64,000 nucleotides of DNA. Source: Ridgeia piscesae. Lineage: Eukaryota; Annelida; Polychaeta; Sabellida; Siboglinidae. Position numbers and translations under genes: made by a program. Positions 1 to 64,000 of the stretch are shown piece after piece. Each line of letters starts with the position of its first letter. The first letter of the stretch is position 1. A model generated the notes under the pieces. It saw only the letters and a list, made by a program, of their open reading frames with translations, ran no database searches and was not told where the DNA came from. The stretch is from positions 51,001 through 115,000 of the forward strand of contig JAODUO010001189.1 in the NCBI GenBank assembly GCA_025642075.2, written 5' to 3'.

Positions 1-75
1 GAGCTGGAGAAACGACCCATTGAAAATGATATCAGTGACCTCTTGTTCAGTTCAGCATGTCTGTACGATATGTAG
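1..75 (+). CDS. Possible end of an exon or gene running in from the left
   Basis: Frame 1 is open from the window edge to TAG at 73-75 and reads ELEKRPIENDISDLLFSSAC, then LYDM. The composition is protein-like, but I do not recognise it. It could be a terminal exon of a gene to the left, or chance. Confidence 0.25.
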   Translation, partial: ELEKRPIENDISDLLFSSACLYDM

Positions 76-1654
76 CTGCCCAGACGAGCCCACAATGTGC
101 TGTTCTGTCTCTTTTCATCTCCCTGGTCCCCTGTCTTCTCCCTCTCAGCTGCTGATGTCCTGCTCCTGTCTTCTCCTTAGTTTTCCCCACCCTATCTTTC
201 CCTCTACTTTGGCTTCTGTGATTGTTTTCTCAAATGGAATCGTGTCATTTGATGTGGCCAAAATATCTCAGTTTTACTTTTAGTCTTTTGACTCTTATTC
301 CCCAATTGGGAGTTATTTATGTCTAATTTTCAAGGATCATTGTTTTGTTGTTGTATCCATGACCCTCTCCCTCTAATTATCAATCGTTGTATTTGGTAGA
401 CACCCTCAAGTAGACGTGGTAAGGCAAAAATCCAATGACATCGCTCGAATATTTCCCTCAATGACGGTGCATTTGTTGTCACCAGCGCTAGCAACATTGC
501 GGTAATCTTTACACCACAATTAGGTCTTTATTTGTAATCGATCCTGCCTGCGTTTCAGTATTACCATCACACAGACAGTATCTGATACATTCATCTTAAT
601 TAAATACTACTACTAGAATGTCAAGTGGTTGACACAGGGATATGTCGTCTCTCTCTCTCTCCCTCTACCACAAACAACTGGTACAATGAGCTGTTACCCA
701 GCGCCAGGTAATCACTGCCACTGTCAGAGCATGTCCCAACAGGCTGGATGGATGACGCATTTCTGGGTTTAATAGTTCAAGCGACCTGTTAAACTATTAG
801 CTAAGATCATCCACCAATTAATCAAAAGGACTGATATTGTCAAAGTGGCCTGGCCTTATGGGTAGGGCTAACTTTAGAGTAACTTATGAGTTATGGGTAT
901 GGACAACTCCCATGAAAATGATAAGGCAGTACGTTCATCCGCCTTTATATCACGACAATGAATAATGTTTTCCTGTTCTTTTTGTATATATAATATTCGT
1001 TTAGTCTTTATTTGGACACAAATCTACAAACACATCCATACAGCAATCATAATGTGGCCAATGTTATACATGAAAGATGATAATATTAAGTATATACAGA
1101 AACAGCAATTGGAAATACAGTTTAGTATAATAATCTTGACATTCCATGCATATATACATTCCTTGCATATTGACTAAGAATAGTTGTAAACAATATACCC
1201 ACAGGGATTGAAGAATATTTCGCCACAGAATGAACCAATTACATTTAGTTAAGGCGGGCTAACGAACATATGATCCACCCAAATAAACACACGAAACACC
1301 AAAGTCCAGTTCTCTTGCCATAATATATTAAATACTCATATATATATATCAATGAAAAATGACCTCAACTAGCAGCTAGCTACACGTACAGATACATGAC
1401 AAATCACATTCGAAGAGTGACTTCTTAGCACCAAACATTGACACAGTTGTGAAGTAAGCACGCCTCAAGCCTCAAGCAGGCTATCAGCTGTGGTCGCGGC
1501 TGACTGCCCACTGGTCGTGGTTGACTGACCCCTGGCAGTCAGTCATATAATTGTGTTGAAAGAACAGTTCCTGTCCTTATCTGAGGTCAACATTTAGTTA
1601 GCAGCACCAGAAGCGAGTCAATACCCTTTTATAAACGGGCCACAAACGCCCTGT

Positions 1655-1763
1655 ATTTTTGCTCGCCACATTCCAAGGCTGTAGTCTGGCCCCTTTATCG
1701 GTGACCAACATGGTCACCGATAAAGGGGCCAGACTACAGCCTTGGAATGTGGCGAGCAAAAAT
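1655..1763. repeat. Perfect hairpin, 53-bp arms, 3-nt loop
   Basis: 1655-1707 (atttttgctcgccacattcc... to ggtgacca) is exactly reverse-complemented at 1711-1763, with loop aca. No recognised gene or element around it. Confidence 0.95.
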
Positions 1764-2221
1764 TAATCCATACTATTCACAGCCACCTGCTGTCCTGCAT
1801 TTGCTCAAAGTAAATAATGCAGTCTAGGAATTTATTGTTCAGGATGAAGTAGGCCTACTCACATTTCGACACCATTTAAATTTCATATCCAAAACACAAT
1901 TTTGTTCCAACCCTAGACACAATTTATTTCAGTAACCACTGAGTCAGAGTACATACACGTGTAGCATTTGTATTCTGTCACTGACCTGCCACAGTGTGAT
2001 ATCGTACCAAAGAACAGACTGTTGGACTCTCAAATAAGGTGACAGTGATAGGAGAGTAAATTGGAATTGTGAAAAAGGGGACCTTCATTACATAGTATCG
2101 GAATTTCAAACAATATTCAAGCAATATTGCATAATAATTGAATTTCAGACTAATAAAATATAATCGATTATTGGAATGTCAAACAAAAGACAACACCTGG
2201 CAAATAAATTGTGAAAGATTG

Positions 2222-2270
2222 TACTAGATGCCACTGTACTAGATGCCACTGTACTAGATGCCACTACTTG
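2222..2270 (+). repeat. Three tandem copies of actagatgccactgt
   Basis: 15-bp unit repeated three times at nearly perfect identity in non-coding sequence. Confidence 0.9.
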
Positions 2271-3401
2271 CCACCCAATGCCCTAAAAGGAACAGGAGTA
2301 ACGAACTATGACCAGAACAGGAGAAATTAATTTAATTTCTTGACTTATATAATGGTAGTATTTGGAATCTCCAACAAGTGGACGGCGGTATTAGTAAAAT
2401 TTTAAACCAAGTCTTACATAGTTATTTATTATATGTCTGTTCTTATTTATTTATTTTAATTTATTACTTCATCTACTGATATTTTTAACTTCTTACGACT
2501 ATCATTTATAAGTATCAATTGTTTGGGTTGTCTACCTGAAATAAATAAAACAGATAAGACGACTGTTGCCACGTTTCTCTCCCTCCCGAGTGCAGTGGTG
2601 AATCCCGAGTCCTGACTAGATGATGCGCCAGGCCAGTGAGCCATGCTTATGAGCTGACAGACACATAATTAGTTACATTAATGCTGTTTAAACAACAGTA
2701 TCATCAAGGCTGAATACTTCCCATCCAAGATGACGCGTCTACAAAGTCAGGTGGCACTTAGCAGAGGAACCGTCATAAGTGCTGCTGCTTTATGCTGGTG
2801 AACCCAGTCCCATCTGACATTTCGTGAAATTGTAGTGACGCCACATGCCGCTGCAATGGCGACACCGTTGCCATAGCAACGCACACCATGCCAGACGACA
2901 GCGTCACACACTCAACACGAGCGGACAGACTGCTTAATCAAAAGTACAGTCTTGTGGGTTCTCAACTCCACGTTAGGTTATGTGGGTGCAAGGAAGTCAC
3001 ACGACAAAAGACCTCGGTCCCAATGTCCTGGGGATCTTCAGCAACCATTGCTGTTTGTTCATGAGGGGTTGTTCAAATGTGTTCATATCAAGTATAAACC
3101 TGTTCATATATTTGTCATACAAGTGGGTGGGGAAAGGGGGTAAAATTATGCTGGTCACATATGAACTGTTTTTACCAGTGATTGTAAATGAATGTTTATA
3201 GATGGCAATGGTTATTACAACTAAACAATTGTACTATGAATAATGGTATAATACCATCTTCATTATGGTATCTTAAATTAAAACTTAACATTTCAGTGGA
3301 GGCAACATTCACAAAATGAATGCACAAATGAATGAACACTGGTCAGTCTGAGATGTGCCACTGTGAAAACACCCTGATGACCAGTTAACCCCTCTACCAG
3401 C

Positions 3402-3545
3402 ATGGACATGGACAGAAAACATTCCCTGAAGGAGAAGTTCTATGGCAACCTTGATATGAGGTCTGAGGAGGACATTAGTGAAGACAACAGGTGTTTCTGT
3501 CTAGAGACTGGTCCACAAAGCAGAGGTAGAGGCAAGAGGATCTGA
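3402..3545 (+). CDS. Candidate small exon or ORF, 47 residues, unrecognised
   Basis: ATG to TGA reads MDMDRKHSLKEKFYGNLDMR, then SEEDISEDNRCFC and a basic GRGKRI end. A fair acceptor (cccctctaccag) lies immediately before the ATG. The composition is coding-like, unlike the AT-rich surroundings. No link in phase to neighbouring candidate exons could be made. May be a retrocopy fragment. Confidence 0.25.
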   Translation: MDMDRKHSLKEKFYGNLDMRSEEDISEDNRCFCLETGPQSRGRGKRI

Positions 3546-3723
3546 ACATGTGTATGCTCTTTGTGAATAGGTAAATATCAACAAATTACTCATATGACCC
3601 AACAACCCATAACCACAGCATTACAACAATCACAGAATATATATATATTGCTTTATATACTGTTATATACATATATATATATATATATATACACGTGTAT
3701 ATATAATTATAATAATTATAATA

Positions 3724-3768
<45 letters not shown>

Positions 3769-4360
3769 ACCTGTTCTAACAAAACGAGTCACATGTCAGC
3801 AAACTTGATTTCGAGAAAACACTGTATAAACATTGCACGGCGATATTTAACGATTTCAACTTTTTGTCACCAAAGCACACTTTGATGTATTTTCTATCAA
3901 CTGGCAATGCATATTAATATATAAAACAGTTCAACCTGTAGTTTACACATTTAACAAAAAGTACACGTTACTTTCAGTGAGTACTTTTGTTTCAGTTCAC
4001 AGCACTATGTGTAGTTTAGATTATGAAATAAATTATGTCAGCACTGAATATAATGGTACAAATTAAGGTTATCCGGTCAGTCATTTTGAGGAAATACATG
4101 TCAGGTAAAAAATATGGAAAACTGAAAAAGTTCAACAAGTTGGTACAGGATCGTTTGTCCAAGCCAATATGTGTTCATCTTAGATAAAGGTGTCTTCAGT
4201 TTGACGCCAGTGCTCTCCAGTTCAAAGAACCAGCAGACCGTGACCACTGACGACTCCTCACAAGCCTGCACAGGGTGAGTAGACATACATAATCATTGCA
4301 GAGCTACTACAAAGACTGCTGTATTGACTGCAGACCACAACCACAACCATGTGATCACAG

Positions 4361-4492
4361 ATAGCTGTCACTAACTTGGCCAACATGAAGAACAAAGGTG
4401 AATGTCACAGTTGCCCGCACAGAGACCCAAACACTGAGTTCTCAAACTCTAAGCAGTTGCACAGTCTGCATGGCAAGATTCTGATGGAGTGA
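4361..4492 (+). CDS. Candidate terminal exon, 43 residues, unrecognised
   Basis: After the acceptor gtgatcacag, phase 0 reads IAVTNLANMKNKGECHSCPH, then RDPNTEFSNSKQLHS and a TGA. Cys/His spacing (CHSCPH) could bind metal. The family is not recognised and no partner exon is established. Confidence 0.25.
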   Translation: MAVTNLANMKNKGECHSCPHRDPNTEFSNSKQLHSLHGKILME

Positions 4493-7400
4493 TTGTGCAG
4501 CTGATACTAAAGATATGGTACCATGGGCAAGGAGTACTAGATCCATAATTACTGATAAGCTATCCACATGGCGTGGCAGGTAAAAAAAAATACCCATAAC
4601 ATTCCCAATCGCCAATTTGGCAAACCATGACTAGGCCAGAGAATTAGTAATTTCATACAATGGTAAAATACACATTTACATGTTATTACACTGTCACATA
4701 ACACACTAACATGATTAAGCAGTACAGCCACAAATAATTGACTAATCAACAAGTAACACTAATTGTTAATAAAATGTGTGACTTGTCAGATATAGGTCCA
4801 ATTTCGCTTTAACGATTCTGACTGCAATGGCCTTTTTATTCCAATTGTAGTTATTTCAGTTTGATTCCTTCTTCTTCCGAATACTGGACTGGGCCTTTAC
4901 AATGAGTACAATGAGTTTGCAGGTTAAGGTGTGGCACAAGCGCTCTTAAAACATAGTTGGTACAGTGTCGACCATTGGAATGTTTTAAACGTATATGTCA
5001 TGATGTATTGAGACAATCTGACTCCACTGTATCTTTCCATTTCCAACTGTCGCAGTTAGATGCCAATTATAGCACAAGTTTGATTCTGATTCCATTACAA
5101 CTTTTTTTTGGCTACCAGTCCAGACCTCAAATTGTGTGTCTATATATACAGCTGTTTTAGAGTTAACTATGCCTATGGGGGTAGACTCATTATCATTGGT
5201 TACTTAGGCACTACTGAGTACTAATGCCACTTTGCCTACAGTTGTTTTAGCAGTTTAACATGTTTCACACCTTGAAAGTGGCTGGGACCAGGACACAGAT
5301 TTGGAAATATTCTATTCATGACGACTCCAGGTAAGGCTGGTGAATACTTTGAGCTGTACATGTGAAAAAAGCATGCCTTATAGTTTGTTCAACTTCAAGC
5401 TCCTCATGTAAACCATCATAACCTAGCAAGTCTATGCGTGGCTACAGTGACCCATATTAACGGAGACAATTTTTTTACTATCCACTAAACTACAATTAAC
5501 TAAGTACAACTAATATCTCAGTTTTTCTCACCATTATTATTTTCAAAGATGCTATTTATGTTGTATAACACCACACTCAATTGGGCAGATGTTTCCTGTT
5601 TACTCTTATTGGTAATAGTCATATTTCACAGTTCACACTCATGATAATTCCACTCATTGTGATTCCAAATGTGATTCCACAAAATTAACCCCAGATGATT
5701 CCAACAGACGGATTCTGATTCCACACAATTAATTCCAAATGACTCCAATGCCACTAAATTCTGACTCCACTTGAGTCAATTCCAATTTCAGAATCAAAGT
5801 TGGAATTTTCCTTTGATTCCAAAGTTGAAATCACACACATGTGTTCATTCAACATGGCATATGCTGCTATACATTCTGATTTCTACCACCTTAAATTGTT
5901 ATATATACTTATACATGCATACCCAAGATTAAAATCACTCAACAAAAAGTCAACATGTAGCATATTATCAAACAATCAACAAATAAACAACATGTGTCTC
6001 TTAAATACAACAACATTAGAGTATTACATGCCATTGTCCTTGATGTGAGCCAGTCCTCTAGAATGTAATCTCAATGTAACTGTTAAGAGCTCATTTCAGT
6101 ATCTGCCAAGTGGGTAGGTGCAGTATAGTACACACTGAGTGTCTTTAACATTCCATAGGCATTAAATCGTGTATCCAACGGACTGTGCCATCATATTCAA
6201 AATACAAAGTGTATATAAAATCATTCAAGCAGGGGTAGAAATGCTGGTAATGTAAAATGCATAAGTCATTGGCTGGGCAATATGGGTAAATACTATAGAT
6301 TTATCTGATAGCCATAAATATTCGAACCAGTGTGACACCGCAATTCAATGATCTCCCAGCACTGTGCATCATTTGACAATATTATCGATCCATGACATTG
6401 TGTGTTATAGTATTATCAATCGCTTATCCATATGTGATGTCACTTGTCCACATTATCAATCCATCCATGATGTCGCCCACATACTTCACAGTGCACAATG
6501 ATGTGAAATTGACATGCATGTAACCAAAACTGTTTTATATAGATAATAAATATACCAGTATGTCTTATTAATTACATATCCTATATTAGCACTGAGTAAA
6601 GGTTACCTTATTTTTTGTCACATACGATTACTTGTGTGACATAAGCTATCACTGCTAAGTTTATATGATACACTCGAGTCTGACTACCAGATCTTCCATA
6701 AAACTGTTTAAAAACGCATTGACCATATAAAAAGATGCAACAATTGAGGTATATTTTGGAAAGCAATTTTTCACTGCCTCATGGCATGTGACTGACTGGT
6801 GCCTCAACAGATGGAAGCATGCATTTGTTTACATAAAGAGTTGTCAGTAATCTAATGTTAACATTAGATACACTTTAATCTAAATACAATTGTTTCGTCT
6901 ACAAATTGTCGCTGAAAATTAAAGCTTGCAAGGTCATTGGTTAATAATTACGGAGGCCTAATAATTATGAAGTGGCAACATTATGAACAGCTCAACTCAA
7001 CAAAATATACTAATGAATCTTCTGACAACCTATGCACCAACCATGCAGAATAAATAAATTCAATACTGTCTGCTGTGTAAGTCCGTGACTCAACTATAGA
7101 CAATGATAGGGGATACCCGTGGTGTGTAGGTACAGTTTTACAGCAATGTGAGTTCGGGTCAATATCATCAAAATAAGTCACAAGTCGTTCAATCAACTAT
7201 AAAAGACTAAGTACAGAGATCATACCTTAGGCAGAGCAATGGGGAAGCATATTCCAATGTTAAGGCACTTAAGCCTAACATAAGTAATACTAAGGCATTC
7301 GTAATACTAATGCCTAATCATAATGAGTAATGTGCAAGACTTAGACTGGCTTTGGCATTTGCCGATTTTCCTGAGCAGTGTCGGTGATAGCACTTGAATA

Positions 7401-8884
7401 CATAACACCCACGATGGCAACAATACCAATATATTTACACCCACACAGTCCATTTGCATACACATATCTTGATATGTTGAACTGGGAAAAGTCTCAAATA
7501 AGACAATTTCAGTCCAGGTGCACGAATTTCATAACATTAGCTAGGTAGGCGTCGAGACATTAATAAACCTGTTCAACTTCCAATGACAGAACCCATACGG
7601 GTGTCGCAAATCATATGCAGTTGGTCATGTCATGATCCTAAACAGTCATTCGCCTGGTGCAGTGCCGCCCAAAGATACTGCACATATAACTGCTCTTAAA
7701 CCTTCATCCGTGTGAGATTCAGCGTTTGCATAATGTTCTATATTACCGTGAATAAATAATGAACCTACCTTCTTTTTACCTCTTCCATCTTCCTGTTTAA
7801 GCCGGCCGTCGTTTTCTTACACGCAATTCTTTCAAACAAAAAAATGCTTGACACCGGTAAGCCGTGTTGATAACGTATTACAACAACACCAATTATCTGT
7901 ATAACTCAACACACTGCTCTCCAGATGATGCAGCTTAACTTCCAAGAAGATGTATTGCTGAATTTGAAACTGTCTTCCATCGCGAACGAATCTTGTTATT
8001 GACGTAAGCGACTGTACAAGTGCGATGACGCTTTTTAACCAAACGCTGCCCGGTGACATTCGGGCCTTGATGGCACGCTCCGCCGTAAAAGCGAAGAAGC
8101 CTTAAAAGTTACACAAAAAGCGCACGGCGTTCATCGCGTTTTTTTATACAAACACTCCTTAATTAAATTAAATTAAATTAAATTAAAGGGGATATATCGC
8201 GTTTTGGAAAGAAACATAATTATGTTCTGATCATTTTACATAGAAATGGTATGTCCTAGAAATTAAAATCCAAGATATACAGAAAGCGCCGTTGTTTTTC
8301 TTAAATAGCCCAGCAACGTCTAGGTTCTGTACCAAGAATTTTGATGGAATTGTCAGCGATTTAATTCATTGGTTGACGTTAAAATAAGAGTTTTTTTCAA
8401 AAGGATGTGCCAGGGATACTAGAGTGAAGGCTGGTACATATATATTCAGCCGCAGCGACCCATGGCGCGCGAGGATGCGTTAGGTGGACCCGTGCATTTC
8501 TTAATTATTGTATCGTACTGCGGCTGCATCGACTTTGAGAAACTTATAATACAGCACTGAAAGAGCATGCAAAAAGAATTATCCATCAGATCCGCCCAGA
8601 TTTTTTTATTTGTCTTATTAACTTGTCACTGAAATTAATTGTTGATTAAACATGTGATTTTTCATAACAAAAATTTAATATAAGGTTTCAGTTTTGGTTA
8701 CCAATTAATCTCTTTGATTTTATGTTATTAAGATATTTGAATGTGATGCAAATGCCTACGACGACACTCTGAGGGTGAAACACAAAAATGCATTTATATC
8801 AGAACGTCAAAATGGATATATCGCATTTTGCCCTCAAACCCTCCCAAATATACAGTGGATATCTTGACAGAAACGTAGTTTTGA
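4493..8884. other. Non-coding stretch with a CpG-richer patch at 7780-8160
   Basis: 5630-5830 is rich in gattcca/attccaa words, a degenerate repeat. 7780-8160 has many CG dinucleotides (gcgaacg, ccggtgacattcgggcc, gcgcacggcg) and on the minus strand a good donor (AAGAAG|gtaggt, about 7768), so it might be a promoter and first exon of a leftward gene; no further exons were found. A (TTAAA)n run lies at 8160-8187. Confidence 0.4.
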
Positions 8885-10741
8885 AGAGGTGCCCGTTCAG
8901 CTCTAAGCTATTTGAAAAGGCCATCAACTCCCAATTAAGCACTCGTTTTGAGAATATGTTCAAGCCTTCCCTCGGTGCTTTCAGGCGGGGCATGGGGTGT
9001 CAGTCCACTCCGTTGAGACTAGTAGAGGATTGGCGCAAGGCACTTGGCAGCCATAAGTATGTCGCAGCCATACTCATGGACTTGACAAAGGCCTTTGATT
9101 GCCTCCCTCACAGCCTGCTCTTAGGTAAACTCAGTGCTTATGGCCTTTCTGATAAATCATGCAGTTTAGTTAGTAATTATCTCAGCAACAGGAAACAGCG
9201 AGTGAAATTAGGACCTCACCACAGTGAGTGGACTGACATCGTCAGAGGTGTACCCCAATGCTCTATTCTTGGCCCTCTTCTTTTCAATGTTTTTATTGCT
9301 GATATTTTTCACTTTGTGGATAAGTCCTCTCTCTATAATTATGCTGATGATAACACCCTGTCTTATGCTCACTCAAATTCTGACACTCTCATTCACACCT
9401 TGCAACAAGACTGTACTTCTACTTTACAGTGGTTCAATATCAACCAAATGAAGGCTAACCCATCCGAATTCCAAGCAATTAGCTTCGGCAAGAGGGGAAC
9501 AAGGGACATAACAAATTTTACTTTTGAAAACACTACCATTCACTGTGAAAACTCTGTTGTCCTTCTCGACATTGAGATTGATCATTCGTTAACTTTTAAC
9601 ACACATATCGCTAACATCTGCAAAAACGCAGCTAGACAATTAGCGGTCTTAAAACGTCTCGGTCATCTCCTTACTCGACAAGGGAAACTTGCAATTTTCA
9701 AATCATTTATAACATCAAACTTCAACTACTGTCCTTTGATCTGGCATTTTTGTAGCCAATCTAGCACCAAAAACTTTGAAAATATCAAGAGAGAGCACTT
9801 CGATTTATTTACAATGATTATTAATCCACGCATCATGACCTTTTAAAGACCGCTAACACCGAACACCTTCACGTTAAAAGGATAAAAGAAATGGCATGCG
9901 AAGTATTAAAAATTATAAATAATATTGCTCCAAGTTTTATTCAAAATCTCATCACGCTAAAATGTTCCCAGTATTCCATGCGAAAGGATAACACTGCAGT
10001 TGTCCCTAAGGCAAACACGTCTAATATGGACTTAAATCATTTGTCCACGATGGGCCCCGGATCTGGAACAGCCTGCCAAATGAAATGCGAAAAAGTAAAC
10101 TACGGCGAGTTTCGCAGACTGATCCGGAATTGGGATGGCCCATCATGCAATTGTTCTATATGCAGGTAAACAGCTAACAGCTAACAGCTAACATGTTTGT
10201 CGCCATGCCAATATTATGAATATAGCTTTCATTGTATGCATGCAATATGGATATGTGTAAAACATTGTAAAGCCTTAATTTATTCTTTAGGTCTATTTAT
10301 TTGAATGTTTTATTAATAAAAACAAAGTTTAGTCAAATAATCACAGAAATATGTTTTAATGTCTTAAATTATTTTAATTAGTTTTATATATACATATCAT
10401 GTATTCTGTACATTTCAACTTATTATATTTATGCTAATGTCTTAAATTATATATTATTTTAACTAATATACTTTGCATGTTTTATGTACCATTTTCAATC
10501 GCTATGATTGCCCAGAGTGAAAAAAATATTATTATACATGCATATAATATTCATTTTGTACTCATTACCCGTATTTTATATGTTTTATTGGTGTCATTTT
10601 AACATACTCTGTATGCTTTTTATGTTTTATGTCTCGTTGCTTTACACTTGTTTGTCGGAAAATAGCTCAGATGACCGAATGTTATCAAATTCACATGTAA
10701 ACCGACGTTAAATAAAGCTTCTTGTATCTTGTATCTTGTAC
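8885..10741 (+). mobile_element. Non-LTR retrotransposon (LINE), 5'-truncated, decayed reverse transcriptase
   Basis: The reading frame 8788-9846 contains an RT domain: LMDLTKAFDCLPHSLL, GVPQCSILGPLLFN (the usual G is Cys) and NYADDNTLSY. Recognisable RT begins near 8890 (SSKLFEKAINSQL). After 9846 the frame shifts; 9891-10169 continues with MACEVLKIINNIAPSF and a terminal YGEFRRLIRNWDGPSCNCSI, with another frame slip around 10040-10100. The 3' end at about 10741 has an AATAAA and a (TCTTGTA)n tail, typical of tailed LINEs such as the CR1/Jockey groups. No endonuclease is left. Inactive. Confidence 0.85.
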
Positions 10742-11696
10742 CCTATTTAGGTGGCCAATGTCATAATAACAGTATAGAAGCCTATAGTTAAACCGCGGTA
10801 CAAGAAATACAGTTTATTAGGAAACTCCATCCTCGTTGCAGCTAGCTGATTGCATCAACTGGTACCAGCAATCACTATCACTGTCACTGTCACTGTCACT
10901 GTCACTGTCACTGTCACTGTCACTGTCACTGTCACTGTCACTGTCACTGTCACTGTCACTGTCACTGTCACTGGCACGCACATCACCTTGCAAAAATCTT
11001 CTTTTGAAGTTCAGCCAATGGACTTATTCACGAGGAGTGTTGTCGGCCTCCGATCATGTGATATAATTTTGGGTGATTTCAGCCACACGCTACTCGTACG
11101 TACATGTTACATAAATTAATGTTTGGGGTGTAAGAGCAACATATTCGAATACATACAACCTTTCAGCTAGCTACTCGTGCAGTTGGACGGACGAGTAATT
11201 ACATATACTGGAATTCCCAGAAATTGTTTACCCGTCTTCAAATTTGGGCAGGTATTTGCGCTGTTCTCACAGGTGAAGCGTTCACGATTGGTATAGTCAG
11301 TAAACTTGTTCAACTCGGCTTAATCAAACAGTTTGGGATTTACGAACTTGGGAGGCGGCATTTAGTGACTGCACGAAAATAAAACGCTTCCTGTTAATTT
11401 GCCAATATTACAGACATGTTTGTCTCCTTCACAGTAACGTGCATTATTATGAAGATGCCGTAGGACGTTGCATGACACGTTGTATATTTTGGTCATAATA
11501 TACATGCCAGATGGCGACACTAATTATGATCCGATTGCCATTAGGGTACCTTGCCGTTACTTGTATTTCTGGAGACAATTTTGACGCCACAAGAGCTGTC
11601 AAGGAAGAGACGCGTTGCGTGTCAGTATGCGTTGACGTTTAGTAGACTTTAGGCAATAATTATTCATGTTACTTCACTGTCTCAGTAATCCACAAA
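10742..11696. other. SLC35B4 upstream region
   Basis: Holds the hexanucleotide repeat and then unique sequence; the 5' UTR and promoter of SLC35B4 must lie here, but no core promoter motif is convincing. The ATG context is cacaaaATGA. Confidence 0.4.
10870..10974 (+). repeat. (CACTGT)n hexanucleotide repeat, about 17 copies
   Basis: An uninterrupted run of tcactg/ctgtca units upstream of SLC35B4. ORFs across it (repeat-encoded SLSLSL and TVTVTV) are artefacts. Confidence 0.95.
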
Positions 11697-11836
11697 ATGA
11701 ACCCGTCAATAGCTATTGCGGCCGTATTCATTGGTTGCTGCAGCAATCTTGTTTTCTTGGAACTTCTCATAACGTGAGTGACTTCTTCATTAACCACCGG
11801 TTTTTTGGTTTTATTCGTCTTGTCTTGTTCTAGAAT

Positions 11837-11893
<57 letters not shown>

Positions 11894-14120
11894 GTAGTAG
11901 TAGTATAGTAGTAGTAGTTGTAGTAGTAATAGTAATAGTAGTATTTGTTGGTTTACTGGCCAACACTCCTGGTGGGTTGGGTGCGCATGCTTGTTGGGTT
12001 ATTATTCATGTATCAAAGCTTGTCTAAAATGTTATGGTTCAGAAATGTTAACAAATTGCATCTGATAGGGAATTCCAATCTCTTATTGTTCGAGGTAAAT
12101 ATGACAATTTATAGCAGTTCTTACTGGTGTGTCACTCACAGTTGTCGGTGTTGAATGCTTTACAATAAACTTTTTTAAACTTTTTATTGTTCAAAGGACG
12201 AGACTATTCGCAGAGCAGTTCTGCGAATAAGGTCACATTCACCAGTATTCGCAGAGCAGTGATGTCACTGCTCTGTGAATTAGGAACCCATGGCTCGACA
12301 TTGGCGATGGCTCGACGCGTGTATTAAAGCTGTCGGGCCAGTTTGGGCTACTGGTTGTTAAATTCCACAGGCCCGGTGGGTCAGTGCCCGCTCTGCCAGT
12401 GGTTTCAATCCCCTACTGACCACCATCAACGTTTCCATAACCCGACCTTTCACAGAAAAATGGAACGACCTAAAAAAGGCTTAATAACATTAGTCTATTT
12501 ATTTTTTAATGTTTCGTTTTATTACATTTTATAACCTATGACATAACTGAGTCAAAAATGTTGTCGTGCGACAAGAAAACTTCCATGCACTGTGGAAGTC
12601 ATATTTTGTGAATGGCGGGAATCACTCATTATTCATCCAATCAGCGATCTTGTTACATAATGCCGTTGGCGTGGTAGGCGATGTTGTTGTTGTCTGCGTG
12701 AATGATAAAACGCTAGTGCACATTCCGTAATGGGAAGATATCTATGCAGTTTGTTATGCTGTCAAACGTTTGACAGTGTTGCAAAAGACGATTCATGCAG
12801 CGGTGAATTGTGTAAAACAATCTTGGAAGAAAGAGAGGAAGTGTTTTGGACAGCATTCACACTGTCAGTGTCGCCGGCGCACCTGGGCTCTCAGCCTCGC
12901 ACAGATTCACAGATGCGATGTTTACATAGTCATAGGCTAGCCTGTCATTAAATGGGACAGGAGTTATCTGCATCCTAATGCAAATTTATCATGGTATCAC
13001 GTATTCCTGATTCTGCAGTAACAGTTTTCAGGCACAACCAACATTAAGAAATGTTTTTCACGACAGACAGCTATAGTTTCAAGACCCAAGCCCCCCCTGT
13101 ATACCTGTCAAATCAGTCAAAGTCATGAATTTGTCTCAATGCAATGATACAAAATGGACTATTAATAGAAATTAATATTAAATATGAAAAAGTTTGTTTT
13201 TTATAATGTCCGCGCTCATAAAATGGCCTATAATGCTGCAATAAATAATATTGTACTTTTACTTTTTTTCCGAATTTAAACTGACTTTATTATGTGATAT
13301 GTAGAAGAGACACAACACTGACAGAAGACGTTGACTGTTGTCATTGAAGGTGATATTTAGTTTCTCAAAATATGTAGTAATCCATGTAATTGTCTATAAA
13401 TAAATGTGCTGAAATTGTATAGTGTGAAAGTTGCCTCAGATTTTATATTAGTATACCGACATCACGACTAAAATATTTCATTTACTGTTGAGTTTTCTCT
13501 TTTTATTGTTGCAATCTGAAAACAAATTCATAAAAAAACCATGCAACATAAGAGCTTCAGAAAGTCTTCATGATGTCACTCCTGTTGAAACTTGGTCTTC
13601 TAAAGTGACAGGTACCTCGGTAGCAGCATAGTTTGTGTACAATATGTTATTTTAATAATAATAATAAACTTTTTATACATTAAAATCTAAAGTAAAATTC
13701 TGTTCAGTAGTGTTGATAATAGTAGCTAACAATACTAAAAAATAAATATAATAAAATTACATTTAAAACATAGCTAAATCATTGTTGTATGGAACCGAAC
13801 TAGAGAAAATAAAATTAAATCAAGGGTGGCATTGTTATAATTTATATTATATTAATGTAGTCAATAAATATATATGTATGTATATAAAATACGCTTATTA
13901 GCAATTACAATATATATATATATATATATATTATAATATATATACATATATATATATATATATGGGACTTAGTTAATTAATAATAAATGACTAAAACAAT
14001 ACAATATTAGAACATGTCTAGTTAATACATGTAAATAGAAAAATATTAATGAGTAAATAATTAAATTATTATGCTAGCTGATCAATTTAAGGTTATAGTT
14101 ACATAAATGCATACTATGAA

Positions 14121-14183
<63 letters not shown>

Positions 14184-15317
14184 TATATATATATATATAT
14201 GTTTATTTATTTATAAATTAATTCCACAATTGAATGGTTTTCAGAGAATACTTTATATCATTATATATTAAGATAAGATAGCTTTATTGCCATGTGTTCT
14301 TATTGTAGTTACAATAAAACATTGGAATGTGTAATGATATTGGTCGTTGTGCTAGTACATTCACATGACAATACATTCACATGCACCAAATGATGATGAT
14401 AAAATATACTACTACTTTAACTAAATAAATAAGAACAATCACATAATAAGGTCCGAATAAAAAGTTTTTCTTTATAACATCGATAAATAATTGATACGAT
14501 GTAGTAGAAATATATTAGCTTAAAATGTAAAATACGAAATAAAATAATATATAATAAATTATGATAAAATATACACACTAAAAACTCATCGGAAAGAGCA
14601 ATACGTGTTTGCTGCAGGTGGGAGAAAAATCACTTCTATTTTGACAGGGCTTGAACGGCTAAGGGGAAAAAGCGAGTACTAAAGCAGTTGGTCCTGGTTT
14701 TGATGGATCTGAATTGGTGACTAGATGGAAGAGGTTCAAATAGGTCATGGGCAGGATGGGATAAATCTTGAGAGATGAGAGTGGCTCTTCCTAACAGGCG
14801 CTGCTGATACAGTATTTCAAGACTGGGAAGGTCTCTGCCGATGAAGTAGTTTTCACACCTCTGTTTAATCTGAGCATTTCCTTCTGTGTAATCGACCCAA
14901 ACGATACAGAAAATATCAGAACACTCTCGATTACAGCTCTGTAAAAGTTGAGCATGACCTGTGTGGTCAAACCAAACGATCTTAACCTTCTTAAAAAGTA
15001 CAGCCGCTGCTGGGCCTTTTTGACAATATTAACAACATTTAGCTCCCATTTAAGATTACTGGAGATTGTAGAATCGAGAAATTTGAACTGTTGGACAATT
15101 TCAACTGTCCTGCCACTGATCACAAGAGGCGAGGGAGGAGAAGATTTCTTTCTCATAAAATCCACAATCATTTCTTTCGTTTTATTTATATTAAGTTCCA
15201 GATTGTTATCGTTGCACCAACTGATGAGTTTGTTTACTTGATCCCGATATTCAGATTCATCAGAATTTGTTATTAGCCCTCTCACTGTAGTGTCATCGGC
15301 AAATAATTATATACACT

Positions 15318-15365
<48 letters not shown>

Positions 15366-18300
15366 CATACATACATTACATAGTTACGACATGTGTGGAT
15401 ACTTTTCTGCTTAAATTCTGGTAGATTATATTTATAATTTCAAGCCTACCCGGTTATGTCGATTAGTAAAGAGTTTCCCTAGCATAGCAGTGATGTCATT
15501 GCTCTGCGAATTAGGGAAACAGTTGCGGTATTCGCAGAGCAGGTAGCAGAGAACAGACTATCCAGACCATTCCACTATTATAAAATAGTGGTCTAGTATT
15601 TCTGCATTATGTAATACACACACCCTAACCCCTATTTTATAATAGTAGACTGGTCTGGATAGGCTGTGCGCACCAAAACTGACATGATTCAATTTTTCCT
15701 GTGGATGTGTAGTTCCAAGCGACGCCATTGCCTTTACTTGACACTTTTGTAATACTTTGCTTCAACTCGTCGTTGAATTTGTGCACTTGTTAATAACTAA
15801 TAATAGCTAATTAATTAGTACAAACAAGTATTGAATACAGTAATTTTATTACTCTAGTTAATTTGTTTCAAATCCATGAAAACCGTATTTTTTTAGTTAT
15901 ATAAATAAAAAATTGCCACTTTTAATCAAACTTTTATCAACAGAAAACACCAAAATGAACTAATTTTGTCATTATACAAACAACAATTGTGCTGTTTTTC
16001 CATAATAAAAAATTACCTATCACCTCATTACCTATTGCATTAATTTAAGCCTATTTGTTTCCCAAGTACCTTTTTGCTTTGGAACTCCCTCCCTCAACAT
16101 GTCGTAAATCAGAATAGCCTGAATACATCTAAGGACAATATCCAGACTTTGCACTAGTCCACATTATTTTGACATGACTAGTTCTTCTGCATGTATTAGT
16201 AGTAGTGTTTAAAATTCCTGATCACTTGCCATTTCCTTCCACCTGTATCCTCAGCAAGTTGAGGTTAGGCACATACATGACAAAGAAAAGAAACGTAGGC
16301 AGTTTCGTTGATCCCACATTGTCTGTGTCTGTGCTGTCTGAGAAAAGATGCACTGAGTATAACTAAAACTTTGATCCCTTTTATCTGGTGTCTGTGCCAG
16401 GGGAAGCAAAAGATCCCATGCAGGGAAATAAAAACTGTTGTGGACTTACTAAGTGGATGTCCATAACAGTTTTTGCTGCGTAAGTCCCTGACTCAAGTGA
16501 ACATGTTGTTTTCATCAACCCACCAATGTGTTGCACTTGTGTTACCAAATAGCGATCAGACTTCTAGAATGTCTGCCCACAAATAAAATCATCCCAAGAC
16601 AATGATCGATTATAAAAATCAAGTTGAACTTCCCATTACTATATACCTAATACATGTGCTACTGATCGATAGTCCAGTGTACTATTACATTTGGTGTACT
16701 CTTGTTTGTTTACAGGGAATCACCAAGCAGTGGCAACCTCATCACCTTTGTGCAGTTTGTCTTCATCAGCTTTGAAGGCTTATTCTTTACTTCAAAGTTT
16801 TTCACAAAAAAACCTACAATACCAATTTCGTAAGTAATACCGTGATTTGTAATGGCATGTTGTTACACTTGTAATGGCATGTTGTTACACTTGTAATGGC
16901 ATGTTGTTACACTTGTAATGACATGTTGTTACACTTGTAATGGCATGTTGTTACACTTGTAATGGCGTGTTGTTACACTTGTAATGGCATGTTGTTACAC
17001 TTGTAATGGCATGTTGTTACACTTGTACTCTTGTAGCGTCCCACATAGAAGAGTATTCCTATATCCTAAAAACATAATATGAAAGTTGGCATTGGCAAAA
17101 TCAGTATCTATAGTTTCGGTTGAAGGACTATTACTATTGTATTATTAATATTGTTTTGACAACTTAATGTGTTCATGCTAATGATTAAAATAAATTTCTG
17201 TTCCGTAAATAATTGTTGTAGCGACTGCACAAATTGATGTGCAGTTTGTGAAACGTGACACTAAAAAAATGCACATAAATTTGAGTGTACTATGCCAATG
17301 ATTCTGTGGTACCATCCAAAAGTTGAACAGCACTGCCACTTGCTAGTAATTGGTAGTTATCAATGTTTGTTATATAATGTGGGCTTCATTTGTTGTTTGT
17401 TTTGACATGTCCCCCAATTTGATATTTGTACGCCCCCCAATGTCATACTTGATTTGACACGTCCCCTTGTCTTGTTGAGCTCGTTCTCACTTGTAGAATG
17501 TTTGCCACTATGGCGTCCATGCACATGGTGGACGTGATGTACCAAAACGTCCTCCACCTCGTAAACGTCTCCATTCCCATACAGCTCATGTTGCGGTCGG
17601 TGAGTGGACAGTGTTGGCGTAGCTTGTAGACATCCAGTATGTGCTGCCTTCACCCCACTGACCGGTCACTCTCACCAGTCAGGTTGTGTGGGGTTTCATG
17701 CTAAACAGAATGCCGAAAAAATGAAAGCTTGGGAAGTTACCACAACTTGGTGGGTTTGAATTTTTAAGATGGAACATATTTATTTGACAGAATGTGAACT
17801 TTGTGAAGATTAATACTATGGTTTTATGTCAAAACGTGCTGGTAGTCATTGTTTCATCGTTATGAGGAATGGTTTTACCTTTGAAATTTCACAAAAATGT
17901 GGTGGTTTTCCAGGTTTCATTTTGAGTTGGACTTTTACTGCTGATAGTTCCATTTGTGTGCTGATGAAAAAGTCCTGATCATTAAGTGTTTGCATGACAC
18001 CATTCCCAAGGCTTTCACTCTCTTTAATTTATTGTTTGCTGAATTGTTATGGTTTGAAAGTGTTTTGATTGCTACAATAAACGGGAGTTTAGTCATCCAT
18101 GATCCAGTCACTGCAGTAACTATCATTTTGCCAATTTGATGCCAACGTATTATTTATTGCATTAATTACAAGTTTACAATCAACTTTAATATAAGTATAG
18201 CTATGGAAATGTTTGTGAAACGATCCCTTGCTGCAGTAGCCCAATAGACCAGTAGTTGTATAAAAAAATTCTCACAAATGTTGTGTTTTAACGTTTAGTT

Positions 18301-21300
18301 GTAGTAGCGGTGTTGTGGCTTTTTGGCTGTATTTTGGATGCAGTTTCATCAAACCTAATACATTCCTAACCATAAATTCTGAACCTAATATACATATTTT
18401 ACAGTATAAGTTTATAACCACGCAGTATCTCCTATATTAGTATTTCGGCAAAGGTGTGCATAGGTATTAGAGAAGAGCCAGTGTGTGTGTGAGATACAGT
18501 GGGTGTTTTGTTTGGTCGTTGGACTGTGTGTCACTCACAACAATGCCCAGCGAACTTTGATTGTATCCACAGTGAACAATAAGCACAGACTGGATGGTCA
18601 GGTTACACTAACACTGTCCACACGGGAAACCATAACCATTCTGATTGCATATGTACAACTATACATGTATACTTAAAGAAGGACACACTCTAGATTAACT
18701 TGTGTACATTTCTTCGATGTGCTTAAGTACTTCGACAAAGTACTTGTGCTGTAAACAAGCTCATGTACAGTGCTGGATATTTTGATACTTAAACAAGTAC
18801 TCACAATACATTAGGTCCGTGCTCATAGCAGTTGTAACTGTACACTACCTTCAGTCAGTACTTAGAAAGTACTCATAGTATACTAGGTCGTTACTCTAGG
18901 TTATTGCACATTACATTAGGCACATTATATTAAGTCATTACAGTACATATAATTAAGTCAGTACTTAAGTACTGTTTATTAAAATCATAATTTTACTGAA
19001 CAAATACATGATCGTAATACATATGAATGAGTTAGAATTTTATTGGTAACGGAATGTTTTATTTATAATAAAATTTAAAAAGTTTAAACCATTGTTCTGA
19101 TTGACTGAAGTCAGCCCATTTGTTAAAAAAATTGCAGGTAGCCAAAAAGGGAGCTTTCCATTGAGGTTGCATTTATGGGGGGGGGTGTAGACTTTATGAA
19201 TGGATGCATATTCAGTCCACAGGGCATTGTAAACATGTGGGTATCACACAGGTCACATGTTTTATAGGCTACAGTTACATTATCAGTACCTGTCATTAAA
19301 TCTGCTTATGAATAAACAATATCACTATGCAAAAGTACCTCACGTTGGCATGGCAGTCAGTTATCATGAAAACCAAACTTGTTACTATAAAGGTAAGCAT
19401 TTAACCAGCTATGGCCAGTCAATACTTATAAGAGTACTCACATCGCACTCAACAAGTACTTAAAGATGTAATCACAGTGCTCACAGTACGTTTTAAGAAG
19501 TACTCACATCACACAGAGTCAATATTTTAAAAAATACTGCCAACACACTCAGTCAGTACTTAAAAGCTATTCATTGCACACTACATCAGCACTTGCAAGA
19601 GTACTTTTAGCACATTAAGTCAGTACTTTTAAAGAAGTGCTTAAAGCACCCTTGGACAGTACTTGTAATAAATATTCACAACACACTAAACGTGTACTTA
19701 AAGAAGTACTCGCAGCATACTGGGCCAGTTCACAAACACATACATAGTAAATCAATACTTGAATAAGTACTGAGAGCACACTAGGTGAGTACTCAAAGAA
19801 GTACTCACAGCACACTAAGTCAGAAAGCAGTCCTCACATGTTCACAGTACACTAAGTAAGTACTTAAAGAAGAGGTACTTAAGTCAGCATGACGTTGTTG
19901 CCTTTAAGTGTTGAGTTGTTTTGCTTGTGCTTGTCACGTGTTCTGTGTTGCCTTCTCCCCTCAGGACCTACATCTTCATGGTGGCGCAGTTCTTTATTGT
20001 CAATGTTGCCAACAACTATGCACTCAACTTCAATATACCAATGCCTCTACATTTGATATTCCGATCGGTAAGTATTGCCACACATGCCTGGTTTTATCTG
20101 CGCACCTATCCAGTTACCTGTGTTACTCTCTGTGGCGAAACATGCATGTTACAGTATGAAGGCTTTCTGGTCTTAACACATTGCAGTAATATGCTGATAG
20201 TTGAAGTAAAGCTTAGGCTGTTAGTTTATGATTGTAGAGTTTAACTGTTAGTCTCATTGTATTACCCACAGTTAGATAAGTATGTTTTGGTTTATTGCAG
20301 ACGAAAGGTTAAGTAACTAGAAAATGTACAGTTTATGCTGGTAGAATGCAATATACATGCATTTATTTTATGGCTTGGTTAGCAAGATAGTATTATGTAT
20401 TTGTATCACTGGCCTTTACTCGTGTTTAAATGTACATAATGCATTTGCTTGCGAGAATAATAATAATGAGCAGCCTTCCTAGGTGAAGTATTCTTGAATA
20501 AATGTGCATGAATTGTACTTGCTATTGGTAATTATTCGGATCACAAAGCTTGCAAAATGCTTCATTTCAAAAAAAAACATTGTTTTTGTTTCAGGGGTCA
20601 TTGATAGCAAACCCTTAATCCTAGGAATAATCCTATTAAAAAAGAGGTAAGTCACCTGTACAACTTAATAATAATAATATGCTTTACCTGTATATCAAGT
20701 GCAGCACATTGATCTATGACGTTAGGACTACATAAATTCATTATTATTTTATACAACAAACATGACTGACTACTCAGTAAGCACATTTCAGCTAGTTTTG
20801 TGTAGGTTCAAAATTACCCACATTCTGTAATCCCAAGATACATGTGTAAGTGAAATGTTGGATATATTTTGGAAAAGAACAATTTACTAAAAAGAGAGTG
20901 AACTTCTGTCCGAGTACAAACATAATTTAACTTGTTTTTGTAGATGACTTAAGTAAGAAAAAAATTATGACAGACCTTGCTTCTGTAGAGATGTCAGACT
21001 AATCATATAGATATTATATTGTACAATTACAGATGTGCAGTATTCAAATTATGACATTTCTCTTCAGCTACACTGTATCAAAATACGTCTCCGTGGTGAT
21101 GATCACAGTTGGCATCATCTTGGCGACAGTTGTGTCAGCCCGAGAAGCAGTGAGTGTTGCCCTCAGATAATCTCCCTTGACAAATTTAGAATTCATAACA
21201 AAGTAGCTAGGACAGTTTCATGAAGCCACTAAGAACGTTCCCAATGCCAAGCTTGATAAGTGTCTTAGTAAATGACGCGATTTTTGTTCAGTACGCTTAC

Positions 21301-24300
21301 AAAGGAGTTTACGCAAACATATGCGGTTAAGTAATTGCATAACTTTATGTACATTTTATGAAACCAGCCCCAGCTCTCAGAAGAAGTGAGAGCAAGTGTG
21401 AAGCCATGGCCTCCTAGTGGTTAGAACATCAGACTTTCAGAGTGAGGCTGTCTGCTCCCGCATCTGAAATTCTCTATTATTCTAATTTATTAGACAGTTA
21501 TATTAAAAATATGCCTCAGTTGAAATAATCTTCCTGAACATTTAACACTACTGCTCTAATAAAAGTCAGAGCAAGTTGTGCTGGTTACATATGCGAAGCA
21601 ACCATTTGAAATACGTGGCTTGAAAAGTGAGGAGTGAAAATAATGTAAAAAAGACATTTGCCAGGTTATTTTGCCCTCTGAAGTTGGAAGGCTCTGGTGC
21701 TTGTATATAACATAATTTTGTTCTAGACTGTGACCAAATTATCTTTAATGTTGCTTTATTTGCAGAATAGTTCAGATACAAAGTTTACTGATGAGGAGAA
21801 GTTAACCAACATGCTATGGATGGTTTTTGGTATGTACTTGAACATGTGAATGTAAAATTGAAATTTGAATTGAATATGTGAATCATATGTACATAATACC
21901 AGGGGTAGTGATTATTGTGATGTGCAAAACTAATTCTTTCCACACTTAATATTAAGCTGTGTAACGTGGCGTAACTAACTGCAACTTTGCCAGCCAGGTG
22001 AACCATCTAGCATGTAGTATCGCATATGAAACACAAGTTTGTTCGAACTATAACAGCATTATTATAAAATTGTCTTGGATTCACCAGTTACAAGTGTGTA
22101 TCCCTGTCTGTATAGGTAGAACTGTTTAATGCAGCTGCTGTTTGCAGTGTAGTATTGTTGTATATAACTGTTATATACGCTCTGGGTAATTATGTTGCAT
22201 ATGTGTATGTATATTGATTTGTATGACAGATACGTTTCATTTATCTTATATTATATACTAACAAATACCCCAATAACATGTGGACACATGCCTAGTCGTA
22301 CATTAGTATGTTTCATTTTCTTTCTTCTTCTGCACATTGCATATCTTTTTATATAAATTTGGTAAACAATTATTTTAGTGGCTTCTGTGATAATAATGGT
22401 AAAGTCTTAACAGGAGTCACTGACCCATTTAGTACATAAAATTATTATTTAAAGGGCAAAAAAGGCAACGGTTTGGTGTTATGCACCTAAAAGAGTTTAC
22501 ACAAGCTAACCATTTGCATCTACAATCAAATTTTTCGCATTAGTAGTTTCCTCAGAATGTGGTGTTAAAGTGGGTAAATCAAGCTAAATCACAGAAACCA
22601 TGACTGGGCCCATCTTGGTCCATCAACCAATCAAAACCAGCTTCTATCTGCACTTTGGAAAAGTATTAGGTCATAAAGTCGTCTGCTGGTTCAGTTGTCA
22701 TAACAGAGAGCCAAGCGGTTCGCTAAAAGTGCCTTACATCGGTTTACAATGAAATCACGACAGCAATATGCCACACTGTTCCTCATAGGCTTGTTGCAAC
22801 AGTACAGTGAAAGACAGTATCAGTAAGCTGTCTTTTTGTTACCCTTTGAATCGACCAGAATTGAAACGGTAGTCCAGTGATTCGTTGGGACAGTCACAGA
22901 CACAGTGCAAATGACAGACGACTGGGTTGGATTGACCCAACTATGAAAACGACCCGCCACCTGCCACCACCTGCCAAACTCTTCTCACTTATCTTACATA
23001 CATATACATACACTACGTTATAAAATAAAATCACTTCTGTTCCTCTAACGAAGAAAATTCACGAAACAAATGTGCAGATATCGACGGCAACTTCGTTGGC
23101 CACTCTGCGGTACCGTAAAATCGCTATATAAGTTAGGTTTACACAAAATGCCGTCAGACGGCACGTTTGTGCGCGCGAATATTTATAAACTTTACTTCGA
23201 CTGCAATAGTTTAATTACTTATAAATAATATAATAATAATTAATTATTATTATCACTATGATTTGCTATTAAAAATACAATAAGAAGAAAACTACCCACA
23301 TATAATATTTTAAAATAAATAATGAAAATACATGTGTCGAAATAATTAACGAAAGTGACCTATCAGTATTAAAAAGGACCAACACAAATTCCATAACAAC
23401 AATAGTGATAAATTAATGTAAATGTAATATATAATTAAAATGGTAAAATAATTACGACGTAACAATATTTTTAATTCAGCACAACCGTTACACACACATG
23501 ATCATAAGAAAATATTAGTGAAGCTATATTTTCTACTTATGAATGATAATTTGTTATTATTTTCACCACCAGATATGTAATAATAATGATTTTTGGACAA
23601 GACACTTTATTAATTATCGGGACAATAAATCACTGAAATTTTAACAAAATATGAATATATGGGAAATACATAGTGGTAGAAAAAGAAGGTTTTGGTGCAT
23701 TTAAAAATAATAATATTAATATGTTAATGATTTGAGTTATTATTGCTAAAACATTGCTTATGTAATATAAGCTTGCATGCTCACTCACAGTACAGTACAT
23801 GCAGGATGTTTATAGAAATATTGATAAAATAAACAATGTGACTTCATTGAACAACACATAATTTCCATACCTTTTATGACTAATAGGAAATTATAGATAA
23901 TTATGCAGACACATGTATTTTTAAATATTACCTTTGGGTGGCATTCTTTTTATTGCATATACTTTAATAACGGTATGTTGTGAAGTGCCACAAACAATTA
24001 TGGATTTGGCGCTACATAAAATAAACTATTAAAATTTTAAATTTTTATATTAAATTGTTACTTTTTATCAACTCTATTAGGCCCATATCACCAAAGCGTT
24101 GCCTTTGTTAGCCGTTTACAATTTTCTGCAGACCAGTGATGCTGCTAATTATTATTATATTATTGATAATTAATTAAACTAATTCGCGCGTACAAATGCA
24201 GTAAGGTTTATAAATATTCACGCACACAACCCTGCCATCTAGCAGTATTTTGTGTAAAGCTAACTTATAATAGCGAGTTTACGGTAGCAATCTGCCGAGA

Positions 24301-27300
24301 TTTGTGCGTTTCTTTTATGAATTTTCTTGTTAGAGGAATACAAGTGATGTTTTGTAATGTAGTGTATGTGTATGTATGTAACAAATGTGAGGAGAAGTTT
24401 GGCAGCTGTTGGCGGTCGTTTTCGTGGTTAGGTCAGAAGGTAACAGATAATAATACGCATGCACAGTTCACGCTGACCAAGAAGACTTAACTATGTCATT
24501 TTGTTTCTAAAATGGCGTAGTCTATAGACGTTCTATGGCTATGTGTCCTAGATTTTTTTCTTGATAAACCACGTTACAAATATGATTGTTGTTGGAAGTT
24601 GTTACTTTTGATTAACTCTGTTAACCCCATATGGTCAGAACATTGACTTTTGTTTCCCTTTAACATAGGTATTGTATATCTGAATATACATATTTGTGTT
24701 TTATGTTGATTGTACTTGGTTCTAAGGAAACTTTCTTGATCTTGTTCTTGTTGTGTGTAGTTTCATGTGTTACAAGTGTGTATTCTTCTCTGTGTAGTGT
24801 GTAGTGTGTAGTGTGTAGGTAGAGCTGTATAATGCAGCTGCTGTGTGCAATGTATGATTGTGGTGTCTGGTGTCATTTGTTGACAAGTGTCCATTGTCTC
24901 TGTGTTCAGGTATACTGCTGCTGTTGTTTGCGCTGTACATGTCGGCCAGAATGGGGATCTACCAGGAGACTGTCTATGCACAGTTTGGCAAACATCCTTC
25001 CGAAGCACTCTTCTACAATGTAAGAGACCCTGCCAGTTGATCCTTATGTGCCAGAGTGTCGCTGTCACTATAATTAGATCAGGCTGATCTCTGGATTGCT
25101 ACTTGGTGTCCTTCACCTCTGGGGGCTGGCAATTGCAGGCACATCTTTGTAGTTGAGCTGCTTTCTGGAATTGTGGGATATGAACAATGAATGGGACAAT
25201 GAACAGCTGATTCTGTGAACTTTTCTGTGTCACGGTAATGTAACCCACAATACAACTTTCTCTTTATGTAAAAGAAAAAGTTGTTTGATGGTGGTCATTA
25301 TGTTGGCCAATATTTTAAATATATGTATAACTATTTACACGTCTAATTAATAAAAAACGCATTCTTTTTTATTAGTTAATTGGCATATGAATACAATTTG
25401 CAAAAAGACTGTGTAATCTAGGAACTGTTGTAGGCTTCTCTTAGGTGCTGTACATGGGTTTGTCATAAATGCAATGTTAAATTTATTATTGATTTAGTAT
25501 TATTTCTCAGCAGTGAGTTATAATATGATTTCACCTTTGCAGCATTTCCTTCCTCTTCCTGCATTCCTGTTTCTCTCCAAAGACATCTACAATCACATGA
25601 TCGTCTTCAGCCAATCAAGTGAGTGTCAACGATATAAAATTATGTTTTGATACTGTAGAATGTATTGATCTATGCAGACTTAAATGTATGGGCATTGGGC
25701 AAGCATGCGAGCACAGGCGCAGTGCGTACTCGCTATCTGTAAAAACAAGCCATGGTCGATCAGGTCACCACTACAAAACATTTCTAAATACTCAGATCGC
25801 AATAATCTCTTGCCATATAATAGAACAAATATTTATTTATGGCACCATATTCTTGTTTTCGTGCAGAAATGTCTATTGACGCAGCTTGAGGGTAACAAGG
25901 CGGCATCCAGTGGTGAAAGATATACAAATTTGAACAATTATTTCAAATATACCATAGTTCCATGCTCATTAAATCATGGTAACATATCCTCTAAATGTTT
26001 GGGTAATCGTTGTTAAAGTGTTTCAACCCCTTTAAGGTCAAACAAAGAGAATAAAAATGCATGTATGATTTTTATTATCTGAATAAATTTTCTCCAGTTT
26101 ACTATGGTAAACTGGAGAAAATTAATTCAGATAATAAAAATCATCACCTCATTACTTAGCTCAATTTGGCTCATTTGCAAGGGTGACCTTAATAGTGAGG
26201 TTCCACTGTATTGTCTGACTGTTGCATTTAATCTGCAGCTCTGTACGTTGTGATTGATGCTGTTACATTCTAGATTAACCAGTGCCTTGTGTTGTGTCTG
26301 CTTTCAGCACCAATTGTTCTGCCGTTTCTGGGCATTGCTGTGCCGAAACTGTGGCTGTTTCTCATTGGGAACACCCTCACCCAGTATCCTTTGTCCACTG
26401 AGTAGCTCCCAGACACATACTCGAGGGGATTCTTATGCATAACAAAAACATTAAAATATGTACATATACCGTATTACATGTATCCCTAATAGACGCGCAC
26501 TACCTAATAGACGCCCACCCCCATTTTTAGAGGTGAAATAATCCATGAAAATTTCTTTAAGTGATGCAAAAATACAACAGAGTGAACGCTACAATTATTA
26601 GCAAAGATGGCACCCAGACTAATGCTATTCGAAAATAACAATTGTGGGTAGGGCAACCGAACCGTTGCTGGCGAGACTTTTGTAAGTAAAGTCGCGCCTC
26701 GTTATAACGCGGTAGTTGGGGTCCATGAAATGGAACCGCGTTGTAAACGAGGCGCGTTATAGATTATATTCCGCCAGGGGCGCCACCACCCACAAAACGC
26801 CACAACAGCAACCGAAGCCAATGTGCTTGTTGCGCGGTGTATGCGTGATTTATAAAACTAACGGACATTGAAACCAACGTAAATGTGTATTACGTTAAAG
26901 TAATATACACTGTCGAATGTTGAACTGAATACATCTTGCGAATGTTGTACAGTTTTGAAATAAATTCAGAGCCAACGCGCCTCGTCTGGCGATGCGAACT
27001 GAGGCGGAGCGATAACACAGTACGCGGTCGCGGTCTAAAATAACCTTGAACTCAGCAGCCGAAACGCACAAATGAATTGACATGTTGCCGAAGTCGGTCA
27101 AATATTAATACTTATACTAGTTGCGCTCACTATTGGCTTAATTTCATCTTTTAATCAATCCCAAAATATAAATTTAGGTCGCACATTTACCGTGCCGATT
27201 TATAATGCAATTCACGGTGGTTCGAGGCTACCGCGGTTTACACGCAGTTGACGAATGCGTATATTTGCGCACAAGTAAATGTTTTTTCGTATACGTAGTG

Positions 27301-29320
27301 AAGAAAACATAACATAACATTAACCTGCCATTTCAGTACCATTATTACTTTTCGTCACCGCCCGATTCGTAAGCAATTTAATTGCCATTTACAAGCCGGC
27401 GAAGGCGCACGTTCGCGGAAGCCACAGCGAACGGGCGCCTTCGCCGGCGAAGCCACAGCGAACTGGCAGGAGACAAACGCGATTGATATCGGGGCAAACA
27501 AACAGGACTTTGTACCAAATTTACTGTGCCTAAAGTTAATTAAATGCAATCAAAGGAATTGGTAATGCTTTAAACAAACACTTAATAAATTACCACACAA
27601 ACCAAGCGCTGGTTACACAATAGATCGGTTTCCGTTTGAAAAACGATTGGATTGGTGCCGACGGCAGAGCAGAAGCCAGGGGCACAACGAACTCAGCAAC
27701 GCAGTTGTACTTCTGTGTTAAATTTCTTAATATCATTAAATTGTTTCTAGATACACCTGTACAAGACAAACATGAGGATTTCATAAACATAAGTGACAGT
27801 TAATTACAGCGTTATTGTTAGCTGTAGCGCCCATTTCCCCCTGGCGGCAGAAATTCGGGGTCCACGACCGACCGCGTTATAGCGAGTCGCGTTATAGCGA
27901 GGCGCGACTGTATATGGTAAATGTTTACCACAAAGAGGGCTTTTATTTTTAATTTTATGGTACTCTCAGAGAGAGGCCGTCATGTACATCAAACAAAGGG
28001 CAGATTTGTTTACGTTGGATTAAACGCTGACTGTTCGCGTAAAGTTTCTGAGCGACACCAACGAAACAACATAAAAATAATTTGAAGAACACGTAGATTG
28101 TACCGAAAGCATTACGCAGTAAAATGTTGATTTAAAAAGAAGTATGTCTCGGGTCATTCACTTGAAGGCGCTGTACATATGCGTACTTCAGTGGCGCGAC
28201 ATCGCGGATTAGTTATCTACTCTGTTTAGAAGCCGATAGAATGGGTGACCACGTTCGTCCCACCTTTGAGAAATTAATAGACGAGCACCCAAGCCTTCCA
28301 ACTCGCATACTGCGCGTCTATTAGGAACAATACGGTAATATAAAAAAAATTAATATATAATTGCAAACTGTAGGAAATGTTTTATCACTGATACTTCAGT
28401 GGGGTGTGCTGACCTGTGATTGGGCCATGCTGTGTCGTTTGCCACGAGCAGACACTATCATTGGAAAGTAGTGCACTCCATTGGCGTAGTATTTCATATT
28501 AACTACTGGTATCAGCACTAGAAGTATAATATATTTTTTCTTATAGCACCACATCCATAATCTTTTTTTGTGGTGCTTCACAACAGATTACTATTATAAT
28601 ACATAAAAATTTAATTTTTAGACAATAAGAAGAATACTAATATTTGTTTTTTAAATAATAAAAAATATGTGTGTATGTATATAAATAACAACAACACAGC
28701 ATTAAATAACAGCATTTCTAAAAAATAAGAAGTAAATCAATCAATAAATTACATAATTCACTATAGTCATAAAACATACATAATAATTATTATAATAAAT
28801 ATAGCAAATAATTCGATATCAGTAATACTGAGAAATTAATGTACTATATATGTAAGGTTAACAGTAATAAATAATGTACTAAATGCTAAAAATGTAAAAA
28901 CAAATACATCTACATAACAATAATACTAATAAAAAAATGTATAATGTTTATGTTTAGATAATAGTAATACATATTTTATTAAACAGATGTAATATATGAC
29001 CACAAATCGCCTCGTCCTGATATAATACATAAATGTTGGCCATTCCTTGACGCAGCCCCAGATATGTTTGTATCCGCTCCGTGTTCATCCTGACAACTGA
29101 GTGCACGTCGCTGAGCGTGACCTTGGTCGTGACCTTGCGCAAGTTCCTCTCGCTCCTCTTCTCCATCATCTACTTCAACAACCCTTTCACGCTGTACCAC
29201 TGGCTCGGCACGGCGTTCGTCTTCAGCGGCACGCTCCTGTTCACCGATGCATTCTCCCTCCTCAACAAGGCATATTCACACATGCGGACAATGCTCTCAG
29301 AAAAGAAAAAAACGGCGTAG
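11697..29320 (+). CDS. SLC35B4: SLC35B4 nucleotide-sugar transporter (UDP-xylose/UDP-GlcNAc), ten exons
   Basis: Exons read directly, all GT-AG: 11697-11773, 16716-16829, 19965-20067, 20595-20646, 21068-21149, 21766-21829, 24910-25019, 25543-25618, 26308-26383, 29062-29320 (TAG). The product is about 336 residues, the usual length for the family, and aligns along its length with animal SLC35B4: N-terminal GCCSNLVFLELL, then NNYALNFNIPMPLHLIFRS, MSARMGIYQETVYAQFGKH, EALFYNHFLPLP, and FILTTECTSLSVTLVVTLRK. The family is a multi-pass Golgi/ER antiporter of UDP-xylose and UDP-GlcNAc. The C-terminus KKTA fits a dilysine KKXX ER-retrieval signal. The start is the first ATG of exon 1 and matches the family N-terminus. 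Exon 4 has a net frameshift at 20613-20614 (AAC, extra CC, TTA) giving an in-frame TAA at 20616; every other exon is intact, so a sequencing indel is likely but real loss is possible. A second exon-3 copy is listed separately. Confidence 0.95.
11837..11945. repeat. (CTA)n followed by (TAG)n, a trinucleotide palindrome, SLC35B4 intron 1
   Basis: About 19 CTA units run directly into TAG units (ctactactagtagtagtag), so the two halves are reverse complements. It begins 63 bp after the exon 1 donor. Confidence 0.9.
13909..15358. repeat. (AT)n tracts in SLC35B4 intron 1
   Basis: Separate AT dinucleotide runs at about 13909-13971, 14123-14202 and 15318-15358. The last abuts the LINE fragment at 15303. 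Confidence 0.9.
14600..15303 (-). mobile_element. LINE 3' fragment, C-terminal part of reverse transcriptase, in SLC35B4 intron 1
   Basis: Minus-strand translation from 15303 starts inside the RT active site (FADDTTVRG), then LELNINKTKEMIVDF, FKFLDSTISSNLKWE, KKAQQRLYFLRRLRSFGL and FYRAVIESVLIFS. Further on, in another frame, it reads HPAHDLFEPLPS and FRSIKTRTN to about 14600. This resembles the C-terminal RT region of CR1/L2/Rex-type LINEs. It is 5'-truncated exactly against an (AT)n tract at 15310-15358. Two or more frame breaks; inactive. Confidence 0.8.
15563..15667. repeat. Imperfect hairpin in SLC35B4 intron 1
   Basis: gactatccagacca...ctattataaaatag (from 15563) pairs with ctattttataatagt...tggtctggatag (to ~15662). 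Just upstream, 15480-15550 has gcagtgatgtcattgctctg, also seen at 12257-12277 with the same ttcgcagagcag neighbours. This is a small dispersed palindromic repeat. Confidence 0.7.
16848..17027 (+). repeat. 22-bp tandem repeat, 8 copies, SLC35B4 intron 2
   Basis: Unit tgtaatggcatgttgttaca plus ct, nearly identical across eight copies (one atgaca, one ggcgtg variant). It starts 18 bp after the exon 2 donor. Confidence 0.92.
17497..17599 (+). CDS. SLC35B4: Alternative (probably mutually exclusive) exon 3 of SLC35B4
   Basis: Lies in the intron between exon 2 and canonical exon 3. It has a good acceptor (ctcacttgtag at 17486-17496) and donor (TCG|gtgagt at 17600). It is exactly 103 nt, like canonical exon 3, with the same phases: one base completes the split Ser codon, then 34 codons to phase 0. 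The reading frame is open. Aligned without gaps to canonical exon 3 it shares Met5, Asn17, Asn23, Pro27, Leu30, Arg33 and Ser34, with many conservative hydrophobic matches, ending LMLRS versus LIFRS. GC-rich codon use resembles the real exons. Because 103 is not a multiple of three, including both or neither exon breaks the frame, so the two should be mutually exclusive. It replaces the segment containing the conserved NNYALN motif, so it could change substrate choice. It could also be a decayed duplicate; transcripts are needed. Confidence 0.72.
18720..19875. repeat. Degenerate AGTACT-rich repeat between the two exon-3 copies of SLC35B4
   Basis: Loose ~40-bp units of the form agtacttaaagaagtactca plus cagcacactaagtc occur densely at 19415-19870 and more loosely at 18720-18990. 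AGTACT and AAGTACTT are self-complementary, so many units can pair with each other in RNA. Confidence 0.7.
21395..21480 (+). repeat. Possible tRNA-derived SINE head, SLC35B4 intron 5
   Basis: atggcctcctagtggttagaacatcagactttcagag looks like a degenerate tRNA 5' half with an A box (tggcctcctagtgg). The expected B box (ggttcgantcc) is only weakly present as gtctgctcccgcat. The tail and ends were not found. Confidence 0.4.
22449..24663. mobile_element. 2.2-kb TTAA-flanked non-autonomous element with ~250-bp inverted repeats (Kolobok-like), SLC35B4 intron 6
   Basis: Ends are TTAA|AGGGCAAAAAAGG (left, TTAA at 22449-22452) and, read inward on the minus strand, TTAA|AGGGAAACAAAAG (right, TTAA at 24660-24663). 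A TTAA duplication with AGGG termini fits the Kolobok superfamily. A second, longer inverted repeat lies inside: 22955-23215 against ~24175-24440, sharing blocks such as acatacactac, ttcctctaac, accgtaaa and ttacacaaaat. The centre is very AT-rich and has no transposase-like ORF. Confidence 0.65.
26065..26144. repeat. Near-perfect hairpin, 38-bp arms, 4-nt loop, SLC35B4 intron 8
   Basis: 26065-26102 (atgatttttattatctgaat...) pairs with 26107-26144 with one mismatch. Confidence 0.9.
26469..28335. mobile_element. Outer TA-flanked non-autonomous DNA transposon, SLC35B4 intron 9
   Basis: Left end CCGTATTACATGTATCCCTA, then atagacgcgca; right end (minus strand) CCGTATTGTTCCTAATAGAC, then gcgca. 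Both termini are directly flanked by TA (26467-26468, 28336-28337), as for Tc1/mariner-type insertions. The interior is interrupted by a second element at 26689-27910. No transposase ORF seen. Confidence 0.65.
26689..27910. mobile_element. Inner nested TA-flanked element (pogo/Tigger-like ends)
   Basis: Left end aAGTCGCGCCTCGTTATAAC, right end (minus strand) CAGTCGCGCCTCGCTATAAC, each followed by GCG. Flanking TA dinucleotides at 26687-26688 and 27911-27912 form the target-site duplication. CAGT plus CTCGNTATAACG termini resemble pogo/Tigger families. It is about 1.2 kb, CpG-rich compared with its surroundings, with a GC-rich inverted repeat (ggcgaaggcgc and gcgccttcgcc, 27398-27455). Short ORFs inside are not recognisable. 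Confidence 0.7.
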
Positions 29321-31110
29321 ACGTAGTGCCGCTGGTGCCACCTAGTGTGTATTTGTTCAAGGCCAGTTCACAGGATCTCCACCAGGGGTGCTCTTGTGGC
29401 AGACATCGTGATCTCATGTTGTCCATTGTGATGCTCTTTTCTTTCAATGGTCTTTCAGCATCAAGTCCGACATTTAGCAAACCAAATGATAGAATATTAA
29501 TTGTTTTACATATCTATAATCTATATGGAATTACCATAAAAACTATAGGATGTCCTGTAGAATTCTATACAATGTTTGTTGGGGGCACAGCAGTTGCTAT
29601 GGAATACTGCAGAAATGTTATAGGTTTCTGTAGAATTGTTGCTATGGGACGCATTATGATCATGAGGGTGATATAATATAATTATGATGTTCACAAAAAC
29701 ATCTGCAAGGACACCTGGTGGTGGGAGATGGCAATGTTTAGTCATGCATGCACATTGTGTGTATGGATCAACTGGTGCACACCAGAACGGACAAATCAGC
29801 ACTTTGCAGAACTAGCGTTTCTTGTTACGTTTATTCACCTGCTTAGTCCTACTAACCACCTTCGACATGCATCTGTAATTTTCCATACATATTTCAGGTT
29901 TTCCATGGTCACTAAACAATCATAGACAGGTGACTCCATCTGGTGACTTTCCCTACAACTAACCTTCCAGTCACATCCTTTTTGTGCGCATGGTAACATG
30001 TTTGTTAATTGTCTATTTACAACAGCGAGGTACCATGTCGCTCACAGACACTCCAAAGAATAATGTTAGGTATCCTTCGATATTATTTATGTTAAATTGT
30101 GCGTTCATGTTACATGTATGTGTGGAATATTACGTCGCGCTGTCTTCAGGTGGTGCAAGTGGTATTTATCACCAGTGTGTGCTGTCGGTTGTCAATAGTG
30201 CCAGTGCACTGTCATTGGTGCCAGCAAGCTTTGTCAGTGAGTACTGTCAATAATGGCACTATGTGGCTGTCTTTAACTTTAGGGCCCGTATGTGTCACTC
30301 CATTCTCACTAAATGTGACACATAACGACCAAATTTACTGAGCAGATGTAACATTGTAATGCGAGGGCACTATTTTGGGTGCACATTTAATGTCTGTTTT
30401 TTTTGTGGAAAGGGTAGGGTACTCATTGGTTTCACTGCTGTGGAGATGTTGTGTATGTACACAAAGTATTATTAATTTGATAATTACCAAGCTATATCAT
30501 GATTAATTTCCTCTTGTTAGTCCATTTAATTGTATTTACGTATGTTTTGAGCTCTGTGTTATGTTATAATGTAATAAACAATGTGATGAATACAAACCTA
30601 TACAAAATGAAAGCCTGCACAAACATGTGGAACAATTTCATTAATACAATACAAACCTGTTCAAAATGATAGCTTGGGCAAACGTATCGGCCATAATTAA
30701 GATTTGTGGAATAGGTATATAAGACACTGTAACACACAAATATTGCACATTTGTCTTACTTGCACAATTCTTCACAGGGTTTATGTAGTATTTTCTTTTC
30801 AAGTGTTTAAAGCCAATGAAATACTCTAAAATTGTTAGAATGCAAAATTGTTAACCATTTAAAAAAAAGATGTCGATTTGGTATTATTTTATTAACTCCT
30901 ATCAGAAGTAAGTCTTCCACTACTCTTGGTTTCTGGAAAACGAGCTCCTCTGTAGATCATGTAAGTAATGAGTACTAATATTTAGTGCAGTAGCTGCAGA
31001 ATGGCTTAAAACTTAGTGGGGAAAAATAGACAGTATTGACCAGAATCACCCCGTAGTACATGTATTCTTGAGTTCATCACAATCCAGCTGAATACCAACT
31101 AAAGCCTAGA
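29321..31110 (+). other. Inferred SLC35B4 3' UTR and intergenic
   Basis: The first AATAAA I see after the stop is at 30573-30578, so a 3' UTR of about 1.25 kb is inferred. The ORFs here are short and unlikely to be coding. Confidence 0.35.
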
Positions 31111-31621
31111 TCCCACTGTCCTGGTTCAGAGGCCGGATCACCCCGGATCGTCAATCCGGGGGCATCCATGAAAAACTGTAGTGACACTGACGAAACCTTG
31201 GCCAGTCCATGGCAACTCATCAGCGAACTGTGACGATCCGGGTTACTCCCCTGGTGTTTTAAAATGTTTAAAACAATCGGGGTGATCCGGGGGATTATTG
31301 AAATCCAGGGCAAAGTGTAGCAATACTGGCATATCCGGGGCTCCACCTTGGCGCTACCATGATCACACTGGGAAGAACCGTGATAAACCGACATCAAACC
31401 GGGGCGACACCGTGGCACATCCTTGATACTCCGGGGTGACACTGTGTAAGACCGTGTGATATGATGGCTACATCGGGATGATCTGGGGTTCAAACTATGG
31501 CGACACCAGCAATACCACCGTATGTATATAAGGGACTGAAATATACAACTGAGCCAAACCTTCACGGATCACCGGGACATTTTCACTGGGGTACGCCGTG
31601 GCCAGAACCGAGACAGTGGGA
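31111..31621. mobile_element. 511-bp non-autonomous inverted-repeat element between the convergent genes
   Basis: Left end TCCCACTGTCCTGGTTCAGA, then GGCCGG; right end (minus strand) TCCCACTGTCTCGGTTCTGG, then CCACGG. The inside is built from scattered CCGGGG/GATCCGGGG motifs, giving GC-rich sequence in an AT-rich region. The minus-strand ORF 31077-31565 crosses it and is likely spurious. No target-site duplication was clear. Confidence 0.6.
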
Positions 31622-34600
31622 CTTATGCTTAAACAGCAAGTAGAAAACATTTAAAAGGTTTTACTTCTGGTTATTGTTTTTTGGGTTAATACATGAAATG
31701 ATAATTATACTATGCGAAACATTGCTACATTAACAAGTACAAGCATACCTATAAACCCATGTGATTTAGCCTTAGTATTAGTTTTCTATAAATAAAAGTA
31801 CGACCATAGGTGTAGTCAGAAACTGGTTGACCCTAAAAATCAGTTAGTCTGAAGCTGTGAGTTGCCCAAATGTCTGTAACTGTAAGAGCACACAGGTGAG
31901 AGTATCATCTTATTGTTGCTCACTTCTTTGTATCAACTGTACAAGCTTCTGTAGTGATGTAGCATATTGAATATCTCTCGCGTCTGTGCAGGGTCCTTGT
32001 ATTAAAATACCCCTTTGTTTTACCACTAGTATGCACAATGCATCTTCAGTACACCTAAAACCTGTGTAATTTCAGGTACATTATGATTAGTGTCACAGGT
32101 TGGTATTAATTGTTGTGTTCAGTGTTACCTCAAGTGCCACTGTCAGCACTACTATGCTATAGAATTTCAGGTCAGATATCTGTATTACCACCTCTGTTTT
32201 ATTGCGATGTATAATACCAGTGTCTGTGTCCTATTTGTGTTTTAGGCAGGTTCTACTTTTTTGTTGGCTTTTATTTAATTCTCAGACAAAAAAGCATAAC
32301 ATGTATCGTGTGCACCATCAAATTATCCTTAAAATCCACGTGAGTTTTATCGAGTGTCGGCATCAATGAGTACGTAAATATACATTCATCCAACATTGCT
32401 GTTTTGTTGTCAATGTAGCACCAAAAGCATTTGCTCTGCAACAGCTATTAATTTGACACTGAAATTTATACTAGTCTGGTGAATACAATGAAATTAATAT
32501 TTTGTTGCGATTCTTAATTTGATTTGTACAACGAGATTCAACCATATTCTCCATAGTTGTGCAATGACATATAAATAATAATTAAATGGATGATTTTTAT
32601 ACAGTTTCTGTCTAATAATGAACTATTAATTTGTGACAAACAGATCAAGTTATCTTAAAATTGTCTAATAAATACCTTGTCATTAGCATAAGTATTTGTT
32701 ATTTTTATTGCTGGCAGTTAATCTTGGTCGTGTATCTATCTATCCCCCACAAGCACCTGTGATTATCTCAGTAAACCACATCATTCTGTCCACAAGTATG
32801 CATACTCAATTTTTTTTGGCAAAAAACTTCAGATATCCTAAAATAGCCTCCTAAAATTTGATGTTTTACTTAGAATGCATGAATTTATATTGAAATTGGA
32901 AGGGTCAAATACACATTTTGAGATCAAATATAACTAAGCTCAATCAAATATATTGCTTTTCCAGATTTCAATTCAAATACACTACCATGTTTATTCAAAC
33001 ACAATTCAGGTACATTGCCAGTTTTGAAATTTAAATACATGGCTGGTGTTTCCATTATAGTTGATATAGTGGGGTGAGAATTTTGTATTTTGGTTGATTG
33101 ACTGCTGTAAACTAATTGGACGGCAGGTTTACTAGATTGTCCTTATCTGTGCTACCGTACCTACTGGTGGGTACTTCTGCCCCTGCACTGGAGGAAACCT
33201 GGGTTCCTTTGTCTTAGCCCATGATTTGTACACAGCAGAATCATTCGAACATGTTCCCTGTGAATACCTGCCTTTATGGCTGGTTTCACTGGCTTCCCAT
33301 TCATTCATGTAATGTTTGACTAGCTTCACTGTAGGCCAATTTTCTCAGTGTTGCCTGCCCACTGTTGACTATACCACAGGTGTGAAATACATTCTGTTGT
33401 GACTCCTGAGCCAGTTTATGTTGGGTGGGCAATGATTTATATTTTGATGGTAATTTTTATGTGTGTATGATTGTATTTGCAAATACTTTCAAACGACCAA
33501 ATATCAAATGCATGCCCTTTTGTGATTTTCAATTCGATTACACAAAATTTCTGGTAAAGATTTCGTATTTGTACCCAACTGTGATTGGAATAATAAAGGT
33601 GTAACAATCGGTGTTGCCAGAAAACGTATAACTTTATTCCATTCAGCACATCACACATGTCTCTGTGTTCTGACTAGAAACTCCAGTTATCCAACATTAT
33701 CAATATCAACCACTTACCATTATACTATGTGTCCAACAAAATAACCACGTTTACCCCCTCACAATTCTGGCCTGCTGTGTGATATTCGATGGAGACACGT
33801 CGTCTCATATCTACAGAAATTCTCAATTCAGTATTAAACATAGAATCAACTATTTTACCAATAAAAATTATCATTTAAAGGTTCTCAATGAGAGTATTGT
33901 GATAAATAAATGGTATCACCATTCCTATTAGCAGTTCAATAAATAAAAATTCCATACAATAACTCTTCTTATACATGCTAGGTGTCTTGACAAACGTAAC
34001 ATCCAGGATAGGAATATGACCAGCACTATCCATCATAATGACTACGTCATTCTAAACCTTTCACGCAGGAGTTTTTGAGATAACAAAACCTGGCCTACCT
34101 AAAAACATTGCCACTTGGAATGATTCAGAACCTGTCGTTATTGTTAGTTCATGTGTCATAATCCATATTACGGTGATTACCTGGTTGTATTCCAGGCGAC
34201 ACACAATTACACAGGACATGAAATAAGATATAGACATGTGGGAAAATAAACATAGCTGGATCCTACTGAATTAAGAAACGTATCTTTACCATAAACATGG
34301 CAGCTAGACAGCAACTACCTACAAGATCATCATTGTAAGAGCAACATATATTACATTCACTACTGTTTCATGGACAAAGAAAGAAACACTAGACCAGATG
34401 TCCATGGAATAGACGCCCAGTGTTACATCTGGTGGGAATTCAAATAAGACTTGCCTACTTTTACAAATAATAGATTGGTTACCACATCATCCAGTCAGAC
34501 TTCTAAAGGTTAATATCACTACTTCCTCGTGTAACCGAATTCCAAAAAATATCAGTGGTCCAGTTTCAATATATACATAGCTATTGGGTACTTGTAAAAC

Positions 34601-34852
34601 ATATTTCAGACAGTGCTAACCTTAGTCCAACTCTAACAGGAACGAACTGTCAAATAGAACGCACATACAACAGTCGAGAGGTCTACTTGACAAGACAGCA
34701 CACAACCAGAACATGTACTATACCATATGATTAATGTTTTGAACATTGAAATGATATGTCCAGTCATCAGACAGGCAAACCAGAGTTAACTACTGTGTCG
34801 TAAGTTGTAACGCATCTTTGTTTGCAGTCACACACAAGAGACATGCGACTCA
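31622..34852 (-). other. Intergenic, then inferred TATDN2 3' UTR
   Basis: On the minus strand an AATAAA lies at 33638-33633, about 1.2 kb past the TATDN2 stop. 31622-33630 is AT-rich and shows nothing recognisable. Confidence 0.35.
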
Positions 34853-37800
34853 CTAAATGCCGTACATGTCGCGTGTGTTCTCATAGCTAGCCTTGAGCAC
34901 GACATCGATGTGGATGCCCTTGAGTCTGGCCACTTCATCAGCCACTGTGATCACCATGCCTGGATGGCAGAACTCCATATCTGTTTTCGGGATCTACAAC
35001 GACATGACGCAACTATAATGTTTCTATCTATACTGGTTCACTACTGCTATTACATAGATGCATAATTAACGGGAAGAACCATTCGATGTATAGTCCCGTG
35101 GTCACCCCATGACCAAGCATCACATACTTTTAAAATCAAGATGTTATATAAAGTAACATTTTTATGGATGCTGACCACACGGTTTCCAATATCTATACTA
35201 ATGGATTACTTTCTATTCTGCATTTAAAAGTTATTGTTTGTTGTTGCAACTGGATATTTCTGAGCTATACATTCAGTACACAGAAAGAAACTGATCAGTT
35301 TTAACTAATTGTGTAATGGTCTGGTATGCCAAGTACACGTGTTGACAGATAGTTTGGTATACTGATTGGTGAGGTGCGTTATGGAAGACTGGAAGTTCTG
35401 CAATTAAAAGTGGGTAACTTTGATGTAGATTTGTTTGCCATTTACGGTATGGGGCCAACACTGTTGACGAGTAGTGACAAAGAAAGAAGCCAGTACTTAC
35501 CCTCCAGGGCACAAAGTAGGGTGTGTCCGTCTCAATGAGGAGCTTGTCTAGGGGGATGTATCGGGCGACATCCTTAAGTGGAAAGGCGCGACGGCTGCGG
35601 TGGGTGACCAGTGCCGTCAGTCCGATGTAGGAGTTGGGGAACTTGTGCAGCCAGGTGCGTGCCTCCTCCCACGTGCCCGTGAAACAGTGCCTGTGGATCT
35701 TGTGGTTGCGTGGGATGTGCTAGAAACACACATAACAGTACTTGTGGCTTACCGTGCAGACCATAGCTTTATGTAGAGACCCGTCCACCCGTCATTTGGA
35801 CAGGTAAAAACGAATATGGACTGGTAGAAATATGGGTGGATGGGTGGTGGACGGGTAAAAAATAAAGGCGCAAAAAAGAATTTTTTTTTGTTATGCCTTG
35901 AAAGTGAGTGAAAATGGTGTCACATGTGTGTTTGTAGTCCATTTCAGGTCATCAGACACATTTAAAAGTTTGTAAACTGGCTTAACAGTTAACATCCATG
36001 TGTCCTCCAAAACATGTGTGACTGGCAATAATTTTATCCTGCATAAAGCTCTGGTGCAGACTGCCAGACTGGAGTGCTAACTTACCGTGGTGATGTGATT
36101 AGACGTTTCTGCTGTTATTCGTATGAAATTGTGACAAACTGACAAGTGTCGCTGAAGACTGTGTGTTGTTTGGCTGTCGTGTTCTCCTAGGTGCTAAAAC
36201 CCTCTGGTTTTCAGGGAGAACCCAGATAGCTATTGTGTGTCTGTGTGCGTGCGTCATAGCTTTACGCAGAGACCTGTCCACCAGTCATTTGGATGGGTAG
36301 AAATGTTAGTGGATGGGTAAAAAAGTAGGAGCATAAAAGGTCTTCCAAAATCATAGATATTGTCAGTTATGCCTTGAAAATGGGTGTCACATGTGTGTTT
36401 GTAGTTTAATTTTGGTTATAAAGCCCATCTCAACTGACTTGTATGTAAATGAGTTACAACCATGTGTCCATCAAAGAAATGTGTGACTGGCAAAAATACG
36501 ACCCTGTATAAGGCCCTGGCAAGCGCGCGTGTGTGGGCACGTGTGCTGGTCTCACCTTTTCTAGTTCGCTGATGATGTCTGACTCAGACTCGCGTGAGTG
36601 GATCACAATGGGTTTGTTGATCTCAGTGGCCAGCTTCAACTGCCGCGCCAACACTTCCTTCTGGGCCTCCTGGTGCTGGTAGAACCTACAAGTACAACAA
36701 AGTCTTGGCGGGAAAATTGGTGGATGTAGAGGTTTGAAATTGGTGGTGTATAAAATTTGAAAAACAATCGGAAATATTGATTGATAAGTATTATTCTTGT
36801 GTTAAGGTTATTCATAAAGTGGTACTGGACATATATTGAGTAGTAGTTTTGGTTAAAGTTGGTTAGTTAACAGTATTTTTGAACAGATTAGTATAGTGGG
36901 TGATAAAAGGGTAATCTAGGCTTCGACAAATTGTAAACAAGATTGAGCAAATCTCTTTATTTGATATAGTATATAAGAGATAAAGCAATAAGAGTAACAA
37001 CTACATATGTAAGATAAAACTGTGAATAGGTATCATTGTTATTAAAAATAAACAAGCGTTTTAGTAGGAAACCCTTGTTTGTTTATATAGGTAGTGTCCA
37101 ATGTTTCCGCTAGGGAACGGTACCAGTTCAGACTAAACTTATTGTTCATGGTAGCATAGGTAGTAAGTTGTTTATAACCTAAAGTGTGCTGCAGTTGCTG
37201 TACCCAATAAACAAACAGTCTTTCTAAAGACTAAGTTGGTTTATACTAAGAGTTGATTTTGACAAATCGTAATATGGCACCTGGCAAGCGGCAAGTGAAG
37301 GCAAGGAGGCACTTGGTGTGTAACCACTGCCACAGCTTGGTGGATTTTGCCGTATCGGGGTGCGGAAAAACTTGGTCAGAGACAACGGAGGAAGGGTTTA
37401 CGTTCCAATGTTTAGGGTGTTGGAAAGTGGACTGTCTGACAGCAGAGTTAGCTAGGCTAACGGATATTGTGAAGGGGATGCAGAGTGGAGGGAGGGTGAT
37501 TGCAAGGACAACAAATGGAGAAAGAACAACAGGAGACATGACATGCAGGAAGGTGACAGGGGAGAAAGTGACAGTAGAGAAGGAGGGAGGGACAAGGGGA
37601 CAGGAGATGAGAGAAGTAGATGCGACAGGAGCTAAGACGAATGGAAGAAAGGAAGTGAGAGGTGATATGACCAAACGGAAGTCAATAACAAGGACGATGA
37701 CAGGAAGAAAAGAGACCAGAAAGAAAGGAACAACAGAGAAAGCGGCAGGGGAAAAGTCAGCAACCAGGGAGATGCAAAACGGAGGAGCTACTCTGAAGCA

Positions 37801-40800
37801 GTGATCGAGGGGGCATTGAGGACAGAAAGGGTATATATGGGAGACTCCATTTTGCGAAAGACAGACAGGACATTAAGCAAAGGAGAAGACGTTGTTTGTC
37901 TTCCGGGGGCTAGGATAGAGCATGTGACTGAACGGGTAGAGAATGTATTGGGGCATGGCCAAGGGGGGTCTATATTAGTACATGTAGGGACGAACAATGC
38001 AGACAGGGATGGAACAACCAGGATAGTAAAGAGATACAGAGAGTTGGTAGAGACACTGAAGAAGACGAGAGTTGAACAGATCATACTCTCAGGAATCTTG
38101 CCAGTGATGAGGGGAAGGGGAACAACATTTAGAAATTGCAAGAGGATGGCAATTAACGGACTATTAGAGCAGATGTGTGAAGAAGAAGGAGTTGGATTTG
38201 TAGATTTGTGGGGATATTTTGTTGGTAAAGAAGACATGTTTATGAGAGATGGCCTCCATCTAAGCGGAAAGGGCGCAGCAGTGTTCTCCGAGAACCTTCT
38301 TCGATCGATGAATAATGGAACAGGTTGCAATTTTTTAAACTAGTTTCGCAGGGGGGATACACAGAGAAACCAAATACTAGAGGCATAGATAAAGATAGCA
38401 AAAAGACATCAGCAAAGAACAGCCTGGAAAGCCCTACGGAATTTGGTTATAAATGTGTTTGTTTAAATGCAAGGTGCATAGTAAACAAAAGAAATGAACT
38501 AAACATTATGGTAGAAGATATTGAGCCTCATATAATAGGTATAACTGAATCTTGGGCCACACCCGATATATCAGATGCCGAATTAGGAATGACAGGGTAT
38601 GTACTGTTTAGGAAAGATAGATTAGGAAGAAGGGGAGGCGGAGTTATTTTATATATTAAAGAATCCATCCAAGCTTATGAAGTAAAATTAGAAAAAGAAG
38701 CAGAATGTGAAGAAGCTGTCTGGTGTAACATAGTTACAGGAAACTCAACATTAACTGTTGGGTTAGTGTATCGGAGTCCAAACATAAGCATGGAAGAGAA
38801 TGAAAAGGGAGAGAGTTTGACTATTTAGGACAACTAATTGTAACCCCAACAATGGTAGCTATGAAAATAAGAGATATGAAGGATAATAAATCACCTGGAG
38901 TGGATGGGATTCCTCCCAAATTACTATTGGAAATTGTAGAACAAATCAGCATACCGCTTGCAACAGTGTTCAATTTGTCATTAGAGGAGGGAATAGTTCC
39001 GTTAGAATGGAAAGAAGCAAACATTATACCATTATTTAAAAAAGGTTCGAGAAACAAGTCAGAGAACTATAGACCAGTGAGTTTAACATCGGTGATTTGC
39101 AAACTATTGGAAAGACTAATTAAAGATCACCTGGTTGATTTTCTTGTTAAAAATAAATTGATAAACCCATCTCAACATGGGTTTTTAAAAGCGAGGTCAT
39201 GCTTAACAAATATGTTATGTTTTTTGGAAGATGTCACAAAGTGGCTAGATGAGGGATCACCAGTAGATATAATCTACTTAGATTTTTAAAAAGCCTTTGA
39301 CAAAGTGCCACACCAAAGACTACTACTTAAACTAAAGGCCCATGGCATAGGAAATGGAATGATCAACTGGATAGAAAAATGGCTTATTGATAGAAGACAA
39401 AGAGTAGTAGTTGATGGGGAGGTTTCAAACTGGAAAGCGGTTTTGAGTGGAGTACCGCAGGGATCAGTACTGGGACCTATTTTATTCTTAATATATATCA
39501 ATGATTTGGATGATGACATAACAAGCAAGGTGTTGAAGTTTGCGGACGACACAAAAGTGTTTAGGAAAATTAAAAGTGATGCAGATAGACAACATTTACA
39601 AGATGATCTTAATAAGTTGATAGAATGGTCTGAGAATTGGCAAATGCTGTTTAATTTTGAAAAAGTGTAAGTGCCTTCACACAGGACATGGGAATGAAGA
39701 TGCACAATATACAATGGGTGATACTGTACTAAATACTACCTTAAAGGAAAAGGACTTAGGGTTAACTATTAGTGCTGACATGAAGGTATCAGAGCAGTGT
39801 GGAATTGCAGCAGCGAAGGGAAACCAAATTCTTGGATTAATTAGGCGAAATATAATGTACAAAGAAAAAGAACTAATAATACCGCTGTATAAAACAATAG
39901 TTAGGCCTCACTTAGAATATTGTATACAAGCATGGAGGCCATATCGCAAGAAGGATATTGATATGCTAGAAAGAGTACAAAGGAGAGCAACCAAAATGAT
40001 ACAAAAACTCAGGAATATTAGTTATGAAATGCGTCTAAAAGAATGTGGTTTAACAACACTAGAAACCAGAAGACTGAGAGGAGATCAGATTGAGGTGTTT
40101 AAAATATTGAATGGATATGAAAATATTGACAGAAATATTTTTTTCACAGTCAAGGAAGAGAGAAGGACTAGAGGACATGGAGTTACATTAGCAAAGAAGC
40201 AGTGTAGACTAGATATTAGAAAATTTTCATTTTCACAAAGAACAGTAAACGAATGGAACAGATTATCAGCTGATTGTGTATGTGCTAGTAGTGTTAATAT
40301 ATTTAAAAATAAAATCGACATATACCTAAGAAGGGCGGGGTATACTTAGATAGATAGGTTGGACTCTCGATAAGCCAAATGGCTTCCTAGTCCACCTGCC
40401 ATCTAGAGTTGAATCTCTAGGTGGCAATCTTGTTAAATCTTGTTAAACAACACTGCCTGCTCAGTCGACTATCAATACAGTTGAACTGGGCAGTAGACTA
40501 CACCAGAGACAATACTTCAAATACACCACTACTCAGTGGGCTGACTTGATTATATTTAAACACATAATATTATTCACTTGACTGTATGTATTCAGACACC
40601 TAAAATGACTATGCTTGTCTGTCAAAAATATAATCATTCACAGACATATTGTCCAAGTATGTATGAATACGAATAAGTATCAGTTGAACGCCCATGCCAT
40701 TAATAGGGCTTTCTAACATCAGATTACATAGGGAAAACAATATTTTATAGAGGAGTTCAAACACAAAAATTATTTAATATTGTAAATTTTATCACACAAA

Positions 40801-43800
40801 CATGAAACATTTCCGAAATACAGCCCTCACAATGGCTTCTTTCTCACCTTTTTCACTAATTACCAAAAAAATTTCACGATTAACATTCTGAAGCATCGCA
40901 TATTTAACAGAAATTTTGAGAACACTTACCAAATTTATGCTTGTTTTTTATCACAATTAAATACATTTTTTATAACTGTTTGTCATGGTTTTGATAAAAA
41001 ATTTACTTACGTTCCTGAGTAGTCGAGTCCTATTTCTCCAACGGCCACCATCTTGTCATGCCTCAACATCACCTTCATCGCTCTCTCAGCCCGCGCCGTG
41101 AAGTTGGTCGCACATTTTGGGTGACACCCAACAGCTCCCCACACATTGTCCTCTCGCAGAACGTCCATCCACATGCCGGCTAACACAGTAGAGAACACAC
41201 TGACTTCACAGTTCACACAACACGTCATCTACCACATGCCAGCTAACACAGTAGAGAACACACTGACTTCACACGACACGTCATCTACCACATGCCAGCT
41301 AACACAGTAGAGAACACACTGACTTACACAACACGTCATCTACCACATGCCTGCTAACACAGTAGAGAACACACCGACCTTACACAACACGTCATCTACC
41401 ACATGCCAGCTAACACAGTAGAGAACACACTGACTTACACAACACGTCATCTACCACATGCCAGCTAACACAGTAGAGAACACACTGACCTTACACAACA
41501 CGTCATCTACCACATGCCAGCTAACACAGTAGTGAACACACTGACCTTACACAACACGTCATCTACCACATGCCGGCTAACACAGTAGAGAACACACTGA
41601 CCTCACACAACATGCCGGCTAACACAGTAGAGAACACACTGACTTCACACGACGTTTCATCTATAATGTGCCAGCTAACACAGTAGAGAACACACTGACT
41701 TACACAACACGTCATCTACCACATGCCTGCTAACACAGTAGAGAACACACTGACTTACACAACACGTCATCTACCACATGCCTGCTAACACAGTAGAGAA
41801 CACACTGACTTCACACGACGTTTCATCTATAATGTGCCAGCTAACACAGTAGAGAACACACTGACTTACACAACACGTCATCTACCACATGCCTGCTAAC
41901 ACAGTAGAGAACACACTGACCTCACACGACGTTTCATCTATAACGTGCCAGCTAACACAGTAGAGAACACACTGACTTACACAACACGTCATCTACCACG
42001 TGCCGGCTAACACAGTAGAGAACACACTGACTTCACACGACGTTTCATCTATAATGTGCCAGCTAACACAGTAGAGAACACACTGACTTCACACGACGTT
42101 TCATCTATAATGTGCCGGCTAACACAGTAGAGAACACACTGACTTACACAACACGTCATCTACCACATGCCTGCTAACACAGTAGAGAACACACTGACCT
42201 CACACAACACATCATCTAACAAGTGCCTACTAACACAGTAGAGAACACACTAACCTCACACAACATGTCATCTACCACGTGCCGATTAACACAGTAGAGA
42301 ACACACTGACCTCACACAACACGTCATCTACCAAATGCCGGCTAACACCATACAGAACATGCTGACCTCCATAGCTTTATGCAGACCCATTCACCCGTCA
42401 TTTGGACGGGTAAAAACCATTGTGGACGGGTAGAAATATGGGTGGATGGGTAAAAAAATTAAGGAGCAAAAATAAACGGCTTCCAAAACCATAGATGTTG
42501 TCAGTTATGCCTTAGAAGTGAGTGTAAATGGTGTCACATGTGTGTTTATAGTCCATTTCAGGTAATCAGACTCATTTTAAAGTTTGTAAACTGGCTTAAT
42601 AGTTAACATACAATTTAAAACAACTGTTTTTAGTTCTTTACGAAAAGTGGCTAGTTTCTGAAAATTTAGTTGTAAGATACTTATTATTTCAGACCGTATT
42701 ATTTCAGACCGTAATAGAAATGTTACGAAGTAGCACTTTTGCTTCAAAACTCACCCTCAGTTGTGAATGTGTGCGGATGACAGAAGACAGTCACGCAACC
42801 GGCGAACTTGTTGCAGAACGTTAGCTCATTCATAGCCACATACTTCTTGAAAGTCCCCTTGAAGTTGACCCGATCAAAGAGAAAGTCGAGGTGGCAGTGC
42901 GAATCCAAGAACCGCTCCGAACTCTTCTCGAATATCTCCTTCAACTTTGAACGCCAGTCTAAGCTTTGCCACGAGCTGGCGTGGTCGCCGTGGGTCTCTA
43001 AGTACGCAGCAGCCGGCTGCTGGATCTTTGACATGAGGGACTGAGCCCTGGACGCCGACGCGGACTCCTGGAGTAGGCGCTGCATACGAGGCGGCAGGTT
43101 CCACTTATTGCGGGCAGGGTTTGTATAATTCGCCTGGAGCTCGCAACCATAACTCCCGCCATACACAGTGCTGCCAGGGCATGGCCCGTCAGCAGTATCC
43201 CGCTTCTCTGGAAACATCTCGTACCTGTTGTGAGACTTCTCTGTCGATGGGCGACACTCTCCGTCGAACCAGTCGATTTCCCCCTCTTCTTTCTTGCTGC
43301 ACTGAACTGGGTTGGCGACGTCTACCTTTCCAGGTGACATGACATCGTCGAACGACACCGACAGTTCACTCCACGTTTCTTGTGAGTTGTTACTCGAGAC
43401 GGAGCAACACGAGAACCGACTGACACGTTGCGAAGTGCACGGACTCGACTCTACCGAGCTTCCCATGCCACACAGGTTCAAGTCACTGTCGACAGAGCTT
43501 GACATAGATGTACATGACACACCCCTATGACTGTTGTTCAGAGCACCACCCGTCAAAGAAGTGACACTGTTGTTCTTAGAAAACCCCCTTGGAGAGGTGA
43601 CACTGGTTGCATCAACATTCATTAATCGCCGTCTCATTTGTATATCAGGTGCAGACCTGCGTCGAGGCGTCTGAAACGTGAACTCAGTGGTCCCATCTGG
43701 AGTGCGTGCCGAAGGTTCGGCCTGCGTCACTGGAGTACTGGTAGTTTGCCAAGGTCCATAAGGGCTGCATCGTGGGATGGCACGCATCTTGTCGGGCATA

Positions 43801-46800
43801 GTAGACTGTTGATTACTACCTTCTGGCCCACCACCGACAACCGGGGAACTGTTTATACTGCCGGAGAAGCCCACACAGGGGAGGGTCATGTTCACATCTT
43901 TCGGGCTTCTGGCCATGCGAGACACCGACTCCGCAGCGCTGACTATGCTGAAGCTACTCGACAGGCGCATTGTCGGTGGCACGTAGTGTGCAACCCGGAA
44001 TTTCACCTTCCCCCGTGACTCAGCTGTCCCCTGCTGGGAGTTTTCGGCTGTGGTCGCCATGGATATTGCCATGTCTGCACAGTGGTGCATCAATGAATCA
44101 TCTGTGAGTGAATCGTCGCCGTTATACTGGGACCCAACCACGCGACCATCGTTCTGGCTTGTTGGCGACTTTGCAGCAGAAGGTTCATGATCTGCCATTT
44201 GTTTCTGATTACCATCATTCACCAACGTGTAATTACTGAAAACTGCATCGGCGATCTCATGCGATGTAATTGGCTGAGTTGGATTTGATGTGGTCCTGCT
44301 TGCAACCCCTGAGCCTGCTTCATTGATGACTGCCAAAGAATCCTGATTTCGTAATCGAATATTCCTCAGATTATCATCATGGTGTGGCAATGTTTGAGTT
44401 GTCTCGACATTGTTCTGTGCCCCACCGCTGCTTGTTCCAAATGACGACGAGGGTGTTTCGTACCGCACAGACGGCGCCCCATAGTGGAAAACACGACAAG
44501 GGGGGCGTGCAGCATACGACGCAGCAACAGGCTGGGTCTTTGGCCAGGTGGAATAACAGCCGCTGGTTGATCTCTCCTCCGACTGGCGGGTATCCGGGGT
44601 ATGCTCTGAAGGGGGTGTGGAAGGCGGGGGTGGAGGGGGAACAAGGCAGCTGGCGAGCAACTGAAGATCCTGTACAAGTGGGTTGGCTGTGGATACTGGA
44701 GCAGTTGATACCGGTGCCCCATTGTTCACCGTGGGTGGCATATCCATCTGGAACTGTACCGGTGCGTACCAGCCCTGAGGAGGGTTGCTCTGATTGTACC
44801 AGTCTCCACTTGGTTGATACCCGGGTGGTTTTGGCCACATGTGTCCAGAGTTGTCGAAGAACATAAGATCTGGCAGTGGCGCCGAGGACCCAGGACCGCC
44901 ACCCGACATGAACCACTGCGGGGCTGGGGGTGGGGGTGGTGGAGTGCCGTACCTCGGTCTTGGACTGCAGACGGCTGGGCAGGGTGCGCACCCTGGATAA
45001 CTTGGGCATGGCTGCATGTCAGGCGGCGAGTGGTTCACATTCTCTGCAACATGTGTGCAGAATGCTCAAAGCCAGCAGTAAATTTCAATCCATTCAACTA
45101 TTAGTTGGTATAGGTTTTTTTTGGCTACAGCAGATATCAGCCAATGAACATTAGCTATTTTTGGCTACAACTGACAATTAGGAATTTATTTTTTGCAAGG
45201 TGTAATTTGGATTGATTACCTGGAATAAATAAAATTTGTGATTTTTTCCATATTTGTCAAAAGATCTAGTTTGTGAAACAAAATTTGTGATTTTTGTAGA
45301 CCTGTCAGGTCGAGGCCATCAAATTGCTATGATCTGATCATTGAGATACAGTTATTTGATGGTAGCATGGAATAAACAAATACTGTGCATATTTTAGAAC
45401 CTACCTGTCTGGGAGTCCTGGTTTCCCGATTTGTGACGTTTGAACGCTTTGACCCTTGTGACATCCTCTTCGGTGTCTTCTGGCGGTGACAGGGACATCA
45501 CAGGCAGGTAGTCGTAGGAGGAGCGCCGGTGGCCCCAGGAAGGGTGGCTCGCTGGGGATGCATGTCTCACACATGGTCCCCGGTATGAGTGGGCGGCTGC
45601 TGACAAATAGAAAGAGGAACCCAAATCAACCACCCGAGTGTAACTGTCACTGGCTGTGAGGTCATGAGGTGTGATGGTATCTTCGGCGTGACAATGACTG
45701 AATATGACAACGTCATCATTCAAAGGTAGTTCCGTGGACAGGTGTCGGTCAGCTACGGTGACAACTTGGGGACACACCGACGTGACGGTATTGTGACTAG
45801 ATGTGCTGTCAGAGTCATTGCGATGATATTTGTGTGAAGTTTCATGAGATATGACGTCGGTTACGGTGTCAACGTCACAAACTGTCACGTGACTTCGTTC
45901 ACCACTATCCTTATCTTGACATAGCATGACAGTGTCATCTGAGCCACACACCAATGGTCTCTCTAGTGTCACAGGCAATGCTGTTGTCAATGGTGACATG
46001 TCAGACAGTCCATAGTGATCCATGTTCCAATCGTCCTCGTCTTCTGGCTCTGTCTGCCATCGCATCAGTCTCTCGTATTGTCCCAACTCATGTCTTGCAG
46101 CATTAGTACTAGATCCCTTTTTTCTTTGCACTTCCTTTTTAGGGTCAACAAGGCTGTCTTTGGGACACACCTCAGCATGTGCACCGTGTGCTGGGTGCAT
46201 CTGTTTTCTTTCCATACCGTTTGGCTCGACAACCTGCTCGCTGCTGCTCATATCTGCAATAGCTGTTCTGTGGTGCAAGTTGGCGTGTCTTCCCCGTGCA
46301 TCACCAGCTTTCTTTTTGGGGTCAACAACCCTGTCTCCGCTATTCAACTTCTCTACACGTCTTCGGTGCTCTGAGCCGGTTGGTCTCCTTTGCCCAAAAC
46401 CAGTTTTCATTTTAGGATCACCAACTCTTTCTCTGCTACCAAGAATCTCAGCATTTCTTTCATGATCTGATCTGACTTGTCTCCTTTGTCCATCATCAGT
46501 TTTCTCTTTAGGGTCAACAACCCTTTCTCTAGTAGCCAGATTATCAGCATTTGTTCCATGTTCTGAGTTGGTTTGCTTCCGTTGTCCACCACCATGGTTC
46601 ACTTTAGGGTCAAAGACCCGTCCTCTTCTACCCCGCTTCGAAGCATGTGTTCCGTGTTCCGAGTTGTCTTGTCTCCCACGTCCAGTACCAGCTTTCTCTT
46701 TACAGTCAACAACACGTTCTTGGCTACTTAGATTTGCAGCAAATGGTCCCTGCTCAGTGTTGTTTTGTCTTCTTCGTTCACTACAAATTTCCAATTCATG

Positions 46801-49233
46801 ATCGACAATCCTTTCTTTGCTACCCAGATTGTCCACATGTGTACCATGTCCCAAGCTGATCTGTCGCCTTCGTCCACCACCAGGTTTCTGTTTTGGCTCA
46901 GCAATCTTGTCTGTGCTAACAAACCTCTCAAACTGTGTCCCATCTTCTGAGTTGGCTTGCCTCCTTTGTCCATTGCCAGTTGTCATTTTAGGGTCACCAA
47001 TCTTTTCTCTGCTACCCAGATTCTCAGCATGTATATCATGCTCCGAGTTATTCTGTCCTCTCCGTGCACCACGAGTTTTCTTTCCAAAGTCAACTACTCT
47101 TTCTCTGCTACTCTGATAATCTACAGTTTTATCATCCACCAAGTTGTTCTGTCGCCTTCTCACAACACCAACGTTCTCTGTAGGGTCAACAACTCTTTCT
47201 CTGTTATTCACATTCTCTGCATTTGCATCATGTTCAGAGTTGGTATGTTGCCTTTGTGCATCACCAGTTTTAATTTTAGGGTCAACAATTCTTTCTCTGC
47301 CATCCAGGTACTCAACACTTGTTTCATGCCCAGAACTAGACTGTCTCCTTCGTCCATCGGCAGTTTTAATTTTAGGGTCTACAACCAGTTCTTTGCTACC
47401 AAGATTCTCAGCACTTGTATTATGCTCTGACTCTGAGCTGATTCGCTTCTTTGATTTGCTGCCATGCCTTTTCTTCCTTGTCTTTTTTCTATCAGTTCTG
47501 TGTCCAATTGGTGGTAAGTAGCTAGACACTGTGGCTCCCTCTAGTGAATCACAACAGGATCCTTGTTGACGGGAAACAGACACGTTACATTTTGCCATGG
47601 ATGATTCAGCATTCTGTTCTGGTTTACTTTGGCAGATATCTCTTTGACGTAGTGCTGGTTTCCAAGTCGGTGCCTGATTATCTATCTCATTTCTCTGGTT
47701 GTTTAGCGCACCCCTTTTTCGAGTGCTGCTAGCAGGGTGATTAGAACTACCCTTGCCGTCAAGTGGGATCTGCCTGGAATGAACATTACGAAGCCGGCAA
47801 GTTTTGTCATTTACTGCCTGAACTGGTGCACCTTGCGAATTATGAGTAGAGAGTTCACGATACCCGGTAAAACGTTTTTCTGACCTGTCTACACGATCTG
47901 CACGATTATCTAATCGCTGCAGATGACCAGGGCCTAACCCTTTATCATCAGCACACGAGGCTGGCTTATGGCAGTGCTGTCTCCTGAACGATGCCCCCCA
48001 GTCAGGCTGTTCTGGGGGCTCACACCCAGTCAGACCAACAGGTGATGACTGAGGTCCTGACACCTCACCGAGGGATTTGACACTACAGGATGACACACAA
48101 TCGCCCCTTCCGTATTGTGACATCAGGTCCACCGGACTGCGAGAGTTGAGTTCCTGCACAGACAGGGCAAATATGCGGGAGACCCCTCGCCGCCTACATT
48201 CAGATGTTCCTTCCCAGTGGCTGGGAGTGGTACGACGGGAGCAGGGCGGAGCAGCGTGGAAGCTATCCCTGGGGTTGGTGGCATAGCCGTCTTCCGCAGA
48301 TGAAACTGCAAAAGACAACAATCCAGTGTGAATGGATATTGTCTACAATCGAGTGTCAGCTACAACTACCATGCCGCTCTACAGCTAGGACCATGCAGCT
48401 ACAGCTAAGACCATGCAGCTACTGGTAGGACCACTCAGCTGCAGCTGGGACCATGCAGCTAATACCTGTGTATTCTGCAACTGTAGTACGTTAAATTTGT
48501 ACAGCTGCCACCCGAACTACCTGTATAGTTCAAACGTGGGACCTCACAGCAATGTGCAGCCAATGCCGGGGACCGTGAACGTTCTACACATGCACAGTGT
48601 CAGAGTGAGAACAGACTATGAGAACTAACAAGTGTTCAACCACTGGCACCTTCAAGTGGCTGTCTATCTGCAGACTTACACATGGGACTACAGCAGCAGA
48701 CTTCATTCATACTGCAGCTTACACCAGGCAAATAGTGAATGTACACGATAAATTCAAACACAATAAAGGTATTACAAAGTATAGTGTACATACATATAAT
48801 TATATATAATTTAATAGTTAACATTACTAATTACTGCTTATTGTGCATAAGCAGTAATTAGTAATGTTAACTATTAAATTTGGGATAAATCTATAGACGT
48901 GTAACGCATGTAACGTGTGTAAACAACTTTTTAAAGTTTATTTTTGTATTTAAAGTTACGCAGTCAAGCACAGTGAATTGGACATGCAACTAAGAATTGC
49001 TGCGGCAAGAATAATTATTCATTGTGTGCACCCATGGTCAGCTACTAGTATGAGCAAGTGTTTATATTACAAAATATTTTAAAACAATTATTACGCATAA
49101 ATCAGAATTCTGCAATTAAAAATATTGACAGTCTGGTCAGAAACAGCCAACATGTGTATTTACAAAAAATAAATTATTTCACTAGAGCATTATATCTGTA
49201 TTTTACAATATTTGTTGAATCATGCACATGCAC

Positions 49234-49287
<54 letters not shown>

Positions 49288-50786
49288 TATTTCATATTAC
49301 CTGGTATTTCACAGTAAAAGTAAACACGTTTTATTTATAATTCAGACGTTACTAGTGCATTCCAAATCCAAATATAACATGACCAATGTTACACAAGACC
49401 AATTAAACACTTTTACAAGAAAGTCTAAGCAGCAACCAATGCTTTGGTAGTCAGCAAAGCATCAAGGGAGAATGAATATGGTGGGCCACAGACTTAATGC
49501 TGATAAACAATAGCAACTGATTGTCTGGCAATGTGAACATCCTGGGAGCACACCCTTGGGGTATCTCAGGGCTGCTTTACAAATCATCACTGCTGTTACT
49601 GTGAATGGAGAGCTGTGATGCAATGTTGAATCATTGTTAGGCTATCCCTGCACTAGTCATTTAGTAAAATATATACATGTGGACTAAGATGACAGAATAT
49701 TGTGAGTATTCCACTTACGGATGTATAACTATGTCGCCATCTGGTTAGAAAGTTAGAAACCACCCACAACAACGGACCCTGACCCACAACCCTACATGGT
49801 CAGTGTAATTAGCTGTTGGACAGTAATAAAGGAAGTGTTCAATACAGCTTAAGTAATTAACTTTAATGGAATTAATGCATATCTGCATAACTACCAGGCA
49901 TTGCACTAAAGAAAGTTGATTTGTGGGTCTGCAGATACATTAACCATCAGACTTACAGACACTCAACATCAGGCCTTGAACAATTTAGAACTGCAAAATT
50001 ACTATGTATAAGTAGACATCCTTTTTTACACTAGATCTGTTCCTCACGTTGTTGGTAAAGATACTCATTTGAATTGGCCAAAGCCCAAAGGCAGTCAAAC
50101 AAACTAATTTAGGACATATCATCTAGGACATATGTGACTTGGGACATAAAGTCCCATTGGAGTTATAGACGTTATGTCCCAAGTCACTTATGTCCCAAAT
50201 ATTGTGGACGATATGTCCCAAAAATAAGATGCTAAGTTAGTAAGTAACAGTTATATATCAAAATCCAATGGACTTGATATGTTCTACAAAGAGTGCTAAT
50301 ATATCAACAGAGTTGTGTTAAGTTAAGTTCTAAAATAAAAAAAACTAGGATATATCGTCTAAGACACACACAAATATGTGACTTGGGACTGTGCTTGGGA
50401 CATAAAGTCCATTGCATTGATGGCCTACCAAGTTCAGTAACGTCTACCAACATCATTGAACATGTTTTACGATAATATAAAATTGAATGGAATTGACTGC
50501 TAGAAAATAAACTGATGTTATTTGCCTGGGCGTTGATTGCACTTGTTCGAGTATACGAACTGTCTAACGGCATAACGTCCACTGATCGACACTGCTTAAT
50601 GTGTAATTAGTTCTAAGTGAGAGTAAAGCCATTATAATATAATTGTTGATGACACTTACCCCCCGGCGCCGCGCCATGTTCAATCGAAGCTGGAGCAGAA
50701 CCTCGCCGCTCAAAACGACGCTGGCTGCCACTTCTATCATTGCCATCACGCTCGCGTCCTCTAAATCGTCCTCGCCTCAAAAACAT
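34853..50786 (-). CDS. TATDN2: TATDN2-like TatD-family metal-dependent DNase, seven exons, very long N-terminus
   Basis: Exons in transcript order (minus strand): 50786-50660, 48305-45405, 45043-42755, 41179-41011, 36685-36556, 35719-35501, 34993-34853 (TAG). All junctions are GT-AG, phases agree, and the sum is 5976 nt, encoding 1991 residues. The C-terminal ~270 residues are the TatD TIM-barrel nuclease with every expected metal ligand: DSHCHLDF (HxH, about residue 1723), VAVGEIGLDYS, VIHSRESE, KIHRHCFTG and LLIETDTPYF. The N-terminal ~1700 residues are low-complexity: an Arg/Gly-rich exon 1 (MFLRRGRFRGRERDG), a 14-copy 32-residue repeat in exon 2, and Pro-rich and Ser-rich stretches in exon 3. 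Vertebrate TATDN2 also has a long disordered N-terminus, but as I recall it is under half this size. Intron 4 (about 4.3 kb) holds an antisense CR1 LINE, and intron 3 a minisatellite. The gene is convergent with SLC35B4. The start is the only in-frame ATG before a clean donor, but an upstream non-coding exon is possible. Confidence 0.93.
35762..36053. mobile_element. hAT-type MITE, complete copy, TATDN2 intron 6
   Basis: 292 bp with ends CATAGCTTTATGTAGA and (minus strand) CAGAGCTTTATGCAGG. It is flanked by a perfect 8-bp duplication GTGCAGAC (35754-35761 and 36054-36061), the length produced by hAT transposases. Contains repeated gacgggtaaaaa and gtcacatgtgtgtttgtagt. Confidence 0.8.
36255..36518. 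mobile_element. hAT-type MITE, second diverged copy, TATDN2 intron 5
   Basis: Starts CATAGCTTTACGCAGAG and ends ..tataaggccctg. It shares gtcatttggatgggtaga, gtcagttatgccttgaaaat and gtcacatgtgtgtttgtag with the complete copy 500 bp away. The flanking 8 bp (gcgtgcgt, gcaagcgc) are only partly alike, so it is older. Confidence 0.7.
37274..38343 (+). pseudogene. CR1 ORF1: PHD-like Cys domain plus SGNH esterase, frameshifted
   Basis: The first frame (MAPGKRQVKARRHLVCNHC...) carries spaced cysteines CNHC, CGKTW and CLGC of a PHD-like finger, then a basic Lys/Arg/Thr-rich linker. The frame shifts near 37770-37800 (RRSYSEAVIEGA continues in the second frame). The second half is an SGNH/GDSL hydrolase: MGDSILRK (nucleophile Ser), LVHVGTNNADRDG and DGLHLSGKG (catalytic Asp and His). 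Such PHD plus esterase ORF1s are known in CR1-like LINEs. Catalytic residues remain although the frame is broken. Confidence 0.8.
38325..40349 (+). pseudogene. CR1 ORF2: truncated AP endonuclease plus reverse transcriptase
   Basis: Starts overlapping the ORF1 end. Endonuclease motifs: CVCLNARCIVNKRNEL, ITESWATPDI, RKDRLGRRGGGVILYI and VGLVYRSPN. An internal deletion after ENEK (about 38805) removes the rest of the endonuclease and the linker, and a stop follows at 38826. RT resumes at 38852: KSPGVDGIPP, NYRPVSLTS, IIYLDF then TAA (39287) then KAFDKVPH, SGVPQGSVLGP, KFADDTKVF. A one-base slip near 39665 precedes KCKCLHTGHGNED, after which the frame runs open to the stop at 40349 (RRAGYT). Confidence 0.85.
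41180..42369 (-). repeat. Minisatellite in TATDN2 intron 3, about 22 copies of a ~53-bp unit derived from the exon 4 splice junction
   Basis: The unit CTAACACAGTAGAGAACACA (plus strand) recurs about 22 times with spacers ending in variants of cgtcatctaccacatgcc. Read on the minus strand, each unit contains tactgtgttag followed by CCGGCATGTGG-like sequence, which is the real acceptor and first bases of exon 4 (41179 downward). Most units then carry gtgttgt|gtaagt or gtgagg, resembling a 5' splice site. Exon 4 itself begins inside the terminal unit. The far end runs directly into a hAT-type MITE at 42370. Confidence 0.9.
42370..42612. mobile_element. hAT-type MITE, third copy, right end lost, TATDN2 intron 3
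   Basis: Starts CATAGCTTTATGCAGACCC directly at the end of the minisatellite. It follows the other copies through ccataga, gtcagttatgcctta and gtcacatgtgtgtt to about aatagttaacata, but lacks the right inverted repeat. Confidence 0.7.
46117..47436 (-). repeat. TATDN2: Coding tandem repeat in TATDN2 exon 2: 14 x 32 residues (96 bp)
   Basis: On the minus strand this stretch encodes about 14 imperfect 32-residue units (protein residues ~333-772). The consensus reads roughly NSEHGTNAENLGSRERVV followed by DPKxKTGxGQRRQ. Frame is kept across all units although individual units differ at many positions. The last two units are a few residues shorter. Units are highly charged (R, K, E, D, Q) and low in hydrophobics, so disorder is expected. 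Function unknown. Confidence 0.88.
48808..48880. repeat. Perfect hairpin, 34-bp arms, 5-nt loop, TATDN2 intron 1
   Basis: 48808-48841 (aatttaatagttaacattac...) is exactly reverse-complemented at 48847-48880, loop tgtgc. Confidence 0.92.
49237..49281. repeat. (AT)n microsatellite, TATDN2 intron 1
   Basis: An uninterrupted tatata run. Intron 1 (48306-50659) otherwise holds only the hairpins listed and nothing recognisable as coding. Confidence 0.95.
50126..50195. repeat. Imperfect inverted repeat ggacatatgtgacttgggac
   Basis: Arms of ~28 bp at 50126-50153 and 50168-50195 with two or three mismatches. The same gtgacttgggac...gggacataaagtcc words recur at 50377-50411, so this is a local repeat in TATDN2 intron 1. 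Confidence 0.7.
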
Positions 50787-51503
50787 TGTTAATTAATGTA
50801 GCACCATTGCCCATGAAACAGGCACAAAGTATTGTCAACAAAGTTCGATGTCTAATGGTAGAAACTTTCACGGTTCCAATTACAAGAAGACACTCAACTT
50901 GGGCCACGAGAGCATTCAACGTCTGCGCATCCAGTTTGCATTTCCCTCCTTTAAATCTATAGTAGCCCCACCATGCGGCGAAATGAAGACTACCGCTTCA
51001 AAGCTATTTAAAAATAACCCATCGTTTAAAATTCTAAAATACCCAAAGAAACATAAGATAATCATTGATACATTGAGGTAGTTAATTTTATTAAATGACG
51101 TTAGTCATAAATTATGTTGGTAGCAACAAAAACAACCAAATCAAACTGTAAGATGTTCATTGGATTTATTATTTCACAATATTATATTCATTGGCCTATA
51201 GCTATAACTCTATCACTTTAATATTATTACACAAGACTACCTCCTCTCATGCGACGGGGTCTATTCGCTTTTTCAATCTCTCCCTTAGACTATAACTGAC
51301 CTAGCTCTGATCTACAAATTGGTGTTGTGTTTGAACAAACTTGCGTGCGTGCACGCGCGTGGGTGTAATTTTAGGATGTCCAAAGAAAACGAGCGCGTTC
51401 CTCACAGCAAATCTACAAGCGCATATCCTAGCGAAAATACAAATAACTCTTTTTTCCTCTTCATTTCTCCAGTATTCTTTCTTTTTGTTACTTTTGCCTT
51501 TTT

Positions 51504-51535
<32 letters not shown>

Positions 51536-52489
51536 TCCTTCCTTCCTTTCTTTCTTCCTTCCTTCCTTTCTTTCTTCCTTCCTTACGTCATTCTTTCTTT
51601 CTTTCTTTAAGAAATTATTTCTTTAAGAAATCATAAATGTTATCCTTTCTTTCATCAATGACCTCTTTTTTGTTTATTTATCAGTAGATCTGTAGGCCTA
51701 TGCGTATTTTATGGGTGAATTAGGCACATATGCCAATGCGTAGACAATTTTATTAAGCAAAATGCACCATCTGAAAACTGTGCTAATCTATGCAGCTAAA
51801 CTTATTATATTTATATTGGTCTGGTATGCGTGATGTATGTCTGATTACCGGACGTAACCGTTTTACCGATGAAAAAACAGGTATGAAATGTCAATACATA
51901 TGCTAGCGATCAGCAGGATTGGCGAAGCAGCAGGATTTACAAAGCAGCCAATGATGATTCTTTCCTATATCTAACGTCGGTTCAGTTTTCAAACTTCACA
52001 CACCTTTATAAGTGAAACTGACAAAAAGAAGTGTTTCATTGACGGAGCCGATACGCTTAGGTGTGTGTCAATATATGTTTGACCAATTGTCTTTCTGCGG
52101 TCCAAACAGTTAGTTTGGTAAGGTTTAAATTTAAATTTTTCGTCAAGAATGTACACATAATATTATATCAGGGACTTACCTGGATGTTTGTATTCAATGG
52201 TCCTCGGAACCCCAGCGTTCTGCTGAGGGTCCCAAGCCTATAGCACCGATCCTTCTTTTTAATTATAAGTGTTGTTTTCTAAATATCACAAATTATACAA
52301 GTCACGTAGCCTAAACACGGTTATTTTCAGTTTAGTTGTTAGTATATTAATGACTTGATAAAAATACCTTTTTACAATAATATGTTTTATTTATTGATGT
52401 TTCCCCTTGATAATCAGTGTAGTTTTGGAAGTTAGAGCAGCCTTTGTCCCTTTGAAGAAGGTGTGCTAATCTCCTAGAGGTATTGGCTT
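50787..52489. other. TATDN2 upstream region
   Basis: A plus-strand ORF (50848-51081, 77 residues, MSNGRNFHGSNYKKTLNLGH...) begins 62 bp from the TATDN2 start and points away from it. It could be a divergent transcript, but nothing recognises it. The rest is AT-rich with the CTTT run. Confidence 0.3.
51494..51612 (+). repeat. (CTTT)n/(CTTC)n microsatellite
   Basis: Pyrimidine-only tetranucleotide run between the TATDN2 5' end and the 2.5-kb element. Confidence 0.95.
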
Positions 52490-52690
52490 GTTACGTGGAT
52501 TCCTCGATTTTAGGTAATAATCCCATTTGAAATAAAAAAAAATCGATGCCAAAGGACAGCGAAGGGAAGTCCCTATATCCTGTCACTCAATGAATCAGGC
52601 AGCCAGTTAATGGTACCCTCATAATTATCAAGGATTGGGGAGGGGGGGCAATGCCCAGGCCCTTCCCTGTCTGGCTAGGCCACTGTTTCT
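52490..52690 (+). repeat. Interspersed repeat copy, related to 62500-62760
   Basis: Shared blocks listed for the copy at 62500. The copy here contains gaagggaagtccctatatcc and tgtcactcaatgaatcaggc. Confidence 0.45.
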
Positions 52691-52774
52691 ATGCGTATAT
52701 ATGATGCAGGGTCTTGCATCCCGTAAACCATTGCGTGTACAGTGTATAGTTTGAACAATATATTTAAGCCTTAC

Positions 52775-52812
<38 letters not shown>

Positions 52813-52946
52813 TTTATTTATTGGGTGGTGAGTGCCTATGTTTCCGCGCCGTATGTCATTGCTGGAAGTATGTATGAATTGTAGATTTATCTTTTCAAGC
52901 ACGTTCCAATGTTACCCCTGAAGATGTCGCTGTGCTTGGTGATTTA

Positions 52947-55446
52947 TAGTGCGTCGGCAATTGTAAAGGAAGCATATTTTAGGGTATAATCTTGGCAACA
53001 GGTTTTAAAATCATCTAAATAGTGTATAGAACGTAAAAACAAACTACAACACAGTAAGCAGTTATGGTGATGACATTGGATAGTTTGGTGGATAGCAATA
53101 TATACCAATGTACATTTTAACTTCACTAACATTCATATATCCGCCATTCTTAAAGATGGCGTCCGGCTCAGCCATTTACCCATATCTTAAGAACTATGTA
53201 ATCTAGAGCCAAACAAATGATGGCAAGATGTAAGGTTTTTACATATGATTATTTAAATTGTAATACTTTTAACCTTTACTGACTTTCAAATATCCATCAT
53301 TTTGTAATATCCGCCATTTTATAAGATGGCTTCAGACAAAATATATTATTTTCACAGCTGAAGTTGAGGTCTAAGAGTATTTTTAGAAGCGTTGATATGT
53401 TGTATTACGTTTGAATTTAAGACATTCAAATGTCTGCCATTGCTAAAAATAGCGCCCACCAAATCATATTATTTACAAATCTTCAGAGAGCCTATTATAT
53501 TATGTGTCGTAATATCTATGTATCATCGAAATTTGAAGCTGATGTGAAAATATAAGTGTTTTCAGGCGACGTTTCTAAAGATGTTATCTAGATATTCTGT
53601 ATAACGGACGGCCAATTCAAATTATTAAAAACAAACAATCCATACTACGAACTCCCGAGCTGTCCCCCCCCCCGACGTCCACCGACACTGCCCTATACAA
53701 CCTGTAGCCACACTTGATGATCATGGACATGCATCAAAATTTGCAATATTTTTTAATGCACAGCTGCACTGCGTCAGCTGCAAAACTGAACCAGTACTGA
53801 ATTCTGGTGCTGGTGTTTCCTTGGTTTGCACTGACAACAACCGGCCACCGTGCTGGTGCTATCCAGGCTCCAGAGATTTGGGGATGATTGGGTCTAAGAC
53901 TACATCCAGTGATCAAACATTCGCCTGCACATGTGCTCGCCTTGTATGTTCCAACCATACACCATGGGTACGCGGGAGCTTGTTTAATCCTTGTTCATGT
54001 CTCAGTAATTTGAAAAGTACCACCAGACATTTTTCACATGGGTAATGTAGAGCCACACAGGACATAATGGTGTGCACAAGAACTCTTCATAGCCCTTGAC
54101 CACTTCAGTGGACTGTTCTGCTCCTTCTGCAAATCCAGCCATTGCAGCAAGTACAGTTCAGAAGATGGAAGAAATGCTGTGAAGCTGGTACCCACGTGTC
54201 GCTCCCAGCGAAGAGCCAAGAGCACGATATCATGTTGGGAGTATAGGTAGACTATTAATTTGTTTCTGCAATTTCCACAATATGTTGAATCATGCAACTA
54301 TTCGCTTCTTTGAGTATATTCACACTTGTAGACACAGGGCAGTCGGAGTTTGTCTTAACATCATTGCGTGTCACGGTCACTAGGTTCTCGGCAGTTCTCA
54401 TGTCGAAGACATTTTGAGCCAGGTATAGAAGTCTGATGCACGTTGAATCATCTACTATGTTGGATCGTATTCCCTTGGAATTGCCTCTGCACTGTGATGA
54501 TTCCTTCAATGAGGATACTTTCGTATAACTGTCAAATATAACCTTCACTTGGTCATGACCTCGAGCTTTTGATTGGATGAGCTTAACATATGATTTGTCA
54601 TCGTCTTTGTTCTTGACCGCCACCAACACCCTGCAAGGCTGTCATTCCGTCTACTATGAGACAGCATCTCTATTGGATGGATTTATAAAATAGCTTATGG
54701 GGTTGTGCCACTTTTGGCCTGCACAATATTCTCCAGCAACTGTTACTTTGTCATTTGTTAGATGGCTCGATTTATTTGGTTCCATCAACATCCAGTTTCT
54801 GTATGCAAATTCGTAAGTGCCAATTATTGCTTTCAAGTCAAATCTTTTGAAGATCGTGTTGTAGCTAGCATCCTGAGAAAAAATTGTGATGTTGCCTTCA
54901 GAATCTCAGTCTCTGAGCCAACTTTCTATTCCATCTACTTTGCAGTTACACTACACGACAGCACGATTCCTTTGTCATCTTGGTGCTTATCATATGATTG
55001 TCAAGTGAAAAGGTTTTGTAAAACTTTCCAGAAGACAGGTGAAAGTTTGTAGAAGCCAAGATGCGCTTCACAATGCCGTGCAATTGCAGAGGATGTTGGA
55101 TGGGGTGGGGAAGGGGTCGATGAACATATTGGGAGTTTTCAATATGCTATGGCATAATTTTGTAAGGCAGACAATTCCAAAAATGGGTTATCTGAAATCT
55201 ACGTCCCATAGAACACATATCCACATACCACAATTATTTCTCTATATGAAACAGTTATTAACGCACGGCGAAATAAAATTTGGCGGCCATTTTTAAAATG
55301 ACCGTTAAATCACTATGGGACCAAATAAAAATGGCAACAAGGGTTTTTAAGTTCTATATACTATTTAGATGATTTTAAAACCTGTTGCCAAGATTATACC
55401 CAAAAACATGACAAGATTGAATTATTTGACATTTACCGACGGACTA
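52947..55446. mobile_element. 2.5-kb DNA-transposon-like element with ~100-bp terminal inverted repeats
   Basis: Left 52982-53040 and right 55343-55401 are inverted copies matching at 57 of 59 positions (core ggtataatcttggcaacagg). Outward similarity continues to tagtgcgtcggcaa (left, 52947) and tagtccgtcggtaaa (right, read on the minus strand, from 55446), with indels. The interior holds the decayed gene at 53755-54660 and AT-rich sequence with repeated ccgccatttttaaaatggc palindromes (53144-53460, 55280-55305). No clear target-site duplication could be recognised. Confidence 0.65.
53755..54660 (-). pseudogene. Decayed gene of a multi-copy invertebrate family of unknown function
   Basis: Minus-strand translation in shifting frames gives, in order: a VDGMTALQ-like start (about 54655), VKVIFDSYTKVSSLKESS followed by RGN (about 54530), DDSTCIR with DMRTAENL, SCMIQHIVEIAET, VYLYSQHDIVLLALR (about 54240), YEEFLCT (about 54085), KLPRTHGVWLEHTRRAHVQA (about 53960), and ETPAPEFSTGSVLQLTQCSC (about 53800). 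From memory this order resembles large proteins present in many copies in coral and mollusc genomes, which have DGMA.L, FDVY..SIK, ADTRM.LH, D.DVLVLAL and PAPEALIELTxCxC blocks. At least four frameshifts or stops break it here. Its position between inverted repeats suggests it was element cargo. Function unknown. Confidence 0.6.
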
Positions 55447-55539
55447 GATGGCGAATGCTGTCCATCCGGCGATGGCGAATGGTGTTCATCTCTTGTTTTG
55501 GTGTTTATCTGGTGCTGTATTTCTGTCCCAGGTAAATGT

Positions 55540-55540
<1 letters not shown>

Positions 55541-55626
<86 letters not shown>
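55541..55626. repeat. (TA)n microsatellite
   Basis: About 42 TA units. An (AT)n run of similar type is at 52772-52810, just left of the 2.5-kb element. Confidence 0.95.
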
Positions 55627-55629
<3 letters not shown>

Positions 55630-55733
55630 GTTTGCCGTTCTACGTAATGCCACGAACACAAACCTTTTAAGTTTTATGGCATACCAACATCAACTTCCGT
55701 TGTACAAGTCATAGATATAGCCATACTTTAAAA

Positions 55734-55801
55734 AGTGCCGATTTTCTCATGGCTTTAGATAGCGTCTAATTTATTTGAACGACATTTGAATTTCTAACGG
55801 C

Positions 55802-55895
<94 letters not shown>

Positions 55896-55904
55896 ACATT
55901 ATAC

Positions 55905-55964
<60 letters not shown>

Positions 55965-56029
55965 GCCGTTGAAAATTTATTAGCAAATAAATTAGACGCT
56001 ATCCTAAAGCCATGTAGAAAATCGGCACT
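55734..56029. mobile_element. Hairpin element: ~70-bp inverted repeats around a long (TA)n block
   Basis: Left arm agtgccgattttctcatggc...cggcgaata (55734-55804) is inverted at 55962-56029 with a few differences and indels; both share atagcgtctaatttattt. The middle is (TA)n split by cctacattatacctg. Looks like a MITE whose centre became a microsatellite. Confidence 0.65.
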
Positions 56030-56376
56030 GACAAAGGTCAAAGGCTCTCTAGAAATGGATTAATTAAGTATCACGGATACATAAGTAGATAACACTCAAT
56101 ACTAATAGATCAATACATTTTAATAGCAATATAATCCAAGAAGGCGGATAAAAGTTCAAAGAGGCAGACCTCGGCGCCTGGCAGGAGATGCTCTTACAAT
56201 AAAAGACATAGTAATGCAATAACTCCTTTCAATATGTATCATTTCAAGCGCACGGTCACTAGCACATTTATAAGTCTTTATTTTACAAAATAATAATATT
56301 TGTTCAGATAAAAAACGACCGTGAAAATTCGATGGTCTTGTTTATTAATTAATGTTATGTTCTGTCAATACTGACA

Positions 56377-59505
<3,129 letters not shown>

Positions 59506-59518
59506 CTCAGCAGCGCAC

Positions 59519-59519
<1 letters not shown>

Positions 59520-59601
<82 letters not shown>
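59520..59601. repeat. (AT)n(AATA)n directly beside the most 5' P450 exon
   Basis: The tract begins within about 15 bp of the presumed acceptor of the exon 59331-59505. Confidence 0.95.
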
Positions 59602-59859
59602 ATAACAGTATTTGTCTACGCCATATCTCTAGCGATAAAACCATTCAGAGGCGCGTTACACTTTACATGAATATACAGATTACCTTAAAATAACAAACAG
59701 AGACGTAGTTGTAAAATAAATAGATCAGTAAAAAAAATTCAATATAAATAAATAATATTAGTCTTAATAATACTAATATTGATAAATAATAGTTAATTAT
59801 ATTACAATTTAAAATAAATAAATAATAAAATAGTTGATAAATAGTAGATATTAAAAATA

Positions 59860-61875
59860 GTAGATATTAAAAATAAGCAAGCGGCAGTTGTTCCAGGGGC
59901 GTGGAGCAGCACTCGAAAATGCCTTTTATCCTTGCGTACGTAGTCTGCATCGTGGAACCTCCAGCGGAGCGTAGCGCACGGGGCGGTTGGTAACGAATTA
60001 GTAGGTCGGTTATGTATGATGCAGCTAGTCCATGAAGGTTTCGAAACGTCAACAGTAACAATTTGTACTCGATCCGCTGTTTGATCGGAAGCCAGTGAAG
60101 ATCGATTAAAAGAGCAGTGATGTGGTCGTGTTTCTTCGTTTTGGTTATGAGCCGGGCAGCAGCGTTTTGTACTCTTTGAAGTTTGGTAAGAAGGTGGTCG
60201 GAAATGCCGTATAGCAGGCAGTTTGCGTTGTCAAGGCGAGACGTAACGTAAGTATGAATCATAATTTCTGTTGTTTTCCGATCGAGAAGATTTCGGATTT
60301 TTCCAGTACTATGGAAATGGAAATAGACTACACGACAAATGTGCTGCACTTGGTTATTCATGCTTAGAGCATCATCGAAGAAAATGCCAATGTTCTTGGC
60401 AACGGTGGACACTGGCACAATGGTATCACCAAGTTCTATGTGCGGCATAGAAAGTTTGATCTTTATATGTAGCGTTCACATCACAATAATTTCAGTATTT
60501 GTAGCATTGCATTTCAGTTTATTTCATATTAATCCAATCTTGTAATACTGCGACACAATCTTGGATGCGCGCGACTGCCTGGATTGTGTCTTCGTCTGAG
60601 TGCGGACTGAACGCGAGATACAGTTGGATGTCATCAGCATACAGGTGAACGTTTATCCCGTGTCGACGTGCGATATCACCGAGTGGAGCAGTGTAGCAAA
60701 TAAACATGAGCGGGGCCGAGAACGGAACCTTGCGGAACGCCGAACACCACTGGATGTTCCGCGGATATTCTGCCGCGCATTTGAATACGTTGGCTTCGAT
60801 TCACCAAATACGACTCAAACCATGCAAGACATGTTGCAGTTATTCCACACCGATCTCTGAGGCGGGTTAACATGATTGTGTGATCGATCGTATCGAATGC
60901 TGCTGATAGATCTAGTAGCACTAGTATGGCAGCCTTGCGCTCATCTAGAATACAGAGCAAGTCATTGCGTACTTTCAGCAGTGCTGTCTCTGTGTTGTGG
61001 TTTGGACGATAAGCAGATTGCATTTGCTCATATAGATCGTTGTCTGACAAATATTTAGAGAAACGGACAGCAACGACCTTCTCTACGATTTTGGACACAA
61101 AACACAGGTTTGACACTGGACGATAGTTCTTGACATCGTTTGCATCAAGCGTTGTTTTCTTCAGCAACAGAGTTATGAGAGCCTTTTTAAAGGTGGAAGG
61201 GAAAACTCCTGTCGCAATCGACACGTTCACAATATCAGCGATGACTGGTGCTAGGCTGGATAAGTTGGCCTTCAGCAGATGAGTAGGAATCTGATCCAAC
61301 TTGCACGATATGCAGGCTGATTTGCTGACCAATTTGGTGATCTCGTCAGTTGAGGTGGGCATGAACGATGACAGATACAAGGAAATACCACAGGGCTCAT
61401 TGGGACGCATAGCTACGCGTCTGATGATATCAATTTTGTCTATGAAATAGATGCTGAATTCATCTAGCAATTATCCCAGGTGTTCATTGGGCAATGTTGG
61501 CAGTCGTTTTGTATGCAACAGAGAATCCACTGTCCGGAAAAGGGCTTTTGGGTTGCAAGCCTGGTCCTTGATTTGGTTGGCATAGAACTCGGACTTGGCA
61601 GTGTAGAGCATCTTCCTAGCAATGTCTCTTTTGTTCATGAAGATTTTCCGGTCGACGGTCAACCTGGACAACCTCCATCGCCGCTCCATCATTCGTTTCT
61701 CCTTCCTCGCTGAAAGAATGTCGTCGTTGACCCAAGGTGCAGCTGGGCGGATAGTGAGCCATTTAGTTTCATGAAATGACGGTGCATGTTTCTCAAGAAG
61801 GTCACCCAGAACGTCATTGTATTGTGTTACATTCTCCTGTAATAATCGTTCCTGATTTTGGTATAAGTCAGAATT
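59860..61875 (-). mobile_element. LINE (CR1/L2-like), 5'-truncated, upstream of the P450 exons
   Basis: Minus-strand translation from about 61860 reads through the endonuclease-RT linker (WLTIRPAAPWVNDDILSARK, then RRWRLSRLTVDRKIFMNKRD), a stop at 61471, and RT: NYRPVSNLCFVSKIVEKVV, QSAYRPNHNTETALL, LLDLSAAFDTIDH and FGVPQGSVLGP. It then frameshifts near 60690 to YADDIQLYLAFS, and ends with LHWLPIKQRIEYKLLLLTF and SYITDLLIRYQPPRALRS. The 3' end is AT-rich with a duplicated agatattaaaaatagt. Truncated at 5' against an (AT)n block. It is in the same orientation as the P450, presumably in one of its introns if further exons lie beyond the window. Confidence 0.85.
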
Positions 61876-61878
61876 CTC

Positions 61879-63447
<1,569 letters not shown>

Positions 63448-64000
63448 AACATATAGCTATCAACAGCCTGCTACGATACACCACAACATTCTCACGAAGG
63501 CTGTTGCACAAAATAAGGTAGAGCCAAGGGTCAGCCTCTCGCTGAAACTTGTAGCGGGGGAAGAGCGTGCGGGAAAACGTGATAAATTTAGGGTAGGCCT
63601 ATATTTCCTTATTTTATTTATTCATTCACATATCTTCTACTTGTTGGCTAGGCAGTAACATTGGATCCGTTTTGCATTCACACGAATGAATCAAAGTGTC
63701 TTGATTATTCACACGAATTATGCAGATCTAGAGCAGCATCAAACATTATTTCTCGTTAGGTGTTGGTCAAACGACATCAACACTAACACAATGGACAGTG
63801 AGATTAACACAAATGATACAGAAAGAGCGTCAGTTCTGCCACCAAAGCGATAGACTTGCACCTCTATGAGGATGATATGAGACGGTTGATTGCCATATGC
63901 TGCGTGCGGTTGCTACTGTCGCTCCTAAACCCCGTTGTTTTAAAAACGACAAACAAACCCTGCACATGTTGTAAAATGACATAAATGTGTTACTATGCTA

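Follow-up and report, generated by a model that had tools for sequence, protein, structure and literature searches.

The mutually exclusive exons of the mitochondrial phosphate carrier SLC25A3 are 3A and 3B, a pair that lies inside a folded domain of a solute carrier and supplies one exon per transcript. In SLC39A14 (ZIP14), exclusive exons 4A and 4B likewise exchange part of a membrane transporter, and altered transport is the proposed outcome of the swap; this protein is a metal transporter and, to our knowledge, is not homologous to SLC35. Both genes are named among those with mutually exclusive exons in the available text of PMC5740500. For human SLC35B4, the available text of PMC6245738 describes splice variants of 331 and 231 residues by their length, not by a swapped exon 3, and gives the cargo as disputed (UDP-xylose, UDP-GlcNAc, UDP-GlcA and GDP-fucose). 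A sequence relative, human SLC35B1/AXER (E 2.1e-8 with the Lamellibrachia protein), is an ATP/ADP exchanger, unlike SLC35B4, and no exclusive exon is mentioned in the available text on its structure (PMC12267056).

Here, we describe a second, diverged version of exon 3 in the SLC35B4 gene of Ridgeia piscesae. The host is an annelid vent tubeworm, and the vertebrate setting of an earlier note on this DNA was wrong. The gene belongs to the same family as canonical SLC35B4 and has nine constant exons. SLC25A3 differs from it in fold and family, and its tissue switch is known, whereas the Ridgeia pair is described here from sequence.

Results

The window, a 64-kb stretch of the Ridgeia assembly analysed in full, carries the gene on the forward strand, and most exons were placed by tblastn with homologues and by splice sites. 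Exon 1 (11697..11773) runs from the start codon to the donor GTGAGT, and exon 2 (16716..16829) ends in a split codon (TC/). Exon 4 (20595..20646; GSLIAN...LILGIILLKK) has a frame lesion at about 20612-20615, as compared to Lamellibrachia P0122. It is followed by exon 5 (21068..21149), exon 6 (21766..21829), a variable loop defined by splice sites and frame and absent from the deposited model, exon 7 (24910..25019), exon 8 (25543..25618), exon 9 (26308..26383), which has a weak donor, and exon 10 (29062..29320), which extends to the stop codon. With an X placed at the exon-4 lesion, the versions built with exon 3A or exon 3B (A and B) scored 357 and 318.6 bits, respectively, against the Pfam UAA family (PF08449; cut-off 26.2).

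Exon 3B (17497..17599, forward strand), the alternative exon 3, lies within intron 2 and encodes (S)MFATMASMHMVDVMYQNVLHLVNVSIPIQLMLRS, with ...CACTTGTAG upstream and GTGAGTG downstream. Canonical exon 3A (19965..20067, forward strand) encodes (S)TYIFMVAQFFIVNVANNYALNFNIPMPLHLIFRS and is flanked by ...CCCCTCAG and GTAAGTA. These neighbouring internal exons, adjacent within intron 2, are both 103 nt long, share an open reading frame and GT-AG sites, begin by completing the split codon TC/N and finish on a codon boundary. The block had been claimed to match exon 3 in length, phases and splice sites, and its coordinates proved exact. Overlapping donors occur at 17593..17605 on the forward strand, TCG/GTGAGT after 17599 (score 5.5) and GCG/GTCGGT after 17595 (score 1.35); the first, which gives the 103-nt exon, outscores 99.4% of the 1193 GTs in the gene under generic donor frequencies. 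A search for RNA structure that might control splicing gave eight inverted repeats in 3.8 kb, one of them starting 5 nt past this donor; on a rough estimate, chance could account for them. Openness alone is weak evidence, as one stop-free frame runs from 17453 to 17627, past the block, and a second frame across the block is likewise free of stops.

The WebScipio-type criterion for exclusive pairs calls for neighbouring internal exons with lengths that are identical or differ by whole codons (available text of PMC5740500). Similarity was judged by BLOSUM62 and by a profile built from 109 distinct canonical exon-3 segments. The two peptides aligned without gaps, with 8/35 residues identical (BLOSUM62 score 33, shuffle p 6e-5), and 3B scored 16.8 bits against the profile as a measure of peptide similarity. 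Exclusive use of 3A and 3B is supported by their matched length and phase, strengthened by an abalone isoform described below, and the two exons (17497-17599 and 19965-20067) are probably the products of an old tandem duplication that serve as mutually exclusive exons of SLC35B4. Exclusivity would be imposed mainly by frame, because the introns of 667 nt (exon 2 to 3B) and 2365 nt (3B to 3A) give no steric clash; inclusion of both exons would add 103 nt and inclusion of neither would remove 103 nt, and in each case the message would be lost.

The abalone protein, Haliotis rufescens "isoform X2" (P0148), is annotated as such and is an ordinary SLC35B4 except for the exon-3 segment, which appears to be substituted, not added. 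A replacement of this kind was seen as protein in Haliotis but not in Ridgeia. Its mean identity to chosen relatives was 0.20 across residues 64-98, as compared to 0.50-0.77 in six other segments; in the same comparison the Lamellibrachia canonical protein reached 0.66 in the exon-3 segment. The divergent segment has a sharp edge at residue 98/99 and a soft edge at 63-65. Nine of the 240 proteins viewed (120 of 1472 matches plus 120 of 166 matches) scored higher with 3B than with 3A; for eight of them the matched part lacked any exon-3 segment and scored no more than 13, and X2 was the only protein with a real exon-3 segment that fitted 3B better. Searching with the abalone segment alone yielded no further B-type protein among three candidates, one of which was P0148 itself; divergent B-type kin would escape this search because it requires shared five-residue words. 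The deposited Lamellibrachia protein contains exon 3A only.

Exon 3B and X2 have in common seven non-consensus residues, four of which are absent from the 109 canonical segments, and simulations of independent origin at the divergence nearest the real one gave such counts in 0.1-0.6% and 1.5-2.7% of draws. In a tree of the 35 residues, the B segments grouped together with support of 92/91 (not starred) on very long branches, and tree tests rejected neither a tubeworm-only duplication (p 0.353) nor a link to caenogastropod segments (p 0.191). The 3B peptide scored 59 against the Nucella canonical segment and 51 against X2. An origin of the duplication before the annelid-mollusc split is favoured but not proven. 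It is conceivable, if rather unlikely, that the exclusive pair is real and the tubeworm and abalone B segments nevertheless arose independently, a variant of the mutually exclusive reading whose odds overlap with those of the latter. Such a history would sit well with the long branches, with the unrejected grouping of 3B with tubeworm 3A and with the single B-type protein outside Ridgeia among those viewed; the shared residues, the rarity with which simulations reach this sharing and the best tree argue for common descent of the B segments instead.

The nucleotides of 3A and 3B are identical at 47/103 sites (15, 20 and 12 of 34 at the three codon positions; GC3 0.82), and despite the 56/103 differing sites 3B retains its frame, splice sites and key residues. 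When neutral decay from 3A to that divergence was simulated, the profile score was retained in 4/20000 runs, and frame, sites and score together in 0/20000 (indels not simulated). Exon 3B was shown by this measure to carry apparent signs of past selection. Were it now a dead relic, unspliced in Ridgeia and part of a gene or allele with a break of its own at exon 4, the frame lesion in the sole gene copy found in the assembly would be explained, as might the unusual polar residues H10, D13 and H21 in a membrane helix of 3B. This is improbable: a neutral relic so diverged very rarely keeps frame, splice sites and score, the other exons are open, and 3A differs from its Lamellibrachia counterpart at only 1/35 residues.

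As assembled, exon 4 contains two extra bases after GSLIAN relative to the frame of relatives, and because of this lesion transcripts with 3A only or 3B only both stop at codon 106, whereas a transcript with both full exons, 3B and 3A, has an open frame of 371 residues to the normal C-terminus. The earlier statement that using both exons or neither breaks the frame thus holds by length alone and fails for the both-exon transcript with exon 4 as assembled, so the lesion clouds the frame argument for exclusivity. No haplotig or second gene copy against which the lesion could be tested was present among 12 matches in the assembly: eight fall on contig C1189 (E 2.3e-5 or better), and the remaining four are weak (E 0.004-0.37). 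Judging from the open state of the other exons and from the close match of 3A to Lamellibrachia, the lesion either is of recent date, is allelic or stems from a fault in the assembly.

The deposited Ridgeia gene model, P0123, contains the 3B peptide. It joins 3B and 3A in tandem, lacks exons 4 and 6 altogether and translates exon 5 in a different frame, and its junction (...LMLR-TYIF...) fits the donor 4 nt upstream of the 103-nt donor (99 nt, in frame). Together with the open 371-residue frame, this junction is what would be expected if 3B were added in tandem with 3A to give a longer protein. We consider that arrangement quite improbable, since the protein would then either carry the TM3-TM4a unit twice or have 3A translated in the wrong frame (DLHLHGG...), although 3A in its usual frame is 34/35 identical to Lamellibrachia. 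The 99-nt donor is also far weaker than its 103-nt neighbour (1.35 versus 5.5), Haliotis X2 appears to substitute the segment rather than add one, and the UAA score of P0123 was the lowest among the five proteins scanned (261.6).

Among open AG-103-GT blocks in the window (100 out of 449 pairs), 3B ranked second at 15.3 bits and was outscored only by 3A; the third block reached -1.7 bits, and the other blocks averaged -23.7 bits (sd 7.1). A profile scan of all 64 kb on both strands gave 73.3 bits for 3A, 18.0 for 3B (rank 2) and 5.3 for the next hit, and dinucleotide shuffles reached the 3B score in 0/2000 (intron 2) and 0/20000 (local block) trials. No second copies of exons 2, 5, 7, 8 and 9 were detected (best non-self score 1.0 bits; exons 1, 4, 6 and 10 left out; negative-control segment cut-off loosened from 0.45 to 0.35 for exons 7-9). 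The ungapped alignment and exon duplication proposed earlier are thereby borne out as homology above chance, and a chance intronic resemblance, for all that identity is just 8/35 residues and the open frame runs past the block, is rejected as extremely improbable by the profile, shuffle and control-exon tests. A repeat or transposable element was rejected separately, 3B DNA and 3B peptide each having a single match in the 628-Mb assembly (one scored candidate each), with no further copies.

Alignment with SLC35B1 and an AlphaFold model agree with the claim that a transmembrane segment is swapped, and place TM3, a turn on the luminal side and the beginning of TM4 in exon 3. In the model of the abalone isoform, TM3 spans 63-85 and TM4, after the turn, 90-112 (mean pLDDT 83.8). 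In SLC35B1, whose structure was determined by cryo-EM, the aligned region includes Gln113 and Lys117 as well as the luminal gate formed by TM3-TM4a (available text of PMC12267056). Asn-Asn-Tyr-Ala in 3A is replaced by Gln-Asn-Val-Leu in 3B, the position aligned with Gln113 changes from His in 3A to Gln in 3B, and the basic residue at the position of Lys117 is kept as Arg in both Ridgeia versions. On a helical wheel, the polar face of 3B lies at 168 degrees, as compared to 179 degrees for 3A, and is not significant (shuffle p 0.066).

Discussion

Both versions of exon 3 are predicted to encode the same unit, which runs from TM helix 3 through the luminal turn into the first part of helix 4 and makes up the luminal gate. 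Exon choice would then yield two full-length transporters differing in gate and cavity lining and identical in the rest of the protein. With a second diverged exon version in its gene, Ridgeia can therefore probably build two transporter versions, and an altered substrate preference of the predicted B version is plausible. Splicing of 3B in the worm, its exclusivity and a difference in transport are what we infer from these comparisons.

Judging from our searches of the open-access literature, no nucleotide-sugar transporter has previously been reported to carry an exclusive exon pair, and this would be the first case. More tentatively, and with somewhat less than even confidence, the exclusive swap of the TM3-TM4a gate may predate the annelid-mollusc split, may have been retained by two or more phyla and may provide lophotrochozoans with an additional SLC35B4 that differs in cargo or exchange partner. 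We can only guess at a connection with glycan or tube chemistry in these animals. A natural swap of the gate and cavity segment alone, which seems to have been maintained over a very long period, would offer a ready-made experiment, with two proteins that differ by up to 35 residues.

A second exon 3 in Ridgeia SLC35B4

In the vent tubeworm Ridgeia piscesae (Annelida, Siboglinidae), homologue matches and splice sites place SLC35B4 at 11697-29320, with nine constant exons plus exon 3, and no further copy was found in the 628-Mb Ridgeia assembly. The earlier note had proposed a second open 103-nt exon at 17497-17599 on the forward strand (exon 3B), between exon 2 and canonical exon 3 (exon 3A, 19965-20067), with the phases of exon 3 and AG/GT borders. 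Coordinates, phases and splice sites all read as described: exon 3B is preceded by AG and followed by GTGAGT, and its entry phase (completion of a TCN codon) and exit phase are those of exon 3A. Its donor outscores 99.4% of GTs in the gene on a generic donor table, and its acceptor pyrimidine tract (11/17) is at the low end of the gene's range of 11-14. Peptides of exons 1, 2, 3B, 3A, 7, 8, 9 and 10 are found unchanged within the deposited Ridgeia protein model P0123 (NP493_1188g00036).

Just after exon 2 and before exon 3B lies a tandem repeat (16847-17027; 22-nt unit, 8.2 copies, 97% matches). An inverted repeat of 23 nt (17604-17626/18599-18621, 83% complementary) starts 5 nt past the 3B donor; it could mask that donor, and an origin by chance is also likely. 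Elsewhere in the window, reverse-transcriptase-like ORFs of non-LTR retrotransposons were recognized by eye at 8779-9846 and 38316-40349 (forward strand) and at 14636-15306, inside SLC35B4 intron 1, and 60676-61470 (reverse strand), as were TatD-like deoxyribonuclease gene pieces (about 35273-45065, reverse, with a 773-codon ORF at 42744-45065) and cytochrome P450-like exon ORFs (about 57400-59600, reverse).

Exon 3B compared with chance and neutral decay

A profile was built from the canonical exon-3 segments of fetched homologues (222 usable, 109 distinct), leaving out proteins P0001, P0123 and P0148 and segments scoring below 80. Scanned over the 64 kb on both strands and in all frames, it gave 73.3 bits for exon 3A, 18.0 for exon 3B and 5.3 for the next hit. 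The window holds 449 AG-103-GT pairs, 100 of them open; exon 3B ranks second among the open blocks at 15.3 bits, the third scores -1.7, and all 98 that follow the first two have a mean of -23.7 bits (sd 7.1). Dinucleotide shuffling of intron 2 (2000 replicates) and of the local block (20000) never produced a score this high. Exons 2, 5, 7, 8 and 9, searched in the same way for second copies, yielded nothing above 1.0 bits. Openness alone proves little, because the stop-free frame runs past the ends of exon 3B and another of its frames is also open.

Exons 3B and 3A agree at 47/103 nucleotides (out of 34 sites each, 15 at first, 20 at second and 12 at third codon positions), and the duplication is therefore old. 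When neutral decay from exon 3A to the observed divergence was simulated with substitutions and without indels (n = 20000), 22% of sequences stayed open, 5% retained both splice dinucleotides, 0.02% (4) retained the profile score, and none retained all three together. Third-position GC in exon 3B is 0.82; its overall GC of 0.51 is attained by 4.0% of intron windows. We consider exon 3B a real alternative exon 3 with signs of selection, most likely mutually exclusive with exon 3A; this confidence is lowered slightly by the deposited model's departure from a normal SLC35B4 and by an abalone comparison (below) that covers isoform X2 of the protein.

The exon 4 frame and proposed exclusive use

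The proposal that using both exons or neither breaks the frame holds by length, each exon shifting it by 103 nt, but fails for the both-exon transcript as assembled. Exon 4 (20595-20646) of the sole SLC35B4 copy found carries two extra bases at 20612-20615, after GSLIAN, relative to the frame of its relatives. Transcripts with either exon 3 alone reach a stop at codon 106, whereas the both-exon transcript is open for 371 codons, with exon 3A translated out of frame. Read in its usual frame, exon 3A is identical to that of Lamellibrachia at 34/35 residues; we therefore regard the lesion as a recent allele or an assembly error and the long frame of the both-exon transcript as a coincidence. A real broken allele is possible, because the published assembly is described as built from Illumina libraries with SOAPdenovo (PMC9921365), and small indel errors should be less frequent there than with raw long reads.

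The same source describes gene models for which EvidenceModeler combined homology, ab initio predictions and RNA-seq, the RNA coming from vestimentum muscle (PMC9921365). P0123 includes the 3B peptide, on any one or more of these three lines of evidence. It splices 3B to 3A via a weaker donor 4 nt upstream, omits exons 4 and 6 and translates exon 5 in a different frame, which looks like a software detour around the exon 4 lesion.

Steric block, for which a limit of <50 nt is used in a paper on exclusive exons (PMC5740500), is absent here because the introns flanking exon 3B measure 667 and 2365 nt. The simplest reading is a regulated choice of 3B or 3A, followed by loss of frame-shifted messages. 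According to that paper, 60% of human exclusive clusters hold exons not divisible by three, and SLC25A3 and SLC39A14 are known cases of this kind (PMC5740500), of which the Ridgeia pair would be another member. Neither this exon pair in SLC35B4 nor its apparent evolutionary depth turned up in the open-access literature searched.

A possible counterpart in abalone

Among 240 proteins compared with both exons (the best 120 of 166 and the best 120 of 1472 matches), nine favoured 3B, but in eight of these the match does not include an exon-3 segment (scores ≤13). The sole remaining B-type protein is P0148, annotated as 'isoform X2' of Haliotis rufescens, which scores 51 against 3B and 39 against 3A; a search for more with the abalone segment alone, which picks up proteins sharing 5-residue words with it, returned only P0148. 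P0148 agrees with relatives of our choosing (34 in all, 29 to 34 entering each comparison) at a mean identity of 0.58, 0.57, 0.77, 0.50, 0.70 and 0.74 in segments before and after, but at only 0.20 across residues 64-98, where the tubeworm boundaries would place exon 3; the canonical Lamellibrachia protein averages 0.66 in the exon-3 segment. The divergence has a sharp edge at 98/99 and a soft one at ~63-65, a region variable across the family anyway. As judged from the X2 protein, this looks like an exon swap.

Ridgeia 3B and Haliotis X2 agree at 11/35 residues, seven of them non-consensus relative to canonical segments and four (14 V, 20 L, 29 I, 33 L) absent from all 109; in both, the leading Asn of the NN motif is replaced, by Gln in 3B and by His in X2. 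Under independent origin, simulated with 16 model settings, seven shared residues arose in 0.000-0.016 of draws and four unseen ones in 0.002-0.077; in 12 of the settings the simulated divergence fell short of that observed. The three nearest the real divergence (LG 1.5, LG 2.0, JTT+G 3.0) gave 0.001-0.006 and 0.015-0.027, a statistic slightly inflated because P0148 was selected for its better fit to B than to A. A tree of 32 segments groups the two B segments at 92/91. Its branches are very long, placement of 3B with tubeworm 3A (p 0.353) or with caenogastropod segments (p 0.191) is not rejected, and the canonical segment of the whelk Nucella fits 3B better (score 59) than P0148 does; a shared origin predating the annelid-mollusc split is therefore favoured and no more. 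In four caenogastropod SLC35B4 proteins (P0142, P0209, P0232, P0240), the exon-3 segment is partly B-like (NVS-P-L-Q), scoring 51-59 against 3B.

What the putatively swapped segment encodes

That exon 3B would replace a transmembrane segment is upheld by an AlphaFold model of abalone X2 and by alignment with SLC35B1. In the model (mean pLDDT 83.8; 73-74 over residues 81-100), residues 64-98 form membrane helix TM3 (63-85), a turn and the start of TM4 (90-112). The Lamellibrachia segment aligns in sequence to Asn109, Gln113 and Lys117 of SLC35B1, the region of a TM3-TM4a luminal gate described from cryo-EM (PMC12267056). The position of Lys117 is Arg in the exon 3A version and in Ridgeia B and Lys in abalone B; that of Gln113 is His, Gln and Val, respectively; and at that of Asn109, tubeworm A and abalone B both have Pro and Ridgeia B has Ser. 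With the basic residue retained and the lining changed, the B version would be consistent with a functional transporter whose cargo or kinetics differ.
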